From Microbacterium atlanticum (GTDB lineage: Bacteria > Actinomycetota > Actinomycetes > Actinomycetales > Microbacteriaceae): a DNA stretch of 64,000 nt. The DNA lies in contig NZ_CP063813.1 in NCBI RefSeq assembly GCF_015277815.1, positions 3,472,001-3,536,000 of the forward strand, given 5' to 3'. The notes under the pieces were generated by a model. It worked only from the letters and a program-made list of their open reading frames with translations. It was not told the DNA's origin and made no database searches. The position numbers and the translations under genes are program-made. Shown here in pieces: positions 1 to 64,000 of the stretch (position 1 is its first letter; each line of letters begins with the position of its first letter).

Positions 1-621
1 GCCCATCTTCCCCAGCTGCGCGAGCAGCGTCGGGGAGAGGCTGTGCATCGTCGAGGAGAAGTCGGCGGTGAAGCCCAGCCGCTCGGACTGCAGCTCGTCG
101 TACATCTCGCGCATCTGCAGCACCTGAGGGTTGTTCGGCCCGGACGGCGCGTGGATCTCGTAGCCGAGGTACTGGTCGTACTTCTCGGCGAGCGGGAGGA
201 GCCCGCGCAGCAGCTCCTTGCCGTGCGACCGGATGACGACGCGCTTGAAGCCGAGCGTGTGAGCCGTCTTCAGCTGCCGGGCGAGGAAGTCGTGCTCCTC
301 GTCAGGCGTCATGTCGCGGTCCTTGCGGCGACCCATGTCGAGGTTGGTGCCGACCGCGCTCGCCTCGAGTCCGTACTTCTCCAGCGAGTCGAACCAGAGC
401 TTCACGAACTCCTGGTCGACGTCGGGGTAGGTGCGCAGCAGCTGCGCGATGTTGAACTCGACGCCCGGGCCAATCCCCTCCTCCGCCACGGCGGCGATGA
501 GCGTCTCGGGCGTGTAGAGGCCCGCTGCGAACTCGCTCGTCATCGAGTAAAGGGTGGTCCCGAGCTTGATGCCGGTGCCGGCGATGCCGTCCGCGCCGCC
601 CTGCGCCTGTCGAACGGTCAT
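1..621 (-). CDS. TIM-barrel sugar isomerase-like protein, C-deglycosidase alpha-type (partial, C-terminus outside window)
   Basis: Xylose-isomerase-like TIM-barrel protein of which the N-terminal 207 residues are visible; the gene runs off the left edge. The stretches NLDMGRRKDRDMTPDEE, YEIHAP and DFSSTMH also occur, nearly unchanged, in the alpha half of the fused protein at 13797-15278, so it belongs to the family that supplies the metal-binding alpha subunit of C-glycoside deglycosidases. The ATG overlaps the stop of the upstream gene by 4 nt (ATGA), so it is the last visible gene of the leftward sugar operon. Role as a second alpha subunit or a downstream sugar isomerase is inferred. Confidence 0.75.
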   Translation of the reverse strand, partial: MTVRQAQGGADGIAGTGIKLGTTLYSMTSEFAAGLYTPETLIAAVAEEGIGPGVEFNIAQLLRTYPDVDQEFVKLWFDSLEKYGLEASAVGTNLDMGRRKDRDMTPDEEHDFLARQLKTAHTLGFKRVVIRSHGKELLRGLLPLAEKYDQYLGYEIHAPSGPNNPQVLQMREMYDELQSERLGFTADFSSTMHSLSPTLLAQLGKMG

Positions 622-1754
622 GCGGACGCTCCTTGCGTGGTGGGAAGCCAGGCCGCGAGCTGTGCCCGCGCCTCGGCGAGGTCGGTGGTCATGCGCGAGC
701 CGGCCGCCTCGGCCGCCGACCGCTGCACGGCCTGCTCCCCCGCGATGATCTCGAAGGGGGACTGCCAGTAGTTCCAATGCCAGCCCTCGTACTCGCTCGA
801 GATGGCACCGTTGTAGCCGTTCTCGATGAGCAGCGTCACGAGGTCGCGGACCGGCACCGAGGGCTCTTCGCCCGACTCGTCGATGCCGAAGAACTTGCCG
901 TGCACGTGCTTGATCCACGGGAAGATCTCGAGCCAGTCGTCCACGCGCGCCGGTCCGAACAGGCCGGTCGCGTTGATGCCAATGTCGATGCCGAGATCGG
1001 GGCGACCGTGCTGGGCTGCCAGCCCGATGAAGCGGCCGAAGCGCTGGCCGTGGTCGGCCTGGTCGGCCGGCGGGCCCTGCCGGTAGAACTCGTCCCACAG
1101 CCCGGTGACGGCCGTGAGCAGCTCCTCCGAGGCGCCGCGGCGGCGGTAGGCCTCGATGAGCGAGGGCGCGAAGCCCGACACGGTGGCGCCCCAGTCCATC
1201 GTGAATCCCAGGAACGGCGAGCCGACCTTGTCGTAGCGGTCGCGTAGCGCCAGGATGCGCGGGTGGGAGGCGTACTGGTCGGCGTGCACCTCGAGGGCGA
1301 GCGTGACGCCGTACTCCTCAGCGATGGGAGCCAGCGCCTCCATGGAGTCGGGCGTGATCGAGATCTGCACGCGGGCGATGGGGAACCCGAGCTTCGCCGC
1401 GGCCGCGATCTGCCGGCGCATGTACTCCAGCAGCTCGTCCTGGGTGAGCAGGCGATCGCGGTGGATGCCGATGTCGGCGTTCACGGCGAGCGAGGTCGTC
1501 ACGAGCCCGGTCTCGGCGATCAGGTCCTTGAACCAGCCGGCGTAGTGATCGTCGATCTCGGGGAAGCCGCGGAAGCTGGAGAATCCGATGATCTCCAGGC
1601 CCGGCCCGAAGTTCTCGGCCGCGGCCTTGCGGATGAGGCCTTCGAGATCGTACTCGCGTCCGTGGAACGCGCGGGTGAAGCTGTAGAGCGTCACACCCTG
1701 GATGGGGGTGCCTTTGGTCAGCGCGGCGCCGTCCTGAGCCTGTCGAGGGGTCAT
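618..1754 (-). CDS. TIM-barrel sugar isomerase-like protein, probable C-glycoside deglycosidase alpha subunit
   Basis: 378-residue xylose-isomerase-like TIM barrel. Likely metal-binding residues lie in ALEVHADQ, TMDWGATVSGF, HVHGKFFGID and SSEYEGWHW. The start chosen (MTPRQAQ) overlaps the stop of the DUF6379 gene by 4 nt; an upstream extension in the same frame would run through that gene and is rejected. Direct adjacency to a DUF6379 beta-subunit gene and a GMC oxidase is the arrangement known for CarBC/CarA, where the alpha subunit with the beta subunit cleaves the C-C bond of a 3-keto C-glycoside. Which of the two neighbouring barrels is the true alpha partner cannot be decided here. Confidence 0.75.
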   Translation of the reverse strand: MTPRQAQDGAALTKGTPIQGVTLYSFTRAFHGREYDLEGLIRKAAAENFGPGLEIIGFSSFRGFPEIDDHYAGWFKDLIAETGLVTTSLAVNADIGIHRDRLLTQDELLEYMRRQIAAAAKLGFPIARVQISITPDSMEALAPIAEEYGVTLALEVHADQYASHPRILALRDRYDKVGSPFLGFTMDWGATVSGFAPSLIEAYRRRGASEELLTAVTGLWDEFYRQGPPADQADHGQRFGRFIGLAAQHGRPDLGIDIGINATGLFGPARVDDWLEIFPWIKHVHGKFFGIDESGEEPSVPVRDLVTLLIENGYNGAISSEYEGWHWNYWQSPFEIIAGEQAVQRSAAEAAGSRMTTDLAEARAQLAAWLPTTQGASA

Positions 1755-2155
1755 GCTGCCACCGCCTTGCGTGCCGGCATCGTCTTGGTGTCCTTCTCCT
1801 CGATGTGCAGCACCTCGTCGGCGCCGATCACGATGTAGGGGATGTAGAGCACGAGCTCGACGGCGACGGTGTGCTCGTCGGCCTCGCCCACAGCGATGTC
1901 GCCGGAGAGGACCGCGGAATCGGTGGGGAACCACCACTCATCGGTGTTCGGGACGAGCTCGGGGAAGGTGAAGGCTCTGCCGTTCATCTCCCAGCGCAGC
2001 GACTCGGCCGGCGCCTCGACGCCGTCGACGGTGAGCTTCGCACCGGCGATGCACGAGGCGGGGAGGGCGCGGTACCACGGCAGCCGCACCTCGACCGCGG
2101 CCCGTGTGCCGTCGGTCGTGAGCGTGCCCTGCTCGATGATTCGGTCGGGGATCAC
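1751..2155 (-). CDS. DUF6379 protein, C-glycoside deglycosidase beta subunit
   Basis: Small 134-residue beta-rich protein of the DUF6379 (C-glycoside deglycosidase beta subunit) family, with the family-like stretches VEVRLPWYRALPAS and ELVLYIPYIVIGADEVL. The GTG start is preceded by AGGAG six bases upstream. In characterised systems this subunit packs on the TIM-barrel alpha subunit to form the C-C bond-cleaving deglycosidase. It sits between the GMC oxidase (49 bp upstream) and the TIM-barrel gene (ATGA overlap), which supports the call. Substrate (flavone C-glucoside, carminic-acid type, other) is not readable from sequence. Confidence 0.8.
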   Translation of the reverse strand: MIPDRIIEQGTLTTDGTRAAVEVRLPWYRALPASCIAGAKLTVDGVEAPAESLRWEMNGRAFTFPELVPNTDEWWFPTDSAVLSGDIAVGEADEHTVAVELVLYIPYIVIGADEVLHIEEKDTKTMPARKAVAA

Positions 2156-2204
2156 GAGGTTCTCCTGACTACTTTGTCTATGTTTCTACACTCTAATGTC
2201 TGAA

Positions 2205-3719
2205 TCAGACGGAAGCAAGATCGCGAGCGATGCGGCGCGCGCCGCCCACGGCGAGCGCGACCGACGTGAGGGTCGGGTTGCACGCCGTTGCGGTCGGGAT
2301 GACGCCGTTTCCGGCGACGAACAGACCCTGCACACCCCACACCTGGCTGTCGAGGTCGCACACGCTGGTGCCGTCATCCGTCTCACCCATGCGGGTCGTC
2401 CCCTGGTAGTGCAGCGAGGACCCGAGGGGAAGCGTGAAGGGCCGCGAGTCGAGCGGGTCGCCGATCGCCTCGCCGAGACGCACGATCTCGGCACGCGCCC
2501 GATCGATGACCTCGTGGTCGCGCTCGGTGAGGGTGTAGTGGATGCGGGGAGCGGGCAGCCCGTAGGCGTCCTGCTCGGCGTCGTCGAACTCGACCCGGTC
2601 GTCGGCCTGCAGGTCCTTCGCGCAGAAGAGCCCGAGCCCGACGATCGAGCCGGGGACGACAGGGTCGTCCTCGGCGAGCGGGATGGGCGAGGCATCCAGC
2701 TGCATCACCTGCCCATGGAAGGGGACGTCGTCGGTGAACGGCACCCAGCTGACGCCGCTGTACTCCGCGAGACCGGTCGTGGGAGCATCCGCACCGAGAG
2801 TCTCGACCCCGCGCAGGCGCGAGGCGAACACGACCTGCGCCTGGTCGTTGAGGTACCGCCCGAGGGCGGCCGGACGGATGCCGGACGCCCACAACAGCTG
2901 GGGCGTGCGCAGCGCGTCGGCGGCGACGACCACGAACCGGGCCGCCACCTCGTGCGACTCATCGGAGCGGAGATCGCGCACCCGAACGCCGGCCGCACGC
3001 CCGTCGCGCACCAGCACGGAGGTGACGAGCGACTCGTCGAAGAGCGTGAAGGCGGGGTTGTCGCGCGTGACGTCTCCCAGCACGACGTCTGAGCCGGACC
3101 ATACGAGCCGTCCGTCGTCGCGGCGGTGGGCGGCGAGCGGCATCCGCTGCACCTTGGTCTCGGCTGTCCGCCCCTCGTCGACCGCCTTCGCGAGGCGCTC
3201 GCGGACGATCTCACCGAACGGTGCCGCGTCGAACGCGTTCGTGGTGACGCCGAGGAGCCGGTCGCCCTCGGCGAGCAGCTCGTCGAAGTCGGGGAGGAAG
3301 CCGATGCGCTCGCTGCCGCCCGGGCGCGGACAGGCGCCGGTCCAATGCGCCGACATCCCGCCGACGTTGCTCGACATCGCGACGACCGGCAGCCCGTCCT
3401 CGCCCGGGAACTGGTAGCCGTCCTCGAGGAGGAACGTGCCGGGGCGCGCGGCCCGCACGCCGGCCTTGACGGCTCCCGGATTGGCGACCTTTGCGCCGCG
3501 CTCCCCCGGCCCCTCCGACGCGGCCTGCGCGCGAGCGCGAGCGTCGGGGTCGGCGATGTTCTTCACGTGCGCACCGGGCGGATCCGAGATGGTCGGGCCC
3601 ACCTCGAACATCGCGATGGTCGTCCCGGGCGCCCGCTCGCTGAGGATGCGCGCGTACGCGGCGCCGGTGGGACCCGACCCGACGATGGCGACGTCGACGG
3701 ACTGGGGGTACCGCGTCAT
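2205..3719 (-). CDS. GMC-family FAD sugar oxidase (CarA-like C-glycoside 3-oxidase)
   Basis: 504-residue GMC oxidoreductase. The N-terminal dinucleotide motif GSGPTGAAYARIL binds FAD; the C-terminal domain has the HYQGTTRMG stretch and NGVIPTATACNPTLTS, which carry the usual active-site His and Asn. Start chosen at MTRYPQS, whose ATG overlaps the upstream stop by 4 nt. In C-glycoside catabolism CarA-type enzymes oxidise C3 of the sugar to a keto group, which makes the C-C bond cleavable by the alpha/beta deglycosidase encoded just downstream. A general pyranose oxidase is the alternative, but the neighbours favour the C-glycoside role. Confidence 0.75.
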   Translation of the reverse strand: MTRYPQSVDVAIVGSGPTGAAYARILSERAPGTTIAMFEVGPTISDPPGAHVKNIADPDARARAQAASEGPGERGAKVANPGAVKAGVRAARPGTFLLEDGYQFPGEDGLPVVAMSSNVGGMSAHWTGACPRPGGSERIGFLPDFDELLAEGDRLLGVTTNAFDAAPFGEIVRERLAKAVDEGRTAETKVQRMPLAAHRRDDGRLVWSGSDVVLGDVTRDNPAFTLFDESLVTSVLVRDGRAAGVRVRDLRSDESHEVAARFVVVAADALRTPQLLWASGIRPAALGRYLNDQAQVVFASRLRGVETLGADAPTTGLAEYSGVSWVPFTDDVPFHGQVMQLDASPIPLAEDDPVVPGSIVGLGLFCAKDLQADDRVEFDDAEQDAYGLPAPRIHYTLTERDHEVIDRARAEIVRLGEAIGDPLDSRPFTLPLGSSLHYQGTTRMGETDDGTSVCDLDSQVWGVQGLFVAGNGVIPTATACNPTLTSVALAVGGARRIARDLASV

Positions 3720-4510
3720 GCTGAAGCCGCCAGCTCGCGGATGAGGGCGACGGATGCCTCGGACTCCTGGGTCGGGTAGTACTCCAGGCCGATCGGCCCG
3801 TCGTAGCCCGACGCGCGCAGGATGCCGAGGCGCTCCGCCCAATCCAGCGACCCGCTGCCGGGCTCACCTCGACCCGGGGCGTCGGCCAGCTGCACGTACT
3901 TCACGAGGTCGCCCGCGTTCTCGAGCTCGGCGGCCATGTCCTCGCCCTCGACGGCAGAGTGGTAGATGTCGTAGAGCACGCCGAAGAAGGGCGAGTCCAC
4001 GCCGCGGGCGATGTAGACGCCCTCCGCTGTGCGGTCCAGGAGGGAGCCCGGGTGGTCCACGCGCACGTTGACCGGCTCGAGCACGAGCGTGATGCCCGAT
4101 CCGTCGATCTGGGCGATGGCCTTCTGGTAGATCTCGATGAGCTTGTCGAGCTGGACCTGGCGCTTCCAGCCGCCGAACCCGGTGCCGCTGCCGACGACGA
4201 TGCGCGGGCAGTCCAGGTCCTGCGCGATGGCGACGCCCTCGTCGAGCTTGCGATAGAACTCCGAGTGGTCCCACGGCGGGATCATGAACTGGGTGCGCGG
4301 TTCCGACAGCTGCGCGGTGAGCTTCGTGCCGGTCTCCTCGAGGGCGGCCTTCAACGCGGGGAGGTCCTTGGGCTGGGAGGGCGCGTCGACTCCCGTGGGC
4401 CCCCACATCTCGACGGCGGTGAATCCCACCGCCGCGGCGGCGCGCACGCGGTCGTGGTAGTCGCCGGCCTCGGTGAAGAGCAGCTCGATGTTCGGTGCGA
4501 GTTGGTACAT
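3716..4510 (-). CDS. Sugar phosphate isomerase/epimerase, hydroxypyruvate-isomerase-like
   Basis: 264-residue TIM-barrel protein of the Hyi-like branch. Likely metal-binding and catalytic positions are in TLVLEPVN, LYDIYHS, VQLADAPGR and LEYYPT. The start MYQLAPN has GGAG five bases upstream and is preferred over the longer reading. It probably isomerises the keto-sugar released by the deglycosidase or an intermediate of it; the exact substrate is inferred from the operon only. Confidence 0.75.
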   Translation of the reverse strand: MYQLAPNIELLFTEAGDYHDRVRAAAAVGFTAVEMWGPTGVDAPSQPKDLPALKAALEETGTKLTAQLSEPRTQFMIPPWDHSEFYRKLDEGVAIAQDLDCPRIVVGSGTGFGGWKRQVQLDKLIEIYQKAIAQIDGSGITLVLEPVNVRVDHPGSLLDRTAEGVYIARGVDSPFFGVLYDIYHSAVEGEDMAAELENAGDLVKYVQLADAPGRGEPGSGSLDWAERLGILRASGYDGPIGLEYYPTQESEASVALIRELAASA

Positions 4511-4548
4511 GACGTCTCCGGTCGGTGTGTCGGATGAGTGGGCGACGT

Positions 4549-4568
4549 GCGGATGCCGCGGCATCCGC
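4549..4568. repeat. Perfect 20-bp palindrome built from CGGATGCC/GGCATCCG
   Basis: Perfect 10-bp inverted repeat with no spacer in the short gap between the permease stop and the isomerase start. It consists of two head-to-head copies of the word GGATGCC that is common across the window. It could form a small hairpin attenuating or processing the operon transcript. Confidence 0.6.
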
Positions 4569-4603
4569 TCGACGATCCGGCCGCCCCCGAATCGGTGTGG
4601 GCG

Positions 4604-5440
4604 TCAGCCCTTCAGGCCTCCGCCGAAGCCCTGGATGAACTTCTTCTGCGCGAACATGTAGAACAGCAGGATCGGGATCATCGAGATGAGCACGACGGCG
4701 AAGATCTTGTTCCACGCCGACACGAGTCCGCCGACGTACGTGTACATCGCGACCGGCAGCGTCTGCGTGGTCGACCCGCCGAGGAAGATCAGCGAGTTGA
4801 AGAAGTCGTTCCAGACGATGAGTCCCGCGAGGATCGCGACGGTGCCCGTGGCCGGTGCCATAAGCGGCAGCACGACGCGGAAGAAGGCCTGCGTCGGCGA
4901 CGCCCCGTCGATGACGGCGGCTTCTTCGTACTCGGTGGTGAGCCCGCGGAAGAAGCTCGCGTAGAGGAACACCGACAGCGGCAGCAGGATGCCGATCCAC
5001 AGCAGGATCATGCCGATCGCGTTGCCCGTGAGCCCGACCGAGCGGGCTCCGATGTACAGCGGCACCGTGCCCAGCTGCGCGGGCAGGATGATCGCGATGA
5101 GCACGAGGTAGAAGGTGAAGTTCGTCCAGGCCCGGGTCCGGCGCGTGATGACGTAGGCGGCGACCGAGCCGAACAGCACCAGGCCGGCGATGGCGCCACC
5201 GGTGATGATGACGCTGTTGAGGATGCTCATCGGGATGCTGTTGCGGCCGCCGGTGGTGAGCACCTCGACGAACGCGCTGACGTCCAGCGACGACGGCGGG
5301 GCCATCGCGCTCGTGGTGAGCGCCTCCTGGTCGGTCTTGAACGCGGTGGCGATCAGGAAGTAGAAGGGCAGCAGGCCCAGCAGGGTGACGACCCAGATGG
5401 CGACCTCGCGGACCGCGGTGAGCTTGGTGTAGCGGAACAT
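4604..5440 (-). CDS. Carbohydrate ABC transporter permease (MalG-like, CUT1)
   Basis: 278-residue inner-membrane permease with about six hydrophobic segments and the EAA-type cytoplasmic loop EEAAVIDGASPTQAFFRVV, which docks the ATPase. Its ATG follows the stop of the other permease by one base, so the two are co-translated. No ATPase gene is in the window, as is usual for CUT1 systems that share an MsmK-type ATPase. Partner of the lipoprotein at 9928-11229. Confidence 0.9.
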   Translation of the reverse strand: MFRYTKLTAVREVAIWVVTLLGLLPFYFLIATAFKTDQEALTTSAMAPPSSLDVSAFVEVLTTGGRNSIPMSILNSVIITGGAIAGLVLFGSVAAYVITRRTRAWTNFTFYLVLIAIILPAQLGTVPLYIGARSVGLTGNAIGMILLWIGILLPLSVFLYASFFRGLTTEYEEAAVIDGASPTQAFFRVVLPLMAPATGTVAILAGLIVWNDFFNSLIFLGGSTTQTLPVAMYTYVGGLVSAWNKIFAVVLISMIPILLFYMFAQKKFIQGFGGGLKG

Positions 5441-5441
5441 G

Positions 5442-6404
5442 TCAGGCGGCCCTTCCGACGGCGTCGCGGTCGCGGGTGGCGTACTGCTGGAGGATGGCGA
5501 AGACGAGGATGATGAGCGTCAGCACGAGCGCGAGCGCCGAGCCGAAGCCGAACTGGCCCAGCGAGAAGGCCTGCTTGTAGACCTGCGTCGCGAGCGTCTC
5601 GGTGGCGCCCGCCGGACCCCCGCCGGTGAGGGCGAAGATCTGGTCGAAGATGCGCAGGCCCTGGATGATGCCGAGGGTCGTGGCGATCGCGATGGACGGG
5701 CGGATCGCCGGGACCGTGACGTGCCAGAACCGCTGCCAGATGTTGGCGCCGTCCAGAGCGGCCGCCTCTTCGATCTCGACCGGCACCGATGCGAGGCCGG
5801 CGAGATAGATGACCATCACGAAGCCGGTCTGCTGCCAGACGACGGTCAGCAGGATCGCCCAGATGGACCAGGTCGGGTCGGCCAGCCACACCTTCTGCCA
5901 GGACTCCAGCCCGATCGCTCCGAGGAAGCCGTTGAGCGGGCCGTTGAACTGGAAGATGAACTTCCAGATGTAGGCGACGGCCAGCGGGCTGAGCACCACC
6001 GGGAGGAACAGGAGGGTGCGCAGGATGTACCGCGTCTTGAGGGTGCGGTTGATCGCGAGCGCGAATCCGAGGCCGAGGATGTTGGTCAGGATCACCGAGC
6101 CGAACGCGAGGAACAGCGTGTTGAGCACGGCGCCGACCATGAGCGGGTCGTTGAAGATCCGCACGAAGTTGTCGAGGCCGATGAACTCCCAGTCGCCCAG
6201 GCCCGTCCAGTTGGTGAAGGCGAAGAAGCCGCCGGTGAGGGTGGCGACGTAATGCACCGCGATCACCAGGATGATCGCCGGCAGCGCCCACCACCAGTGC
6301 CCGTAGCTGATCAGCGGCCGGCGGCCGCGCGGGCGGGGAGTGCGGCGTGCATCGGGAGGCACCGTGAGGGTGCGAGTGGCATCGCGCTCAATCGTCACTG
6401 TCAT
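5442..6404 (-). CDS. Carbohydrate ABC transporter permease (MalF/UgpA-like, CUT1)
   Basis: 320-residue permease starting at MTVTIERD, with a 40-residue cytoplasmic N-terminus and six predicted membrane helices. The EAA loop is EEAAALDGANIWQRFWHVT. First gene of the leftward sugar/C-glycoside operon; the divergent GH106 gene starts 150 bp away. It likely imports the glycoside or the sugar released outside the cell. Confidence 0.9.
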   Translation of the reverse strand: MTVTIERDATRTLTVPPDARRTPRPRGRRPLISYGHWWWALPAIILVIAVHYVATLTGGFFAFTNWTGLGDWEFIGLDNFVRIFNDPLMVGAVLNTLFLAFGSVILTNILGLGFALAINRTLKTRYILRTLLFLPVVLSPLAVAYIWKFIFQFNGPLNGFLGAIGLESWQKVWLADPTWSIWAILLTVVWQQTGFVMVIYLAGLASVPVEIEEAAALDGANIWQRFWHVTVPAIRPSIAIATTLGIIQGLRIFDQIFALTGGGPAGATETLATQVYKQAFSLGQFGFGSALALVLTLIILVFAILQQYATRDRDAVGRAA

Positions 6405-6556
6405 CTGCTCTCTGACCTCGTCGTCACGCGCGCCGGCTTCGGCGGCGCTGAAGCAACTTTCACACACTTGCGTCGAAAGCACACATTAGTTTTAGCGATA
6501 TCGGATATAAGTGGCGCTGGCCGCCAGGCGATGCGGTCCGCGGAGAGGATGAGGGA
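6405..6556. promoter_or_regulatory. Divergent promoter region, sugar operon / GH106
   Basis: This 152-bp spacer between divergent starts has an AT-rich island at about 6455-6515, conspicuous in this GC-rich DNA. It contains ACATTAGT (6483-6490; ACTAATGT on the minus strand) and GATATCGGATATA. ACTAATGT recurs upstream of the sugar-binding lipoprotein at 9825-9832. No clean -35/-10 pair could be fixed. Confidence 0.5.
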
Positions 6557-9500
6557 ATGTCAACGACACCGCCCTCGGCGCCCTCGTCCGGTCTGTGGGC
6601 GCGCTTCGTCGATCCGCCGGACGACGCTCGCCCGCGGGCGTGGTGGCACTGGATGGACGGGAACGTCGACCCGGCCGGCATCGTGCGCGATCTGACGTGG
6701 CTGCATTCCGTCGGGGTGCGCGGCGTCCAGCTCTTCGAAGGGGGCATGGGCGTTCCGCAGATCGTGCCCGAGCGTGTCCGTCCGGGGACAACGGCCTGGC
6801 GGGAGGCGATCGGGATCGCGCAGCGCACGGCGGCCGACCTCGGACTCGAGCTCGCGGTCGCGACCTCCGCGGGATGGAGCGCCACCGGCGGGCCGTGGGT
6901 CGAGCCCCGCGACGCGATGAAGAAGGTGGTGTGGTCCGAGGCGGTCGTCCACGGGGGCGGCAGGCGTGCCGTCGAGCTGCCGCCGCTGCCCGGCGCCGCG
7001 GGGCTCTTCCAGGACGCCGCCCGGTGGGGAGCCGCCACGCGCGAGCCATGGGCGACCGACTGGCGAGTGGTCGCGCTCCCCGCGGACGACGCGCACGCGG
7101 TGCTCGTGCCCGACCGGGTTCACGCGTCGGCTCCGGTGGGCGATGACGCCTGCCTGACCGACGGGTCGTTCGAGCGCGCGCTGGCCCTGCCGCGTGATCC
7201 CGACGGCTGGTCGTCCGCCTGGCTGGAGGTCGAGTTCGAGGAGCCCGTGACGGTCGGTGCGGTCACCGTGGGACTCCCCGGCCCGCGCGGATTCGGTGCG
7301 GCGCCCCCGCCGGACGCCGTGCTCGAGGCGGGGGACGGCGAGGACCTCCGACCGGTCGCGACGCTCGAGGCGACCACCGTGCCCGCTCGCACGGCGACCT
7401 TCCCACCCGTCACCGCCCGCAGATTCCGCCTCGTCCTCTCCGGGGCGAGCGCGGCTGAGGCGCTCCCGCCCGCCGCGGACGGCGTGCGCACGCCGCCGGT
7501 GCTGCGCCGCAGCGACGCGTTCCTCGTCTCCGAGTTCGCGCTGCGCGCCGGCGGCCGCATCCACCATGCCGAGGCGAAGGCCGGGTTCGGGGTCGTCGCC
7601 GACTACTACGCCGTCGACACCGACCGGGCAGCGGATGCCGCGTCCGTGGCCCCTGCGGACGTGCACGACCTCACCGACCTTGTTCAGGGCGGAAGGCTGG
7701 AGTGGGATGCTCCTCCCGGACGGTGGCGCATCCTCCGGCTCGGCGCGTCGCTCACGGGTCAGACGAACGGCCCCGCCCTCCCCGATGCGACCGGGCTCGA
7801 AGTCGACAAGCTCGACGGCGCCCGGGTCGCGGCGTTCCTGCGGCGCCACCTCGCCGAGTTCGGCGCGGAGTCGTTCGACGCCCTGCTGAGCGACAGCATC
7901 GAGTCCGGCAGCCAGAACTGGACCGAGGACGTCGCCGAGAGATTCCTCGAGCTGCGGGGCTACGACCTGACGCCGTGGCTCCCGACGCTCGCGGGGTACC
8001 TGGTGGGCGGGGCAGAGGCATCCGACCGCTTTCTCTACGACTATCGCCGCACGCTCGCCGAGCTCCTCGCGACCGAGTACTACGGCACGCTCGCGTCGGA
8101 GGCGCAGCGCCGCGGCATGATCTACTACGCCGAGGCGCTCGAAGACAGACGCCCCCAGCTCGGCGACGACCTCGCGATGCGGGCGCACGCCGACGTGCCG
8201 ATGGGCGCGATGTGGACGTTCGACCCCGCTTCCGGCCCGAAGCCGACGTATGTCGCCGACATCAAGGGTGCGGCATCCGTTGCCCATCTCCACGGCAGCA
8301 GGTGGACCGGAGCGGAGGCGTTCACGAGCTTCGACCGGCCGTGGTCATCGTCGCCCCGCAGCCTCAAGCACGTCGCCGACCTGCAGCTCGCGCTGGGCGT
8401 CACCCGGTTCTGCATCCACACCTCGCCCCATCAGCCGCTCGGCGCTCCGCCGCCCGGGGTGGCACTCGCGCCGTTCCTGGGTCAGGCGTTCACGGTCAAC
8501 GAGACCTGGGCCGACATGGCGGGACCGTGGATCGACTACCTCGCGCGCTCGTGCGCGCTGCTCTCCGCCGGCGAGCCCGCCGTCGAGATCGCCGTGTTCA
8601 TCGGCGAGGAGGCGCCGGTCACCGCGCTGTTCGGCGACGCCTACGACACCGCCGTGCCCGACGGGTTCGACTTCGACTACGTGGGATCCGACGCGCTCGC
8701 ACTGCTGCGCGTCGGGGACGACGGCGCCCTGAGGTCGCCGGGCGCGCGATACCGGCTGCTGTTCCTCGGGGGATCCAGCCGCAGACTCACGGTGGCGACA
8801 CTGCGTCACGTGAAGCGGCTCCTCGACGCGGGTGCGACGATCGTGGGCCCGGCACCGGACAGCTCACCGTCGCTCGGCGACGACGACGGCGAGTTCCGGC
8901 GGCTTCGCCAGGAGGTCTGGGCCGCGGGGCGCGAGGCCGGCCGCGTCATCGCCACCTCGGACCTGGCCGCCGCGCTGGCGCTCCTCGACCTGCGGCCGGA
9001 GTTCGAGATCACCGGCGCCCCGGTGCGCACCATCGCACGCCTCGTGGACGGACATCGGGTGACGTTCCTGGCCAATCCGGCCGGCCACGACGTTCGCGTG
9101 CGGATCCTCGTTCCCGAGCGCGTCGGCGCCCTGAGCGCCTGGGACCCTGTCGAGCTGCGTGCCGTGGCGCTCCCCGCCGTCCGCGCCGACGGCGCGCGCC
9201 TCGCAGTCGACGTCACGCTCCCCGCGTTCGGGTCGCTGTTCGTCGTCCCCGACGCGGCGGGTGCGGCACCGACGGCGCCTGCGGCGACGCAGGTTCACGC
9301 GGCATCCGTGCGCCCGCTCGGCGGCCGCGGGTGGACTCTCGCCCTACCTGGCCGGCGCGAAATCGCGCTGGCGGTCGGCCCGGGGCTGTGGACGGAGCTC
9401 GGCGCCGATGGGAGCGGATTTTCGGGGACCGGGATCTATCGGGCGGAGTTCGACGTGAGCGAGACGGTCGAGGACGGACGTGCCTGGATCGATCTCGGCC

Positions 9501-9778
9501 GCCTCCACGACATCGCGCGGGTCGTCGTCAACGGCGTCGACTGCGGCGTCGCCTGGACGGCGCCTTTCCGGGTGGAGGTCACCGCGGCGCTGCGGGTCGG
9601 CGCCAACGTGATCGAGGTGGCGGTGGCGACCCCCTGGCGCAACCGGCTGGTCGCCGAGGCCGGGCATCCATCGGGCGAGATCTTCCCGCCGATGACGGAG
9701 GTGTTCGAGCCGTCGGCCGAGCCGCTGCCCGCGGGGCTCGCAGGACCGGTCACCGTCCGTCTTGAGAATGGCGGCTGA
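6557..9778 (+). CDS. GH106-family glycoside hydrolase (alpha-L-rhamnosidase-like)
   Basis: 1073-residue protein of the GH106 type, recognised from the N-terminal RPRAWWHWMDGNVDPAGI stretch, the TIM-barrel core, and a C-terminal beta-sandwich (about 940-1070) ending with VATPWRNRLVAEAG. GH106 enzymes remove alpha-L-rhamnose from flavonoid glycosides and plant polysaccharides. No signal peptide is visible, so it should act inside the cell on imported rhamnosides. GAGGATGAGGGA precedes the ATG. Divergent from the C-glycoside operon and followed by its sugar-binding protein, which suggests that rhamnosylated glycosides are substrates. Confidence 0.8.
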   Translation: MSTTPPSAPSSGLWARFVDPPDDARPRAWWHWMDGNVDPAGIVRDLTWLHSVGVRGVQLFEGGMGVPQIVPERVRPGTTAWREAIGIAQRTAADLGLELAVATSAGWSATGGPWVEPRDAMKKVVWSEAVVHGGGRRAVELPPLPGAAGLFQDAARWGAATREPWATDWRVVALPADDAHAVLVPDRVHASAPVGDDACLTDGSFERALALPRDPDGWSSAWLEVEFEEPVTVGAVTVGLPGPRGFGAAPPPDAVLEAGDGEDLRPVATLEATTVPARTATFPPVTARRFRLVLSGASAAEALPPAADGVRTPPVLRRSDAFLVSEFALRAGGRIHHAEAKAGFGVVADYYAVDTDRAADAASVAPADVHDLTDLVQGGRLEWDAPPGRWRILRLGASLTGQTNGPALPDATGLEVDKLDGARVAAFLRRHLAEFGAESFDALLSDSIESGSQNWTEDVAERFLELRGYDLTPWLPTLAGYLVGGAEASDRFLYDYRRTLAELLATEYYGTLASEAQRRGMIYYAEALEDRRPQLGDDLAMRAHADVPMGAMWTFDPASGPKPTYVADIKGAASVAHLHGSRWTGAEAFTSFDRPWSSSPRSLKHVADLQLALGVTRFCIHTSPHQPLGAPPPGVALAPFLGQAFTVNETWADMAGPWIDYLARSCALLSAGEPAVEIAVFIGEEAPVTALFGDAYDTAVPDGFDFDYVGSDALALLRVGDDGALRSPGARYRLLFLGGSSRRLTVATLRHVKRLLDAGATIVGPAPDSSPSLGDDDGEFRRLRQEVWAAGREAGRVIATSDLAAALALLDLRPEFEITGAPVRTIARLVDGHRVTFLANPAGHDVRVRILVPERVGALSAWDPVELRAVALPAVRADGARLAVDVTLPAFGSLFVVPDAAGAAPTAPAATQVHAASVRPLGGRGWTLALPGRREIALAVGPGLWTELGADGSGFSGTGIYRAEFDVSETVEDGRAWIDLGRLHDIARVVVNGVDCGVAWTAPFRVEVTAALRVGANVIEVAVATPWRNRLVAEAGHPSGEIFPPMTEVFEPSAEPLPAGLAGPVTVRLENGG

Positions 9779-9927
9779 TCAGCCCGATTGCGGATCAGTG
9801 GGACTATTGCACCGCATAAACAATACTAATGTCAGAAACGAGCCAATGTGTGTCAGAGTGAGTTCGCGGCCAGGTGCCGAGCCAGCAATCCCGATGCTGG
9901 CGACAACGAAGTCATGAAAGGGTCGAA
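9779..9927. promoter_or_regulatory. Upstream region of the sugar-binding lipoprotein
   Basis: 149-bp gap with an AT-rich island (TTGCAC at 9807-9812, then CATAAACAATACTAATG). The word ACTAATGT at 9825-9832 matches the minus strand of the divergent promoter at 6483-6490. A separate promoter for the lipoprotein is likely; the exact -10 is not clear. Confidence 0.45.
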
Positions 9928-11229
9928 ATGCCACAGCACACAGCTTCCCGGCTCCGGTGGTCGCTCTTGGCGGCACCGCTTGCGGGAGTCCTCATCCTTG
10001 CCGGTTGCGCGGGCGGCGGCGACGACGACGGAGGCGACAGCAACGACGGCGGGGGCGACACCGCGGCCGGCTTCTCGCTCATGGTCGCGCAGGCCAACGA
10101 CCAGGACGACTACTGGGGCGAGACCGCTGCCAAATACACGGAGCAGACCGGTGTCGAGATCGAGGTCATCCCCTATCCGTCCGACGCGTACAACACGCAG
10201 GTCACGACGCAGCTTCAGGCCGGCAACGCGGCCGACATGATGATTCTCGCCCCCGGAACCGGCCAGCCCATCTCTGTGGTGAACCTCGCCGAGGCGGGCT
10301 TCCTCGAGCCGCTGAACGAGACGTCCGCCGCCACGATCCCCGCCGGAACAGAGGCCGAGTACTCCTTCGACGGTGACATCTTCGCGCAGCCGGCGGCTCT
10401 CGTGCCGGTCGGCTTCATCTACAACGCCCCCGGCGGCGAAGAGGTCGGCATCGACGAGTACCCGACCACCTACGAGGATCTCCTCGAGGCCTGCACCACG
10501 GCACGCGACGGCGGGAAGACCTTCACGGTGCTCGCCGGCGGCGTGCCCTTCAACACCGGCCTGTTCTCGATGCTCGTCTCGGCGACGCGCGTCTACGCCG
10601 AGACGCCCGACTGGAACGAGCAGCGCGCTGCCGGCGACGTCACCTTCGCCGACAGCGGCTGGCGTGACGTTCTCGAGGACGTCATCGAGATGAACGACGG
10701 CGGGTGCTTCCAGGACGGTGTCGCGGGCGGCACGTTCGACAGCATCACGCAGGGCATCGGCGGCCAGACGTCGCTCACCGCCGCCGTCCCGGGCTCCGCG
10801 GCATCCTCGATCGCGGCCGGCACCGGCCTGGATCTGAACGTGCAGGCGTTCCCGCCGGCAGACGGCGGCGACCCGTACACGCTCGCGTCGGCGAACTACG
10901 CTTGGGCCGTGAACGCGTCGTCGGACGACGACGTGAAGGCGTCGGCGCAGGAGTTCCTCGACTGGCTCGCAACTCCGGAGGAGTCGCAGGCGTTCGCCGA
11001 CCTGTCGGGCTTCGTGCCGATCACGGGCGCCACGGCCGACAACCTGCTGCCCATTTACGAGCCGATCGGCGACCTGCTGGAGAACGGCGACTACGCGGGC
11101 CTGCCCAACGCGACCTGGCCCAACCCCGCCGTGTACGACGCGCTCGGCACCGGCGTGCAGGGCCTCCTGACCGGCCAGAAGACGGTCGACCAGGTGCTCG
11201 AGGAGATGGACGCGGCCTGGGACAGCTGA
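9928..11229 (+). CDS. Sugar ABC transporter substrate-binding lipoprotein (CUT1)
   Basis: 433-residue extracellular solute-binding protein, family 1. It has an N-terminal signal with lipobox LAGC at about residues 24-27 and an acidic Gly/Asp-rich linker, so it is lipid-anchored to the outer face of the membrane. The start MPQHTASR is preferred over an upstream in-frame Met because it begins a proper signal peptide and has AAAGGG upstream. It pairs with the permeases at 4604-6404. Ends 20 bp before a strong hairpin. Confidence 0.9.
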   Translation: MPQHTASRLRWSLLAAPLAGVLILAGCAGGGDDDGGDSNDGGGDTAAGFSLMVAQANDQDDYWGETAAKYTEQTGVEIEVIPYPSDAYNTQVTTQLQAGNAADMMILAPGTGQPISVVNLAEAGFLEPLNETSAATIPAGTEAEYSFDGDIFAQPAALVPVGFIYNAPGGEEVGIDEYPTTYEDLLEACTTARDGGKTFTVLAGGVPFNTGLFSMLVSATRVYAETPDWNEQRAAGDVTFADSGWRDVLEDVIEMNDGGCFQDGVAGGTFDSITQGIGGQTSLTAAVPGSAASSIAAGTGLDLNVQAFPPADGGDPYTLASANYAWAVNASSDDDVKASAQEFLDWLATPEESQAFADLSGFVPITGATADNLLPIYEPIGDLLENGDYAGLPNATWPNPAVYDALGTGVQGLLTGQKTVDQVLEEMDAAWDS

Positions 11230-11248
11230 GTCCGCACCGCTGAACCGC

Positions 11249-11286
11249 GGAATGCCGCCCGGGGCCTCGGCCCCGGGCGGCATTCC
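11249..11286. terminator. Strong hairpin terminator between convergent genes
   Basis: Perfect 18-bp inverted repeat with a 2-base centre (TC), followed by CTTTCCTC. It lies 20 bp after the lipoprotein stop and serves the rightward transcript; the symmetrical stem may also stop the convergent GH43 transcript. Confidence 0.85.
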
Positions 11287-11333
11287 CTTTCCTCACACTC
11301 GGACAGATCCGAGGAGATGGCCAGAAACGAGGA

Positions 11334-11349
11334 CGGATGCCGGCATCCG
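11334..11349. repeat. 16-bp palindrome of GGATGCC words
   Basis: CGGATGCC followed directly by GGCATCCG, a perfect palindrome 50 bp past the convergent GH43 stop. Same head-to-head word pair as at 4549-4568 and 45385-45411. Confidence 0.6.
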
Positions 11350-11399
11350 CTCCTCTTCTCCGCCGAATCTCCTCCGATTCGCCGCCGGCGGCCTCGGCG

Positions 11400-12872
11400 T
11401 CAGCCGAGCGGGCGGTACCGGAAGTCGCGGAAGCGGACCGCGCCTTTCCCGGCGGCGTACAGCGCGGGACGAAGGCTCAAGAGGTCGGCCATCGTGTTGG
11501 CGTGATATCCCGACACCTCGTACCGGATCGCGTGGCGGGTCCACTGGCCGCCGGGCTCCCGGTACCAGCCGGTGACGATGTGCTCGTCGTTGCGCAGGCG
11601 CAGCTGCAGGCGACGAACGGCGGGCGCCGGCTCCCGCCAGTGCGTGACGTGCCCGCCGGCGTAGCTGCGCATCCGCTCGGCGTCGATGCCCATGCCGCAG
11701 AAGAGCCGGTCGTTGAAGAAGAGGAGAAGGCCCCCCTCGGCGTCGTCGCCGACGAGTTCGAGATCGACCTCCACCTCGTAGGAGTGGTCGCCGGTGAGGA
11801 CGGCGAGCGGTGAGGTGTCGCCGGGACCCGTGCCCTTTCCGCTGAGCACGAGGCCGTCGTCGAGCGCGAGGCGCGCCGTCTCACCGGGCTGCGGTGCGTG
11901 GAACGCCCACCGCTCACCGAGTCGCAGGGTCGAGAAGTCGTCGTGGTACGCCGCGGGCGGCCTTTGCGCCGCAGCGCCCGCGGGAGCCTCCACATCGGCC
12001 CCGATGTCGCCGCGCACCCCGAGGGGCCAGCCGTCGTCCGACCACGCGATCGGCTCGAGGAGAATCTGCCGTCCCAGGGTGCGGTACCCGTTCTCATAGC
12101 CGTGCGAGATCATCCACCAGTCACCGGCCGGCCCGGGCAGCATCGTCGCGTGTCCTCGCGACCACCAGGTCTGCGAGGCATCCGTCGTCCTCGCGACGGG
12201 ATTGTGCGGGCTGTTCTCCCACGGCCCATGGATCGATCGCGACCGCGCGACGATGACCATGTGCCCCGTGGGCGGACCACCCGTGCCGCCCACGGCGCTG
12301 ACGAGGTAGAACCAGTCGCCGCGCCGGAACAGCTTGGGCCCCTCGAGCGCGTACGCCTCGGTGATCCAGTCGTCGGGGTAGCGCCAGCCGTCGTACACCT
12401 GCTCGAGCTCGCCGTCGGTTGCCAGACCGTCGTCGGTGAGCGCGATGCGACGGATGCCGTTGACGAAGAGGTAGCGTCTGCCGTCCTCCCCGACCACGTG
12501 GCCGGGGTCGATCGCCCACCGGATCCCCAGGTCGATGGGCTCTGACCACGGACCCGCCATCGAGTCGGCGTGGATCACGAAGATCGACGGGGCGGTCAGC
12601 GGCGACCACGGTGCGGGGATGAACGGGATGTAGATGAAGAAGCGGCCGTCGTGCTCGGCGATGTCGACCGCGAACGTGCTGCCCAGCGGCTCGGGAAGCG
12701 CCGCGCACTCGTAGGTCCAGTTCACGAGGTCGCGCGAGCGGTAGAGCAGCAGTCCCGGCGCGGCCTCGAACGACGAGTACGTCATCCAGTACTCGCCGCC
12801 CACCTTGATGACGGCCGGGTCGGGCCGGTCCCCACCCAGGACGGGATTGCGGAACGTGGTCCGGTCAGCCAT
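11400..12872 (-). CDS. GH43-family glycosidase (beta-xylosidase / arabinofuranosidase-like)
   Basis: 490-residue five-bladed beta-propeller glycosidase. The three family acids are visible: the base Asp in RPDPAV (residue about 18), the pKa-tuning Asp in AIDPGH, and the acid Glu in ALEGPKL. A C-terminal beta-sandwich (about 320-490) contains HDDFSTLRLGERW. No signal peptide is seen, so it is probably intracellular. Last gene of the leftward operon with the esterase and fused deglycosidases; it may trim xylose or arabinose from glycoside side chains. Confidence 0.85.
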   Translation of the reverse strand: MADRTTFRNPVLGGDRPDPAVIKVGGEYWMTYSSFEAAPGLLLYRSRDLVNWTYECAALPEPLGSTFAVDIAEHDGRFFIYIPFIPAPWSPLTAPSIFVIHADSMAGPWSEPIDLGIRWAIDPGHVVGEDGRRYLFVNGIRRIALTDDGLATDGELEQVYDGWRYPDDWITEAYALEGPKLFRRGDWFYLVSAVGGTGGPPTGHMVIVARSRSIHGPWENSPHNPVARTTDASQTWWSRGHATMLPGPAGDWWMISHGYENGYRTLGRQILLEPIAWSDDGWPLGVRGDIGADVEAPAGAAAQRPPAAYHDDFSTLRLGERWAFHAPQPGETARLALDDGLVLSGKGTGPGDTSPLAVLTGDHSYEVEVDLELVGDDAEGGLLLFFNDRLFCGMGIDAERMRSYAGGHVTHWREPAPAVRRLQLRLRNDEHIVTGWYREPGGQWTRHAIRYEVSGYHANTMADLLSLRPALYAAGKGAVRFRDFRYRPLG

Positions 12873-12892
12873 CTGTCACCTCTCCGCGACTC

Positions 12893-13804
12893 TCATCGGG
12901 CGATCCACTCGGCGATCGCCTCGACCGTCGGCAGCGCGGTGGGGTCGGCGGGCTCGTTGATGTGCCCGTGGTCGGCGCCCGGCTCCAGCCGCAGTTCGAT
13001 CGCGACACCGGCCTCCTCGAGCTGGCGGGCGAACGCCTCACCCGACGGGCGCAGGCCGTCGTGCTCGCACACGACGACCAGCGTCGGGGGGAACCCCTCG
13101 GACGGCCCGAGGGCGGCGAACGCATGCGGATCGGCCAGCACGGCCGGCGAGCCCGCGAAGTTGGATGCGAGGGAGCCGTGCGGGGAGTCCGGGTCGACCT
13201 CGCTCGACGCGTCGGGACCGTTCGGGTGCACGACGGGGTAGACGAGGACGAGCCCGGCCGGGCCCGGCTCGGCGGCATCCCGCAGCCGCGCCGTGGCACC
13301 GGCGGTGAGGTTGCCGCCGGCGCTCGCACCGCCCAGCGCGACGGCCGACGCCGGCACGCCGAACAGCTCCTCGGCGTTCGCGATCGCGTGACGCCAGGCG
13401 GCGAGCACGTCGTCCGAGGGCTCCGGGAAGTGCACCTCGCCGAGGCACTTCACGTAGTCCACGGCGAGCACCGGGACGCCGCGGGCCGCGAGCTCCATGG
13501 CCACCCAGTGCGATTCCGGCATGTCGAGGTGCCCCCCGATGAAGGCGCCGCCGTGCACCCACACCAGAGCGCGACCGGATGCCTCGGCCGAGGCATCCCG
13601 GTACAACCGACCCGGCACGAGCCGCCCACGCGGCCCGTCGATGCGGAGGTCGGTCGTCTCGACATCCGCGAGGCGCGGGAAGCGCCTCTTCAGCGAGGCC
13701 GTGTCGATGTCGGTGCGCGGGTCGGCCGGCTCGCCGTGCTCGCGGAACAGCCGCAGCACCTCGGAGAGCGGCAGCGTGCGGAAGTCGACCTCGGTGTCAG
13801 ACAC
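12893..13804 (-). CDS. Alpha/beta hydrolase (hormone-sensitive-lipase family esterase)
   Basis: 303-residue alpha/beta-hydrolase-3 protein. The oxyanion motif is HGGAF, the nucleophile elbow GGASAGGN (Ser in the centre), with the acid in EHDGLRP and the His in GADHGH. Start chosen at the GTG that overlaps the upstream stop by 8 nt; a longer in-frame reading is an antisense-like extension rich in Arg/Ser. In this operon it could remove acetyl or acyl groups from decorated glycosides. Confidence 0.85.
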   Translation of the reverse strand: MSDTEVDFRTLPLSEVLRLFREHGEPADPRTDIDTASLKRRFPRLADVETTDLRIDGPRGRLVPGRLYRDASAEASGRALVWVHGGAFIGGHLDMPESHWVAMELAARGVPVLAVDYVKCLGEVHFPEPSDDVLAAWRHAIANAEELFGVPASAVALGGASAGGNLTAGATARLRDAAEPGPAGLVLVYPVVHPNGPDASSEVDPDSPHGSLASNFAGSPAVLADPHAFAALGPSEGFPPTLVVVCEHDGLRPSGEAFARQLEEAGVAIELRLEPGADHGHINEPADPTALPTVEAIAEWIAR

Positions 13805-15278
13805 GGGCGCCGGCCACCGCGCGCATCGAGCGCCGGATGAGGTCGTGCTGCCTGCGCACGAGGAGCAGCGGGTCGACCTCGCCCAGCTCGGCGAACGCGT
13901 GCCCCTCCCACTCGCTCGACCAGTAGCCTCGGTAGCCGCCCTCGACGAAGACGCGAACGAGCTCGGGGTAGTCGATCGCCGGCTCCTGGCCGTCCTCGTC
14001 GATGTCGTAGAACTTCGCGTGCACGTGCAGGATCTGCGGCATGATGTCGGCCCACTCGCGAGGGTCGACGTGCCCGTGCATGTTGAACGCGAGGTGCGCG
14101 AACGCGCCGAGACGCCCGGGATCGAAGTCCCGGCCCTGGAGGTAGCCGATGAACTCCTGCTGCCGTTCGCGCATCGAGGCGTCCGTCGCCCAGATCTGCT
14201 GCAGCCGCTCGACCGCCTCATCGTCGAGACCGGCGCGGCGGACGGCGCGCAGCAGCGTGGGCGACATCGCGTGCATGGTCGAGGAGAAGTCGGCGACGAA
14301 GCCGAGCAGCGGTGAGTCGAGGTCGGCGTAGACGTCGCGCACCTTCATGATCTCGGGTGAGTTCGGGCCCATCGGGGCGTGGATCTCATACGCGAGCTTG
14401 AGCTCGAGGGTCTCGGCGACCGGCAGCAGGCGTCGCAGCAGCTCGGGTTTGGCGCTCTGGATGCGCACGAGCGGGAAGCCCAGCTTCTTCGCGCCCTGGA
14501 ACAGCCGCTCACTGAACGCAAACTCCTCGTCGGGCGTCATGTCGCGGTCACGGCGGCGACCCATGTCGAGGTTCGCGCCGAACGAGCTCGCATCGAAGCC
14601 GTGGCGGTCGAACGCGGCGCGCCACTGCACGACGAACTCGTCCGAGACCACGGGGTACGTCGGCAGCACCTGGGAGGCCACGATCTCGATCCCCGGTCCG
14701 ATGCCGAGCTCGGCCACACGGTCCAGCAGCCCGTCGAAGTCGTACCAGCCGGCGCGGAACTCCGCGCTCGCCGAGTACAGGGTGAGGCCGAGCTGGAAGG
14801 GGTCGTCCGCGGCGGCAGGGGGCGGGGGCGCCACATCCGACGTGGTCGCGAGAGGTGCGGCATCCGTCTCCGTCACGGTCAGCGTGAGCGACTGCCGGAC
14901 GATGTTGGGCACGTAGAGGCCGGGCCCGCCGTCCTCGCCCGGCGCGATCTGCATGTACGGCAGGCGCAGCTCGCCGAAGATCTCGATGGCGTGCGCCTCG
15001 CCGAGGGCGGCGGGCTGGTCGAGGCGGACGACGAGGAGCGGATGCTGCTGCAGGAACCACAGCGTCTCGCTCTGCTGCGGCAGCTCGGCGACCGCGTACC
15101 GGCGCCCGGCGAGCTCGAAGGCGAGGTCGCCTGCAGGGATCTCGGTGCCGTCGACCGTGACGCGCAGGGTTGAGACGGACGAGAGCCACAAGCTGCGGTA
15201 CCAGGGGATCGTGAGCTTGAGCGCGAGCCCCTCGGGGTGCGGGCGGAGGCTGTCTTCGGCGATGAGTCCGTTGGGCAT
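13797..15278 (-). CDS. Fused C-deglycosidase-like protein: DUF6379 beta domain + TIM-barrel alpha domain
   Basis: 493-residue protein that joins a DUF6379-like beta-subunit domain (about 1-125, including LKLTIPWYRSLWLS and ELRLPYMQIAPGE) to a TIM-barrel alpha domain (about 155-480) through a Pro/Ala linker (PPPPAAADD). The barrel has YEIHAP, ADFSSTMHAMS, HVHAKFYDID and SSEWEGH, which carry likely metal ligands. It starts at MPNGLIAED with GGAGA upstream. Known C-deglycosidases have these as two chains, so this is a natural fusion. Substrate unknown; regulation probably by the LysR at 16815. Confidence 0.75.
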   Translation of the reverse strand: MPNGLIAEDSLRPHPEGLALKLTIPWYRSLWLSSVSTLRVTVDGTEIPAGDLAFELAGRRYAVAELPQQSETLWFLQQHPLLVVRLDQPAALGEAHAIEIFGELRLPYMQIAPGEDGGPGLYVPNIVRQSLTLTVTETDAAPLATTSDVAPPPPAAADDPFQLGLTLYSASAEFRAGWYDFDGLLDRVAELGIGPGIEIVASQVLPTYPVVSDEFVVQWRAAFDRHGFDASSFGANLDMGRRRDRDMTPDEEFAFSERLFQGAKKLGFPLVRIQSAKPELLRRLLPVAETLELKLAYEIHAPMGPNSPEIMKVRDVYADLDSPLLGFVADFSSTMHAMSPTLLRAVRRAGLDDEAVERLQQIWATDASMRERQQEFIGYLQGRDFDPGRLGAFAHLAFNMHGHVDPREWADIMPQILHVHAKFYDIDEDGQEPAIDYPELVRVFVEGGYRGYWSSEWEGHAFAELGEVDPLLLVRRQHDLIRRSMRAVAGARV

Positions 15279-15298
15279 GGTCTTCTCCGGTGGGTGCG

Positions 15299-16600
15299 TC
15301 AGAGACGGGAGGCGATCGAGCGGATGAGCGAGTGCTGGCGGCGCACCTGCTCGATGGAGCGCCACGGGGTGCGCTCCCCCTCGTACTCGCTGGAGAGGTA
15401 GCCGGTGTAGCCGGCGTCCTTGAGGGCACGCAGCACCGGCTCCCAGGGGATCTGCTGATCCTCGAGGTTCTCGTCGATCTCGTGGAACTTCGCCTGGATG
15501 AAGACGACGTACTTCGCGATGTCGGCGATGTCGGCGGGGTCCACCGCGATCCCGTCCATGAAGGCGGGGCGACGGCCGGGCAGCTCACCGGGCTTCAGCG
15601 GAATCGGACGGTCCTGGAAGATGCCGGTGTCCAGCAGCAGCCCGAAGTGCTTCGTGCCGGTGCGCTCGATGAGCCCGATGTAGTCGTCGACCACCTCGTG
15701 CCTGATGGGCGTCGGCGAGTGGATCTCGGGGCAGATGACGACGTCGAGCTCGGCGGCGAGGTCGAGCGACCGCTCGACCGACTCGGTCCAGATCGGGTGT
15801 GGGATCAGGTCGCTCGAGACGACGCCGATCTTCGGCCGCACGAAGCGGAAGCCCAGCTGCTTCGCGAGCCGGAGGTCGCGCTGCAGCATCGCGGCGCCCT
15901 CCGTCGCCGTGAGGTCGCGCGCGTTCGCGCCGCTGGAGTGCAGCCGCGTGTCGATCCACGACCCGTAGTTCGTCGGCTCCAGCGAGTAGGTCTCGAGCAG
16001 GGCGAACCAGCGGTCGATCCAGGCGGTGGTGGGTTCGGGGTACCGCTCGATGTGCCCCTCGCCGAGGATCTCGATCCCCGTCGCGCCGACGTCGGAGACC
16101 GCGGCGAAGGCGGTCTCGAGGTCCATCACCGTGCCGTAGTCGGTCATGAAGCTGTAGAGGCTCACGCCGTACTGGAAAGGGCCGCCGTCCTCCGCCGACG
16201 TGAGGGTGATGTGGCGCGAGACGTCGTACGTCGAGGGCTGATGCTCCTTGGGGATGTACGACATGCGCAGGCGCAGCTGGATCGAGACCTCGTGCGTCCC
16301 CTCCGGCAGCCCGCCCGGGTGGGGCACCGTGACGATCGCCGCCTCCTCCAGCGGCCAGCGCACGCCGTCGGAGTCCCACAGTTCCTGCAGCGAGTACGTC
16401 CGGTCGCCGAACGTCCACCGCGGCACATCGGCGGGAACGTCGACGAGGTCGCCGACGCGCACCGAGACGCCGTCGATGAGGGATGCCGCCATCCCGCGGT
16501 ACGACGGCATGCGCAGGCGGAACTGGAAGCCGGTCACCTCACCCCCGTCGCGGACGTTGCGGAAGCCGACGGACTGGATGAGGTCTCGTTCGAGAAGCAT
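15299..16600 (-). CDS. Second fused C-deglycosidase-like protein: DUF6379 + TIM barrel
   Basis: 433-residue protein with the same order: a DUF6379-like domain (about 1-130, FRLRMPSYRGMAASLIDG and LRLRMSYIPKEH) and a TIM barrel (about 140-425) with VICPEIHSPTP, LLLDTGIF, FIQAKFHEID and SSEYEGE. Its sequence is clearly diverged from the neighbouring fused gene (20 bp downstream), so the pair is an old duplication or a functional heteropair. First gene of the operon opposite the LysR regulator. Confidence 0.75.
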   Translation of the reverse strand: MLLERDLIQSVGFRNVRDGGEVTGFQFRLRMPSYRGMAASLIDGVSVRVGDLVDVPADVPRWTFGDRTYSLQELWDSDGVRWPLEEAAIVTVPHPGGLPEGTHEVSIQLRLRMSYIPKEHQPSTYDVSRHITLTSAEDGGPFQYGVSLYSFMTDYGTVMDLETAFAAVSDVGATGIEILGEGHIERYPEPTTAWIDRWFALLETYSLEPTNYGSWIDTRLHSSGANARDLTATEGAAMLQRDLRLAKQLGFRFVRPKIGVVSSDLIPHPIWTESVERSLDLAAELDVVICPEIHSPTPIRHEVVDDYIGLIERTGTKHFGLLLDTGIFQDRPIPLKPGELPGRRPAFMDGIAVDPADIADIAKYVVFIQAKFHEIDENLEDQQIPWEPVLRALKDAGYTGYLSSEYEGERTPWRSIEQVRRQHSLIRSIASRL

Positions 16601-16814
16601 CGATGCTCACTCTCTGGGTCGTGACCGCGCGGATGGCAGGCCGGGAGCAGTTCGAGCATACCAGTGTTAGGCGTGAAAGCGACATAAGTGGGTTGGATGC
16701 GGGCATAACCGAGACACCGTCAGCCCATCGCCGCGGGCGATGCCACCTACCGACCACATAGACAGCGCGGATACACTGGGGGGAGGCATCCCGAACCCGG
16801 AGGAGCACATCGAC
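16601..16814. promoter_or_regulatory. Divergent promoter region, fused deglycosidase operon / LysR
   Basis: A 214-bp spacer between the leftward operon and the LysR gene, with a less GC-rich core at about 16655-16705. LysR proteins normally bind such a shared spacer. GGAGGAG at about 16798-16804 is the ribosome site that favours the GTG at 16815. I could not assign a convincing T-N11-A box. Confidence 0.5.
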
Positions 16815-17789
16815 GTGTCGGACCAACCGCTCCTCTCCCGGCTGGATCTCAACCTGCTCGTCGCCCTGGACGCCCTCCTGACCGAGCGCAGCGTCACCCG
16901 CGCCGCCGAGCGGCTGCACCTCAGCCAACCCGCGCTGAGCGCCTCGCTCGCACGCCTCCGCACGCACTTCAACGACCCGATCCTCGCGCGGCGCGGCAAC
17001 ACCTACGAGCTCACCCCGCTCGCGCTCCGGCTGACGGAGCACACCACGACCGCGCTCGAGGCCGCTCGCCGCGTCTTCGAGAGCCAGGCGACCTGGAGCC
17101 CGCGCGACTCCACGCGCGAGTTCTCCGTCTACGGATCCGACTACGGGTTCGCCACCATCGGCAGCGAGGTGTCGCGCCTGGCCGCCGAGTCCGCGCCGGG
17201 GGTCCGCTTCCGGTTCATGCTGCACAACCCGTCGATCGTCGACGACGCCCTCAACCGCCTGCGGGCCGCCGACGGCATGGTGATCCCGCACGGCCACCTC
17301 ACCGACCTCCCCTACGCCGACCTCTGGCGCGACGACTGGGTGGTCGTCGCGTCGGCGAGCAACGACCTGGTCGGCGACGAGCTCAGCATGGACGTGCTCG
17401 GCGCGCTGCCCTGGGTGTTCACCTACCAGTCGCGCACGGCGTTCACCTCGGCGGCGCGGCAGCTGCAGCAGCTCGGCATCGAGCCGCGCGTCGAGGCGGT
17501 CGTGGAGAGCTTCCTCGCCCTGCCCCACTTCATCGCCGGCACGGACCGTCTCGGCCTCATCCAGGCCGGCCTCGCACACGTCGCCGAGTCGGTCGCCGGC
17601 GTCCGCACGCTGCCGGCGCCCTTCGACGCCACACCCGTGGTCAACGCGCTGTGGTGGCATCCCGTCCACGGCCGTGATCCCGAGCACGCGTGGATGCGCG
17701 GCATCTTCGAGCAGGCCGCGGCCAACGTGTCGGCACGTCGGTCGCCGTCGGAAGCGGTCGCCAGCGCGGAGGTCACGGCTCGAGCGTGA
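16815..17789 (+). CDS. LysR-family transcriptional regulator
   Basis: 324-residue LysR protein (GTG start, GGAGGAG ten bases upstream; a longer ATG reading from 16740 is possible). N-terminal winged HTH with SVTRAAERLHLSQPALSASLARLR and a C-terminal periplasmic-binding-like effector domain. The wing region PILARRGNTYELT resembles NodD/NahR-type regulators that sense plant aromatics. Divergent from the fused deglycosidase operon, its likely target. The 3' end overlaps the convergent thioesterase gene by 17 nt. Confidence 0.85.
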   Translation: MSDQPLLSRLDLNLLVALDALLTERSVTRAAERLHLSQPALSASLARLRTHFNDPILARRGNTYELTPLALRLTEHTTTALEAARRVFESQATWSPRDSTREFSVYGSDYGFATIGSEVSRLAAESAPGVRFRFMLHNPSIVDDALNRLRAADGMVIPHGHLTDLPYADLWRDDWVVVASASNDLVGDELSMDVLGALPWVFTYQSRTAFTSAARQLQQLGIEPRVEAVVESFLALPHFIAGTDRLGLIQAGLAHVAESVAGVRTLPAPFDATPVVNALWWHPVHGRDPEHAWMRGIFEQAAANVSARRSPSEAVASAEVTARA

Positions 17790-18816
17790 GAGACGCGGCG
17801 ATCGGCACGATCCGTTCGCGCAGCGCCATGATGTCGCGCACGTGCTCCTGCAGCCGCTCATCCTCGGGAGTCCGCGGGGTCCACTGCGGCACCGGCTGCG
17901 CCACGCCGTCGGGGCCGGGGACGACGAAGACGCTGAGGCACTGGGTGGTCAGGGTGCGGTCGGCCGGTGTGCGGGGATCCGCCGTCCAGACCCGCGTGCT
18001 CACGTGCATGCTGTGCCGGCTCGTGTAGACGATGCGGGCGTCGACCTCGACGAGGTGCCCGATCACGACCGGGGCAAGGAAGTGGATGCCGCCGGAATAG
18101 ACGCCGACGGCGGCGCTGGCACCGTCACCCGCCGACTCGGGTGGCGACGCGCGATCCGTTTCGAGCCCGTCCTTCGCCCACGCCGCGGCGCACGCGTACC
18201 CCGCCTCGTCGATCCAGCGCATCACGGTGCCGCCGTGCGCCTTGCCGCCGAAGTTCACCACCCCCGGCGGCGCGAGGAACCGGAGCGTGGTGCGCGGGGC
18301 GGCGGAGGCATCCGTGTACTCCTCCGCCAGCATGAGGCGCTTGATCTCGCCGCGTGACTCGATGCGCTCCCGCGCGGCCTCGGCCAACTTGTGGTCGGAT
18401 CGGCTGACCGGCTCCCACGACGGCACCTCCGCCGGCCGCCCGTCTGCGCCCTTCGCGACGAAGATGAGCATGCAGGTCGTCGCCGGCGTGTAGGACCGCT
18501 CGCTCACCTCGGCGGACGAGACCGTGACCACCACATGCATGCTGGTGCGCCCCGTGTAGACGATCCGCGCCTGCACCTCGATGAGGCTGCCCGGTGCGAT
18601 CGGCCGTCGATGGCGGACGTTGCCCACATACGCGGTCACGCAGTATGCCCCGGCCCAGCCGACCGCGCAGGCGTAGCCGGCCTTGTCGATCCACTCCATG
18701 ACGCTGCCCGCGGCCACCGAGCGTCCGCCGGCCGCGGTGTCGGCGGGGATCGCCATGAAGCGGAGGATGATGCGGTCGTCGCGACCCGCTGCGCGGGGGT
18801 GCGGTACGGCGCTCAT
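17773..18816 (-). CDS. Tandem hotdog acyl-CoA thioesterase
   Basis: 347-residue protein with two hotdog domains (about 15-150 and 180-320), each with the acyl-CoA thioesterase pattern: GSVMEWIDKAGYACA in the first and HGGTVMRWIDEAGYACA in the second. It should hydrolyse acyl-CoA to free acid plus CoA. Start at MSAVPHPR. It stands alone, with its 3' end overlapping the LysR gene tail-to-tail. In an aromatic-acid context it may release CoA from dead-end aryl-CoA esters, but this is inference. Confidence 0.8.
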   Translation of the reverse strand: MSAVPHPRAAGRDDRIILRFMAIPADTAAGGRSVAAGSVMEWIDKAGYACAVGWAGAYCVTAYVGNVRHRRPIAPGSLIEVQARIVYTGRTSMHVVVTVSSAEVSERSYTPATTCMLIFVAKGADGRPAEVPSWEPVSRSDHKLAEAARERIESRGEIKRLMLAEEYTDASAAPRTTLRFLAPPGVVNFGGKAHGGTVMRWIDEAGYACAAAWAKDGLETDRASPPESAGDGASAAVGVYSGGIHFLAPVVIGHLVEVDARIVYTSRHSMHVSTRVWTADPRTPADRTLTTQCLSVFVVPGPDGVAQPVPQWTPRTPEDERLQEHVRDIMALRERIVPIAASLTLEP

Positions 18817-18876
18817 TCCGTCAGAGTATCGGCGGCGTCCTGGCACCGCCGATCTGCGTCGAGCGCACTGGCTTGC

Positions 18877-18920
18877 GGCGAGTGCACGGTGTGGCGACGG
18901 CTGCAGGCCGTGCACTCGCC
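18877..18920. repeat. Intergenic hairpin, 13-bp arms
   Basis: Perfect 13-bp inverted repeat (arms GGCGAGTGCACGG and CCGTGCACTCGCC) with an 18-base loop, in the 236-bp gap between the divergent thioesterase and purU genes. Its layout resembles the longer hairpin-like repeats at other gene ends. Confidence 0.65.
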
Positions 18921-19052
18921 AGGAGGCCGTGCGGTCGGCGGACGGAAGAGCGGATGCAGCGGCTCAGCGCCGCCGATCTGGTAGCGCCCCTCCGGCCATG
19001 CTCACCTCCGGTGCTGGGAAGCGTAGCCGACCGGGCACGGCAGAATCGAAGG

Positions 19053-19931
19053 ATGACCTCGCCCACGCCGCACCTGAACCCCGATCACGCCTGCCTCATC
19101 GTGCACGGCAGCGACCAGCCGGGGATCGTCGCGGCGGTGTCGGCGATGATCACGCGCATCGGCGGCAACATCGTCGCTTTCGATCAGTATTCGGACGACC
19201 CCACCGGAGGGGCGTACTTCCAGCGGGTCGTCTTCCACCGCCCGGGCTTCGCCGCCGACCGGGCCGTGATCGAGGGGGAGATCGCCGAGACGCTCACAGG
19301 GTTCGACCTGGAGTGGTCGCTCACCGACCAGTCCGTCCCCAAGCGCATGGCGATCCTCGCCTCGAAGCAGGACCACTGCCTGCTCGACCTGCTGTGGCGC
19401 CACCGCCGTGGCGACCTGCCCGTGACGATCCCCATGGTGATCTCGAACCACACCACGTCCGCCGAGGACGTGCGCTCGTTCGGCGTGCCCTTCTTCCACG
19501 TGCCCTCGGTGCCCGGCCCCGACAAGTCCGCCTCCGAGGCGAAGATCGTCGAGCTGCTGAAGGGCAACGTCGACTTCGTCGTGCTCGCCCGCTACATGCA
19601 GATCCTGTCGGGCGACTTCCTCGCCCAGGTCGGCGTGCCGGTGATCAACATCCACCACTCGTTCCTGCCGGCGTTCATCGGCGCCGAGCCGTACAAGAAG
19701 GCGAAGGAGCGCGGCGTCAAGCTCATCGGCGCAACCTCGCACTACGTCACCGACGACCTCGACGAGGGTCCGATCATCGAGCAGGACACCGTGCGCGTGA
19801 CGCACGCCGACTCCGCGGCCGAGCTGACGCGGCGGGGCGCCGACGTCGAGCGCCAGGTGCTCTCACGCGCGGTGCTGTGGCACGCGCAGGACCGCGTCAT
19901 CCGCCACGGCAACCACACGATCGTGTTCTGA
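19053..19931 (+). CDS. purU: Formyltetrahydrofolate deformylase (first copy)
   Basis: 292-residue PurU: an N-terminal ACT domain (about 1-85, ACLIVHGSDQPGIVAAVSAM) and a formyltransferase-fold domain with VISNHT, VVLARYMQILS, INIHHSFLPAF and the catalytic-Asp region DDLDEGPIIEQD. It hydrolyses 10-formyl-THF to formate and THF, regenerating free THF. A second purU lies at 47568-48443 beside metF and the O-demethylases. Start at MTSPTPHL with GAAGG upstream; longer in-frame readings lack support. Confidence 0.95.
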   Translation: MTSPTPHLNPDHACLIVHGSDQPGIVAAVSAMITRIGGNIVAFDQYSDDPTGGAYFQRVVFHRPGFAADRAVIEGEIAETLTGFDLEWSLTDQSVPKRMAILASKQDHCLLDLLWRHRRGDLPVTIPMVISNHTTSAEDVRSFGVPFFHVPSVPGPDKSASEAKIVELLKGNVDFVVLARYMQILSGDFLAQVGVPVINIHHSFLPAFIGAEPYKKAKERGVKLIGATSHYVTDDLDEGPIIEQDTVRVTHADSAAELTRRGADVERQVLSRAVLWHAQDRVIRHGNHTIVF

Positions 19932-19971
19932 CGCGGTGCGGCCGGGTCGAGGCATCCGTGCCCCGGCCTTC

Positions 19972-20100
19972 AGGTGACACGACACGCCGCATCCCTCGCA
20001 CGCACGCCGCGTGTTGCGCCACCCGAACCAGCGCGCCCGGCCTTCGGCTGGCACGACCCGCCGCATGCCCGACACACATGCCGCGTGTTGCGCCACCCGA
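19972..20100. repeat. Two tandem hairpin-like units, period 74 bp
   Basis: Lies between the convergent purU and IclR genes. The segment GTGTTGCGCCACCCGAAC starts at 20011 and again at 20085 (74 bp apart); each is preceded by a roughly complementary half (GTGACACGACACGCCGC, CTGGCACGACCCGCCGC), so each unit can fold into an imperfect hairpin. Likely bidirectional terminator or extragenic palindrome. Confidence 0.7.
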
Positions 20101-20141
20101 ACGAGCACGCGAAGAGACCGACCCTGCGGGGCGCGGCTTGC

Positions 20142-20975
20142 TCAGACCAGGCGCAGCTCCGCGTCGATCGCCGCCGCAGTGCGCCGCAGCGGAGGCAGGT
20201 ACTCCGCCACCACGTGCTCGACGGTGTCGCGGGTGGCGCTCGTCGACACGTTCACCGCGGCGACGACGTCTCCCCGGCGGTCGTGCAGCGGCACGGCGAC
20301 CGAGCGCAGGCCGGGCTCGAGCTCGCCGTCCACGAGCGCCCACCCTTGCGCCCGCACGCGATCGAGCTCCGCACGCAGGGCGTCGGCACGGGTGAGCGTG
20401 CGCTCGGTGAAGGAGGGGAGAGCGGATGCCTCGAGCACAGCGTCGCGCGCGGCATCCGTCATCCCCGCCAGCAGCACGCGGCCCATCGACGTCGCGAACG
20501 CGGGGAACCGGGTGCCGATCGTGATGCGCACACTCATGATGCGGCGCGTCGGCACGCGCGCGATGTAGACGATGTCGGCGCCGTCGAGGACGGCGGCCGA
20601 GACGCTTTCGTCGACCTCCCGCGACAGCCGCTCGAGGTGCGGCTGGACCACCTCGGGGATCGAGAGGGCCGACAGGTAGCTGAACCCCAGCTCGAGCACC
20701 CGCGGCGTCAGGGCGAACCCGCGGCCGACGGCGCCGGACGCTGCGGATCCGCGGACGTATCCGAGGTGCTCGAGGGTGCGCAGGAACCGGCCTGCCGCGG
20801 CGCGGGTGATGCCGGCGCGGCGCGCCACCTCGCTGAGCGTCAGCTCGGGGTGCTCGGCATCGAACGCGCGGATGACGGCGAGTCCCCTCGCCAGCGACTG
20901 GACGGTGTCGTTGCTGCGATCGGCGGCGTCGACTCCCGCACCCGCGACGAGGGCATCGGCCGAGGCATCCGTCAC
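20142..20975 (-). CDS. IclR-family regulator (PcaR/PcaU/PobR subgroup), next to pcaIJF
   Basis: 277-residue IclR regulator. HTH in LTLSEVARRAGITRAAAGRFLRTL (about 47-70) and an effector domain with VYIARVPTRRIMS, TRFPAFATSMGRVLLAG and VNVSTSATRDTVEHV, which places it in the beta-ketoadipate-sensing PcaR/PcaU/PobR group. GTG start. Same strand as and directly downstream of pcaF (91 bp). Probable activator of pcaIJF through the palindrome at 23698-23712. Confidence 0.85.
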   Translation of the reverse strand: MTDASADALVAGAGVDAADRSNDTVQSLARGLAVIRAFDAEHPELTLSEVARRAGITRAAAGRFLRTLEHLGYVRGSAASGAVGRGFALTPRVLELGFSYLSALSIPEVVQPHLERLSREVDESVSAAVLDGADIVYIARVPTRRIMSVRITIGTRFPAFATSMGRVLLAGMTDAARDAVLEASALPSFTERTLTRADALRAELDRVRAQGWALVDGELEPGLRSVAVPLHDRRGDVVAAVNVSTSATRDTVEHVVAEYLPPLRRTAAAIDAELRLV

Positions 20976-21066
20976 GTCCCCAGCCTCTCACGCAAGGTCG
21001 ACCGGACCGCACGAGCGCACGCCCACCGGCGGGCCGGGGGTGCGTCCGTGCGGTCTCGCATGCGGG

Positions 21067-22239
21067 TCAGCGCTCCAGCACGACGGCGAGGCCCTGCCCC
21101 ACGCCGATGCAGATCGCGGCGACGGCGACGCCCCCGCCGCGGCGGGCCAGCTCGTGCGCCGCGTGGCCGATGATGCGCCCGCCCGAGGCCCCCAGGGGGT
21201 GGCCGATGGCCAGCGCGCCGCCGTGGATGTTGACGCGTTCGGGATCGAGGCCCTCCCACCCACGGATGTCGGCCAGCGACTGCGACGCGAACGCCTCGTT
21301 CAGCTCGACGACGTCGACATCGGCCCAGGTGCGGCCGGCGCGGGCGAGCGCCTTGTTCGCCGCCTCGATCGGCGCCAGCGGGAACTGGTCGGGATCGACG
21401 CCGTGCGCGGCGCGGGCGGTGATGCGGGCGAGCGGCTCGCCGTCGAGCGCGCCCTCGCGGCCCAGCAGCACCGCGGAGGCCCCGTCGTTGATCGGCGACG
21501 AGTTGCCCGCGGTGACGCTGCCCTCGCCGTCCGCGGCGAACAGGGCCTTGAGGCCGGCGAGCTTCTCGACGGAGGTGTCGTCGCGGATGCCCTCGTCGCG
21601 CGCGAGCTCCGCGCCCGGCACCTGCACGACCTCGCCGTCGTAGACGCCCGCCGCCCACGCCTCGGCGGCCAGGCGGTGCGAGCGCACGGCGAAGGCGTCC
21701 TGCGCCTCGCGCGAGATGCCCTGCTCACGCGCGATCTTCTCCGCGGACTCCCCGTTCGAGATGGTCCAGTGCGTCGGCAGCCTCGGGTTGGTCATGCGCC
21801 AGCCGATCGAGGTGTTCCACAGCGTCTGGTTGCCGACGCTCGGCCACGGCCGGGCCGACTTCTCGACGACGAACGGCGCGCGGCTCATCGACTCGACACC
21901 GCCGGCCAGCACGATGTCGGCGTCGCCGGCCTCGATCGCGCGCGAGCCCTGGATGACCGCCTCGACCGATGACGCGCACAGGCGGTTGACGGTGACTCCG
22001 GTGACGGTCGTCGGGAAGCCGGCCAGCAGCGCGCCCATGCGCGCGACGTTGCGGTTGTCCTCCCCCGCCTGGTTCGCGTCGCCGAAGATCACGTCGTCGA
22101 TGCGGGCGGGGTCGAGTCCCGTCCGCTCGATGGTCGCCTTCATCACGACCGCGGCGAGGTCGTCGGGCCTGACCCCCGAGAGGGCCCCGCCGGCGCGGCC
22201 GAAGGGCGTGCGGACGGCGTCATAGACGTAGGTCGCCAT
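21067..22239 (-). CDS. pcaF: Beta-ketoadipyl-CoA thiolase
   Basis: 390-residue thiolase that cleaves beta-ketoadipyl-CoA to acetyl-CoA and succinyl-CoA, the last step of the pathway. The nucleophilic Cys is in NRLCASS (about 90), the His in NIHGGALAIGHPLGASG and the second Cys in AICIGVGQG. Start at MATYVYDA with GGAAGGTG upstream; one base separates it from the pcaJ stop. Context with pcaIJ makes the beta-ketoadipyl assignment firm over acetyl-CoA acetyltransferase. Confidence 0.93.
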   Translation of the reverse strand: MATYVYDAVRTPFGRAGGALSGVRPDDLAAVVMKATIERTGLDPARIDDVIFGDANQAGEDNRNVARMGALLAGFPTTVTGVTVNRLCASSVEAVIQGSRAIEAGDADIVLAGGVESMSRAPFVVEKSARPWPSVGNQTLWNTSIGWRMTNPRLPTHWTISNGESAEKIAREQGISREAQDAFAVRSHRLAAEAWAAGVYDGEVVQVPGAELARDEGIRDDTSVEKLAGLKALFAADGEGSVTAGNSSPINDGASAVLLGREGALDGEPLARITARAAHGVDPDQFPLAPIEAANKALARAGRTWADVDVVELNEAFASQSLADIRGWEGLDPERVNIHGGALAIGHPLGASGGRIIGHAAHELARRGGGVAVAAICIGVGQGLAVVLER

Positions 22240-22240
22240 G

Positions 22241-22921
22241 TCATTCACCTTCCCGGATGCCGCGGCGTGCGGCATCCGTCAATTCCAGGCCGGTGAGCTC
22301 GGCGAGGAGCTCGACGGTGTTGTCGCCGAACGCCTCGCGCACGGCGAAGCCCTCGGGCGTGACGTCGAAGACGGCGTGATCGGTGTAGACCCGCGTGACG
22401 CAGCCGACGCCGGTGAGGGGATACGTGCACGCCTCGACGAGCTTCGACTCGCCGGTCTTGGTGAGCAGGTCGGTCATCACGTAGACGTTCTTCGCGCCGA
22501 TCGCGAGGTCCATCGCGCCGCCGACGGCCGGGATGGCGCCCGGCGCGCCGGTCGACCAGTTCGCGAGGTCGCCCGTCTGCGACACCTGGAACGCGCCCAG
22601 CACGCAGACGTCGAGGTGACCGCCGCGCATCATCCCGAACGAGTCGGCGTGATGGAAGTACGCAGCCCCGGCGAGCGCCGTGACCGGCTGCTTGCCGGCG
22701 TTGATGAGGTCGGGGTCGATCTGGCCGCGCTGCGGCGACGGTCCCATGCCGAGCATGCCGTTCTCGGTGTGGAGGATGATCTCCTGGTCGGCGGGCAGGT
22801 AGTCGGCGACGAGGGTCGGAGCCCCGATGCCGAGGTTGACGTACGAGCCCTCGGGGATGTCCTGCGCGATGCGCGCGGCGAGCTGCTCACGGGTGATGCG
22901 CGTGGCGGTCGTGTCGGTCAC
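22241..22921 (-). CDS. pcaJ: 3-oxoadipate CoA-transferase subunit B
   Basis: 226-residue beta subunit. The catalytic Glu that forms the CoA thioester is in HTENGMLGMG (about 52-61). It activates 3-oxoadipate with succinyl-CoA. GTG start overlaps the pcaI stop by 4 nt, so the two subunits are translationally coupled. Confidence 0.93.
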   Translation of the reverse strand: MTDTTATRITREQLAARIAQDIPEGSYVNLGIGAPTLVADYLPADQEIILHTENGMLGMGPSPQRGQIDPDLINAGKQPVTALAGAAYFHHADSFGMMRGGHLDVCVLGAFQVSQTGDLANWSTGAPGAIPAVGGAMDLAIGAKNVYVMTDLLTKTGESKLVEACTYPLTGVGCVTRVYTDHAVFDVTPEGFAVREAFGDNTVELLAELTGLELTDAARRGIREGE

Positions 22922-23679
22922 TGGTCAACCTCCGTTGTGGATGCGGTCGCGCCATCGAGCGGCCGGCCCTCGATGTCGACCCCGCCGACGAACGCACCCT
23001 CGCGCAGCCACCGGCGCTCCCCCACGGCGACCACGCGGTCGACGAAGATGCCGGGCGTGATGACGCCCTCCGGGTCGAGGGAGCCGAGCGGGACGATCTC
23101 GTCGACCTGCACGATCGTCGTCGTCGCCGCTGCCGCCATGATGGGCCCGAAGTTGCGGGCCGTCTCGCGATAGACGAGGTTGCCCCAGCGGTCGGCGCGG
23201 TACGCACTGATCAGCGCATAGTCGGCCTTGATGGGGTACTCCAGCGCGTACAGGCGGCCGTCGATCTCTCGGGTCTCCTTGCCCTCGGCGAGCTGCGTTC
23301 CGACGCCTGTCGGCGAGAAGAACGCGCCGATGCCGGCGCCCGCCGCACGGATGCGCTCGGCGAGGTTGCCCTGCGGCACGAGCTCGAGCTCGATCTCGCC
23401 GGAGCGATAGAGCCCGTCGAACACCCACGAGTCGTGCTGCCGGGGGAAGGAGCACAGGATCTTGCGCACCCGCTTCTTGGCGAGGAGCGCCGCGAGACCC
23501 ACATCGCCGTTGCCGGCGTTGTTGTTGATGATCGTGAGGTCGCCGGCGCCCTGGTCGATCAGCGCGTCGATCAGCTCGACAGGCTGACCGGCCCGGCCGA
23601 AGCCGCCGATCATGATGGTGGCTCCGTCACGGATGCCGGAGACGGCCTCCTCGACGGAGCCCACGGTCTTGTCGATCAT
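22918..23679 (-). CDS. pcaI: 3-oxoadipate CoA-transferase subunit A
   Basis: 253-residue alpha subunit, family motif MIGGFGRAGQP (about 23-33) and NNNAGNGDVGLAALL. First gene of the leftward pcaIJF operon; ATG with GGAGG five bases upstream. A perfect palindrome 19 bp upstream of the start is a likely regulator site. Confidence 0.93.
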   Translation of the reverse strand: MIDKTVGSVEEAVSGIRDGATIMIGGFGRAGQPVELIDALIDQGAGDLTIINNNAGNGDVGLAALLAKKRVRKILCSFPRQHDSWVFDGLYRSGEIELELVPQGNLAERIRAAGAGIGAFFSPTGVGTQLAEGKETREIDGRLYALEYPIKADYALISAYRADRWGNLVYRETARNFGPIMAAAATTTIVQVDEIVPLGSLDPEGVITPGIFVDRVVAVGERRWLREGAFVGGVDIEGRPLDGATASTTEVDQ

Positions 23680-23697
23680 GCGGCCTCCGGTCGGTAT

Positions 23698-23712
23698 GTT
23701 CGCTGTGCGAAC
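23698..23712. promoter_or_regulatory. Palindromic operator upstream of pcaI (PcaR-type)
   Basis: GTTCGCTGTGCGAAC: perfect 5-bp arms around 5 bases, 19 bp upstream of the pcaI ATG. It closely resembles the known PcaR/PobR-type box of Pseudomonas (GTTCG...CG half sites), and the IclR gene of that subgroup lies in the same cluster. Confidence 0.65.
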
Positions 23713-24069
23713 GCCTGTACGCTTTCCGACCAGTGTAGCGCGGGGCAGGCAGTGAGGCCACCAGCGGCCGCGGACACGGTGGCATCCGAGGCGACGCTCG
23801 CGAGCGGCATCCGCTCACGGGTGTCCCGGGGGTCGGGGCGTCCCGCTCAGCTGGCACGAGACGCGGCATCCCCCCGCGCCTCACCGCGTGTCGTGACACC
23901 CGAAGCGCCGGGCGAGCACCCCCGCCGCGCTCACGTGGCACGACACGCGGCATCCCCGAACCCCATACCGCGTGTCGTGGCACCCGAAGCGCACCGGGAC
24001 ACCGAACCCCACGCGCCGAGGGGCGACATCCAATCGCGGATGCCGCCCCTCAGCGTCTTCGAGGGCGCC
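23713..24069. other. Non-coding spacer between pcaI promoter and hydrolase 3' end
   Basis: Holds the distal pcaI promoter region and the repeat pair at 23852-23983. No plausible gene is seen; the open frames here are repetitive Arg/Pro-rich readings. Confidence 0.6.
23852..23983. repeat. Two tandem hairpin units, period 84 bp
   Basis: Each unit is an inverted repeat: a half like GTGGCACGACACGCGG, a 17-20-base middle starting CATCCCC, then CCGCGTGTCGTGGCAC (second unit, one mismatch in 16). The GTGTCGTG half recurs 84 bp apart (23888, 23972). Located just past the stop of the hydrolase at 24070, so it may end that transcript. Confidence 0.75.
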
Positions 24070-25443
24070 TCAGCGTCGACCCTCCCGGTCGCCGAGGAAC
24101 TCGCCGGGCTGCGTCGACACGAAGGCCGACCCGCTGTCGTCGACCGACGCCGCGAGCTGGTTCATGCGCTGTGCGGACTGGCCGGCCAGGCCCCAGTTGC
24201 CCGACTCCACGCGGTCCTGCAGCGCCTCGATCCCGGCGGCGATCTCGGCCGGCGTGAAGCTGCAGTGCCCCACGCGGTCGACCTGGAACTGCCGCAGCAG
24301 GTTGCGGTCGCCGGCCGTGCGGACGTCCTCGGCGTACTCCTGCTCGACCTGGACGGGTGCCAGCACGTCGTCCAGGGTATGCAGCGAGATCACCGGCACC
24401 TGCAGGTCGCCCATCAGACCGGACGACGCGCGCAGCGTCTCGACCGACCCGGGGTCGGCCACGACATCGGCGGTCGCGGTCAGCGTCGCAAGATCGGCCT
24501 TGAGGTCGAGGCCGGCCTGCCGGTAGAGCTCCTGCACGAGCCGGCGATCGGCGGACTGCGCGAACAGCTTCTGGTAGTCCACACCCGCATTCCAGGTGGC
24601 GTTCCCGCCCGCGGTCGACTCGATGTCGAAGCGGCCGGGCGTGACGAACCCGATCGTGCTGACGAGCTGGCTGAACAGCGACTGCTGGAGCACCGCCGGA
24701 TCGGTCGGCGCCTCGGCTGCCGGAGCGCCGTCGGAGAGGTGGAAGAGCGCCGCCGCCAGTGCGACGCGCGCGCGACCCTCGGGCGTCTGCTGGCCGGCCT
24801 GCACGGCGGCGGTCAGCGCGGCCGACGCGGCGAAGGCCTCGCCCAGCGTGTCGTAGCCCTCGATGTCGATGTCCTGGTTGACGGCGAGCAGCTGGTCGAT
24901 CGCGTGTGCGCCGTCGAGCTGGTAGTTGTTCAGGTCGACCGCACCCTCCATGAGTCCGCACGTCGGCATCGCGCCGTCGATCACGTCGCCGGCGAGTTCG
25001 GCGAGGCGACCGGTGACGAGTCCGCCCATCGAGGTGCCGTACGCGAGGACGTACTCCGGGTCGAGCCCGGTCTCATCGAGCATCGCGTCGAGCGACTGCA
25101 GCTGGTCGTCGACGGCGGTCGGCACCGCCCAGCCGCTGGACGCGTACGAGGACCCGACCAGCGCGTAGCCGCGCTCGAGCAGCAGCGCCTTGGTGGCGTC
25201 GTCTGGGGCGACGGCGGCCGGGTTGCCGGGGACGAACGAGGGGCGGTAGCCGTGGCTGTACAGCAGGACGGTGCCGTTCCAGTCGGCCGGGACGGACGCC
25301 AGCCAGGTGGTGCCGTTCGACAGCGAGCCGGAGTAGTCCCCGCCGGTGTCGGCGAAGGCGGGCGGCGCGAGGAGACCGACCGAGAGAGCGGCGGTCGCGG
25401 CGACCGCCGCGAGCGAGAGTGTGCGTGTGCGGACGTGGGACAT
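24070..25443 (-). CDS. Secreted alpha/beta hydrolase
   Basis: 457-residue exported hydrolase. Signal peptide with a hydrophobic core at about 8-26 and a likely AFA/DTG cleavage at about 31. Alpha/beta-hydrolase fold with nucleophile elbow YGTSMGGL (Ser in the centre) and the His in RVGHCSF; the acid is probably in HTLDDVLAP. It acts outside the cell, perhaps as an esterase releasing plant acids, but I do not recognise a characterised relative. A MarR regulator starts 86 bp upstream on the same strand. Confidence 0.75.
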   Translation of the reverse strand: MSHVRTRTLSLAAVAATAALSVGLLAPPAFADTGGDYSGSLSNGTTWLASVPADWNGTVLLYSHGYRPSFVPGNPAAVAPDDATKALLLERGYALVGSSYASSGWAVPTAVDDQLQSLDAMLDETGLDPEYVLAYGTSMGGLVTGRLAELAGDVIDGAMPTCGLMEGAVDLNNYQLDGAHAIDQLLAVNQDIDIEGYDTLGEAFAASAALTAAVQAGQQTPEGRARVALAAALFHLSDGAPAAEAPTDPAVLQQSLFSQLVSTIGFVTPGRFDIESTAGGNATWNAGVDYQKLFAQSADRRLVQELYRQAGLDLKADLATLTATADVVADPGSVETLRASSGLMGDLQVPVISLHTLDDVLAPVQVEQEYAEDVRTAGDRNLLRQFQVDRVGHCSFTPAEIAAGIEALQDRVESGNWGLAGQSAQRMNQLAASVDDSGSAFVSTQPGEFLGDREGRR

Positions 25444-25528
25444 ATGGGGGTGGTCCTTCCGTGTGTCGGCGTCGACAGCGTCCCCGTCGTCGATGACGGG
25501 GTAGGACCATTATCAAGTTTCCTGATTG

Positions 25529-25975
25529 TCAGTCAACAGGCGGTGCGGGATGCTCCAGCGCTCTGCGGGCCTCCTGCAGCCAGCGACCGAGAGCCGTACG
25601 CTCGACCCCCGACAGTCCCGCGAAGGCCTCGGCCTCGATGCGGTCGACGTCGTCGCGGCAGGCCTCGAGCAGCGCGATGCCTTCGGGAGTGAGAGAGATC
25701 GCCATGCGCCGGCGGTTCTCCGGGTCGCGCACGCGCTCGATGAGGCCGGCGTCCAGGAGCGCCCGCACGACGCCCTCCATCGCCTGCGCCGACACGAACG
25801 CGTGTCGCGCCAGCTGCGCTGAGCTCATTCCCGGATGCTGCTCCAGCACCGTCAGCGCCGTGTACTGCGTGACCGTGATCCCGCGCGGCCGCACGACGTC
25901 GTCGAGCCGGCCGCGGACGGCGAGCTCCACCTGCTTCACCTGGTAGAGGAGCCGGGGTGCGTGCGCGGCCGTCAT
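25529..25975 (-). CDS. MarR-family transcriptional regulator
   Basis: 148-residue MarR regulator. Winged HTH with MSSAQLARHAFVSAQAMEGVV (about 50-70) and wing RVRDPENRRRMAISLT. Start at MTAAHAPR; the frame stays open far upstream but that part is antisense to pcaCD. Lies between pcaC and the secreted hydrolase; either could be the target, the hydrolase being the nearer downstream gene. Confidence 0.85.
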   Translation of the reverse strand: MTAAHAPRLLYQVKQVELAVRGRLDDVVRPRGITVTQYTALTVLEQHPGMSSAQLARHAFVSAQAMEGVVRALLDAGLIERVRDPENRRRMAISLTPEGIALLEACRDDVDRIEAEAFAGLSGVERTALGRWLQEARRALEHPAPPVD

Positions 25976-26013
25976 GGCGTCCCCCAGCCCGTCATGCGAT
26001 GAGCATACGGCCG

Positions 26014-26415
26014 TCAGGACTCGTCGGCGAACACGCCCTTCGCGATGCGGAAGGCGGTGTTCGCGGCCGGGACGCCGCAGTAGAGACCGGCCTGCAGGAT
26101 CACTTCCTTGATCTCGTCGACGGTCAGCCCATTGCGTCGCGCGGCGCGCAGGTGCATCGCAAGCTCCTCCTCGTGGCCCAGGGCGATGAGGGCCGTCAGC
26201 ACCGCGACCGATCGCGACCGGCGGTCCAGCCCGGGGCGCGACCAGATGTCGCCCCACGCGACGCGCGTGATGAAGTCCTGGAAGTCCGCCGTCAGCGGGT
26301 CGGTGCCGGCGATCGCCCGGTCGACGTGCGCGTCCGAGAGCACCTCGCGGCGCACGACCATCCCCTGGTCGTAGCGCTGCTCGTCGCTGAGCCCCGCACC
26401 GTCGGGGCGGCTCAT
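26014..26415 (-). CDS. pcaC: 4-carboxymuconolactone decarboxylase
   Basis: 133-residue CMD-family protein with the AhpD-like core WSRPGLDRRSRSVAVLTAL and HLRAARRNGLTVDEIKEVI. It decarboxylates 4-carboxymuconolactone to 3-oxoadipate enol-lactone. Its ATG overlaps the pcaD stop by 4 nt. Many actinobacteria have PcaD and PcaC fused (PcaL); here they are separate genes. Confidence 0.93.
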   Translation of the reverse strand: MSRPDGAGLSDEQRYDQGMVVRREVLSDAHVDRAIAGTDPLTADFQDFITRVAWGDIWSRPGLDRRSRSVAVLTALIALGHEEELAMHLRAARRNGLTVDEIKEVILQAGLYCGVPAANTAFRIAKGVFADES

Positions 26416-27191
26416 GCGCCCTGCTCCGCGGAGACGGCGTCGAAGAACCCGAGCAGGGCGTCGGCCGTCGCGGCCGGGGCGTCCGCGGGCGGCAGGTGCG
26501 AGGCATCCGCGATCCCGGTCGCCCGGCCGCGCTGCACGCCGTCGGCGATCTCGCGAGCGGATGCCTCGGGCGTGACGCCGTCGTGATCGCCCCACACCGC
26601 CAGCACCGGCGTGGCGATCTCACCGAGCCGGTCACGCACGTCGAAGCCGGCGAGCGCCTCGCAGCACAGCGCGTAGCTCTCGTCGTCGGCGTCCTGGAGC
26701 GCGTGGAGCAGGCGCCCGGTGATGTCGGGATCGCGCTCGACGGAGCCGGGCGCGAACCAGCGCTGCGCCGAGCCGATGATGAGGCTCGACGTGCTCTGCG
26801 CGCGGACCTGCGCGGCGCGCTCGTGCCAGGCGGAGGCCTCGCCGATCGCGGCGCCCGAGCAGACGATCGCGGCCGCGCGCACCCGGTCGGGGTGACGGAG
26901 CAGCAGCTCGAGCCCGACGCATCCGCCGAGCGACACCCCGGCGTAGCGGAACTCGCCCTCGACCGCATCGGCCACGGCGTCGGCGAGGTCGGCGATCGTG
27001 AACGGCGCCGCGGCGGGCGGTGCGGCCCCGTGACCGGGCAGGTCCCACGCGATGACGCGGTAGCGCTCGGCCAGAGCCGGGAGCACGCGGTCCCACAGCA
27101 GCGCCGAGGTGCCCAGCGAGGGGCCGAGGACCAGCGTCGGGGCGTCGTCGGGACCGACGGGCGAGGCGAGCGCGATGGCGGGGACGGTCAC
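26412..27191 (-). CDS. pcaD: 3-oxoadipate enol-lactonase
   Basis: 259-residue alpha/beta hydrolase that opens 3-oxoadipate enol-lactone to 3-oxoadipate. Nucleophile in AGVSLGGCVG, acid in WGDHDGVTP, His in DASHLPPAD. The GTG start overlaps the pcaB stop by 4 nt; the reading is open much further upstream but that is antisense-like sequence. Confidence 0.92.
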   Translation of the reverse strand: MTVPAIALASPVGPDDAPTLVLGPSLGTSALLWDRVLPALAERYRVIAWDLPGHGAAPPAAAPFTIADLADAVADAVEGEFRYAGVSLGGCVGLELLLRHPDRVRAAAIVCSGAAIGEASAWHERAAQVRAQSTSSLIIGSAQRWFAPGSVERDPDITGRLLHALQDADDESYALCCEALAGFDVRDRLGEIATPVLAVWGDHDGVTPEASAREIADGVQRGRATGIADASHLPPADAPAATADALLGFFDAVSAEQGA

Positions 27192-28597
27192 TGTGCCTCC
27201 TGGGGGGTGACGGCCTCGTCGACGAGGCGGGCGGCGAGGCCGGTGTACCGGGCGGGGTCGAGCAGGTCGGCGACGAAGGCCTCGATGCTCCGGCCGCGGT
27301 CGGCGGCGAGCGCGCCGACTCCGGGGAGCGCCGCGAGCGCCGCGGCGAGGTCGCCGCCGGCGGCGGCGTCGACGACGAGCCGCGAGACCTCGCGCGGGCC
27401 GAGCTCGGGTCCGAGCACGAGCGAGAGCCGCTCCGCGAGGATGAGCCCGCCGCCCGCGGCCAGGTTGCGGGCCACGGCGTCGGTGTCGACGTGCAGGCCG
27501 GCCGCGAGGGTCGCCGCGTGCGCGGTCGCCCCGAGGGCGAGGCCGAGCAGCTCGCGGAGGGTCGGCCATTCCGCGTGCCAGGCACCGTCCGGGCGCTCGT
27601 CGACGGCGAGCGCCGACGCCACGTGCAGGGTCGCGCCGAGCTGCGGCGCGCGCAGCGCGGCGGAGCGGATGAGGACGGATGCCGCGGGGTTGCGCTTCTG
27701 CGGCATCGCCGACGATCCGCCGCCCGCGCCCTCGGCGAGCTCGCCGATCTCGCTGCGGCTGAGGGTCGCGACGTCGCCGGCGATCTTCCCCACCGCGTCG
27801 ATCGCCTGAACGAGGGCGTCGCCGAGCTCTGTCACGGGCCACCGCGCGGTGTGCCAGGGCGCCTCGGGAGCGGCGAGCCCGAGCTCGCGGGCATAGGCGG
27901 ACGGCAGGGCGGCGGCGGCATCCGCTCCGCCGATCTCGACGAACGAGGCGAGCGTGCCGGCCGCCCCGCCGAGCTGCGCGGGCAGGCCGTGCTGGGCCTC
28001 TTCGAGGCGCTCCTTCGCTCGGGCGACGCCTCGCAGCCAGCCGGCCGCGCGCAGCCCGACCGTGGTCGGCACGGCGTGCTGGGTGAGCGTGCGCGCCGCG
28101 GCCACCTCGTCGCGGCGCGAGCGGGCCAGCGATCGCAGCGAGACCTCGGCGTGCGCGAGGGAGGCGATGATCCTGCTGGTGGCTGTCCGGGCGACGAGCA
28201 TCAGCGCTGTGTCGAGGATGTCCTGGCTGGTCGCGCCGCGGTGGACCCACGCCCGCGCGTCCGCGCCGACGCGTTCCCGCAGCGCGCCGACGAGCGGGAT
28301 CACCGGGTTGCCGCCGGCGACCGCGGCCGCGGCCAGCGCCGCGCCGTCGACGCCGTGGTCGCGGCATCCGCGGAGCCCGCCCTGCCAGCCGAACTCGGTC
28401 TCGATCTCGTCCACGGCCTCGGCCGGGGCCACGCCCGCCTCGGCCCACGCGCGGGCGAGCGCCACCTCGGCCGTCACGAGCGCGTCAAGGAACGCGGCAT
28501 CCGTCACCGTCCCGTCGTGACCGACGGTCACCGGCGAGAGCAGGCCCCCCTCGACGAATGTCGTGTCGAGCGGGGGCCGGTCACGGTCAGAAGGCAA
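27188..28597 (-). CDS. pcaB: 3-carboxy-cis,cis-muconate cycloisomerase
   Basis: 469-residue fumarase/argininosuccinase-superfamily enzyme, signature GSSAMPQKRNPAAS (about 290-303). It lactonises 3-carboxymuconate to 4-carboxymuconolactone. The start fits a TTG overlapping pcaG by 11 nt, with GGAGA about nine bases upstream; a rare start codon may tune its level. A slightly later start cannot be excluded. Confidence 0.92.
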   Translation of the reverse strand: MPSDRDRPPLDTTFVEGGLLSPVTVGHDGTVTDAAFLDALVTAEVALARAWAEAGVAPAEAVDEIETEFGWQGGLRGCRDHGVDGAALAAAAVAGGNPVIPLVGALRERVGADARAWVHRGATSQDILDTALMLVARTATSRIIASLAHAEVSLRSLARSRRDEVAAARTLTQHAVPTTVGLRAAGWLRGVARAKERLEEAQHGLPAQLGGAAGTLASFVEIGGADAAAALPSAYARELGLAAPEAPWHTARWPVTELGDALVQAIDAVGKIAGDVATLSRSEIGELAEGAGGGSSAMPQKRNPAASVLIRSAALRAPQLGATLHVASALAVDERPDGAWHAEWPTLRELLGLALGATAHAATLAAGLHVDTDAVARNLAAGGGLILAERLSLVLGPELGPREVSRLVVDAAAGGDLAAALAALPGVGALAADRGRSIEAFVADLLDPARYTGLAARLVDEAVTPQEAQ

Positions 28598-29165
28598 GGA
28601 ACACGGTCTCCTTCTCGCCCTGCAGGTGGATGTCGTGGTGCAGGTTGCCGTCCGGCAGGCGCGTCGCGACGAGCGTAGCGCGCTCGTCCTCGTCGAGCGA
28701 GGACAGCAGCGGATCGGCGGCGAGGAGGTCGTCGTGCTCGGGCAGGTAGATCCGCGTGACGAGCTTGTCGGGAAGGCCGCGCGCGAAGACGATCACCGAG
28801 TAGAACGGCGCGCCGCCGTCGACGGAACCGGGGTTGCGCGTCCAGAACTCGTACCTGCCGACGTCCGTGGTCGCTGCCCGGCCGAAGCCGGTGAAGGAGT
28901 GGTCGTCGCGACGGAAGGCTCCGTGCGCCCGCGGAATCCGGCCGTTCTCGTCGGCGCTCCAGATCTCGACGACCGCGTCGGGGATCGGGTTTCCGGCTCC
29001 GTCGAACACCGTGCCGCCGAGCACGATCGCCCCGGGGCTGTGCGGGAAGACGACCTCGTGCTTCTTGGGGTAGTCCAGGCCGAACGCGAAGAACGGGCCG
29101 ACGGTCTGGCCGCCGGTGGGCTCGTGGGTCGCTGGTCCCAGGTCGCGCTTGGTGCGGGCGGCCAT
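28587..29165 (-). CDS. pcaG: Protocatechuate 3,4-dioxygenase alpha subunit
   Basis: 192-residue intradiol-dioxygenase-fold subunit with TVGPFFAFGL and DAVVEIWSADENGRI; it lacks the full iron-ligand set, as expected for the alpha chain. Start overlaps the pcaH stop by one base (TGATG), giving paired synthesis of the alpha and beta chains. Confidence 0.94.
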   Translation of the reverse strand: MAARTKRDLGPATHEPTGGQTVGPFFAFGLDYPKKHEVVFPHSPGAIVLGGTVFDGAGNPIPDAVVEIWSADENGRIPRAHGAFRRDDHSFTGFGRAATTDVGRYEFWTRNPGSVDGGAPFYSVIVFARGLPDKLVTRIYLPEHDDLLAADPLLSSLDEDERATLVATRLPDGNLHHDIHLQGEKETVFLAF

Positions 29166-30034
29166 CAGTGCTCTCCTTCTTCGGGCTCAAACCAGGTCGC
29201 ATCCGGGCCGTCGACAACGATGTCGAAGCGGTAGCCCATCGAGAACTCGGGCACCGACAGGTCGTGGTCGTACTGGCCGATCAGGCGATCGCGGTCCTTC
29301 TGACGCCAGATCGTGTTGTAGATCGGGTCGAGCGGGAACAGCGGGTCGCCCGGGAAGTACATCTGCGTCACCAGGCGCTGCGTGAAGCCCGAGCCGAAGA
29401 TCGAGAAGTGGATGTGGGCCGGGCGCCACGCGTTGACGTGGTTCTTCCACGGATAGGCGCCGGGCTTGATCGTCGTGAACTTGTAGTAGCCGTCGTCGTC
29501 GGTGACGGTGCGGCCCGCCCCGGTGAAGTTCGGGTCGAGTGGCGCGGGGTGCTGATCGCGCTGGTGGATGTAGCGGCCGGCGGCGTTGGCCTGCCAGATC
29601 TCGACGAGCTGGTTCGCGACGGGCCTGCCCCACGAGTCCAGGAGGCGCCCCTCGACGGTCATGCGCTCGCCCTGCGGCTCGCCGATGTGCTGCAGCGTCA
29701 GGTCGGATTCGATCGCGGCGACGTCGCGCTGCCCGAAGGCGGGCGACCACAGCTCGATGGTCTCGGGGTCGACGAGCTTCGGGTTCTTGGTCGGATGCCG
29801 CAGCAGGCTCGACCGGTACGGCGGGAAGTCGTGGAGGCTGATGTTCAGCTTCTCGCCCGCCGCCTCGCGCCGCGCGGCGGCGGCGTGGTAGTCGACGATC
29901 TCCTGCGTGATCTCGTTCTGCGTCAGCTGGTCGGGCGAGGCCAGCAGCGACTCGGGCGCTGCCGCCGTCTGCTCGAGCACCACCGACGACGAGAACGCCT
30001 CCTCGCCCCGGGGATCGGGCTGCGTCGCACTCAT
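29165..30034 (-). CDS. pcaH: Protocatechuate 3,4-dioxygenase beta subunit
   Basis: 289-residue iron-binding subunit that opens protocatechuate to 3-carboxy-cis,cis-muconate. Iron ligands are visible as Tyr in AAGRYIHQ, Tyr in GAYPWKNH, and the two His in RPAHIHFSIFG. Start at MSATQPDP with AAGGAG upstream; a 64-residue longer reading is rejected. The N-terminus is somewhat longer than in typical PcaH (about 240). First gene of the pcaHGBDC operon. Confidence 0.95.
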   Translation of the reverse strand: MSATQPDPRGEEAFSSSVVLEQTAAAPESLLASPDQLTQNEITQEIVDYHAAAARREAAGEKLNISLHDFPPYRSSLLRHPTKNPKLVDPETIELWSPAFGQRDVAAIESDLTLQHIGEPQGERMTVEGRLLDSWGRPVANQLVEIWQANAAGRYIHQRDQHPAPLDPNFTGAGRTVTDDDGYYKFTTIKPGAYPWKNHVNAWRPAHIHFSIFGSGFTQRLVTQMYFPGDPLFPLDPIYNTIWRQKDRDRLIGQYDHDLSVPEFSMGYRFDIVVDGPDATWFEPEEGEH

Positions 30035-30101
30035 CAAGGTCTCCTTCGACGACTCGGGTCGTCCCAGGGTCGCACCCGGAACCTCTGCGCCGGTGGTGGA
30101 T

Positions 30102-30116
30102 TCCCATCCAGTGGGA
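30102..30116. promoter_or_regulatory. Palindromic operator upstream of pcaH
   Basis: TCCCATCCAGTGGGA: perfect 5-bp arms around 5 bases, 67 bp upstream of the pcaH ATG. Same 5-5-5 geometry as the sites at 23698 and 32248. Likely bound by the IclR regulator at 30276. Confidence 0.55.
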
Positions 30117-30196
30117 TTGCGGATGCCGCGGGTCGAGGCATCCGCTTCTCGTGGTCCGGCCTGGGGTCGACCGCGCCGGCGAGCGCACGGCCTCCT

Positions 30197-30240
30197 GTCG
30201 AGCGCACGCCCCGGATGCCGCGGCACCCCGTGCGTTCGAC
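30197..30240. repeat. Intergenic hairpin, 12-bp arms, at IclR 3' end
   Basis: Arms GTCGAGCGCACG and CGTGCGTTCGAC (one mismatch) around a 20-base middle containing GGATGCC, 36 bp past the IclR stop. Likely terminator; matches the layout of the other gene-end repeats. Confidence 0.6.
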
Positions 30241-30275
30241 GTCAAGCCGTGCCCTCGGCGGGGCCGGGGCGCACC

Positions 30276-31034
30276 TCAGGTCGCGCGGAGGTCGTGGTGG
30301 AGCTCCTTCGCCGACTGCACGACCAGGGGCCCGAGGCGACGCTCGTCGGCGCGCTCGAGGTGCACGACGAGGCCGAGCGCGATCGGAGGAAGCCCCTCCA
30401 CGCGCGGCAGCGCGGCGGCGACCGAGACGTTGCCGAGGGTCATCTCCTCGCGGGTCGTCGCGTATCCGAGGGCTCTCGCGCGGGCGATGTCGGCGCGGAG
30501 CCCGGCCTCGGTGGTGATGGAGTGCACCGTCTCGCGCTCGAGCGGCGCCCGGAAGTACCGCTCCAGCCACGCCTCGTCGCGAGTGGACAGCAGCGCCTTG
30601 CCGACACCGGTGACGTGCAGGGGACCCCGCCCGCCCATGCGGCTGAGGGTCGGGATGGACTGGCGGCCGGTGAGTCGCCCGACGTACAGCGCGCTGGTCG
30701 TCTCGGGGGTGGCGCCGTCGAGCACGGCGAGGTGCACGTTCTCGCCCGTCGCCTCGTACAGCCGCACCATGTGCGGCAGCGCCGTCTCGCGCAGCCGCAG
30801 CGACAGCGGTGAGAGCTCGCCGAGCTCCCACAGCCGCGACCCGACGGCGTACGTGTGGCCGGGGCCGCGGGCGAGGAGCCCCTGGGCGACGAGCGCCGCC
30901 AGCAGCCGGTGGAGGGTCGATGAGGCGAGGCCGGTGCGCGCGCCCAGCTCCACCGCCGTGAGCGCCGGCTCGTCGTCCGAGAAGCAGCCGAGCACCCGCA
31001 GCGTGCGCTCGAGCACCCCTTCGCCGTCGCCCAT
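30276..31034 (-). CDS. IclR-family regulator upstream of pcaHGBDC
   Basis: 252-residue IclR regulator: HTH LTAVELGARTGLASSTLHRLL (about 25-45), effector domain with VTGVGKALLSTRDEAW and LGYATTREEMTLGNVSVAAAL. Start MGDGEGVL with GGGAGGA upstream. Same direction as pcaH and 242 bp upstream of it; probably controls pcaHGBDC. Confidence 0.85.
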   Translation of the reverse strand: MGDGEGVLERTLRVLGCFSDDEPALTAVELGARTGLASSTLHRLLAALVAQGLLARGPGHTYAVGSRLWELGELSPLSLRLRETALPHMVRLYEATGENVHLAVLDGATPETTSALYVGRLTGRQSIPTLSRMGGRGPLHVTGVGKALLSTRDEAWLERYFRAPLERETVHSITTEAGLRADIARARALGYATTREEMTLGNVSVAAALPRVEGLPPIALGLVVHLERADERRLGPLVVQSAKELHHDLRAT

Positions 31035-31290
31035 GCGTCCTCCCTCGAGCGACGTTACCCGCCCGGCTGTGAGGCCGGGCCTTGCCTGCGTGGGTCTGGG
31101 GCTGGCGCTGCCTGCTGGTCGGGGCTCCCGCCTCTGCCGGTGCCGCTGCCCTCCGGTCGGCGCCTCCCGCCCCTGGCCGCTGCACAACTCCGCTCATCCG
31201 CCCCACCCGGCGGCGGCGGCCCGGCGTGTCGGCCCCGCGCCGCCCGGATCCGTGGAGTTCTGCCGCCGGCCGGTGTGGAACAGTGGGCGC
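31035..31290. promoter_or_regulatory. Divergent promoter region between two IclR genes
   Basis: 256 bp between two back-to-back IclR starts. A GC hairpin (CCCGGCTGTGAGGCCGGG, about 31061-31078) lies near the leftward start. No operator matching the other IclR boxes was found here. Confidence 0.45.
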
Positions 31291-32043
31291 ATGGCGAACT
31301 CGCCCTCCGGCGACTCGATGACCGACCGCATCGTGCGCGTGCTCGAGACCTTCACGGCCGAGCGTTCCATGCAGTCGGCCGCCGAGATCGGGCGGCGCGC
31401 CGGGCTGCCCTCCTCCACGGCGCACCGCATCGTCGACGAGCTCGTCGCGGCAGGCCTCCTCGAGCGCGACGAGGACCGCCGCGTGCACCTCGGCATGCGG
31501 CTGTGGGAACTGGCCCTCCGCGGCTCCACGGCGCTCCGCCTCCGCCAGGCCGCTCTGCCCCATATGGAGCACGTGCAGGCAGAGATCCGCGAGCACACCC
31601 AGCTCGCCGTGCTCGAGCAGGACGAAGCCCTCTTCCTCGAGCGCCTCTCGCACCCCGACGCCGGCGCCAACATCACCCGCATCGCCGGACGCCTCCCCCT
31701 CCACGCCTCGTCGTCCGGCTTGGTGCTGCTCGCACACGCGCCGGCCGCCCTGCGCGAGCGAGTGCTCGCCGGCCCGCTGCGCGCCCTTGCCCCCGAGACG
31801 GTGACGGATGCCGCGCGCCTGCGCCGCCTCCTCACCGAGGTGCGCCGCACCGGCGTGGTGGTGGCACCCGGATCGATCGAGGCCGTGTCGACCGGCGTCG
31901 CGGTGCCGATCCGCGACGCGGGCGAGGTCGTGGCGGCGCTGTCTGTCGTCCTCCCACGCGAGACCCCGCCGGATCCCGCGATCGCGGCGCTCCGCGCCGC
32001 GGCCGCCGGCATCGAGGCCGACCTTCGCGCCGACCGCCGCTGA
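31291..32043 (+). CDS. IclR-family regulator upstream of pobA
   Basis: 250-residue IclR regulator: HTH SAAEIGRRAGLPSSTAHRIV (about 29-48), effector domain with LPLHASSSGLVLLAHAP and SIEAVSTGVAVPIRDA. Start at MANSPSGD; MTDRIVR nine codons later is an alternative. Lies 300 bp before pobA on the same strand and is its likely regulator, acting at 32248-32262. Confidence 0.85.
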   Translation: MANSPSGDSMTDRIVRVLETFTAERSMQSAAEIGRRAGLPSSTAHRIVDELVAAGLLERDEDRRVHLGMRLWELALRGSTALRLRQAALPHMEHVQAEIREHTQLAVLEQDEALFLERLSHPDAGANITRIAGRLPLHASSSGLVLLAHAPAALRERVLAGPLRALAPETVTDAARLRRLLTEVRRTGVVVAPGSIEAVSTGVAVPIRDAGEVVAALSVVLPRETPPDPAIAALRAAAAGIEADLRADRR

Positions 32044-32247
32044 ACGTGGGTGGGCCGCCGATCCCTGGGTGAGCTGCTGCGCGCCGCGGTCGCCATCTGG
32101 CCGACCTCCCCGCCGAGCGCGCTGACCTATCCGGGCGGCCACCCGGCTCGGCCAGGCATCCGTCCCGCCCGCCCGCCGCCCTACGAGATTCGCCCAGGGT
32201 CCGCTGACGCCGGGCTGATCTCGTCCAGAGGCCGCGACCTCTTGGCT

Positions 32248-32262
32248 TCCCGATCAACGGGA
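32248..32262. promoter_or_regulatory. Palindromic operator upstream of pobA
   Basis: TCCCGATCAACGGGA: perfect 5-bp arms around ATCAA, 81 bp upstream of the pobA ATG. Core CCG-N5-CGG is shared with sites at 58830, 60314 and the two copies upstream of the MFS gene. Confidence 0.6.
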
Positions 32263-32343
32263 GTCTCCCGCCGCCCAGCCCGGTTCGGGTTCACACTGGG
32301 TCGAGGCATCCGTCCACACCCCCACGTCGTCGAAGGAGACGTC

Positions 32344-33528
32344 ATGACCACCATCAGCACCCGCGTCGCGATCGTCGGCGCCGGACCCGCCGGGCTCCTC
32401 CTGTCGCACCTGCTCGGCATCGCCGGCATCGAGTCGATCGTCATCGACCAGCGCTCGCGGGAGGAGATCGAGACCACCATCCGCGCCGGCATCCTCGAGC
32501 AGGGGACGGTCGAGATCCTCGACGCCTCCGGCGCGTCGAGCCGCGTCCGATCCGTCGGCAACCGTCACGACGGCATCGAGCTGCGCTTCTCGGGCGCCGG
32601 GCACCGCATCGACTTCGCCGACCTCGTCGGCCGCGGCGTCTGGCTCTACCCGCAGCACGAGGTCCTCAAGGACCTGATCGCCGCGCGCCTCGACAAGGGC
32701 CAGGACCTCCGCTTCGGGGTGACGGCGGTGCGCGTCGAGGATGCGGCATCCGATCGCCCTCGCCTCATCGCGACCGACGCCGACGGCGCACCGCTCGAGA
32801 TCGAGGCGGACTTCGTCGTCGGCTCCGACGGGTCGCGCAGCGTCGTGCGCGAGGCGGTGACCGGCTCGTCGACGGGCGGGTACTTCCGCGAGTACCCGTT
32901 CGCGTGGTTCGGCATCCTCTGCGAGGCGCCGCCGAGCGCCGAGGAGCTGATCTACAGCAACTCCCCCGACGGCTTCGCGCTCATCAGCCAGCGCAGCGCG
33001 ACCGTGCAGCGCATGTACTTCCAGTGCGACCCGGATGCCGACCCCAACGCCCTCAGCGAGGAGCAGCTGTGGGAGGAGCTGCAGAAGCGTGTGCCCGGCA
33101 CGACCCTCCAGGAGGGTCCGATCTTCCAGCGCGATGTGCTGCGCTTCCGCAGCTTCGTGGCGCACGAGCTGCTGCGCGGCCGGGTCGCCCTCATCGGCGA
33201 CGCCGCCCACACGGTGCCGCCGACGGGCGCGAAGGGCATGAACCTCGCCGTCGCGGACGTCGTCGTGCTCGAGCGTGCCCTGCGCGCGCTGCTGCTCGAG
33301 AACGACGACCGGCTCATCCAGGCATTCCCGCAGAAGGCCCTGCACCGCATCTGGAAGGCCCAGCACTTCTCGTGGTGGATGACCAACATGCTCCACGTCG
33401 CCCCCGAGGCGTCGGACTTCGACCGCCTGCGCCAGCTCGGCGAGCTGCAGTCCGTCGTCGAGTCCGAGGCCGGTCGGCGCTTCCTCGCCGAGGCGTACAC
33501 CGGCTGGCCGCTGGAGGGCCTGGCCTGA
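32344..33528 (+). CDS. pobA: 4-hydroxybenzoate 3-monooxygenase
   Basis: 394-residue flavoprotein hydroxylase that converts 4-hydroxybenzoate to protocatechuate with NAD(P)H and O2. FAD motifs: GAGPAGLLLSHLL at the N-terminus, VVGSDGSRSVVR (about 158-169) and GDAAHTVPPTGAKGMN (about 285-300). Length matches PobA exactly. GAAGGAG precedes the ATG. Confidence 0.95.
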   Translation: MTTISTRVAIVGAGPAGLLLSHLLGIAGIESIVIDQRSREEIETTIRAGILEQGTVEILDASGASSRVRSVGNRHDGIELRFSGAGHRIDFADLVGRGVWLYPQHEVLKDLIAARLDKGQDLRFGVTAVRVEDAASDRPRLIATDADGAPLEIEADFVVGSDGSRSVVREAVTGSSTGGYFREYPFAWFGILCEAPPSAEELIYSNSPDGFALISQRSATVQRMYFQCDPDADPNALSEEQLWEELQKRVPGTTLQEGPIFQRDVLRFRSFVAHELLRGRVALIGDAAHTVPPTGAKGMNLAVADVVVLERALRALLLENDDRLIQAFPQKALHRIWKAQHFSWWMTNMLHVAPEASDFDRLRQLGELQSVVESEAGRRFLAEAYTGWPLEGLA

Positions 33529-33845
33529 CCCTCCTTCGGCTCCGCTCGGCTCGGCCGTGCGGTCGGCGACGGCGGGGCGGCTGCCGGGGCGGTGCTGTCT
33601 GGCGGCGGCGGCCGCCGCCGCGGGCGATCTGAGGCCGCGGGCGGTCTGGCCCTTCCGCCGGGCGAGGTCTGTCCGGTGCATGGCCGACCGTCGTGGCAGC
33701 CTGCGTGAGGCTCCCTGTATTGCCGATCGCCGGCCGCGCTGAGCCCCGTGCATGGCCGATCGCCCGGCACGCCGGGTCGCGGCATCCGTCACCGGCGTGT
33801 CGCCGTCGCCGACCATGCTCGCGGCCAGCACTGCACCGACACCAC

Positions 33846-33959
33846 GCCGCTGAACGGGAGTGAACGGATGCCTCGCCCGCCGCGGCGGCCCCGCCCGACC
33901 TCGACCGGCGACAGCGCCGGCCCACTGCCGCTGAACGGGAGTGAACGGATGCCTCGCCC
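33846..33959. repeat. 33-bp direct repeat with CCG-N5-CGG cores, two copies 81 bp apart
   Basis: Identical 33-bp copies at 33846-33878 and 33927-33959. Each begins GCCGCTGAACGGGAGTGAACGG, whose core CCGCTGAACGG has the same CCG-CTGAA-CG form as the IclR-type box at 60314-60328. May be paired operators for the MFS gene. Confidence 0.65.
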
Positions 33960-33970
33960 CCCGCGTCGGC

Positions 33971-33976
33971 TATAGT
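33971..33976 (+). promoter_or_regulatory. Probable -10 element of a near-leaderless MFS transcript
   Basis: TATAGT is a near-consensus -10 hexamer whose end lies 9 bases before the ATG at 33986, and there is no Shine-Dalgarno sequence. This indicates an almost leaderless mRNA. Confidence 0.55.
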
Positions 33977-33985
33977 CCCAGCCCT

Positions 33986-35212
33986 ATGGCCACACCGCCG
34001 CGCACCGCCGCGCGCCCGCCGTCGCGGGCCGCCTCGCTCGCGATGCTCGTCGCGGCCGTGTGCCTGGTCGCGGCGAACATGCGTCCGGCCATCACCGGGC
34101 TCGGGCCGCTGCTGGACCAGATCGGCGCCGACACCGGGATGTCGCTCACCGCGCTCGGCGTCCTCGCGGCGGTGCCGCTCGTCGCGTGGGCACTGTTCTC
34201 CCCGCTCGCGCACGAGCTGAGCCGCCGGTTCGGCCAGCCCCGCGTGCTGCTGTGGTCGCTGCTCGTGCTGCTGGCGGGCACACTGATGCGGTCGATCCCC
34301 GGACCCGTCGTGAGCCTGTGGATCGGCACGGCGGTGATCGGAATCGGCATCGCGATCATCAACGTCCTCATGCCGGCGGTCGTCAAGCGGGAGTTCCCCG
34401 GGCACGTGCCGGCTGTGACCGCTACGTACACCGCGCTGCTCGCCGGCATGGGCGCGGTGTCGTCCGGTGTCGTCGTGCCGATCTCGCACCTCGAGATCGG
34501 CGGCGTCGCGGCGGGGTGGCGGTTCGCGCTCCTCGTGACCGGGGCGGCGCTGCTGCCGTTCGCCGTCGCAGCGTGGTGGTGGGCGCACCGCGGATCGCGA
34601 AGCATTCACGATCACACGAAGTCGCCGCGCGGGCGCACCGGCATCTGGTCGGACCCCATCGCCTGGCTCGTCGCCGTCTACATGGGGCTGCAGGCATCCA
34701 TGTTCTACATGTTCGTCACCTGGCTCGCGCCGCTGTCGATGTCGACGGGCCGGTCCGAGGTCGTCGCGGGCATCGACGTCATGGTCTACCAGCTGTTCTC
34801 GCTGGCGGGCTGCCTGCTGCTGCCGCTCATCCTGCGGGGCGGCCTCGAGCGGTGGGCGCCGGCGCTGATCCCCTCGCTCGCGATCATCGGTGTCGCGGGA
34901 CTCATGGTGGCACCCGGCGCCGTGCTGGTGTGGGGCTCGCTGATCGGGCTCACCGGAGGCGCCACGCTCGCGATGTCGCTCACGTTGATGGCCCAGCGTG
35001 CCCGCGACCACGACACCTCCGCCGCCCTGTCGGGCATGTCCCAATCGGTCGGATACGTCATCGCCGCCCTCGGCCCCGTCGCCTTCGGCGGCCTCCACAG
35101 TCTCACCGGCGACTGGGTCGCGTCCCTGGCACTGGTCCTTGTGGTCCTGGTGGGGCTCACCGTTGTCGGGGTGTTCGCCGGTCGCGACCGGTTCGTGCTC
35201 GAGCGTCGCTGA
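33986..35212 (+). CDS. MFS transporter, CynX/NimT family
   Basis: 408-residue 12-helix transporter, recognised by NMRPAITGLGPLLDQI after helix 1 and the MFS loop SRRFGQPRVLLWS. CynX/NimT members move small anions or drugs. Placed after pobA and before the hydroxycinnamate regulator, it may import an aromatic acid, but the family does not fix the substrate. Starts at MATPPRTA. Confidence 0.8.
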   Translation: MATPPRTAARPPSRAASLAMLVAAVCLVAANMRPAITGLGPLLDQIGADTGMSLTALGVLAAVPLVAWALFSPLAHELSRRFGQPRVLLWSLLVLLAGTLMRSIPGPVVSLWIGTAVIGIGIAIINVLMPAVVKREFPGHVPAVTATYTALLAGMGAVSSGVVVPISHLEIGGVAAGWRFALLVTGAALLPFAVAAWWWAHRGSRSIHDHTKSPRGRTGIWSDPIAWLVAVYMGLQASMFYMFVTWLAPLSMSTGRSEVVAGIDVMVYQLFSLAGCLLLPLILRGGLERWAPALIPSLAIIGVAGLMVAPGAVLVWGSLIGLTGGATLAMSLTLMAQRARDHDTSAALSGMSQSVGYVIAALGPVAFGGLHSLTGDWVASLALVLVVLVGLTVVGVFAGRDRFVLERR

Positions 35213-35270
35213 CGCGGATCACGGATGCCACGCCCCGGCGCAGCATCCGTCCCCGCCGTCACGCCACCCG

Positions 35271-35800
35271 CGTGTCGCGACAGGCGAACGGCGCGCCCCC
35301 GCGCTCGGGTGGCACGAAAGGCCTAATCCCCTGCGCGCACACCGCGCGTCGCGACACGTCAACCCCTCGCCCGAGCGCTCGCATGGCACGAAAGGCCACA
35401 TCCCCGGCGCACACCGCGCGTCGCGACACGTCAACCCCTCGCCCCAGCGCTCGCATGGCACGAAAGGCCCCATCCCCGCGCGCACACGGCGTGTCGCGAC
35501 AGGCGAACGGCGCGCCCCAGCGCTCGCATGGCACGAACGGCCACATCCCCGGCGCACACCGCGCGTCGCGACACGTCAACCCCTCGCCCGAGCGCTCACA
35601 TGGCACGAAAGGCCACATCCCCGGCGCACACCGCGCGTCGCGACACGTCAACCCCTCGCCCGAGCGCTCGCATGGCACGAAAGGCCCCTCCCCGGCGCGC
35701 ACACGGCGTGTCGCGACACGTCAACCCCTCGCCCGAGCGCTCGCATGGCATGAAAGGCGCCATCCCCGGCGCCAACACGGCGTGTCGTGACAGGCGAACG
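35271..35800. repeat. Tandem array of about eight 72-74-bp units
   Basis: The half CGYGTCGYGA starts at 35271, 35345, 35417, 35490, 35562, 35634, 35707 and 35781, i.e. every 72-74 bp. Units also share CGAGCGCTCGCATGGCACGAAAGGCC and a CATCCCCG tract (shown here as a description, not a continuous consensus). TGTCGCGACA and CGAGCGCTCG are self-complementary. It fills the gap between the convergent MFS and MarR genes. There are no spacers of the CRISPR kind, since whole units are repeated. Confidence 0.85.
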
Positions 35801-35842
35801 CCGCGGGCGCCACCCCGCGCACGCCGACGGCGGCGAGCAGCC

Positions 35843-36313
35843 TCAGTCCTCGGGGAAGGCCAGGCGGCGCAGGAGGTCGGTGAGAACCTCGCGCTCGTCC
35901 GCCGAGAGCTCCGCGTGCACGCGCTCCTCGGCCAGGCGCGCCGCCTCGCGCGCGGCGGCGACGAGCTCGCGCCCGGCGTCGGTCGCGACGACCACGTTCG
36001 CACGCCGGTCCGACGGGTCGGGCTGCCGCTCGACGAGGTGCCGCGACTGCAGCTCGTCGACGAGGCTGACCACCTGACTGGGGTCGAGGCGGAGGAACTC
36101 GGCGAGGTCCCGCTGCGACGGCCGGGCATCGCCCGAGGCCAGAACGAGCACCGAATACGACCGCGCCTTCAGTCCGTGCGCCGCGAGCGCCGCGTTGCCG
36201 GCGGCGAGCGCGATCGCGTTCGCGCGGGCGAGCAGGAAGCTCACGTCGTCTGCGAGCGCCGAGGCGCGCAGGCCCGGCGGGGCGACGGCGTCGGCGGATT
36301 TCGGCATGGGCAT
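35843..36313 (-). CDS. MarR-family regulator (CouR-like) of the hydroxycinnamate operon
   Basis: 156-residue MarR regulator with HTH PSQRDLAEFLRLDPSQVVSLV (about 66-86) and wing ERQPDPSDRRANVVVAT. Divergent from the SDR/amidohydrolase/ACAD/MaoC/ligase operon, which is the arrangement of CouR, a repressor released by p-coumaroyl-CoA. ATG at 36313; a Met two codons later is also possible. Confidence 0.85.
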   Translation of the reverse strand: MPMPKSADAVAPPGLRASALADDVSFLLARANAIALAAGNAALAAHGLKARSYSVLVLASGDARPSQRDLAEFLRLDPSQVVSLVDELQSRHLVERQPDPSDRRANVVVATDAGRELVAAAREAARLAEERVHAELSADEREVLTDLLRRLAFPED

Positions 36314-36346
36314 GAGCGTAGCCCAGTTCGTGGACGAACGGAATGA

Positions 36347-36375
36347 TTGACTTTTTCAACGGTTGCCGGTTCAAT
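36347..36375 (+). promoter_or_regulatory. Promoter of hydroxycinnamate operon with overlapping MarR-type site
   Basis: -35 TTGACT (36347-36352), 17-bp spacer, -10 TTCAAT (36370-36375). The -35 is part of an inverted repeat TTGA-CTTTT-TCAA (36347-36359), so a bound MarR repressor would block polymerase. The region is AT-rich relative to surroundings. Confidence 0.6.
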
Positions 36376-36440
36376 GGGTGCCGGACCCCCGTCCGGCGCC
36401 CCGCGCCGCGAGCGGACTGCGACACGAAGGAGTCTCACGC

Positions 36441-37394
36441 ATGGCACTCGACGGCACCACGAGCGGCGACACCGCCCGCCCCCTCGACGGCAAGGTCGCG
36501 ATCGTCACCGGCTCGGGCCGGGGCCTCGGCCTCGCCTACGCGCAGGAGCTCGCCCGGCGCGGCGCGGCGGTCGTCGTCAACGACGTCGACGAGGCCACCG
36601 CGGCCGAGGCGGTCGCCAGCATCGAGGCCGAGGGCGGACGCGCCGCCGCAGTGGTCGCCCCCGTCGGCCCCACCGAGACTGCGAAGCAGCTGGTGCGGAC
36701 CGCCGTCGACACCTTCGGCCGGCTCGACATCCTCGTCACCAACGCCGGCGTGCTGCGCGACACCGTGCTGTGGAAGATGAGCGACGACGACTTCGACACC
36801 GTCATCAACGTGCACCTGCGCGGCACCTTCACGTGCGTGCGCGAGGCCGCCACCTGGATGCGCGAGAACGAGGTCGCCGGCCGCATCATCGCCATCGGGT
36901 CGCCGACCGGCCAGCGCGGCAACTTCGGCCAGACAAACTACGCCGCCGCGAAGGCCGGCATCGTCGGCATGGTGCGCACCTGGGCCCTCGAGCTCAAGCG
37001 CGCGGGCATCACTGCCAACGCCGTCATCCCGGTGGCTGCGACCGCGATGACCGCGACCGTCCCCTACTTCGCCGCCGCGGTCGAGGCCGAGGCCGCGGGC
37101 GAGCCGATGCCCGCATTCTTCCGCCACGACCTCGGATTCGGCACGTCGGAGGACGTCGCGGGGCTCATCGCGTTCCTGGCGTCGGATGCCGCAGCCGGCG
37201 TCACCGGTCAGGCCATCGGCATCGGCGGCGACAGGCTGCAGCTGTGGTCGCACCCCGAGGCTGTCGCGACCGCGTACCACGACGGCGGCTGGTCGTACGA
37301 CGACCTGGCCTCGGGCTTCGGCGACGCGATCGGCGACCTGCAGACGGTCGGTGAGAAGTTCCCGCCGCTTCCCGAAGACCTCCAGCGGTCATGA
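36441..37394 (+). CDS. SDR-family 3-hydroxyacyl-CoA dehydrogenase-like protein (CouN-like)
   Basis: 317-residue short-chain dehydrogenase: cofactor motif TGSGRGLGLAYA (about 23-34), NAGV, and the catalytic Ser...Tyr-Lys in GSPTGQRGNFGQTNYAAAK. Proposed to oxidise the beta-hydroxy-arylpropionyl-CoA to the beta-keto thioester. The 50-residue C-terminal tail past the Rossmann domain is longer than in minimal SDRs. First gene of the operon, with GAAGGAG upstream. Confidence 0.8.
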   Translation: MALDGTTSGDTARPLDGKVAIVTGSGRGLGLAYAQELARRGAAVVVNDVDEATAAEAVASIEAEGGRAAAVVAPVGPTETAKQLVRTAVDTFGRLDILVTNAGVLRDTVLWKMSDDDFDTVINVHLRGTFTCVREAATWMRENEVAGRIIAIGSPTGQRGNFGQTNYAAAKAGIVGMVRTWALELKRAGITANAVIPVAATAMTATVPYFAAAVEAEAAGEPMPAFFRHDLGFGTSEDVAGLIAFLASDAAAGVTGQAIGIGGDRLQLWSHPEAVATAYHDGGWSYDDLASGFGDAIGDLQTVGEKFPPLPEDLQRS

Positions 37395-38278
37395 CCCGCT
37401 ACGAGCCGGCGATCGACCTCGACGCGATCACGGCCATCGACGTGCATGTGCACATCGAGGTCGATGGGCACGGGCACGCGTCGCTGCCGGACGACCTCGC
37501 CGCCGCCGCCGCGCGGTACTTCTCAACCGACGGCCCGAACCCCGACCTCGACTCCATCGCCGCGTACTACCGCGAGCGCCGCATGGCGGCCGTCGTCTTC
37601 ACCGTCGACGCCGAGACGCAGCTCGGACACGCTCCGCTCTCCAGCGAAGACATCGCCGAGGGCGCCGCCCGCAACAACGACGTGCTCATCCCGTTCGGCT
37701 CGGTCGATCCGCGCCGGACCGACGCGCTCGACCGCGCGCGACGCCTCCTCGACGAGCACGGCGTGCGCGGCTTCAAGTTCCACCCGACCGTGCAGGGCTT
37801 CGACCCGTCGGACGAGGCCCACTTCCCGCTCTACGAACTGCTGCAGGAAGAAGGCGTCGTCGCGCTGTTCCACACCGGCCAGACCGGAATCGGCGCCGGG
37901 CTCCCCGGCGGACGCGGCCTCCTGCTCGGCCTGTCCAACCCGATCCTGCTCGACCCGGTCGCCGCGCGCTTCCCCGCGCTGCAGATCATCATGGCCCACC
38001 CTTCGGTGCCGTGGCAGGACGAGGCGCTCTCGGTCGCGACGCACAAGCACAACACGTGGATCGACCTGTCGGGGTGGAGCCCAAAGTACTTCCCCGAGTC
38101 ACTCGTGCGCGCCGCCAACTCGTACCTCAAGAAGCGCATCCTGTTCGGCTCGGACTTCCCGCTGCTCACGCCCGACCGCTGGATGAGGGATGCCGAGACG
38201 GTGGGCTCCTTCAAGCCGGAGGTCCTGCCCGGCATCCTGAAGGACAACGCCGCGCGCCTGTTCGGACTCGGCGGCTGA
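37391..38278 (+). CDS. Amidohydrolase-family metal hydrolase (CouO-like)
   Basis: 295-residue amidohydrolase-2 protein: metal ligands in DVHVHIE (HxH, about 17-23), FKFHPTVQGF, LFHTGQTG, MAHPSVPW and the Asp in FGSDFPLL. The family includes aromatic decarboxylases (gamma-resorcylate, ACMSD); in the hydroxycinnamate cluster a member of this superfamily removes the acetyl unit by hydrolysing the beta-keto thioester. ATGA overlap with the SDR. Confidence 0.75.
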   Translation: MTRYEPAIDLDAITAIDVHVHIEVDGHGHASLPDDLAAAAARYFSTDGPNPDLDSIAAYYRERRMAAVVFTVDAETQLGHAPLSSEDIAEGAARNNDVLIPFGSVDPRRTDALDRARRLLDEHGVRGFKFHPTVQGFDPSDEAHFPLYELLQEEGVVALFHTGQTGIGAGLPGGRGLLLGLSNPILLDPVAARFPALQIIMAHPSVPWQDEALSVATHKHNTWIDLSGWSPKYFPESLVRAANSYLKKRILFGSDFPLLTPDRWMRDAETVGSFKPEVLPGILKDNAARLFGLGG

Positions 38279-38279
38279 C

Positions 38280-39470
38280 ATGCCCTCCCTCGAGGCCGAT
38301 GCGACGTTCGGGTTCGACCCGTACGCCATCGCGGCCGCGCACCTGAGCCCGGCCGCGCGCGCCGCACTGGGGCGGCTGCAGGAGACGCTGGACGGCAGCA
38401 TCCGTCCCCTCCTCGCCGAGGCGTGGGAGACGGCGACCATGCCGGACGGCGTGCTCGAGGCACTGATCCCGCTCGACCTGATGCAGCCGGAGGCGGTGGA
38501 TGCCGCCGAGGCGGGTTCGAGCATGTTCGCAGGGTTCCGCAACTACGTGCTGGCACGCACCGACGTCTCGGTGGCGACGCTGTACAACGCGCAATCGGGG
38601 CTGTTCCGCACGGCTGTCGCGCTCGGCGGATCGCCCGCACAAGCGGCGGAGCTCGACCCGCGGGTGCGCAGCTTCGACCTCAAGGGAGTGTTCGCGCTCA
38701 CCGAGCCCGAGCACGGGTCCGACATCGCCGGCGGGCTGGCGACGACGGCACGGCGCGACGGCGGCGAGTGGGTGATCGACGGCCGCAAGAAGTGGATCGG
38801 CGGGGCCGCGGCATCCGACGTCCTGGTGGTGTTCGCGCGCGACGTCGACGATCACGCGGTGAAGGCATTCCTCGTGCCGACCGGTGCCGCCGGGGTGCGG
38901 CTCGAGGCGATCGCCGGCAAGGTCGCGCTGCGGCCCATGCAGAACGCGCTCATCACGCTCGACGGCGTGCGCGTCGGCGAGGCGACGCGCCTTGCGAACG
39001 TGAACGGCTGGCGCGACGTCGCCGGCATCCTGCGCGCCATGCGCTCCGACGTGGCGTGGATCGCCGCGGGGCTGCAGGCCGGAGCGCTGGACGCGGCCGT
39101 GCGCTACGTGCGCGAGCGGCACCAGTTCGAGCGGCCCATCGGCGGCTTCCAGCTCGTGCAGGAGAAGCTCGCCCGCATGCTCGGCAACACCGTCGCCTCC
39201 CTGGCGATGGTGACGCAGCTCTCGGCGCACCAGGACCGGGGCGAGTTCGCCGACGAGAACTCGGCGCTGGCGAAGCTGCAGACCGCGCGCCTGGCCCGCG
39301 AGACCGTAGCCCTCGGCCGCGAGGTGCTCGGCGGCAACGGCATCCTGCTCGAACACGACGTCGCCCGGTTCTTCGCCGACGCCGAGGCCGTGTACTCGTA
39401 CGAGGGCACGCACGAGATCAACGCCCTCATCGTCGGCCGCGCGCTCACCGGCGCGTCGGCCTTCACCTGA
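38280..39470 (+). CDS. Acyl-CoA dehydrogenase
   Basis: 396-residue FAD acyl-CoA dehydrogenase of the glutaryl-CoA-dehydrogenase-like branch. FAD/substrate motif ALTEPEHGSDIAGG (about 140-153), catalytic Glu in YSYEGTHEINALIVGRAL near the C-terminus. It may oxidise arylpropionyl-CoA (for example dihydro-coumaroyl-CoA) to the cinnamoyl-CoA level, widening the operon's substrates. Starts one base after the previous stop. Confidence 0.85.
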   Translation: MPSLEADATFGFDPYAIAAAHLSPAARAALGRLQETLDGSIRPLLAEAWETATMPDGVLEALIPLDLMQPEAVDAAEAGSSMFAGFRNYVLARTDVSVATLYNAQSGLFRTAVALGGSPAQAAELDPRVRSFDLKGVFALTEPEHGSDIAGGLATTARRDGGEWVIDGRKKWIGGAAASDVLVVFARDVDDHAVKAFLVPTGAAGVRLEAIAGKVALRPMQNALITLDGVRVGEATRLANVNGWRDVAGILRAMRSDVAWIAAGLQAGALDAAVRYVRERHQFERPIGGFQLVQEKLARMLGNTVASLAMVTQLSAHQDRGEFADENSALAKLQTARLARETVALGREVLGGNGILLEHDVARFFADAEAVYSYEGTHEINALIVGRALTGASAFT

Positions 39471-39491
39471 ACCACCCATCAAGGAGGACCC

Positions 39492-39944
39492 ATGACCACC
39501 ACCGTCGCCTACGACGACATCCCCGGCCTCGCCGGCACCGACCTCGGCTGGACCGAGTGGCTCGAGGTCACGCAGGACCGCGTGAACCTCTTCGCCGACG
39601 CCACCGATGACCACCAGTGGATCCACGTCGACCCCGAGCGCGCGGCCGAGGGTCCGTTCGGCGGCCCGATCGCGCACGGCTTCCTGTCGCTCTCGCTCAC
39701 CGTGAAGTTCTGGTCGGAGCTGTTCGACGCGACCGGGGTCACGACGCGCGTGAACTACGGGCTGGACAAGGTGCGCTTCGTCTCGCCGGTCAAGGTCGGC
39801 GCGCGCGTGCGCATGAACGCCGTGATCGACGAGGTCACCGAGGTGCGCGGCGGCTACCAGTTCGCCGTCGACCAGACCATCGAGATCGAGGGCGCCGAGA
39901 AGCCCGCCGTCGTGGCCCGCGGCCTGTACCGCTTCTACGCCTGA
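39492..39944 (+). CDS. MaoC-family enoyl-CoA hydratase (CouM-like)
   Basis: 150-residue hotdog hydratase with the hydratase-2 motif FADATDDHQWIHVDPERA (about 35-52), whose Asp and His are catalytic. Proposed to hydrate the 4-hydroxycinnamoyl-CoA double bond. AAGGAGG precedes the ATG. Confidence 0.85.
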   Translation: MTTTVAYDDIPGLAGTDLGWTEWLEVTQDRVNLFADATDDHQWIHVDPERAAEGPFGGPIAHGFLSLSLTVKFWSELFDATGVTTRVNYGLDKVRFVSPVKVGARVRMNAVIDEVTEVRGGYQFAVDQTIEIEGAEKPAVVARGLYRFYA

Positions 39945-39986
39945 CCGCGGCGACGACCGCCTCCTCGAAGGAGAGGACCGCAAACG

Positions 39987-41507
39987 ATGCACAAGGGGAT
40001 CGGGTTCTGGCTCGCCAAGCGGCGGCTCAAGGACCCCGCCAAGCAGGCCGTCGTCTTCGGCGACGACGTGCTGACGTACCGCGACCTGGCGGATGCCGCC
40101 GACCACGTCGCCGCCGTGCTGTGGCATCGCGGCATCCGCAAGGGTGACGCCGTCGCCTACATCGGCGAGAACAGCCCGCAGTTCCTGGAGGTGATGTTCG
40201 GCGCAGCCCAGCTCGGCGCCGTCTTCGTACCGGTGAACACGCGGCTCGCCGCCCCCGAGGTGACGCACGTGCTCGTCGACTCGGGCGCGCGCGCCGTCGT
40301 GCTCGACGCCGAGTTCCTCGACCGCGCGATGCCGGGCGTCGAGGCGGGGCGGATCGCCCACGTGATCGTCACCGGCGCGGGAGTGCCCGAGCATCCCGGG
40401 CTGAACCGCCTGCTCGCCGAGGCGCCCGGCGGTCACACCGTCGCCGACGTGGAGCTCGCAGACCCGGCGGCCATCGTCTACACGTCGGGCACCACCGGCC
40501 GCCCGAAGGGCGCCGTGCTCAGCCACGGCAACCTCACGTGGGTCGCGGTGAACTGCATCGTCGACTACGACGTCGTGTCGACCGACAGGTCGCTCATGAT
40601 CTCGCCGCTGTTCCACGTCGCCTCGCTCGGCATGGGGGCGCTCCCGGTGATCCTCAAGGGGGCCACGCTCGTGCTCGAGAAGGGCTTCGAGCCGGGACGC
40701 GCGCTGTCGCTCATCGAGCGGCACGGCATCACCATGCTCAGCGGCGTGCCGACGACGTATCAGATGATGGCCGACCATTCCGCGTGGGCGTCCACGGACC
40801 TCTCCTCACTGCAGAAGCTGACGTGCGGCGGATCGGCGGTGCCGACGCGCATCCTCAACGCGTACGAGGAGCGCGGCCTGTCGTTCTCGCAGGGCTACGG
40901 CATGACCGAGACCTCCCCGGGCGCCACCTCGCTGTCGCCCACCAAGACGCGCGAGAAGCAGGGCAGCGTCGGGCTCCCGCACTTCTTCACCGACGTGCGG
41001 ATCACCGACGAGCGCGGCGACGTCGTTCCGCGGGGAACCGTCGGCGAGATCGAGGTCGCGGGACCCAACGTGTTCCTCGGCTACCACGGGCTGCCCGCCG
41101 AGACGGCCGCCGTGTTCACCGACGACGGCTGGTACCGCTCCGGCGACCTCGGCTACCTCGACCCGGAGGGCTACCTCTACATCTCCGATCGCCTCAAGGA
41201 CATGATCATCTCGGGCGGCGAGAACATCTACCCCGCCGAGGTCGAGAACCTCATCGCCGACATCGAGGGCATCTCGGGCGTCGCGGTGGTCGGCGTCCCC
41301 GACGAGCGCTGGGGCGAGGTGCCGTGGGCGGTCGTCACGCTCCGCGAGGGCGCCGAGGTCGACACCGAGACGGTGCGCCGCCACCTCGACGGGCTGCTCG
41401 CCCGCTACAAGCTGCCGAAGAACGTCGTGGTGGTCGACGACCTGCCGCGCACGGCATCCGGAAAGGTCCGCAAGGCCGACCTGCGCGCGAGATTCGGCGG
41501 CAGCTGA
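39987..41507 (+). CDS. Aryl/acyl-CoA synthetase (CouL/feruloyl-CoA-synthetase-like)
   Basis: 506-residue ANL-superfamily ligase: P-loop YTSGTTGRPKGAVLSHGN (about 165-182), GYGMTETSPG, YRSGDLGYLD, RLKDMIISGGENIYPAE and the C-terminal Lys in RTASGKVRK. It adenylates the acid and transfers it to CoA, the entry step of the pathway. The context of hydratase, SDR and amidohydrolase suggests p-coumarate, ferulate or a related acid. Confidence 0.85.
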   Translation: MHKGIGFWLAKRRLKDPAKQAVVFGDDVLTYRDLADAADHVAAVLWHRGIRKGDAVAYIGENSPQFLEVMFGAAQLGAVFVPVNTRLAAPEVTHVLVDSGARAVVLDAEFLDRAMPGVEAGRIAHVIVTGAGVPEHPGLNRLLAEAPGGHTVADVELADPAAIVYTSGTTGRPKGAVLSHGNLTWVAVNCIVDYDVVSTDRSLMISPLFHVASLGMGALPVILKGATLVLEKGFEPGRALSLIERHGITMLSGVPTTYQMMADHSAWASTDLSSLQKLTCGGSAVPTRILNAYEERGLSFSQGYGMTETSPGATSLSPTKTREKQGSVGLPHFFTDVRITDERGDVVPRGTVGEIEVAGPNVFLGYHGLPAETAAVFTDDGWYRSGDLGYLDPEGYLYISDRLKDMIISGGENIYPAEVENLIADIEGISGVAVVGVPDERWGEVPWAVVTLREGAEVDTETVRRHLDGLLARYKLPKNVVVVDDLPRTASGKVRKADLRARFGGS

Positions 41508-41508
41508 C

Positions 41509-41973
41509 ATGACGGCGCACGAGCCGCCCGTCCCCGGGCTCGAGCGGTCGTTCGAGGTCGTGGCCGACCTCGGTCCGCTCGAGGACCACGGGACGACCCG
41601 CGCCGGGCATCGCCGCATCATCCCCGTGGTGGGCGGGACCATCGCCGGCGACTTCCGCGGAACGATCCTGCCGGGCGGCGCCGATTGGCAGACCGTCCGC
41701 GCCGACGGCTCGATCGAGATCGACGGCCGCTACAGCGCGCGCGGCGACGACGGGTCGCTGCTGTACATCCGCGCGCAGGGCGTGCGCAGCGGCGACCCCG
41801 CCGTGCTGGAGGCGCTGCTGCGCGGGGACGACGTCGACCCGGCGGCGTACTACTTCCGCGCCGCCCTGACGCTGGAGAGCGCCACGCGGCCGGAGTTCGA
41901 GCGGGCGGTCTACCTCGCGTCCTACATCCGCGAGGCGAGCCGCGTGCGCTACGTCGCCTACCGCGTGACCTGA
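41509..41973 (+). CDS. DUF3237-family protein
   Basis: 154-residue protein with the DUF3237 pattern (RRIIPVVGGTIAGDFRGTILPGGADWQ, here given in part; YYFRAALTLES). Function unknown; members often sit in aromatic and terpenoid catabolic operons. Starts one base after the ligase stop, so it is the last gene of the operon. A role as lyase or accessory hydratase is speculation. Confidence 0.75.
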   Translation: MTAHEPPVPGLERSFEVVADLGPLEDHGTTRAGHRRIIPVVGGTIAGDFRGTILPGGADWQTVRADGSIEIDGRYSARGDDGSLLYIRAQGVRSGDPAVLEALLRGDDVDPAAYYFRAALTLESATRPEFERAVYLASYIREASRVRYVAYRVT

Positions 41974-42015
41974 GGCCAGCCCCCGACAGCGACGGGCCGG
42001 CGGGGAGCGCTCTGG

Positions 42016-42840
42016 TCAGTCGACGAGACCGGCGAAGTCCCGCACGGCGGGGAAGGCGAACTCGCGGTGCCGGCGCGTGAACAGCTCGGCGGAGCGGTCG
42101 GCGGGCCAGTCGTCGTCCATGTACTGACGCGGCAGCCGGGGATCCGCGCGCAGCAGCGCGAGCCAGTCGGCCACGAGCAGCGTGCGCGCGGTGACGGGCG
42201 GGAGGTCGGATGCCGCATCCTCCCGTTCCCAGTGCGCGATGAACTCCAGATGCGCGTCGCGGATGCGCTCGATGTCCCACGCGACGCGCACCGCATCGGC
42301 CATCGGGAACCCGTCGAGCTCCGACGCCGAGAACGCCGTGATGGAGCCCGGCGGCAGGTCGGGGATGATGGCATCCAGCGCGGCGGCGAGATCCCGCGCG
42401 CCCGGCGCGATCCACAGCCCGTCGCGCAGCACCGCGAACCCCGACCAGGTCAGGGCCGCCCGCAGGCGGTGCCGCAGGTCACGCAGGTGCTCCGGCACGC
42501 TGAAGGTCACCAGCGTCCAGCCCTCGCCCTGCGGCTCGAAGGGCGCCGGGCCGTTCACGCGGCCGGATGCCTCGCGCAGCACCTCGCTGCCGTGCGCGGT
42601 CAGCTCGAACCCGATCTCGCGGCCCAGGCGCCGGCGCTCGAGGAGGCCGCTGGCCACCATGCGGTCGAGGTTCGTGCGCACGGCGGAGGCCGCCACGCCC
42701 GCGCTCTCGAGCGCGCCGATCAGCACGCTCGCCCGCAGCGGAGCGAAGTAGCGGTCGCACACGAACTCGCCGAAGAACGCCAGCAGCAGCTGCCGCGGCT
42801 TGCGCGTGAGGACCGAGCCTTCGAGGGGGAGAACGCTCAC
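42016..42840 (-). CDS. PaaX-family transcriptional repressor
   Basis: 274-residue PaaX-like protein: N-terminal winged HTH (LLLAFFGEFVCDRY, AVRTNLDRMVASGLLERRRLG), central domain with GEGWTLVTFSVPE and LRDGLWIAPG, and C-terminal domain ending FTRRHREFAFPAV. PaaX regulators respond to aryl-CoA thioesters. GTG start overlaps the ABC ATPase stop by 4 nt, so it is co-expressed with the transporter it may regulate. Confidence 0.85.
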   Translation of the reverse strand: MSVLPLEGSVLTRKPRQLLLAFFGEFVCDRYFAPLRASVLIGALESAGVAASAVRTNLDRMVASGLLERRRLGREIGFELTAHGSEVLREASGRVNGPAPFEPQGEGWTLVTFSVPEHLRDLRHRLRAALTWSGFAVLRDGLWIAPGARDLAAALDAIIPDLPPGSITAFSASELDGFPMADAVRVAWDIERIRDAHLEFIAHWEREDAASDLPPVTARTLLVADWLALLRADPRLPRQYMDDDWPADRSAELFTRRHREFAFPAVRDFAGLVD

Positions 42841-43640
42841 GCGGGCTCCGGGCGCACGGCCTCGCCGCGCTTCGCGCGCTGGATCTGCTCGTACACGTGC
42901 GTGCGCAGCTCGGTGAAGCGCGGCAGCGCGCGCGTCGTGATCTGGTCGCGCTCGGGCGCGAGGTCGATCGCGAGGTCCTCCTGCACCCAGGTCGGCGACT
43001 TCGACAGCACGACGACCCGCTCGCCGAGGTACACCGACTCGTCGATGTCGTGCGTCACGAAGAGGATCGACATCCCGCGCTCGCGGTGGAGCTTGCGCAC
43101 CAGGTCCTCCAGATCGGCCCGGGTCTGTGCGTCGACGGCGGCGAACGGCTCGTCCATGATGAGCACCTCGGGCTGGTACGCGACGGCGCGGGCGATCGCG
43201 ACGCGCTGCTGCATGCCGCCCGACAGCTGCCACGGGTAGCTCTTCGAGGCGTGGTCCAGGCCCACCGCGGTGAGGGCATCGTCGATGAGACGGTCGCGGT
43301 CTGCGCGCGACAGCTTCTTGTGCTTGAGCGGAAGCTCGACGTTCCCCCGCACCGTGAGCCACGGGTACAGGCTGCGGCCGTACTCCTGGAAGACGAGCGC
43401 CATGTTCGGCGGCGGCGACGTCACGCGCTTGCCGTCGAGCTCGACCACGCCCTCGGTGGGCTTCAGCAGGCCGGCGATGCACTTCAGCAGCGTCGTCTTG
43501 CCGCACCCGCTCGGGCCGACGATGCACACCAGCTCGCCGGCATCCATCCGGAAGCTGATGTCGCCGATCGCCTCGACGTCGCCCGTCGTCGATTCGTACA
43601 CCTTGCGCAGGTGCTCGACGTTCAGAAGCGTCTCACGCAC
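42837..43640 (-). CDS. ABC transporter ATPase, NitT/TauT family
   Basis: 267-residue ATPase: Walker A VGPSGCGKTTLL (about 42-53), Q-loop FQEYGRSL, signature LSGGMQQR, Walker B VLIMDEPF, H-loop VTHD. Relatives energise import of sulfonates, nitrate, phthalate and other aromatic acids. GTG start overlapping the permease gene by 8 nt. Confidence 0.92.
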   Translation of the reverse strand: MRETLLNVEHLRKVYESTTGDVEAIGDISFRMDAGELVCIVGPSGCGKTTLLKCIAGLLKPTEGVVELDGKRVTSPPPNMALVFQEYGRSLYPWLTVRGNVELPLKHKKLSRADRDRLIDDALTAVGLDHASKSYPWQLSGGMQQRVAIARAVAYQPEVLIMDEPFAAVDAQTRADLEDLVRKLHRERGMSILFVTHDIDESVYLGERVVVLSKSPTWVQEDLAIDLAPERDQITTRALPRFTELRTHVYEQIQRAKRGEAVRPEPA

Positions 43641-44457
43641 GCTCCACCTCCTTGATTCCGTGGTACCAGCGCAGCACGCGCCGCTCGACGAGACCGAAGA
43701 TGGCCGCGAGCAGGATACCGATGAGACCGAGAAGCAGGATGCCGCTCCACATCTCGGCGATGAGATAGTTCCGCTGGAAGAACACGATCTGGTAGCCGAG
43801 GCCCGACGACGAGTAGGCCAGCTCCGAGATCACCATGAGGATCAGCGCGATCGACAGCGACTGCCGCACGCCGGCCATGATGCGCGGGCTCGCTGCGGGG
43901 AGCACCAGATAGCGCAGGCGCTCGGTCTGGGTGACGGCGAACGAGCGGGCCGTCTCGGTCATGACCGAGTCCGTGGCCCGCACGCCCTCGATGGTGTTGA
44001 GCAGGATCGGCCACACCGAGCCGACGACGATCACCACGATCTTCATCGCGTCGGTGGGCCCCATCAGCACCACGACGATGGGAAGCAGCACGGGCGGGGG
44101 GACGGCGCGGAAGAACTCGAGCATCGGCTCGAGCAGTTCGCGCAGCCACCGGTTCAATCCGATCAGCGTGCCGGCGACGATGCCGACGACGATGGAGATC
44201 GTGATGCCGATCGCGAGCCGGCCGAGGCTGGGCAGCACGTCGGTGATGAACGCCGGCCCGATCCAGGTGTCGACGAACGCCTCGAGGATCTCGAGCGGCG
44301 GCGGGAAGAAGCGCGCCGTGGTGAAGCTGGCCCAGATGCCCCAGATGACCAGGAGCAGGATCGGCAGCCCGATCGCGTAGAGGGTGTTCTCGCCGATCTT
44401 GGCCCACACCCGCGGCCGCTTGCGGGGGGTCACGACCGTGCTCGTGTAGAGGGTCAC
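43633..44457 (-). CDS. ABC transporter permease, NitT/TauT family (1)
   Basis: 274-residue permease with about six helices and EAA loop TETARSFAVTQTERLRYLVLP. GTG start overlaps the stop of the other permease by 4 nt; the longer reading runs into that gene. Probable heterodimer partner of the next permease. Confidence 0.9.
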   Translation of the reverse strand: MTLYTSTVVTPRKRPRVWAKIGENTLYAIGLPILLLVIWGIWASFTTARFFPPPLEILEAFVDTWIGPAFITDVLPSLGRLAIGITISIVVGIVAGTLIGLNRWLRELLEPMLEFFRAVPPPVLLPIVVVLMGPTDAMKIVVIVVGSVWPILLNTIEGVRATDSVMTETARSFAVTQTERLRYLVLPAASPRIMAGVRQSLSIALILMVISELAYSSSGLGYQIVFFQRNYLIAEMWSGILLLGLIGILLAAIFGLVERRVLRWYHGIKEVERA

Positions 44458-45293
44458 AGCACTTCCTCCCCTCGCACCGACTGATGCCACGCGAGCGAGC
44501 GGCGCTCGATCGCCCGGAACACCAGGTTGATGAGGAGGCCCAGGATGCCGGTGACGATCACCAGGGCGTACACGGTCGGCCAGTTGCCGGCGGACTGCGC
44601 GAACACGATCTCACGGCCGAGTCCGGGGTTGCCGATGAACATCTCGGCCGTGATCGCGAGGATCAGCGCGACGGCGGCGGCCAGGCGCAGACCCGTCATG
44701 AGGTACGGAAGGGCGGTGGGGAAGACGAGGTTCACGACGCGCGAGCCGCGAGACAGTCCGAAGCTGCGCGCCGTGTCGCGGGCGACGGTGTCCACGTCGG
44801 CCACGCCGTACAGCACCTGGATGAAGACCTGCCAGAAGCTGGCGTACACGATGATCACGAGCGCCGCCTCGATCCGAAGCCCGAACATCAGGATCGCGAG
44901 CGGGATGAGCGCGACCGACGGGATCGGACGGAGGAACTCCACCGTCGTATGGGTCGCCCGGCGCAGGAACGGCACGAGGCCGATGATCGTGCCCAGCACG
45001 GTCGCGAGCACGGTCGCGATGACCAGCCCGATGCCCCAGGCGGTCATCGTCCGCCCGACGTTGCGCCAGAACTCGAGGTCGCGCAGCTCCTGCCCGAGGG
45101 CGGCGAGGGTGGTCGTGGCGCTGGGGAAGTACCGCGGATCGACCAGGCCCAGCGTGGGCAGCAGCTGCCAGGTCACGAGGAACCCGACGACACCGGCGAA
45201 CCCGAGCACGACCTTTCGGACGGTGCGCATGCGCCGCGGGCTGCGCCTGCGGGGCGGCGTGGCGACGATCATGGGGGCGTCGGCGACGGCCAT
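44454..45293 (-). CDS. ABC transporter permease, NitT/TauT family (2)
   Basis: 279-residue permease, EAA loop ARDTARSFGLSRGSRVVNLVFP, starting at MAVADAPM with GGAG six bases upstream. An Arg-rich cytoplasmic N-terminus precedes helix 1. Downstream of the binding-protein gene across a 136-bp gap with a hairpin. Confidence 0.9.
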   Translation of the reverse strand: MAVADAPMIVATPPRRRSPRRMRTVRKVVLGFAGVVGFLVTWQLLPTLGLVDPRYFPSATTTLAALGQELRDLEFWRNVGRTMTAWGIGLVIATVLATVLGTIIGLVPFLRRATHTTVEFLRPIPSVALIPLAILMFGLRIEAALVIIVYASFWQVFIQVLYGVADVDTVARDTARSFGLSRGSRVVNLVFPTALPYLMTGLRLAAAVALILAITAEMFIGNPGLGREIVFAQSAGNWPTVYALVIVTGILGLLINLVFRAIERRSLAWHQSVRGEEVL

Positions 45294-45384
45294 CGGCGGC
45301 TCCGATCGTTGGGAGGGCGACGTCGGGGTGACGACGCCGGGAAGGATGACGCCGGAAGACGTCGGGAGGGCACGCGGAGGGGGA

Positions 45385-45411
45385 ACGGATGCCGCGCGCC
45401 GCGGCATCCGT
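45385..45411. repeat. Hairpin of GGATGCC words between binding protein and permease genes
   Basis: Perfect 12-bp arms (ACGGATGCCGCG / CGCGGCATCCGT) with a 3-base loop, 18 bp past the binding-protein stop. Likely an attenuator or RNA-stabilising hairpin that raises binding protein over permease. Confidence 0.7.
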
Positions 45412-45429
45412 CACCCTCTCGTCGTGCAA

Positions 45430-46419
45430 CTACTGCTGCTGCAGCAGACGGTCGTAGTCGGGCTCGGCGTCGATGTAGGCGAACTCGACCGCGAGCGCGC
45501 CGAGGTCCTCGATGCCGGCGTCGGCGAGGTCCCACGTGAAGGTCGGAAGGACGATGCCCGCGGCGGCCTCCTCGGGGATCTCGAGGTTCGTGGCGATCGC
45601 CGCGCGGACGGCCTCCTCGTTCTCGGCCGCCCAGTCGAGGGCCTCGGCCATCGCCTCGGAGTACGCCGTGACGAGCTCGGGGTCCTCATCCAGCATGGCC
45701 TGCGTCGTGATGTTGGTGAGCACGGTCAGGCCGGGGATCGTCGCCTGGTAGGGCTGGACCACCGAGACGCCGCCCCCGCCGACGATGATGCCGCGGAACG
45801 GGTCGGGCGCCCACGCCGCGTCCATCGTGCCGGCCTCGAGCTGCGCCGGCACATCGGGGAAGGCGACCTCGACGAACTCGATCGTCGAGGGGTCGCCGCC
45901 GTCGTCCTGCACGGCCTTGCGGATGGTGAGGTCGCCGGCCGCGCCGATCGTGTTGACAGACACCTTCTTGCCCGCGAGGTCCGCGGGCCGCGTGATGCCG
46001 GCGTCGCCGAGCGCCACGACGGCGTTGACGTCGTCGCCCTCGGCGTTGCTGTTGGCGTAGTTGCCGACGATCACGACGCCGAGGTCCTGGAGGTCTGCGC
46101 GGATGGGGCCGAACGGCTGGCCGATGGCGAACTGGATGTCGCCGCTCAGCAGGGCCGGGATCGCGTTGGCGCCGCCCTGCGACGGGACGACCTCGATCTC
46201 GAGACCGTGCTCCTCGAAGATGCCCTCTTCCATGGCGGCCCAGAGGGCGCCGGTCTCGGCGATGGGAAGGGCGGCGACGCGGACGGTCGTCAGCTCGCCC
46301 GAGCCCGCATCGCCGGTGGAGGTGGCGGTGGACTCCGGCTCGGCGGCGGAATCGGTGCAGCCGGCCAGCGCGATCGCGGCGGCGGCGAGCACGCCGATGG
46401 TGGCAAGACTCTTCTTCAT
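45430..46419 (-). CDS. ABC transporter substrate-binding lipoprotein, NMT1/TauA-like
   Basis: 329-residue lipoprotein: signal peptide with lipobox LAGC (about 18-21), then an NMT1-type binding fold (RVAALPIAETGALWAAMEEG, in part; GKKVSVNTIG; AAWAPDPFRG). First gene of the leftward transporter operon; the metF operon is divergent 267 bp away. An aromatic acid such as vanillate is a reasonable ligand from context only. Confidence 0.88.
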   Translation of the reverse strand: MKKSLATIGVLAAAAIALAGCTDSAAEPESTATSTGDAGSGELTTVRVAALPIAETGALWAAMEEGIFEEHGLEIEVVPSQGGANAIPALLSGDIQFAIGQPFGPIRADLQDLGVVIVGNYANSNAEGDDVNAVVALGDAGITRPADLAGKKVSVNTIGAAGDLTIRKAVQDDGGDPSTIEFVEVAFPDVPAQLEAGTMDAAWAPDPFRGIIVGGGGVSVVQPYQATIPGLTVLTNITTQAMLDEDPELVTAYSEAMAEALDWAAENEEAVRAAIATNLEIPEEAAAGIVLPTFTWDLADAGIEDLGALAVEFAYIDAEPDYDRLLQQQ

Positions 46420-46532
46420 TGACGGGCCTCTCGTGAACGGTGCGGGTTCACCGGTCGCCGCGGCCTGCCCGACCGGAGTCGGAGTCCCCACCGCGGCGTG
46501 CCGGACTGACTTCATCGTCCGCCACCGGCGAG

Positions 46533-46545
46533 CCATTGTCAATGG
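46533..46545. promoter_or_regulatory. 13-bp palindrome in transporter/metF divergent region
   Basis: CCATTG-T-CAATGG, perfect 6-bp arms, 114 bp upstream of the binding-protein start. Possible operator for the transporter operon. Confidence 0.45.
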
Positions 46546-46616
46546 TTTCGTGACGCCCGTCACCGTTTTGTTGAACTATCACCCACCGGGCCGCGCAAGA
46601 CAACGTCCCTATTGCC

Positions 46617-46638
46617 AATACCTATGACCATAGGTATT
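46617..46638. promoter_or_regulatory. Perfect palindromic operator upstream of metF
   Basis: 10-bp arms AATACCTATG and CATAGGTATT around a 2-base centre, 48 bp upstream of metF, in an AT-rich patch. The inner pattern TACCT-N8-AGGTA recurs at 63756-63777 upstream of the third LigM-like gene. Confidence 0.7.
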
Positions 46639-46686
46639 CTGGTGACACCGGGGCAGCGACGCCCCGCAGAGGAAAGGACCTCACGC

Positions 46687-47567
46687 ATGACGCACGCGAC
46701 CCCCGCTTCCCCCCAGGCGGCCGCCCTGGTCGAGGGCTTCTCGCTCGAGATGACCGGCAAGGACATCCCCGGGCTCCAGGAGGCCCGCGAGACCATCCCG
46801 CAGGGCACGAAGATCAACGTGACCTTCCTCGGCAACGAGGACCTCGAGATGCGGGTCGCGGCCGCGAAGGCGGTCAAGGACATGGGCTTCGTGCCGGTCC
46901 CCCACATCTCGGCCCGGCGCCTGGAGTCGCAGGACCAGCTCGAGGAGTTCCTCGGCCGCCTGCAGGAGGTCGGCGCCACCGAGCACGTCTTCGCGGTGGG
47001 CGGCGACCCGGCCGAGCCCGCCGGTCCCTACCCGGACTCCCTCACACTCATCCGCTCGGGCCTGCTGCAGAAGTACGGCGCCACGGAGGTGTCGATCGCG
47101 GGGTATCCCGAGGGTCACCCCGACATCTCCAGCGACGTGCTGTGGCGCCACCTCGACGAGAAGGCGCTCGCGCTGGCTCAGCAGGGGCTGGATGCCGTCG
47201 TCCTCACGCAGTTCGCCTTCGACACCGAGCCCGTCACGGCGTGGATCAGCGAGGTGCGCGAGCGCGGCATCGAGGCGCAGATCCGGATCGGCACGCCCGG
47301 CCCCGCCGGCATCAAGCGCCTCCTCGGCTTCGCCCGGCGCTTCGGGATCGGCGCGAACGCGATGATCGTGAAGAAGTACGGATTCTCGCTGACGAACCTC
47401 ATGGGAACGGCAGGACCCGACCGCTTCGTCTCCGACATGGCGGAGCTGCTCTCGTCCGACCCGAAGACCGGCGACGTGAAGCTGCACTTCTACACCTTCG
47501 GCGGACTCCTGGCGACGTCGCAGTGGGCGCGGGAGTTCGTCGCCGCGCAGTCCTCGGGGGCTCGCCG

Positions 47568-47571
<4 letters not shown>
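46687..47571 (+). CDS. metF: Methylenetetrahydrofolate reductase
   Basis: 294-residue MetF TIM barrel: KINVTFLGNEDLEMR, FVPVPHISARR, AVGGDPAEPAGPYPDS and RIGTPGPAGIKRLLGF. In O-demethylation pathways it oxidises the methyl-THF made by LigM-type enzymes to methylene-THF. GAAAGGAC upstream of the ATG. Overlaps purU by 4 nt, as a methyl-disposal operon. A biosynthetic metF would not be expected beside purU and a demethylase. Confidence 0.9.
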
Positions 47572-49935
<2,364 letters not shown>

Positions 49936-49948
49936 CCGCATCCGACCC

Positions 49949-49981
49949 GAGGGGGTCCGCCCGCGCCGGGCGGGCCCCCTC
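49949..49981. terminator. Hairpin terminator after the first LigM-like gene
   Basis: 15-bp arms with one G-T type mismatch and a 3-base loop, 14 bp after the stop. Ends the metF-purU-demethylase transcript. Confidence 0.75.
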
Positions 49982-50048
49982 GCAGCATTCCGGTGACGGC
50001 GGGGCGAGGCATCCGCTCATCGATAGTCTCGGGAAGGAGAGGAGTCGC

Positions 50049-50630
50049 ATGAGTCTGCGCTACGCGCTGCTGGCCATCCTGCGGGTGGGGCCGCTGTCGG
50101 GCTACGACCTGCAGAAGCAGTTCCACCAGTCGGTGGGTCACGTGTGGCATGCGCCCGACTCGCAGATCTACCCCGAGCTGCGCAAGATGGAGGAAGCCGG
50201 CCTCATCGAGGGCGAGGAGCAGGCCCGCGGCGAGCGCGGCACGCGTCGCATCTATCACGTGACGGATGCCGGAAACCGGGCGTTCCTGGACTGGATGGCC
50301 GCACCCCTGGACTACCAGCGGGTGCGCGACCCTGCCCATCTCCGCGCCGCGTACCTGGAGGCGGCGCCGCCCGACGCGGCGCGCGCGTTCCTCGAGCGGC
50401 ACATCGCACAGTGGGAGGGCGAGCTGGCCCAGTGGGAGGGCGAGCTGGAGCGCATCGACGCGGTCGCGAACCCGATGCTCGTACGACGCCTGGCCGTGAC
50501 GGCGGATGCCGACCGCGAGCGCACCATCGCCTACAAGCGCTTCGCGTACGAGGGCCTCGTGGAGCGCGCGCAGGGCGAGATCGCGTGGGCCCGCCGCGGG
50601 CTGGCCTTGGTGGAGCGCCTCGAGCGCTGA
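50049..50630 (+). CDS. PadR-family regulator
   Basis: 193-residue PadR protein with a C-terminal Vir_act-alpha domain: winged HTH SLRYALLAILRVGPLSGYDL and SQIYPELRKMEEAGLIEGE, then an acidic helical dimerisation region with the repeated WEGELAQWEGELER. VanR of Corynebacterium is a PadR-family vanillate sensor, so this may sense a phenolic acid. GGAG precedes the ATG. Confidence 0.85.
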   Translation: MSLRYALLAILRVGPLSGYDLQKQFHQSVGHVWHAPDSQIYPELRKMEEAGLIEGEEQARGERGTRRIYHVTDAGNRAFLDWMAAPLDYQRVRDPAHLRAAYLEAAPPDAARAFLERHIAQWEGELAQWEGELERIDAVANPMLVRRLAVTADADRERTIAYKRFAYEGLVERAQGEIAWARRGLALVERLER

Positions 50631-50698
50631 CCCCGTCCCAGCCGTCCGGGTCTTGGCGTGCGCGAGGTCTCGCCGCGGGTGTGCCCCGCCTCAGCTGA

Positions 50699-50739
50699 CG
50701 CGAATCGCCGCATCCCGCGTGCGGAGGCCGCCATTCGCG
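50699..50739. repeat. Hairpin-like unit between convergent PadR and membrane-protein genes
   Basis: Arms CGCGAAT and ATTCGCG inside a longer imperfect repeat (CTGACGCGAATCGCC ... GGCCGCCATTCGCGCC) with a CATCC tract in the middle. Related units recur at 51180-51390. Confidence 0.55.
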
Positions 50740-50744
50740 CCACC

Positions 50745-51056
50745 TCAAGGGGCGGGCGGCGACTTGGAGGATCCGTCTCGGGCGGCCCGGGGCGCACGTC
50801 GCCGGCCCAGCACGTACCCTGCGGTCGCGCCCAACCCCACGAGGCCGATGATGCCGACAGCGGCGGCCGTCGTCATCAGCGGTGTCATCACGATGAGCGA
50901 ACCCGGGAAGAAGACGGCACCCGCGAGCGGCTGATAGGCGAACCAGCCGAAGGATGCCGCTTCCGCCGCACTCGACGCGAACAGGACGATCGCGCCGCCG
51001 AGCAGCAGCACCCCGGAGATGATCGCGATGACGACAGCTCCCACGGGCACCCTCAT
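50745..51056 (-). CDS. Small two-helix membrane protein, unknown function
   Basis: 103-residue protein with hydrophobic segments at about 5-28 and 52-78 and a basic C-terminal tail (GRRRAPRAARDG). I do not recognise a family. The start MRVPVGAV lacks a ribosome site; TACATT seven bases upstream resembles a -10, so a leaderless transcript is possible. A start at 51107 is an alternative. Confidence 0.5.
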   Translation of the reverse strand: MRVPVGAVVIAIISGVLLLGGAIVLFASSAAEAASFGWFAYQPLAGAVFFPGSLIVMTPLMTTAAAVGIIGLVGLGATAGYVLGRRRAPRAARDGSSKSPPAP

Positions 51057-51407
51057 CGTTCGAATGTAGACCGCCGCGAGCACGCTGCCCGGGTCAGCGC
51101 GCGGCATCCGCTCGCTCAGGACGTACCGGCGTCACCCGCAGGCCTGACCAACGCGGTCTGCAGGCGCCTGATGTGCGCTCCGAGGTCTCCGGAGGAAATG
51201 GTCGCCTCGTCCAAGGCGATGCGGCCACTCGCGCCACCTCAACGCGCAGGCACGTCCTTCAAGTGACGCGAACGGATGCCTCGTCCAAGGCGATTCGACC
51301 ACTCGTGCCACCTCAACCCGAGGGGCGCGCCTTCGGACGACGCGAATGGTCGCCTCCCACGAGGGGAAGCGGCCATCCGCGCCAACCGAACGCCCCGGAC
51401 GCCCCCG
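51057..51407. repeat. Non-coding spacer with about three hairpin-like units, period 73-74 bp
   Basis: The half CGCGCCACCTCAA (or close variants) falls at about 51231, 51305 and 51379, and GACGCGAA at 51263 and 51336, i.e. every 73-74 bp. Same spacing as the 35.3-kb array and the same half-sites as 50699-50739. No gene is seen. Confidence 0.65.
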
Positions 51408-52904
51408 TCAGTGGGCCATCGACGCCAGCGCCTCCGGGTCGATGGTCGCGATCGAGCGGGTGTCCTGGAACGCGCGCACACCTTCGATGCCCTGCTCGCG
51501 ACCGAAGCCGGACTGCTTCATGCCGCCGAACGGCGCCCGCAGGTCCAGGCGCGTCGCCCCGTGGTCGTTGACCCACACGTAGCCGCACACCAGCTGGGAC
51601 CCGACGCGCTGCGCCGCCTCGGGCGACCCGGTCCACACCGAGCCGCACAGGCCGCCCCACGTATCGTTGGCAAGGCGCACGGCCTCCGCCTCGTCATCGA
51701 ACGGGATCACCGGGATGACGGGCCCGAACTGCTCCTGCGTCACGACGCGCAGCTGCGGGTCGGGGTCGACGACGATTGCCGGCCGCACGAAGTTGCCGCC
51801 CTCGAGCTCGCCGCCGGGAAGCTCGCCGAACTCGCGGACGTCGGCGCCGGCATCCTTCGCCTCCTGGATGATCTCATCGACGAACGCCTTCTGCGCGGGC
51901 TGGTGCAGCGGACCCATCGTCGTGCCCTCGTCGAGGCCGCGCCCGAGCTTGACCTGCTCGAGCCGCGCGGTGAGCCCGGCGACGAGCTCGTCCATGCGCG
52001 AGCGGTGCACGAACACCCGCTTCGCGTTCATGCAGATCTGGCCGGTCGTGTCGTAGATCGCCGCGAACAGCCGGTCGAGGTGCGCGTCGTCGAGGATCGC
52101 GTCCTCGAGGAACACCGCCGCGTCGTTGCCGCCGAGCTCCAGCGTCACGCGGGTCAGCGTCTTGGACGCCATCTCCATGATCCGCTTGCCGCCGTTCACG
52201 CTGCCGGTGAAGCAGACCTTGGCGACGTCGGGGTTCTGGATGAGCCCCGCCATGTCCTGGTCGCGGCCGGTCACGACGTTGAGCACGCCGGGGGGCAGCT
52301 TCGCGGCCACCCGCTGCACGACGCGCGTCGTCGCCAGCGGCGCCGAGGGCGGCGGCTTGACGATCGCGGTGTTGCCCGCCAGCAGCGCGTGCGGCAGCGA
52401 TGCGCCCAGGATCGCGATGGGCCAGTTGAACGGCACGATCACCGTCACCACGCCGAGCGGCTGATACGACACGTCGGTGGACACCGGGATCGCGCCCGGC
52501 ACCGGCGGCAGCGTCTTGGAGGCGTCCACCTCGTCGGCGAGCATCAGCGCGAGGTTCCAGCGGAGCTCGAACACGAGTGCGTCGATCCACCCCTCCAGGC
52601 GGATCTTGCCGTTCTCCTGCGACAGGATCGCCGCGTCGGTGTCGCGGTCGTCCGCGATGCCGGCGATGGCCTCGGCCATCTTGGCGGCGCGCTCCTGCGG
52701 CGTGAGCGCGGCCCACGCCGGGTACGCCCGCTTCGCCGCGGCGACGGCATCCGTCACATCCGAGGCGGATGCCGCAGCCGCCTCGCCTACGACCGCCCCC
52801 GGTCTGGCGGGGTCGGGGATCGTGAGCACGTCCTCGGTGAAGCGCTCCTCACCCCCGATGTACAGGCCGGTCCGGACCGTCGTGCCGGTCGCCGTCTCGC
52901 TCAT
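51408..52904 (-). CDS. NAD(P)-dependent aldehyde dehydrogenase
   Basis: 498-residue aldehyde dehydrogenase: VIVPFNWPIAI, nucleotide loop FTGSVNGGKR, Glu in TLELGGND, catalytic Cys in GQICMNAKR (about 288). Among these operons it could oxidise vanillin or another aromatic aldehyde to the acid, or a C1/C2 aldehyde; sequence alone does not tell. Divergent from the GntR gene 230 bp away, which probably controls it. Confidence 0.85.
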   Translation of the reverse strand: MSETATGTTVRTGLYIGGEERFTEDVLTIPDPARPGAVVGEAAAASASDVTDAVAAAKRAYPAWAALTPQERAAKMAEAIAGIADDRDTDAAILSQENGKIRLEGWIDALVFELRWNLALMLADEVDASKTLPPVPGAIPVSTDVSYQPLGVVTVIVPFNWPIAILGASLPHALLAGNTAIVKPPPSAPLATTRVVQRVAAKLPPGVLNVVTGRDQDMAGLIQNPDVAKVCFTGSVNGGKRIMEMASKTLTRVTLELGGNDAAVFLEDAILDDAHLDRLFAAIYDTTGQICMNAKRVFVHRSRMDELVAGLTARLEQVKLGRGLDEGTTMGPLHQPAQKAFVDEIIQEAKDAGADVREFGELPGGELEGGNFVRPAIVVDPDPQLRVVTQEQFGPVIPVIPFDDEAEAVRLANDTWGGLCGSVWTGSPEAAQRVGSQLVCGYVWVNDHGATRLDLRAPFGGMKQSGFGREQGIEGVRAFQDTRSIATIDPEALASMAH

Positions 52905-53026
52905 GAACGCCCACCTCTCTGTGCTGGTTCTCCGCCGCGGGTCCTGCCCGCGCCGCGCTGGGCCGCGCCGGGTCTGCGCGGTTCGACGTCGCTTCCAGCC
53001 TGCCCCTCGGCGACCGGCGGATCAAG

Positions 53027-53038
53027 ATTGTCGACGAT
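53027..53038. promoter_or_regulatory. ATTGTNNACRAT operator, aldehyde dehydrogenase / GntR region
   Basis: ATTGTCGACGAT in the spacer between the divergent aldehyde dehydrogenase and GntR genes. Near-identical sites at 58744-58755 and 63788-63799. GntR/FCD proteins bind such short palindromes and usually autoregulate. Confidence 0.6.
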
Positions 53039-53134
53039 TTTCGCGCAGATTTCGTATGAAATGCTTCGCAAGGCCGCCGAAGTCGCGAGATAGTGTCAGT
53101 GCACGCACAACGGCATCGAGAGGGGATGACGCAG

Positions 53135-53794
53135 ATGACGGATGCCGCGGTGCTCGGCGAGACCGAGACGACCGACCGCCCCGACCTCACGCAGCAGATC
53201 CGCGACGCGATCCTCGACGCGCAGTTCGCGCCCCATCAGCGGCTCATCGAAGCCGACCTCAGCGAGCGCTACGGCGCCTCGCGGGCGTCGGTGCGCACGG
53301 CGCTGCTGAACCTCGCCGGCGAGGGCCTCGTCGAGCGCCTCCCCAACCGCGGCGCGCGTGTGCGCGCCATCTCGGTGGACGAGGCGATCGAGATCGTCGA
53401 GGTGCGCATCGGGCTCGAGACGCTGTGCGCGCGCAAGGCCGCCGAGAACCTCACGCCGGCGGACGCCGCCGCGCTGCGCGACCTGCGCGCCGAGATCGAG
53501 CGCGCGATCGCCGCGGGGGACCTCATGTCGTACTCCCGGCTGAACCAGGAGCTCGACCGCCGCATCCGCGACCTCAGCCGCCACGGCACCGCCACCCAGC
53601 TGCTCGAGCGGCTGCGGGCGCAGTCCGCACGCCACCAGTTCCGCCTGGCTTTCCACCCCGGCCGCGCGGCGACCTCCGCCCCCGAGCACATCGCCATCAT
53701 CGACGCGATCCTCGCGAAGGATCCCGACGGCGCCGAGGCCGCCACCCGCGCCCACCTGTCGGGCATCGTCGAGGTGCTGCACGGCATGGAGTGA
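53135..53794 (+). CDS. GntR-family regulator (FadR/FCD subfamily)
   Basis: 219-residue GntR regulator: N-terminal winged HTH LIEADLSERYGASRASVRTAL (in part) and VERLPNRGARVRA, C-terminal all-helical FCD domain with EIVEVRIGLETLCARKAAE and the metal-site His residues near APEHIAIIDAI and RAHLSGI. Start at MTDAAVLG, with GAGAGGGG nine bases upstream; ATG 53126 or GTG 53093 are alternatives. Candidate master regulator for the shared ATTGTNNACRAT sites. Confidence 0.85.
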   Translation: MTDAAVLGETETTDRPDLTQQIRDAILDAQFAPHQRLIEADLSERYGASRASVRTALLNLAGEGLVERLPNRGARVRAISVDEAIEIVEVRIGLETLCARKAAENLTPADAAALRDLRAEIERAIAAGDLMSYSRLNQELDRRIRDLSRHGTATQLLERLRAQSARHQFRLAFHPGRAATSAPEHIAIIDAILAKDPDGAEAATRAHLSGIVEVLHGME

Positions 53795-53829
53795 TCCGCC
53801 CGGACGCAGCCGCGGTGCTCGAGCGCGAC

Positions 53830-53863
53830 GAGAGGGCGACCGGATGCCTCCGGCCGCCCTCTC
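53830..53863. terminator. Bidirectional terminator between GntR and binding-protein genes
   Basis: 14-bp arms (one mismatch) with a 6-base loop ATGCCT, between convergent stops at 53794 and 53877. Confidence 0.75.
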
Positions 53864-53876
53864 TCGTGCCCTCAGG

Positions 53877-55148
53877 TCACTCGTCCCAGCTCTCGGCCGG
53901 GGCGTAGCCCCTGCCGTTGTACTTCTGCACCTGCACGGTGGAGACGGCGGGCTGGCCGTCCTCGGTGGTGTCGACCGTGGAGCCTTCGAGCATCAGCGGT
54001 GCCGTGAAGCCCGACACGTCCCGCAGCGCCGCCATGAAGTTCTCGCGGGTCGGCTCGGTCATGTTGCCGAACACCTCCTCGAGCGTCGCGCCGATCTGGT
54101 AGGACCAGACGCAGTGCGGGAACGCCGGGACGTCCGGATAGTCGGCGTACTCGTTCAGCTGCTCGAGGAAGGCCGCACCCTCCTCGCTCTCGGCGAACGT
54201 CGGGGCGGCCGCCGACTGGGCGAAGGCCACCGTGTAGACGCCGGGGAACGCCGCGGCGCCGCCGGGCTCGAGGATCGCCGTCGGGCTCGAGGTGTTCGAC
54301 GGCAGGAACCACGACGGGAGCCATCCGAGCTCCTGCGCCTTCTGCAGCGACGAGATCACCAGCGGGGTGATCGACATCGCGTTGAAGAAGACGTCGGCGC
54401 CCGATCCGGCCAGCTCGGTCAGCTGCGCGTCGACCGAGGTGTCGGTGGCCTCGTACGTGAGCTCCTTCACGATCTCGATGTTGTCGGCACCCTCGATGGC
54501 GGTCTTGAAGCCCTCGACGTACCCCTCGCCGTAGTCGTCGTTCTGCGACAGGATCGCGACCTTGTGCTCTTCGGCCGAGCCGGCCAGCAGCTCGCCGAAC
54601 GCCTCGCCCTCGTTCTGGTAGATCGGGACGAACCCGAGCTGCCACGGGCTCTCCTCCTGGTTGCTGAAGATCGGGTCGCCGGTCATGATCAGCACCTGCG
54701 GCACCTCGTCGGCGATCGCCGCATCCAGCCACGCGCGGTTCGTCGGCGTGCCGAGGCCCGCCGTCATCGCGAACACGCTGCTCTTGAGCTGGTCGTAGTT
54801 GGCCTTGGCCTTCTGCGGGTCGTACTCATCGTCCAGCGCCTCGATCTCGACGGTGCGGGTGTTGCCGTCGCCGAACTCCACACCGCCCTCGGCGTTCCTC
54901 GCGCCGAAATACGCCGTGATGCCGGCGACGGTGCACGTGCCCGGTCCGGCTGTCGGGCCCGACAGCGGGGTGGTGATGCCCAGCGTGATCGATTCGTCGG
55001 TGATGCCGGGGCTCGCGGCGGCGCCGCCGCCCTCGTCCGTGCTGTCGGGCGAGCCGCCGCCGCGCGCGCAGCCGGCGGCGAGGACGGCGACGATGCCGAT
55101 CCCCGCGACGACCGAGGCGACGCGCATCCTTCTGCGATTGGTGCTCAT
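53877..55148 (-). CDS. Branched-chain-amino-acid-type ABC substrate-binding lipoprotein (LivK-like)
   Basis: 423-residue periplasmic-binding-type-1 lipoprotein: lipobox LAAGC (about 23-27), Gly/Ser linker, then ITLGITTPLSGPTAG typical of the family. Last gene of the leftward LIV-type operon. Such transporters in catabolic clusters usually carry aromatic acids rather than amino acids. Confidence 0.9.
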   Translation of the reverse strand: MSTNRRRMRVASVVAGIGIVAVLAAGCARGGGSPDSTDEGGGAAASPGITDESITLGITTPLSGPTAGPGTCTVAGITAYFGARNAEGGVEFGDGNTRTVEIEALDDEYDPQKAKANYDQLKSSVFAMTAGLGTPTNRAWLDAAIADEVPQVLIMTGDPIFSNQEESPWQLGFVPIYQNEGEAFGELLAGSAEEHKVAILSQNDDYGEGYVEGFKTAIEGADNIEIVKELTYEATDTSVDAQLTELAGSGADVFFNAMSITPLVISSLQKAQELGWLPSWFLPSNTSSPTAILEPGGAAAFPGVYTVAFAQSAAAPTFAESEEGAAFLEQLNEYADYPDVPAFPHCVWSYQIGATLEEVFGNMTEPTRENFMAALRDVSGFTAPLMLEGSTVDTTEDGQPAVSTVQVQKYNGRGYAPAESWDE

Positions 55149-55169
55149 GGATCCTGCCTCTCTGTGTGA

Positions 55170-56300
55170 TTACGACTGCGTCGTAGGGGGTGGTGGTGAG
55201 GGCTTCGAGGGACCGCCGGCCGACGGCGCGCCGAGCGCGTCGCCCACCGTGGGAGTGCCGGTGACGGATGCCGCGGCATCGGGCTGCCCGTCATCGCCGA
55301 GCACTCCGCCGCCACGGCCGGCGTCGCGTCCCCGGCGACGCCACAGTCGCGGCAGCGACACCAGCCCGCCGGGCAGGATGAACAGCACGATCAGGAGGAT
55401 CGCGCCCTGCAGCAGAGCGGTGATGTTCGGATCGATGATGCCGGTGACGTACGGCACGATGACGTACCAGACGCCGCCGAGCAGCGAGCCGATGATGCTG
55501 CCGGCGCCGCCGATGACCATGGCCGCGAGCAGCTCGATCGAGTGACCGAAGTTCAGCGTCTCGGGCGAGGTGTACTGGATCACGACCATGTACAGGAACC
55601 CGCTCACGCCGCCGATGAGCGAGGCGATCGTGAAGGCGAGCACCTTGTAGCGGTACGGGGAGATCCCCATGGAGCCGGCGACAGCCTCATTGTTCTTGAC
55701 GATCGCGAAGGCCCGCCCGTACTTGCCGCGCACGAGGTTGCGGGTGAGCAGGAACGTGATGCCGCCGATGAGGAAGACGATGTACAGCTGCCACTGGTCG
55801 TCGTAGAGGCCCGTCCACTCGGGCGCGCTGGAGAAGCGCGCCGAGGTGCCCTGCGAGCCGCCGGTGAAGTCCGACAGCCGCTTGGCCAGCGGCACCCCCA
55901 CGATGGGCAGCGCGATGGTCACCATGGCGATGGCGAGGCCCCCGAGCCGGGCCGCGGCGAGCGCGATGAGCAGCCCGATGACCGCGGGGACGAGGCAGGC
56001 CAGGACGAAGATGAGCACGATGTTCCAGTCGGCGTTCACGCCGAACGCCGTCACGTAGGCACCGACGCCGACGAAGAAGATCTGCCCGAGCGACACCTGC
56101 CCGGTGTACCCCATCACCACGTTCAGCCCGAGCACGGCGACGGCGAAGACGCCGATGCGGGCGATGGTCTGATTGGCGAACTCGGGGAGGATCAGCGGCA
56201 ACACGATCATGAGCACGATGACGAGGCCGGCCGCGGCCCACGGCACCCAGGGGCGGCCGAGCACCCGGGTTCGGGTCGAGAGGTCCGTGTTGGCAGCCAT
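55170..56300 (-). CDS. Branched-chain-type ABC permease, LivM-like
   Basis: 376-residue permease with 8-10 helices and the LivM stretches NVVMGYTGQVSLGQIFFVGVG (in part) and KNNEAVAGSMGISPYRYKV. A 50-residue Gly/Ala/Pro-rich hydrophilic C-terminal tail is unusual. Start overlaps the LivH stop by one base (TGATG). Confidence 0.9.
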   Translation of the reverse strand: MAANTDLSTRTRVLGRPWVPWAAAGLVIVLMIVLPLILPEFANQTIARIGVFAVAVLGLNVVMGYTGQVSLGQIFFVGVGAYVTAFGVNADWNIVLIFVLACLVPAVIGLLIALAAARLGGLAIAMVTIALPIVGVPLAKRLSDFTGGSQGTSARFSSAPEWTGLYDDQWQLYIVFLIGGITFLLTRNLVRGKYGRAFAIVKNNEAVAGSMGISPYRYKVLAFTIASLIGGVSGFLYMVVIQYTSPETLNFGHSIELLAAMVIGGAGSIIGSLLGGVWYVIVPYVTGIIDPNITALLQGAILLIVLFILPGGLVSLPRLWRRRGRDAGRGGGVLGDDGQPDAAASVTGTPTVGDALGAPSAGGPSKPSPPPPTTQS

Positions 56301-57181
56301 CAGACGCGCACCACCGCTTTCCGCCCGAAGAGGCCCTGGGGCCTCACGATCAGCACGACGAAGATGAGGATGAACGGCACCGCGATCTTGAGGTCGTGCC
56401 CGATGAAGGGCACGTACACCGCGGCGAGGTTCTCCAGCACGCCGATGAGCCACGCGGCCACGACGACGCCGATCGGGCTCGACAGTCCGCCCAGGATGCA
56501 GGCGGCGAGGGCGTAGACCAGCGCGGAGTCCATCATGCCGGGGGTGAGGGTCAGCTGCGGAGCCACGAGGACGCCGGCGACGGCGCCGAGCACGGCCGCC
56601 AGTCCCCAGCCCACCATGAGGTTGCGGCCGACGTTCACCCCGGAGAACGCCGCCGAGGCGGGGTTGATCGCCACCGCGCGAAGGGCGAGGCCGAGCTTGG
56701 TGCCGAGGAACAGCGCCTGCAGCAGCAGCATGATCGCGACGATCACCACGATCGTGCCGAGCGAGCGCACGCTGATGACGGCACCGGCGATCTGCACGGT
56801 CTCGAGCGGGAACAGCGACGGGAACAGCCGGTTGTTGTACGTCCAGATCCAGGCGCACAGTCCGGTGATGAGCGTCAGGAGGCCGATCGTGGCGACGACC
56901 GCGGTGTCGGGGTCGCCCCCCTCGAAGCGCCGGATGAGGAAGCGCTCGATGACGGCGCCCAGGAAGAACGAGATCACGACGGCGGCCAGGATCGCGAGCA
57001 GGAGAGGGATGCCGAACCCGTTGAGCACCCACGCGATATACGCCGACAGCACCGCCATGCCGCCCTGCGCGAAGTTGATGAGGCCGGTCGCCTGGTTCAC
57101 CAGCACGATCGCGAGCGCCAGCGCGGCGTAGATCGACCCGGTCGAGAGGCCGTCGATGACGAGCTGGATGAAGGTGCCCAC
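56300..57181 (-). CDS. Branched-chain-type ABC permease, LivH-like
   Basis: 293-residue permease with the LivH motifs GLSTGSIYAALALAIVLV and NQATGLINFAQGGMAVLSAY, and RAVAINPASAAFSGVNVGR. GTG start one base after the LivF stop. Confidence 0.9.
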   Translation of the reverse strand: MGTFIQLVIDGLSTGSIYAALALAIVLVNQATGLINFAQGGMAVLSAYIAWVLNGFGIPLLLAILAAVVISFFLGAVIERFLIRRFEGGDPDTAVVATIGLLTLITGLCAWIWTYNNRLFPSLFPLETVQIAGAVISVRSLGTIVVIVAIMLLLQALFLGTKLGLALRAVAINPASAAFSGVNVGRNLMVGWGLAAVLGAVAGVLVAPQLTLTPGMMDSALVYALAACILGGLSSPIGVVVAAWLIGVLENLAAVYVPFIGHDLKIAVPFILIFVVLIVRPQGLFGRKAVVRV

Positions 57182-57182
57182 G

Positions 57183-57902
57183 TCAGCCTCCCAGGTACGC
57201 GCGGCGGATCTCGTCCATGCCCCGCAGCTCCGCCGAGGAACCGGTGAGGACGTTGCGCCCCGTCTCGAGCACGGTCGCGCTGTCGACGAGGGTGAAGGCC
57301 AGGTTCGCGTTCTGCTCGACGACGAGCATCGCGATGCCGGACTCGCTGCGCAGCCGCCCGATCGCCTGGTACACGGACTTCGCGGTGCTGGGGGCGAGCC
57401 CGAGGGATGCCTCGTCCAGCAGAAGCAGCCGGGGCTTCGACATGATGGCGCGCGCGATGGCGAGCATCTGCTGCTCGCCGCCGGACAGGGCGGAGCCGTT
57501 CGAGCGGATGCGGTTCTGCAGCTGCGGGAACAGGTCGAGGCAGTAGTCCATGTCGGCGCGGACGGCTTTGGCGTCGCGGCGGCGATAGGCGCCGACCTTG
57601 AGGTTCTCGCGGACGGTGAGGTCGGACAGCGTGCCTCGGCCCTCGGGGACGTGCGCGATCCCGCGCGCGGCGACCTGGTCGGGGCGGAGACCGCGCAGCT
57701 CCTTCCCGTCGAAGCGGATCGTGCCGGCGGAGCGCACCGTCCCGCAGATCGCGCGCAGCGTGGTCGTCTTCCCGGCGCCGTTGGCCCCCAGGATGCCGAC
57801 CGCCCCGCCGTCCGGCACCGTCAGCGACACGCCCTCGAGCACCTGCACGCGCCCGTAGAACGCGCGCACGTCCGCCAGCTCAAGCAGCGTCATCGGCGGC
57901 AT
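57183..57902 (-). CDS. Branched-chain-type ABC ATPase, LivF-like
   Basis: 239-residue ATPase: Walker A GANGAGKTTT (about 40-49), HVPEGRGTLSDLTV, signature ALSGGEQQML, Walker B LLLLDEASLGL. LivF subfamily by the PEGR motif. Start overlaps the LivG gene by 23 nt; a Met three codons later is possible. Confidence 0.92.
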   Translation of the reverse strand: MPPMTLLELADVRAFYGRVQVLEGVSLTVPDGGAVGILGANGAGKTTTLRAICGTVRSAGTIRFDGKELRGLRPDQVAARGIAHVPEGRGTLSDLTVRENLKVGAYRRRDAKAVRADMDYCLDLFPQLQNRIRSNGSALSGGEQQMLAIARAIMSKPRLLLLDEASLGLAPSTAKSVYQAIGRLRSESGIAMLVVEQNANLAFTLVDSATVLETGRNVLTGSSAELRGMDEIRRAYLGG

Positions 57903-58659
57903 CCTTCCCCAGGTAGGCCTCGATGACGCGCGGGTCGGACTGCGCCTGCGCGGCCGACCCCTCCATCAGCTTGCGGCCGTGGTCGAGCACGACCACCCGG
58001 TCGGTGAGCGCCGAGATCAGCCCCATGTTGTGCTCGACGATCACCACGGTGATGTCGTCGTCGCGCACGCGGCGCACCGTCTCGATGAGCTGCTCGACCT
58101 CCGAGTGGGGCAGACCTGCGGCGGGCTCGTCCAGAAGCAGCAGCCCGGGCTTCATCAGCAGCGCCCGGCACAGCTCGATGCCCTTGTGCAGGCCGTGCGA
58201 GAGCTCGTCGGCGCGCATCCCGGCCGCCCAGCCGAGCCCGTTGCGCTCGAGCAGCGCGAGGGCTTCCTGCCGCAGCTCCCGCTCCGCGCGAGCGGTGCGC
58301 GCGATGCGCAGCGACCACTCCACCGGTCCCCCGGGCAGACGCGTGTGGGCTCCCAGCAGCACGTTCTCCAAGACGGTCTCGCGCAGCTGGAGCGCCGGAT
58401 GCTGGAACGTCCTCGCAAGCCCCTGCCGCGCGAGGGTGGCCGGAGACGACCCCAGCACCTCCGCGCCGTCGATCGTGATGGACCCGGAGCTCGGCCGGTA
58501 GTGACCGCTGACGCAGTTGAACAGCGACGTCTTGCCTGCGCCGTTCGGACCGACCAGCCCGAAGATCTGTCCGGGCTCGACCGTGAAGGTGACATCCTCG
58601 AGCACGCTGACGCCGCCGAAATGAAGGCTGACGTCTCGCACTGCGAGCCGAGCGCCCAT
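57880..58659 (-). CDS. Branched-chain-type ABC ATPase, LivG-like
   Basis: 259-residue ATPase: Walker A GPNGAGKTSLFNC (about 38-50), ARTFQHPALQLRETVLENVLLG, Walker B LLLLDEPAAGL, IVEHNMGLI. The signature loop reads LSHGLHKG in place of LSxGxxK-type forms usual for LivG (LSYGxQR), a modest deviation. First gene of the leftward operon; divergent from the second LigM-like gene. Confidence 0.9.
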   Translation of the reverse strand: MGARLAVRDVSLHFGGVSVLEDVTFTVEPGQIFGLVGPNGAGKTSLFNCVSGHYRPSSGSITIDGAEVLGSSPATLARQGLARTFQHPALQLRETVLENVLLGAHTRLPGGPVEWSLRIARTARAERELRQEALALLERNGLGWAAGMRADELSHGLHKGIELCRALLMKPGLLLLDEPAAGLPHSEVEQLIETVRRVRDDDITVVIVEHNMGLISALTDRVVVLDHGRKLMEGSAAQAQSDPRVIEAYLGKDAADDAA

Positions 58660-58696
58660 GGCCCCGCCTTTCGCGTCGTCGCGTCTGGTCGATAGG

Positions 58697-58708
58697 GGAC
58701 TCGAGTCC
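58697..58708. promoter_or_regulatory. 12-bp palindrome upstream of the LIV-type operon
   Basis: GGACTCGAGTCC, 38 bp from the LivG start. Perfect palindrome; possible operator. Confidence 0.4.
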
Positions 58709-58743
58709 TTCCCCTGTGCGGAAAACTACGGATTCACGGAAAG

Positions 58744-58755
58744 ATTGTCAACGAT
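58744..58755. promoter_or_regulatory. ATTGTNNACRAT operator, LIV operon / LigM-like (2) divergent region
   Basis: ATTGTCAACGAT, with flanks AAG...TTT also matching the site at 53027. Lies between the LIV-type operon and the second demethylase gene, so one GntR protein could control uptake and demethylation together. Confidence 0.6.
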
Positions 58756-58829
58756 TTTGGTGTGAAGATTTGCAACCGTGACCTCTCGCACCGATCGTGG
58801 CGCGGTCGGCGGCGGTGGGAGGCATCCGT

Positions 58830-58844
58830 TTCCGTTCAACGGAA
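58830..58844. promoter_or_regulatory. IclR-type operator upstream of LigM-like (2)
   Basis: TTCCGTTCAACGGAA: perfect 5-bp arms around TTCAA, 72 bp upstream of the ATG. A one-mismatch relative lies before the IclR gene (60314), its likely binder. Confidence 0.65.
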
Positions 58845-58916
58845 TCAGTCCCGGGCCCGGCCCGACCGCGCTCCTACGCTGACCCCAGCTGACCGCAACC
58901 AGAGAGAGGGTCGACG

Positions 58917-60284
58917 ATGACCGAAACGCTCGCGCAGGCGATCGAACGCGCGGGGAGCCCCGTCGAGCTGCTGCGCAACCAGAACTGGCCCGCCTTCACC
59001 TTCCCGGTGGCGCCGGAGTTCACCAACTGGCGCGACGAGCAGCGGGCCTGGAACACGACGGTGGCGCTCATGGACCAGTCGCACCACATGACGCAGCTCT
59101 TCCTGGACGGCGACGACCTGATCGGACTGCTCAGCTCCCTGTCGCCGAACACGTTCGCGACCTTCCGTCCGGGGGTGGCCAAGCAGCTCATCTCGGTGAA
59201 CCAGGACGGCTACCTCATCGGCGACGGCATCCTGTTCTACAACGCCGAAGGCCCCGAGGGAATCGTGCTCATCGGGCACCACATCCTCATCGACTGGGTG
59301 CGCTTCAACGTCGAGAAGGCGCAGTCGGCGGGCAAGGACGTCCGCTACCGGCTCGAGGCGAACTCGCACATGCGGCAGGGGCCGCCCACCTTCTACCGTT
59401 ACGAGCTGCAGGGGCCGAAAGCGGATGCGGTGATGGAGAAGGTGTTCGGCGGGCCGGCGCCCGAGATCAAGTTCTTCCACATCGGCGACGTCGAGATCGC
59501 GGGGCGGCCGGTCAAGGCCCTGCGTCACGGCATGGCCGGGCAGCCGGGGTTCGAGTTCTACGGGCCCTGGGAGGACAACGAGGTCGTGCTGAACGCGCTC
59601 ATGGCGGCGGGCGCCGAGCACGGCATCCGCCGCGTCGGTGCGAAGGCGTACTCGTCGTCGCCGCTCGAGTCGGGCTGGGTGCCGACCCCCTTCCCCGCCG
59701 TGTTCGACGACGACTTCGCCGAGTACCGCGAGTGGCTGCCGGCCGCGCGCATCGGCTCGGTGGGCGGATCGCTGTACTCCACCGATGTGCACGACTACTA
59801 CATGACGCCCTTCGACATCGGCCTCGGCCGCTCGGTGCGGTTCGACCACGACTTCCACGGCCGGGAGGCGCTTCAGAAGCACGCCGAGAACCAGCGCCGG
59901 CGCAAGGTCACGCTGATCTGGAACGCCGAGGACGTCGCCGCGGTGGTGCGCTCGCAGCTCGAGCCCGGCACGCCCGCTAAGTACCTCGACTTCCCGAAGG
60001 CGCGCTACGGGCTCTACCAGATGGACGAGATCCTGAAGGACGGTGACCGCGTAGGGATCTCGACGGATGCCGGCTACGTGGCGTACGACCAGCTCTACAT
60101 GTCGCTGGCGACGCTGGACGTCGGCATCGGCGACGGCGCCGAGGTCGAGGTGGTGTGGGGCGAGGATCCGATCTCGCGCAAGGACTCCGTCGACGCCGAC
60201 CACCGTCAGGTGCGCATCCGTGCCACGGTGGCGCCGGCGCCGTATCACGACTACGCCCGGACGGTGTATCGGCAGAACGCCTGA
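58917..60284 (+). CDS. GcvT-family THF-dependent O-demethylase, LigM/DesA-like (2)
   Basis: 455-residue GcvT-family protein, close in length to DesA (about 462). Shares VELLRNQNWPAFTFPV, ALMDQSHHMTQLF, GDGILFYNAEG, FYRYELQGPKADAVM and KVTLIWNAEDV with the other two copies but is the most divergent of the three. Probably demethylates a different methoxy-aromatic, such as syringate. GAGAGAGGG precedes the ATG. Followed by an IclR regulator with matching operators. Confidence 0.78.
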   Translation: MTETLAQAIERAGSPVELLRNQNWPAFTFPVAPEFTNWRDEQRAWNTTVALMDQSHHMTQLFLDGDDLIGLLSSLSPNTFATFRPGVAKQLISVNQDGYLIGDGILFYNAEGPEGIVLIGHHILIDWVRFNVEKAQSAGKDVRYRLEANSHMRQGPPTFYRYELQGPKADAVMEKVFGGPAPEIKFFHIGDVEIAGRPVKALRHGMAGQPGFEFYGPWEDNEVVLNALMAAGAEHGIRRVGAKAYSSSPLESGWVPTPFPAVFDDDFAEYREWLPAARIGSVGGSLYSTDVHDYYMTPFDIGLGRSVRFDHDFHGREALQKHAENQRRRKVTLIWNAEDVAAVVRSQLEPGTPAKYLDFPKARYGLYQMDEILKDGDRVGISTDAGYVAYDQLYMSLATLDVGIGDGAEVEVVWGEDPISRKDSVDADHRQVRIRATVAPAPYHDYARTVYRQNA

Positions 60285-60313
60285 GCCCGTCCGCGTCCGG
60301 GGGCGCCGGCGCG

Positions 60314-60328
60314 TTCCGCTGAACGAAA
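60314..60328. promoter_or_regulatory. IclR-type operator before the IclR gene
   Basis: TTCCGCTGAACGAAA: 5-bp arms with one mismatch around CTGAA, 62 bp upstream of the GTG start. Suggests autoregulation. Confidence 0.55.
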
Positions 60329-60375
60329 CTCCGGGCGACGAGCGGGGTTAGCATGGCGTCGTCGAGGAGGATGCC

Positions 60376-61272
60376 GTGGCACGAGGGTCGGCCGGGGAGT
60401 CGGTGCTGCACCGGCACCTGCGGGTGCTGGAGAGCTTCGATGCGTGGCATCCGTTCCTCACGCTCAGCGAGATCGCGGATGCCGCCGGCATCCCCCGCTC
60501 CTCCGCCCACCGTCTCATCGGCGAGCTGGAGCGCGAAGGTCTGCTCGAGCGCCTGCCGGACCGGACGTACCGCCTGGGCGTGCGGCTGTGGGAGTTCGCC
60601 AGCCGCACGCCGGGCGCGGTCGGACTGCGGGAGATCGCCCGGCCGTGGCTGGGCGCCGTCCACGAGCGCGTGCGACAGCACACGCAGCTGGGCGTGCTGA
60701 GCGGGCGGGACGTGCTGTTCATCGACCGCATGTCCACGCGCGACGCCGTGGTCAACGCGACGCTCATCGGCGGCCGTATCCCGCTCCACGCGTCGTCGAG
60801 CGGTCTGGTGCTGCTCGCCCACGCCGACGAGTCGCTCGCCGAGGACGTCGTCCAGGCGGGGATGCGCGCATACACCGACCGCACCATCCGCACCGGGACC
60901 GACCTCCGGGCGCAGCTGCGCCGGGTGCGCGAGGACGGGTACGCGGTCACCGAGGGGCACATCCACCCCGAGTCCCGCGGCATCGCGGTGCCCATCACCG
61001 GACCGGGCGGCACGGTCTACGCCGCCATCGGAGTGGTGGTGCCGAACGACGGCGTCTCGCCGCATCCCTATGTCGAGCTGCTGCGCCGCGCCGCCGCCGG
61101 CATCGCGCACGACCTCGCCGTGGCGTACCGGCCCGACGTCGACGAGCGCACGCACGGCATCCGCCCGCTGGTGAGCGGCTCCCGGAGATCCCTGGAGTAC
61201 CTCGAGAGCCTCGACGCCGACCTCCACGACGCGACCGCGCCCCACGGCGGCGCGCGCGCGGCCGTGCTCTAG
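60376..61272 (+). CDS. IclR-family regulator beside LigM-like (2)
   Basis: 298-residue IclR regulator: HTH LTLSEIADAAGIPRSSAHRLI (in part, about 28-48), effector domain with LPLHASSSGLVLLAHA-like IPLHASSSGLVLLAHA and GHIHPESRGIAVPITG. A 40-residue extra C-terminal tail follows the effector domain. GTG start. Closest in motif to the regulator before pobA, as are their operators. Confidence 0.85.
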   Translation: MARGSAGESVLHRHLRVLESFDAWHPFLTLSEIADAAGIPRSSAHRLIGELEREGLLERLPDRTYRLGVRLWEFASRTPGAVGLREIARPWLGAVHERVRQHTQLGVLSGRDVLFIDRMSTRDAVVNATLIGGRIPLHASSSGLVLLAHADESLAEDVVQAGMRAYTDRTIRTGTDLRAQLRRVREDGYAVTEGHIHPESRGIAVPITGPGGTVYAAIGVVVPNDGVSPHPYVELLRRAAAGIAHDLAVAYRPDVDERTHGIRPLVSGSRRSLEYLESLDADLHDATAPHGGARAAVL

Positions 61273-61281
61273 GGTTCGGCC

Positions 61282-62058
61282 ATGACCACGATCGCAGTCC
61301 TGGGGCTCGGCGAGGCGGGCCGGCGGTACGCGCGCGGCCTCGCCGCGGCAGGGGCTCGGGTGCGCGGGTTCGATCCGGCGCACGACCTGGGCGACCCGGC
61401 GGTGCCGCAGTTCGCCACGCTCGCCGGGGCTCTCGCCGGAGCCGACGTCGCCCTGAGCCTCGTGACCGGCCAGGCCGCGGCATCCGTCGCCCGTGACGCC
61501 CTGCCGCACGTGGCCCCCGGCGCGGTGTACGCGGATCTCAACACCGCCGCCCCGCAGGTCAAGCAGGACATCGCGCGGCTCGCCGCCGACCGGGGGGTGA
61601 CGATGGCGGATGTCGCGGTCCTCGCGCCCGTCGTCCGCGCGGGGCATCACACGCCGCTGCTGGCGAGTGGTCCGGGCGCGCGCGCGTTCGCCGCGCGGGT
61701 GGAGCCGTTCGAGGTGCCCGTCGAGGTGGTCGAGGGACCCGCGGGGGATGCCGCGCGCCTGCGGCTGCTGCGCAGCGTGTTCATGAAGGGCCTCGCGGCG
61801 CTCGTGCTGGAGGGCCTCGGCGCAGCGCGCGCGGTGGGCGCCGAGGAATGGCTGCGCGCCCAGATCGCGGCGGAGCTCGGACCCGACGGCGCCGCGCTGG
61901 TCGACCGGCTCGTCGAGGGCAGCGCGACCCATGCCGTGCGTCGCGAGCAGGAGGTGCGGGCAGCCCTCGCGGCGCTGGAGTCGTCGGGGCAGCCCGCCGA
62001 CATGATCCGCGCCACGCTCGCGTGGTTCGAGCGCCTCGTCGCCGAGCACGATCGCTGA
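61282..62058 (+). CDS. NAD(P)-binding 6-phosphogluconate-dehydrogenase-like protein (DUF1932 C-terminus)
   Basis: 258-residue dehydrogenase: Rossmann motif AVLGLGEAGRRYARGL (about 4-19), YADLNTAAPQVK, and a C-terminal helical domain with the catalytic-Lys-type stretch RSVFMKGLAALVLEGLGAAR. It resembles beta-hydroxyacid dehydrogenases; substrate unknown. It starts 10 bp after the IclR stop, so the two are co-transcribed. Confidence 0.75.
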   Translation: MTTIAVLGLGEAGRRYARGLAAAGARVRGFDPAHDLGDPAVPQFATLAGALAGADVALSLVTGQAAASVARDALPHVAPGAVYADLNTAAPQVKQDIARLAADRGVTMADVAVLAPVVRAGHHTPLLASGPGARAFAARVEPFEVPVEVVEGPAGDAARLRLLRSVFMKGLAALVLEGLGAARAVGAEEWLRAQIAAELGPDGAALVDRLVEGSATHAVRREQEVRAALAALESSGQPADMIRATLAWFERLVAEHDR

Positions 62059-62081
62059 GCCTGCCGCCGCGGATGTGGCGC

Positions 62082-62116
62082 TTGTGGCCGCTACACGTCC
62101 GATGTAGCGGCCACAA
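62082..62116. repeat. Hairpin unit 1 between convergent genes
   Basis: Perfect 14-bp arms TTGTGGCCGCTACA / TGTAGCGGCCACAA, 7-base loop; outer flanks (GGATGTGGCG / CTGCCGCATCC) extend the pairing imperfectly. Follows the dehydrogenase stop by 24 bp. Confidence 0.75.
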
Positions 62117-62166
62117 CTGCCGCATCCATGCACGGTCGCCTCGCCTCGCCGCCGCGGATGTGGCCT

Positions 62167-62201
62167 TTGTGGCCGCTACCGCCGGGAGGTAGCGGCCACA
62201 A
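62167..62201. repeat. Hairpin unit 2, near copy 85 bp downstream
   Basis: Perfect 14-bp arms TTGTGGCCGCTACC / GGTAGCGGCCACAA, 7-base loop. The last arm base differs from unit 1 on both sides (A-T became C-G), a compensatory change that argues the paired structure is maintained. Confidence 0.75.
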
Positions 62202-62234
62202 CTGCCACATTCTCGCGGGAGGCGCCGACGCGCG

Positions 62235-62282
62235 GGAGGCGCCGAAGATCTGGAGGCGCCGAAGATCTGGAGGCGCCGAAGC

Positions 62283-62285
<3 letters not shown>
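62235..62285. repeat. Three tandem 17-bp repeats reaching into the LigM-like (3) stop
   Basis: GGAGGCGCCGAAGATCT twice (62235-62251, 62252-62268), then GGAGGCGCCGAAGCTCA (62269-62285) ending in the stop codon of the leftward gene. GGCGCC is self-complementary. Confidence 0.7.

Positions 62286-64000
<1,715 letters not shown>

Follow-up and report, generated by a model that had tools for sequence, protein, structure and literature searches.

Two adjacent genes of Microbacterium atlanticum, P0002 and P0001, probably encode single-chain 3-keto-glycoside lyases of the CGD family, which would belong to one operon, serve different aglycone ranges, and act within a gene cluster for oxidation, elimination, hydration, and reduction. 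C-glycosides resist hydrolysis, and the published lyases for their cleavage are, to our knowledge, made of two chains. In the window, the whole 64,000-nucleotide stretch analyzed here, both genes are complete ORFs on the same strand with ATG starts (Table 1), and they likely form one operon with the hydrolase and GH43 genes. A sequence-only reading had taken them for single-chain deglycosidases, each with a DUF6379-like domain followed by a xylose-isomerase-like barrel; both domains were found in both proteins, and domains and residues together make 3-keto-glycoside lyases the most likely assignment.

Table 1. Features of the window, with positions counted from its first nucleotide
Feature	Position	Strand	Details
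P0002	15299..16600	minus	433 aa; single-chain CGDB-barrel fusion, EuCGD/DfgAB-like clade, without lid insertion
P0002 beta domain (CGDB, PF19906)	16256..16594	minus	Residues 3-115; beta Tyr present (PSYR)
P0002 alpha part (TIM barrel)	15302..16186	minus	Residues 139-433; ligand His269 (AgCGD2 numbering) replaced by Gln (FIQAKF); Glu, catalytic His, Asp, Lys, and Glu retained
P0001	13797..15278	minus	493 aa; single-chain CGDB-barrel fusion, sister of AgCGD2-type split pairs, with lid insertion
P0001 beta domain (CGDB)	14955..15233	minus	Residues 16-108; beta Tyr present (PWYR)
P0001 long linker, Pro/Ala-rich	14796..14876	minus	Residues 135-161; modeled strands stop at 134 and resume at 162
P0001 alpha part (TIM barrel and lid)	13818..14804	minus	Residues 159-487; five metal ligands and catalytic His all present
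GGAGAAG, likely ribosome-binding site of P0001	15282..15288	minus	From sequence; within the 20-bp P0002-P0001 gap, just ahead of the P0001 ATG
Alpha/beta hydrolase (Abhydrolase_3)	12893..13804	minus	Likely GTG start; 8-nt overlap with P0001 stop
GH43 glycosidase	11400..12872	minus	Final gene of the likely operon
LysR-type regulator, divergent	16740..17789	plus	Pfam; homologue in 61/80 relatives' loci
GMC oxidase	2205..3719	minus	Nearest PDB entries 7QF8 (850 bits) and 7DVE (800 bits)
Split beta subunit (CGDB)	1751..2155	minus	TGA overlaps alpha ATG (ATGA)
Split alpha subunit	618..1754	minus	Nearest PDB entry 7DNM_A (179 bits)

Profile searches used Pfam cut-offs of 27.6 bits (curated) for CGDB (PF19906, DUF6379) and 31.1 bits for AP_endonuc_2. 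P0002 matched CGDB at residues 3-115 (E 2.6e-33, 114.6 bits) and AP_endonuc_2 at residues 165-417 (1.5e-16, 61.3 bits); P0001 matched CGDB at residues 16-108 (8.9e-14, 51.7 bits) and AP_endonuc_2 at residues 186-469 (5.2e-9, 36.6 bits). NCBIfam assigned no family to either protein. The divergence remarked on earlier amounts to 25% identity across 484 aligned columns, and the difference in linkers is equally clear: in the models, the join from the last sandwich strand to the first barrel strand takes 9 residues in P0002 (134-142) versus 27 in P0001 (135-161). The P0002 join is short, little beyond two native ends run together. Domain envelopes are spaced 9-10 residues apart in all 30 P0002-type fused rows (a suspect row, L075, included) and 26-37 residues apart in all 30 of the P0001 type. 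Because both Pfam domains recur in the best 120 of 1313 P0002 matches and in the best 120 of 900 P0001 matches (query included in each), the fusions cannot be put down to misassembly of this genome. At least a fifth of the rows in the VIA list for P0001 cover residues 151-493 only.

The fusion is not new as a kind, because a single-chain C-glucosyl deglycosidase from Microbacterium testaceum has been solved (PDB 8QRZ, crystal; 8UN2, cryo-EM; released 2025-04-23) that is 78.5% identical to P0002. All 433 residues align (798 bits for the whole chain against 8QRZ_A), and the two share the beta-alpha layout and a Gln at the same ligand position. P0001 has the domain order alone in common with 8QRZ (24-25% Foldseek identity, TM 0.50-0.57), from which it differs in an extra lid, a long linker, and its predicted pose. 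There is no single-chain structure of the P0001 type; the nearest is the two-chain AgCGD2 (AgCarB2-C2) of Arthrobacter globiformis (7DNM/7DNN), whose chain A matched the P0001 barrel at 431 bits and chain B its beta domain at 110 bits. P0001 would be the fused sister of this type, a published split enzyme for C8-glycosyl flavonoids, and P0002 the single-chain counterpart of the short-barrel DfgAB/EuCGD type. EuCGD (DfgAB, 7BVS/7DRE), the split enzyme of known structure nearest to the P0002 barrel (208.9 bits), likewise has a short barrel with no lid, but it consists of two chains in an alpha4beta4 assembly, as given in the available text of PMC8563793, and DfgA has His at the ligand position where the P0002 type has Gln. 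CarBC/MiCGD and PuCGD (DgpBC) have the same fold pair and catalytic residues as the fusions, but in two chains. In the open-license literature we found no paper on 8QRZ, on fused CGDs, or on DUF6379, and no activity report for any close fused relative.

Residues were counted over 164 aligned alpha/beta rows in AgCGD2 numbering, L075 included. The P0001 type keeps all five metal ligands of the TIM barrel (E147, D179, H269, K271, and E305), together with H149 and the beta Tyr, in 30/30 rows. P0002-type enzymes keep E147, D179, K271, E305, H149, and the beta Tyr (45/45), with Gln for H269 in 44 of the 45, as also in the solved 8QRZ. The expectation that the barrels would carry the metal ligands of the alpha subunit thus held in full for the P0001 type, and for four ligands of five in the P0002 type. 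The catalytic His, two residues past Glu147, and the beta Tyr (Tyr39 of PuCGE) are present in all 75 rows of both types; their roles follow Kastner 2026 (PMC13273386), in the portions available. The available text of Mori 2021 (PMC8563793) describes a dramatic drop in activity of PuCGD and MiCGD on Ala substitution of each of the five ligands. Two observations count against the lyase assignment: the P0002-type Gln sits at a ligand whose change to Ala removed most of the activity of two split CGDs, and in the P0001 type (30/30) a Gln replaces AgCGD2 Arg123, an aglycone contact in a published docking model.

In the proposed pathway, a glycoside would first be oxidized at C3 by the neighboring GMC oxidase, the likely supplier of 3-keto substrates, whose nearest structures, 7QF8 and 7DVE, we take to be PsG3Ox and MtCarA. 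The 3-keto sugar would be held by the metal of the barrel, in a pocket capped by the beta domain; the barrel His would shift the C2 proton toward the leaving group and the beta Tyr would activate the phenolic aglycone, so that the C-C (or C-O) bond would break by beta-elimination. An AtHYD-like barrel would then hydrate the 2-hydroxy-3-keto-glucal, with Gfo/Idh proteins carrying out the reduction. Such a barrel is encoded upstream (L006:16055-17059), matching the AtHYD structure 8RO4 at 125.7 bits; the cluster also encodes four Gfo/Idh/MocA proteins and transport genes, and protocatechuate genes lie further along the window. The LgdB1/LgdB2 and AtOGE/AtHYD pathways follow the same four-step logic, for which the cluster here has an oxidase, lyases, an AtHYD-like hydratase, and Gfo/Idh proteins. 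Unlike the fusions, AtOGE is active without a beta subunit (PMC10628242, available text), and no beta part is described for Lgd in the available text of PMC7676230. The fusion operon itself contains no oxidase gene, and no more than 24 of the 80 relatives' loci showed a GMC homologue (39-77% identity). The 2-hydroxy-3-keto-glucal hydratase 8RO4 was absent from the sequence matches of P0001 and P0002 (E 0.001), and a Foldseek search with P0001 placed it weakly at rank 48 (TM 0.36-0.50), as with other barrels. Three more CGDB genes lie in the same 31 kb of the genome, one of them in the split pair of the window and another a third fusion (T3) upstream. The fusions differ from the split pair at 0.6-2.2 kb, which forms its own five-row clade, apart from both of them; its "Mi-like" label is assumed.

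It is possible, in a reading that overlaps with ours, that the fusions are mainly O-glycoside eliminases, generalists that act on the 3-keto-O-glucosides of plant phenolics and cleave C-glycosides to a minor extent or not at all. Elimination of 3-keto-O-glucosides is also an activity of PuCGE, and O-glycosides are far more numerous than C-glycosides (both from the available text of PMC10628242); GH106, GH43, and Abhydrolase_3 genes all share one stretch with the fusions. The same source (Bitter 2023), in the text available, has the beta Tyr of PuCGE as required specifically for C-glycosides and of little importance for O-glycosides, and this Tyr is kept in 30/30 and 45/45 rows; AtOGE, an O-only enzyme, is described there as having no beta subunit. 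The depositors of 8QRZ/8UN2, moreover, named this P0002 relative a C-glucosyl deglycosidase. As for the GH43, GH106, and esterase-like neighbors, they are equally compatible with breakdown of O-glycosides and of C-glycosides.

The earlier idea that beta-alpha order would account for subunit docking found no support when the models were compared. The AlphaFold model of P0002 superimposed on the 8QRZ chain with TM 0.95 (2.0 Å), whereas that of P0001, over the whole chain, gave TM 0.5 (17 Å) and did not share the pose; the closest split kin of P0001 also run alpha-beta, the reverse gene order (24/24). Since the two poses differ relative to 8QRZ, beta-alpha order does not fix docking, and the discordance is a warning against inferring subunit docking from domain order. 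It may also be, though this is less likely than not, that the two types were fused in opposite topologies, the P0002 type as a domain-swapped homo-oligomer in which each sandwich caps the neighboring chain, and the P0001 type with its sandwich capping its own barrel. The P0002-type sandwich would cap a neighbor because a join of about 9 residues (about 30 Å at full stretch) would be too short to pass from barrel foot to mouth. If this is true, linker length would set the quaternary state. A neighbor-capping P0002 homo-oligomer would suit the alpha4beta4 split relative DfgAB, and own-barrel capping through the 27-residue P0001 linker would suit the alpha-beta heterodimer AgCGD2.

The tandem pair is not rare: a P0002-type fusion lies directly upstream of a P0001-type fusion in 64 of 80 named loci, these being the best 80 of 264 as ranked by resemblance to a P0001-led alignment (one, L137, where the genes overlap by 4 bp, was counted as directly upstream). 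A wider survey comprised 170 ORFs with a beta domain, 69 fused and 101 split, numbers that give no frequency because regions were hand-chosen from match lists, some for looking split. The proposed survey of domain order returned beta-alpha in 69/69 fused ORFs; L055 and L058 had no match to the profiles used. Removal of three split rows lacking an alpha partner and three with a short alpha (L060, the first of L045, and the last of L030) left 164 rows; thinning at 80% identity left 59, exclusion of the long rows L045 and L057 left 57, and exclusion of L075 left 56. L075 (G1145, 68% complete) was left out because the alpha frame is entered at its join before the usual start, the pattern expected of a one-base shift.

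P0002 and P0001 fall into different clades. A single clade of P0001-type and P0002-type fused rows was rejected by the AU test on the careful tree with L075 (10 rows versus 47, p 6.4e-8) and on a quick tree without it (9 versus 47, p 8e-61); the groups were set by trait, not by tree, but were tested after the tree had been seen. On these tests we reject a single fusion followed by duplication into P0001 and P0002. P0001-type fusions and AgCGD2-type split pairs, so labeled because they and P0001 resemble 7DNM, form one starred set (100 in the alpha tree, 99 in the beta tree). Within the P0002 type, a single fused clade was rejected with L075 (7 versus 11, careful tree, p 3.1e-6) and not without it (6 versus 11, p 0.276), so we do not claim repeated fusion there. 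All trees other than those of the 10-versus-47 and 7-versus-11 tests came from short searches. Fused and split states change 8 times on the 56-row tree, at least 4 of them forced by well-supported branches, in a direction that is unsettled; leaving out L075 had lowered the changes from 9 to 8 and those forced from at least 5 to at least 4.

Rejection of the joint clade is compatible with an older fused ancestor that split many times, because midpoint-root parsimony is nearly equal, at 8 changes from a split ancestor versus 9 from a fused one (8 fusions if all are gains, 11 fissions if all are losses). The uniform domain order would fit descent of both fusions from such an ancestor, yet we think this rather unlikely: 40 of the 56 rows in the thinned set hold split pairs, the P0001 type has a split sister whose genes run in the reverse order (24/24), and the linkers and predicted poses are unlike. 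Separate fusion events are favored, by a slight parsimony margin. Either way, the two chains are joined and separate many times over, with close split and fused relatives in one bacterial family, and the effect of joining an obligate heterodimer on assembly, specificity, and expression can therefore be asked among close kin. For research on C-glycosylation enzymes, the fusions also provide starting points encoded by one gene.

Two further readings of the pair are improbable. One fusion might eliminate while the P0002 type, with its conserved His269-to-Gln change (44/45 rows), hydrates the 2-hydroxy-3-keto-glucal or takes another sugar step, much as the levoglucosan cluster pairs two sugar-isomerase-like enzymes, LgdB1 and LgdB2, for elimination and hydration (available text of PMC7676230); the AtHYD-like barrel already in the cluster and the elimination residues in both fusions, including the catalytic His and aglycone-activating Tyr of the P0002 type, lower this reading, and split P0002-type enzymes have the same Gln (14/15). 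There is similarly little chance that P0002 and P0001 form one hetero-oligomer in which the beta domain of each caps the barrel of the other, as their frequent adjacency and the short P0002-type linker might suggest: P0001-type genes stand without a P0002-type gene inside 6 kb in 8 of the 80 loci, four genomes have a P0002-type gene with no P0001-type gene found (L013/G026, L018/G045, L027/G171, and L043/G494), the PuCGD and EuCGD subunits are not exchangeable according to the available text of Mori 2021 (PMC8563793), and the beta clades of the two types lie far apart.

The genes for P0002 and P0001, both on the minus strand, are separated by 20 bp, and GGAGAAG precedes the ATG of P0001. Each protein carries first a C-glycoside deglycosidase (CGD) beta domain (CGDB, DUF6379, PF19906) and then an alpha-type TIM barrel (AP_endonuc_2, PF01261), with all four matches exceeding the Pfam cut-offs; the adjacent pair of beta-alpha fusions claimed in the sequence-only reading was therefore borne out, and the observation of a tandem is correct, well beyond chance. 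The P0001 stop codon is overlapped by 8 nt by the likely GTG start of an alpha/beta hydrolase gene, and a GH43 gene comes next. Given this gap, the overlap and the position of the GH43 gene, P0002, P0001, the hydrolase and GH43 look like one operon.

Features of the window and of L006, the upstream region of the same genome (window positions unless prefixed L006 or, for genome coordinates, G000:C1)
Feature	Position	Strand	Remarks
P0002	15299-16600	-	CGDB-barrel fusion, 433 aa
P0001	13797-15278	-	CGDB-barrel fusion, 493 aa
LysR-type gene	starts 16740		divergent from fusion genes
Split pair of the window	618-2155
Second split pair	L006:18347-18760 to ~window 615	-	AgCGD2 type, alpha first; just upstream of the 618-2155 pair
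Third CGDB-barrel fusion	L006:6049-7494 (G000:C1 3458049-3459494)	+	482 aa; 14 kb upstream of window
AtHYD-related barrel	L006:16055-17059	-	126 bits to AtHYD (8RO4); 522 bits to SCO6571 (2ZDS)
GH106 alpha-L-rhamnosidase-like	6557-9778		1073 aa; between permease genes and binding-protein gene
Protocatechuate branch genes	21067-30226		family profile matches
Three GCV_T-type proteins	48526-49935, 58917-60284, 62283-63818

Residues 1 to 433 of P0002 match PDB 8QRZ_A (798 bits, 78.5% identity). 8QRZ and 8UN2 (released 2025-04-23) are titled as wild-type C-glucosyl deglycosidase from Microbacterium testaceum, so the structure of one natural single-chain CGD, belonging to the P0002 type, is already known, and a fused CGD as such is not new. 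Among the PDB matches of P0001 there was no single-chain solved counterpart; its barrel and first domain are nearest to the alpha (7DNM_A, 431 bits) and beta (7DNM_B, 110 bits) chains of the split enzyme AgCGD2. What is new is the P0001 type, which lacks a structure, together with the separate clade it forms, the conservation of the tandem, and the difference between the predicted poses. Many such proteins are named in public databases as C-glycoside deglycosidase beta subunit domain-containing proteins. Both fusions are likely to be CGDs.

Conservation of catalytic residues was surveyed in 164 rows, using AgCGD2 numbering. All 30 P0001-type rows retain E147, D179, H269, K271, E305, the catalytic H149, and the beta Tyr; this type also retains N248 and M249, with Gln replacing R123. 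The P0002 type likewise retains E147, D179, K271, E305, H149, and the beta Tyr (45/45), with Gln in place of H269 in 44 of the 45, a position at which DfgA, by contrast, has His. In other sugar-isomerase-like barrels, Gln can act as a ligand. Substitution of Ala at each of the five metal ligands strongly reduced the activity of two split CGDs, as described in PMC8563793.

In overlapping samples that each include the genome studied here, CGDB was found in 68 of 295 genomes at genus level, 20 of 299 at family level, 16 of 396 at order level, and 5 of 396 at phylum level (3 of the 5 over cut-off). A scan of named genomes with a P0001-led alignment found 264 relatives. The best 80 were used, and all of these are 60 to 89% identical to P0001. 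They come from Microbacterium, Agromyces, Leifsonia, Subtercola, Naasia, Arthrobacter, Pseudarthrobacter, and others, and include Pseudarthrobacter siccitolerans 4J27, reportedly known for a glycoside 3-oxidase (possibly in a different strain), Arthrobacter globiformis NBRC 12137, and M. trichothecenolyticum DSM 8608. Split CGDs have been published from the latter two species, though the strains may differ (PMC8563793). Among these best 80 of 264, a P0002-type fusion lies immediately upstream of the P0001-type gene in 64; the spacing, measured between the last P0002-type codon and the point where the P0001 beta envelope begins, is 12 to 91 bp in 63, and in the other (L137) the genes overlap by 4. 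Elsewhere the fusion is 1.2 kb upstream (one locus, L126), downstream (two), or truncated by a contig end (one, L101), or the upstream pair is split (three); no P0002-type fusion was found within 6 kb in eight loci. In the last, L161, the P0001 gene is not a single open frame. This record, titled Planococcus sp., holds an actinobacterial-type locus 87% identical to P0001, and is probably a mislabelled or mixed assembly. Homologues of the LysR protein (61/80), ABC binding protein (57/80), isomerase (41/80), and GMC oxidase (24/80; 39 to 77% identity) recur in the 80 loci.

The history of the fusions was examined with 170 beta-domain ORFs, 69 barrel-fused and 101 separate, from 80 fetched regions and the window's own genome. 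In trees of alpha plus beta, the P0001-type fusions have split AgCGD2-type pairs as their sister group; the P0002-type fusions fall in a different clade, mixed with split relatives. Alpha-only and beta-only trees agree on both types and on the grouping of P0001 with the AgCGD2 type, indicating that both halves have travelled together; the P0001 type by itself is weakly supported in the beta-only tree. A single clade of P0001-type and P0002-type fused rows was rejected (p = 6.4e-8), also without L075, a suspect fused row from a 68% complete genome whose join resembles a one-base shift. A single fused clade within the P0002 type was not rejected without L075 (p = 0.276). On the 56 rows without L075, the fused/split character changes 8 times, and 4 of these changes are required by branches with support of at least 95. 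Fusions only would need 8 events and fissions only 11, and the direction of change is weakly indicated.

The joins themselves differ. Each of the 15 split P0002-type pairs has TGA as its beta stop codon and reads alpha in the +2 frame; this stop overlaps the alpha start as ATGA in 13, GTGA in 1, and TTGA in 1, and the window's split pair likewise has ATGA. The split beta tail extends 9 residues past the domain (15/15), close to the 9 to 10 residues between domain envelopes in fused P0002-type proteins (30/30), so that the P0002-type join, judged by these spacings, resembles two native ends run together. In fused P0001-type proteins, 26 to 37 residues separate the envelopes (30/30). Beta comes first in 69/69 fused ORFs, and in 147/147 from named loci (a redundant set, mostly of these two types), whereas alpha comes first in all 24 nearest split relatives of P0001; fusion order thus did not simply copy operon order. 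One old fusion, split many times later, would need 9 changes under a midpoint root, against 8 from a split ancestor, and is a weaker but live alternative. Separate fusions are favoured, slightly by the change counts and further by the reversed gene order in the sister of P0001 and the unlike linkers and poses.

Five CGDB genes lie within 31 kb of this genome: P0001, P0002, two split pairs, and a third fusion. In the second split pair, a SnoaL_4 protein gene sits between alpha and beta, and an alpha-beta spacing of ~790 to 850 bp recurs in many relatives. In the clade of the third fusion (5 fused and 5 split rows), all 10 rows have Gln for the catalytic His and Ile for the beta Tyr and retain the five metal ligands; these replacements possibly point to a different reaction.

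The CGDB genes are accompanied by a GMC oxidase closely similar to 7QF8 and 7DVE, an isomerase-like barrel, two permeases, and one solute-binding protein; four Gfo/Idh/MocA proteins are encoded in the 20 kb upstream of the window. The AtHYD-related barrel adjoins ThuA and Gfo/Idh genes. Its closer match, SCO6571, is listed as a putative DNA-binding protein and may, by this similarity, be a 2-hydroxy-3-keto-glucal hydratase. Candidates for oxidation (oxidase), elimination (CGDs), hydration (AtHYD-like barrel), and reduction (Gfo/Idh) are thus all present, a four-step set that resembles the pathways in PMC10628242 and PMC7676230. The GH106-like protein would suit rhamnosylated plant glycosides. 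In the protocatechuate region, both subunits (alpha and beta) of protocatechuate 3,4-dioxygenase and a pcaIJ-type CoA transferase are over cut-off, and a pcaF-like thiolase is below; a pcaB-like protein (351.3 bits) is just below its 355.75 cut-off and scores higher to nitrosuccinate lyase, where it is also below the cut-off of that family. The first GCV_T-type protein scores 875 bits, over cut-off, as a LigM-type vanillate/3-O-methylgallate O-demethylase; the second lies closer to the syringate type but below the cut-off for it. The protocatechuate genes and the LigM-type demethylase would suit breakdown of a released phenolic aglycone. At 41879-41969, overlapping a predicted ORF, ARAGORN called an unusual tRNA whose anticodon has two bases; the call is probably false.
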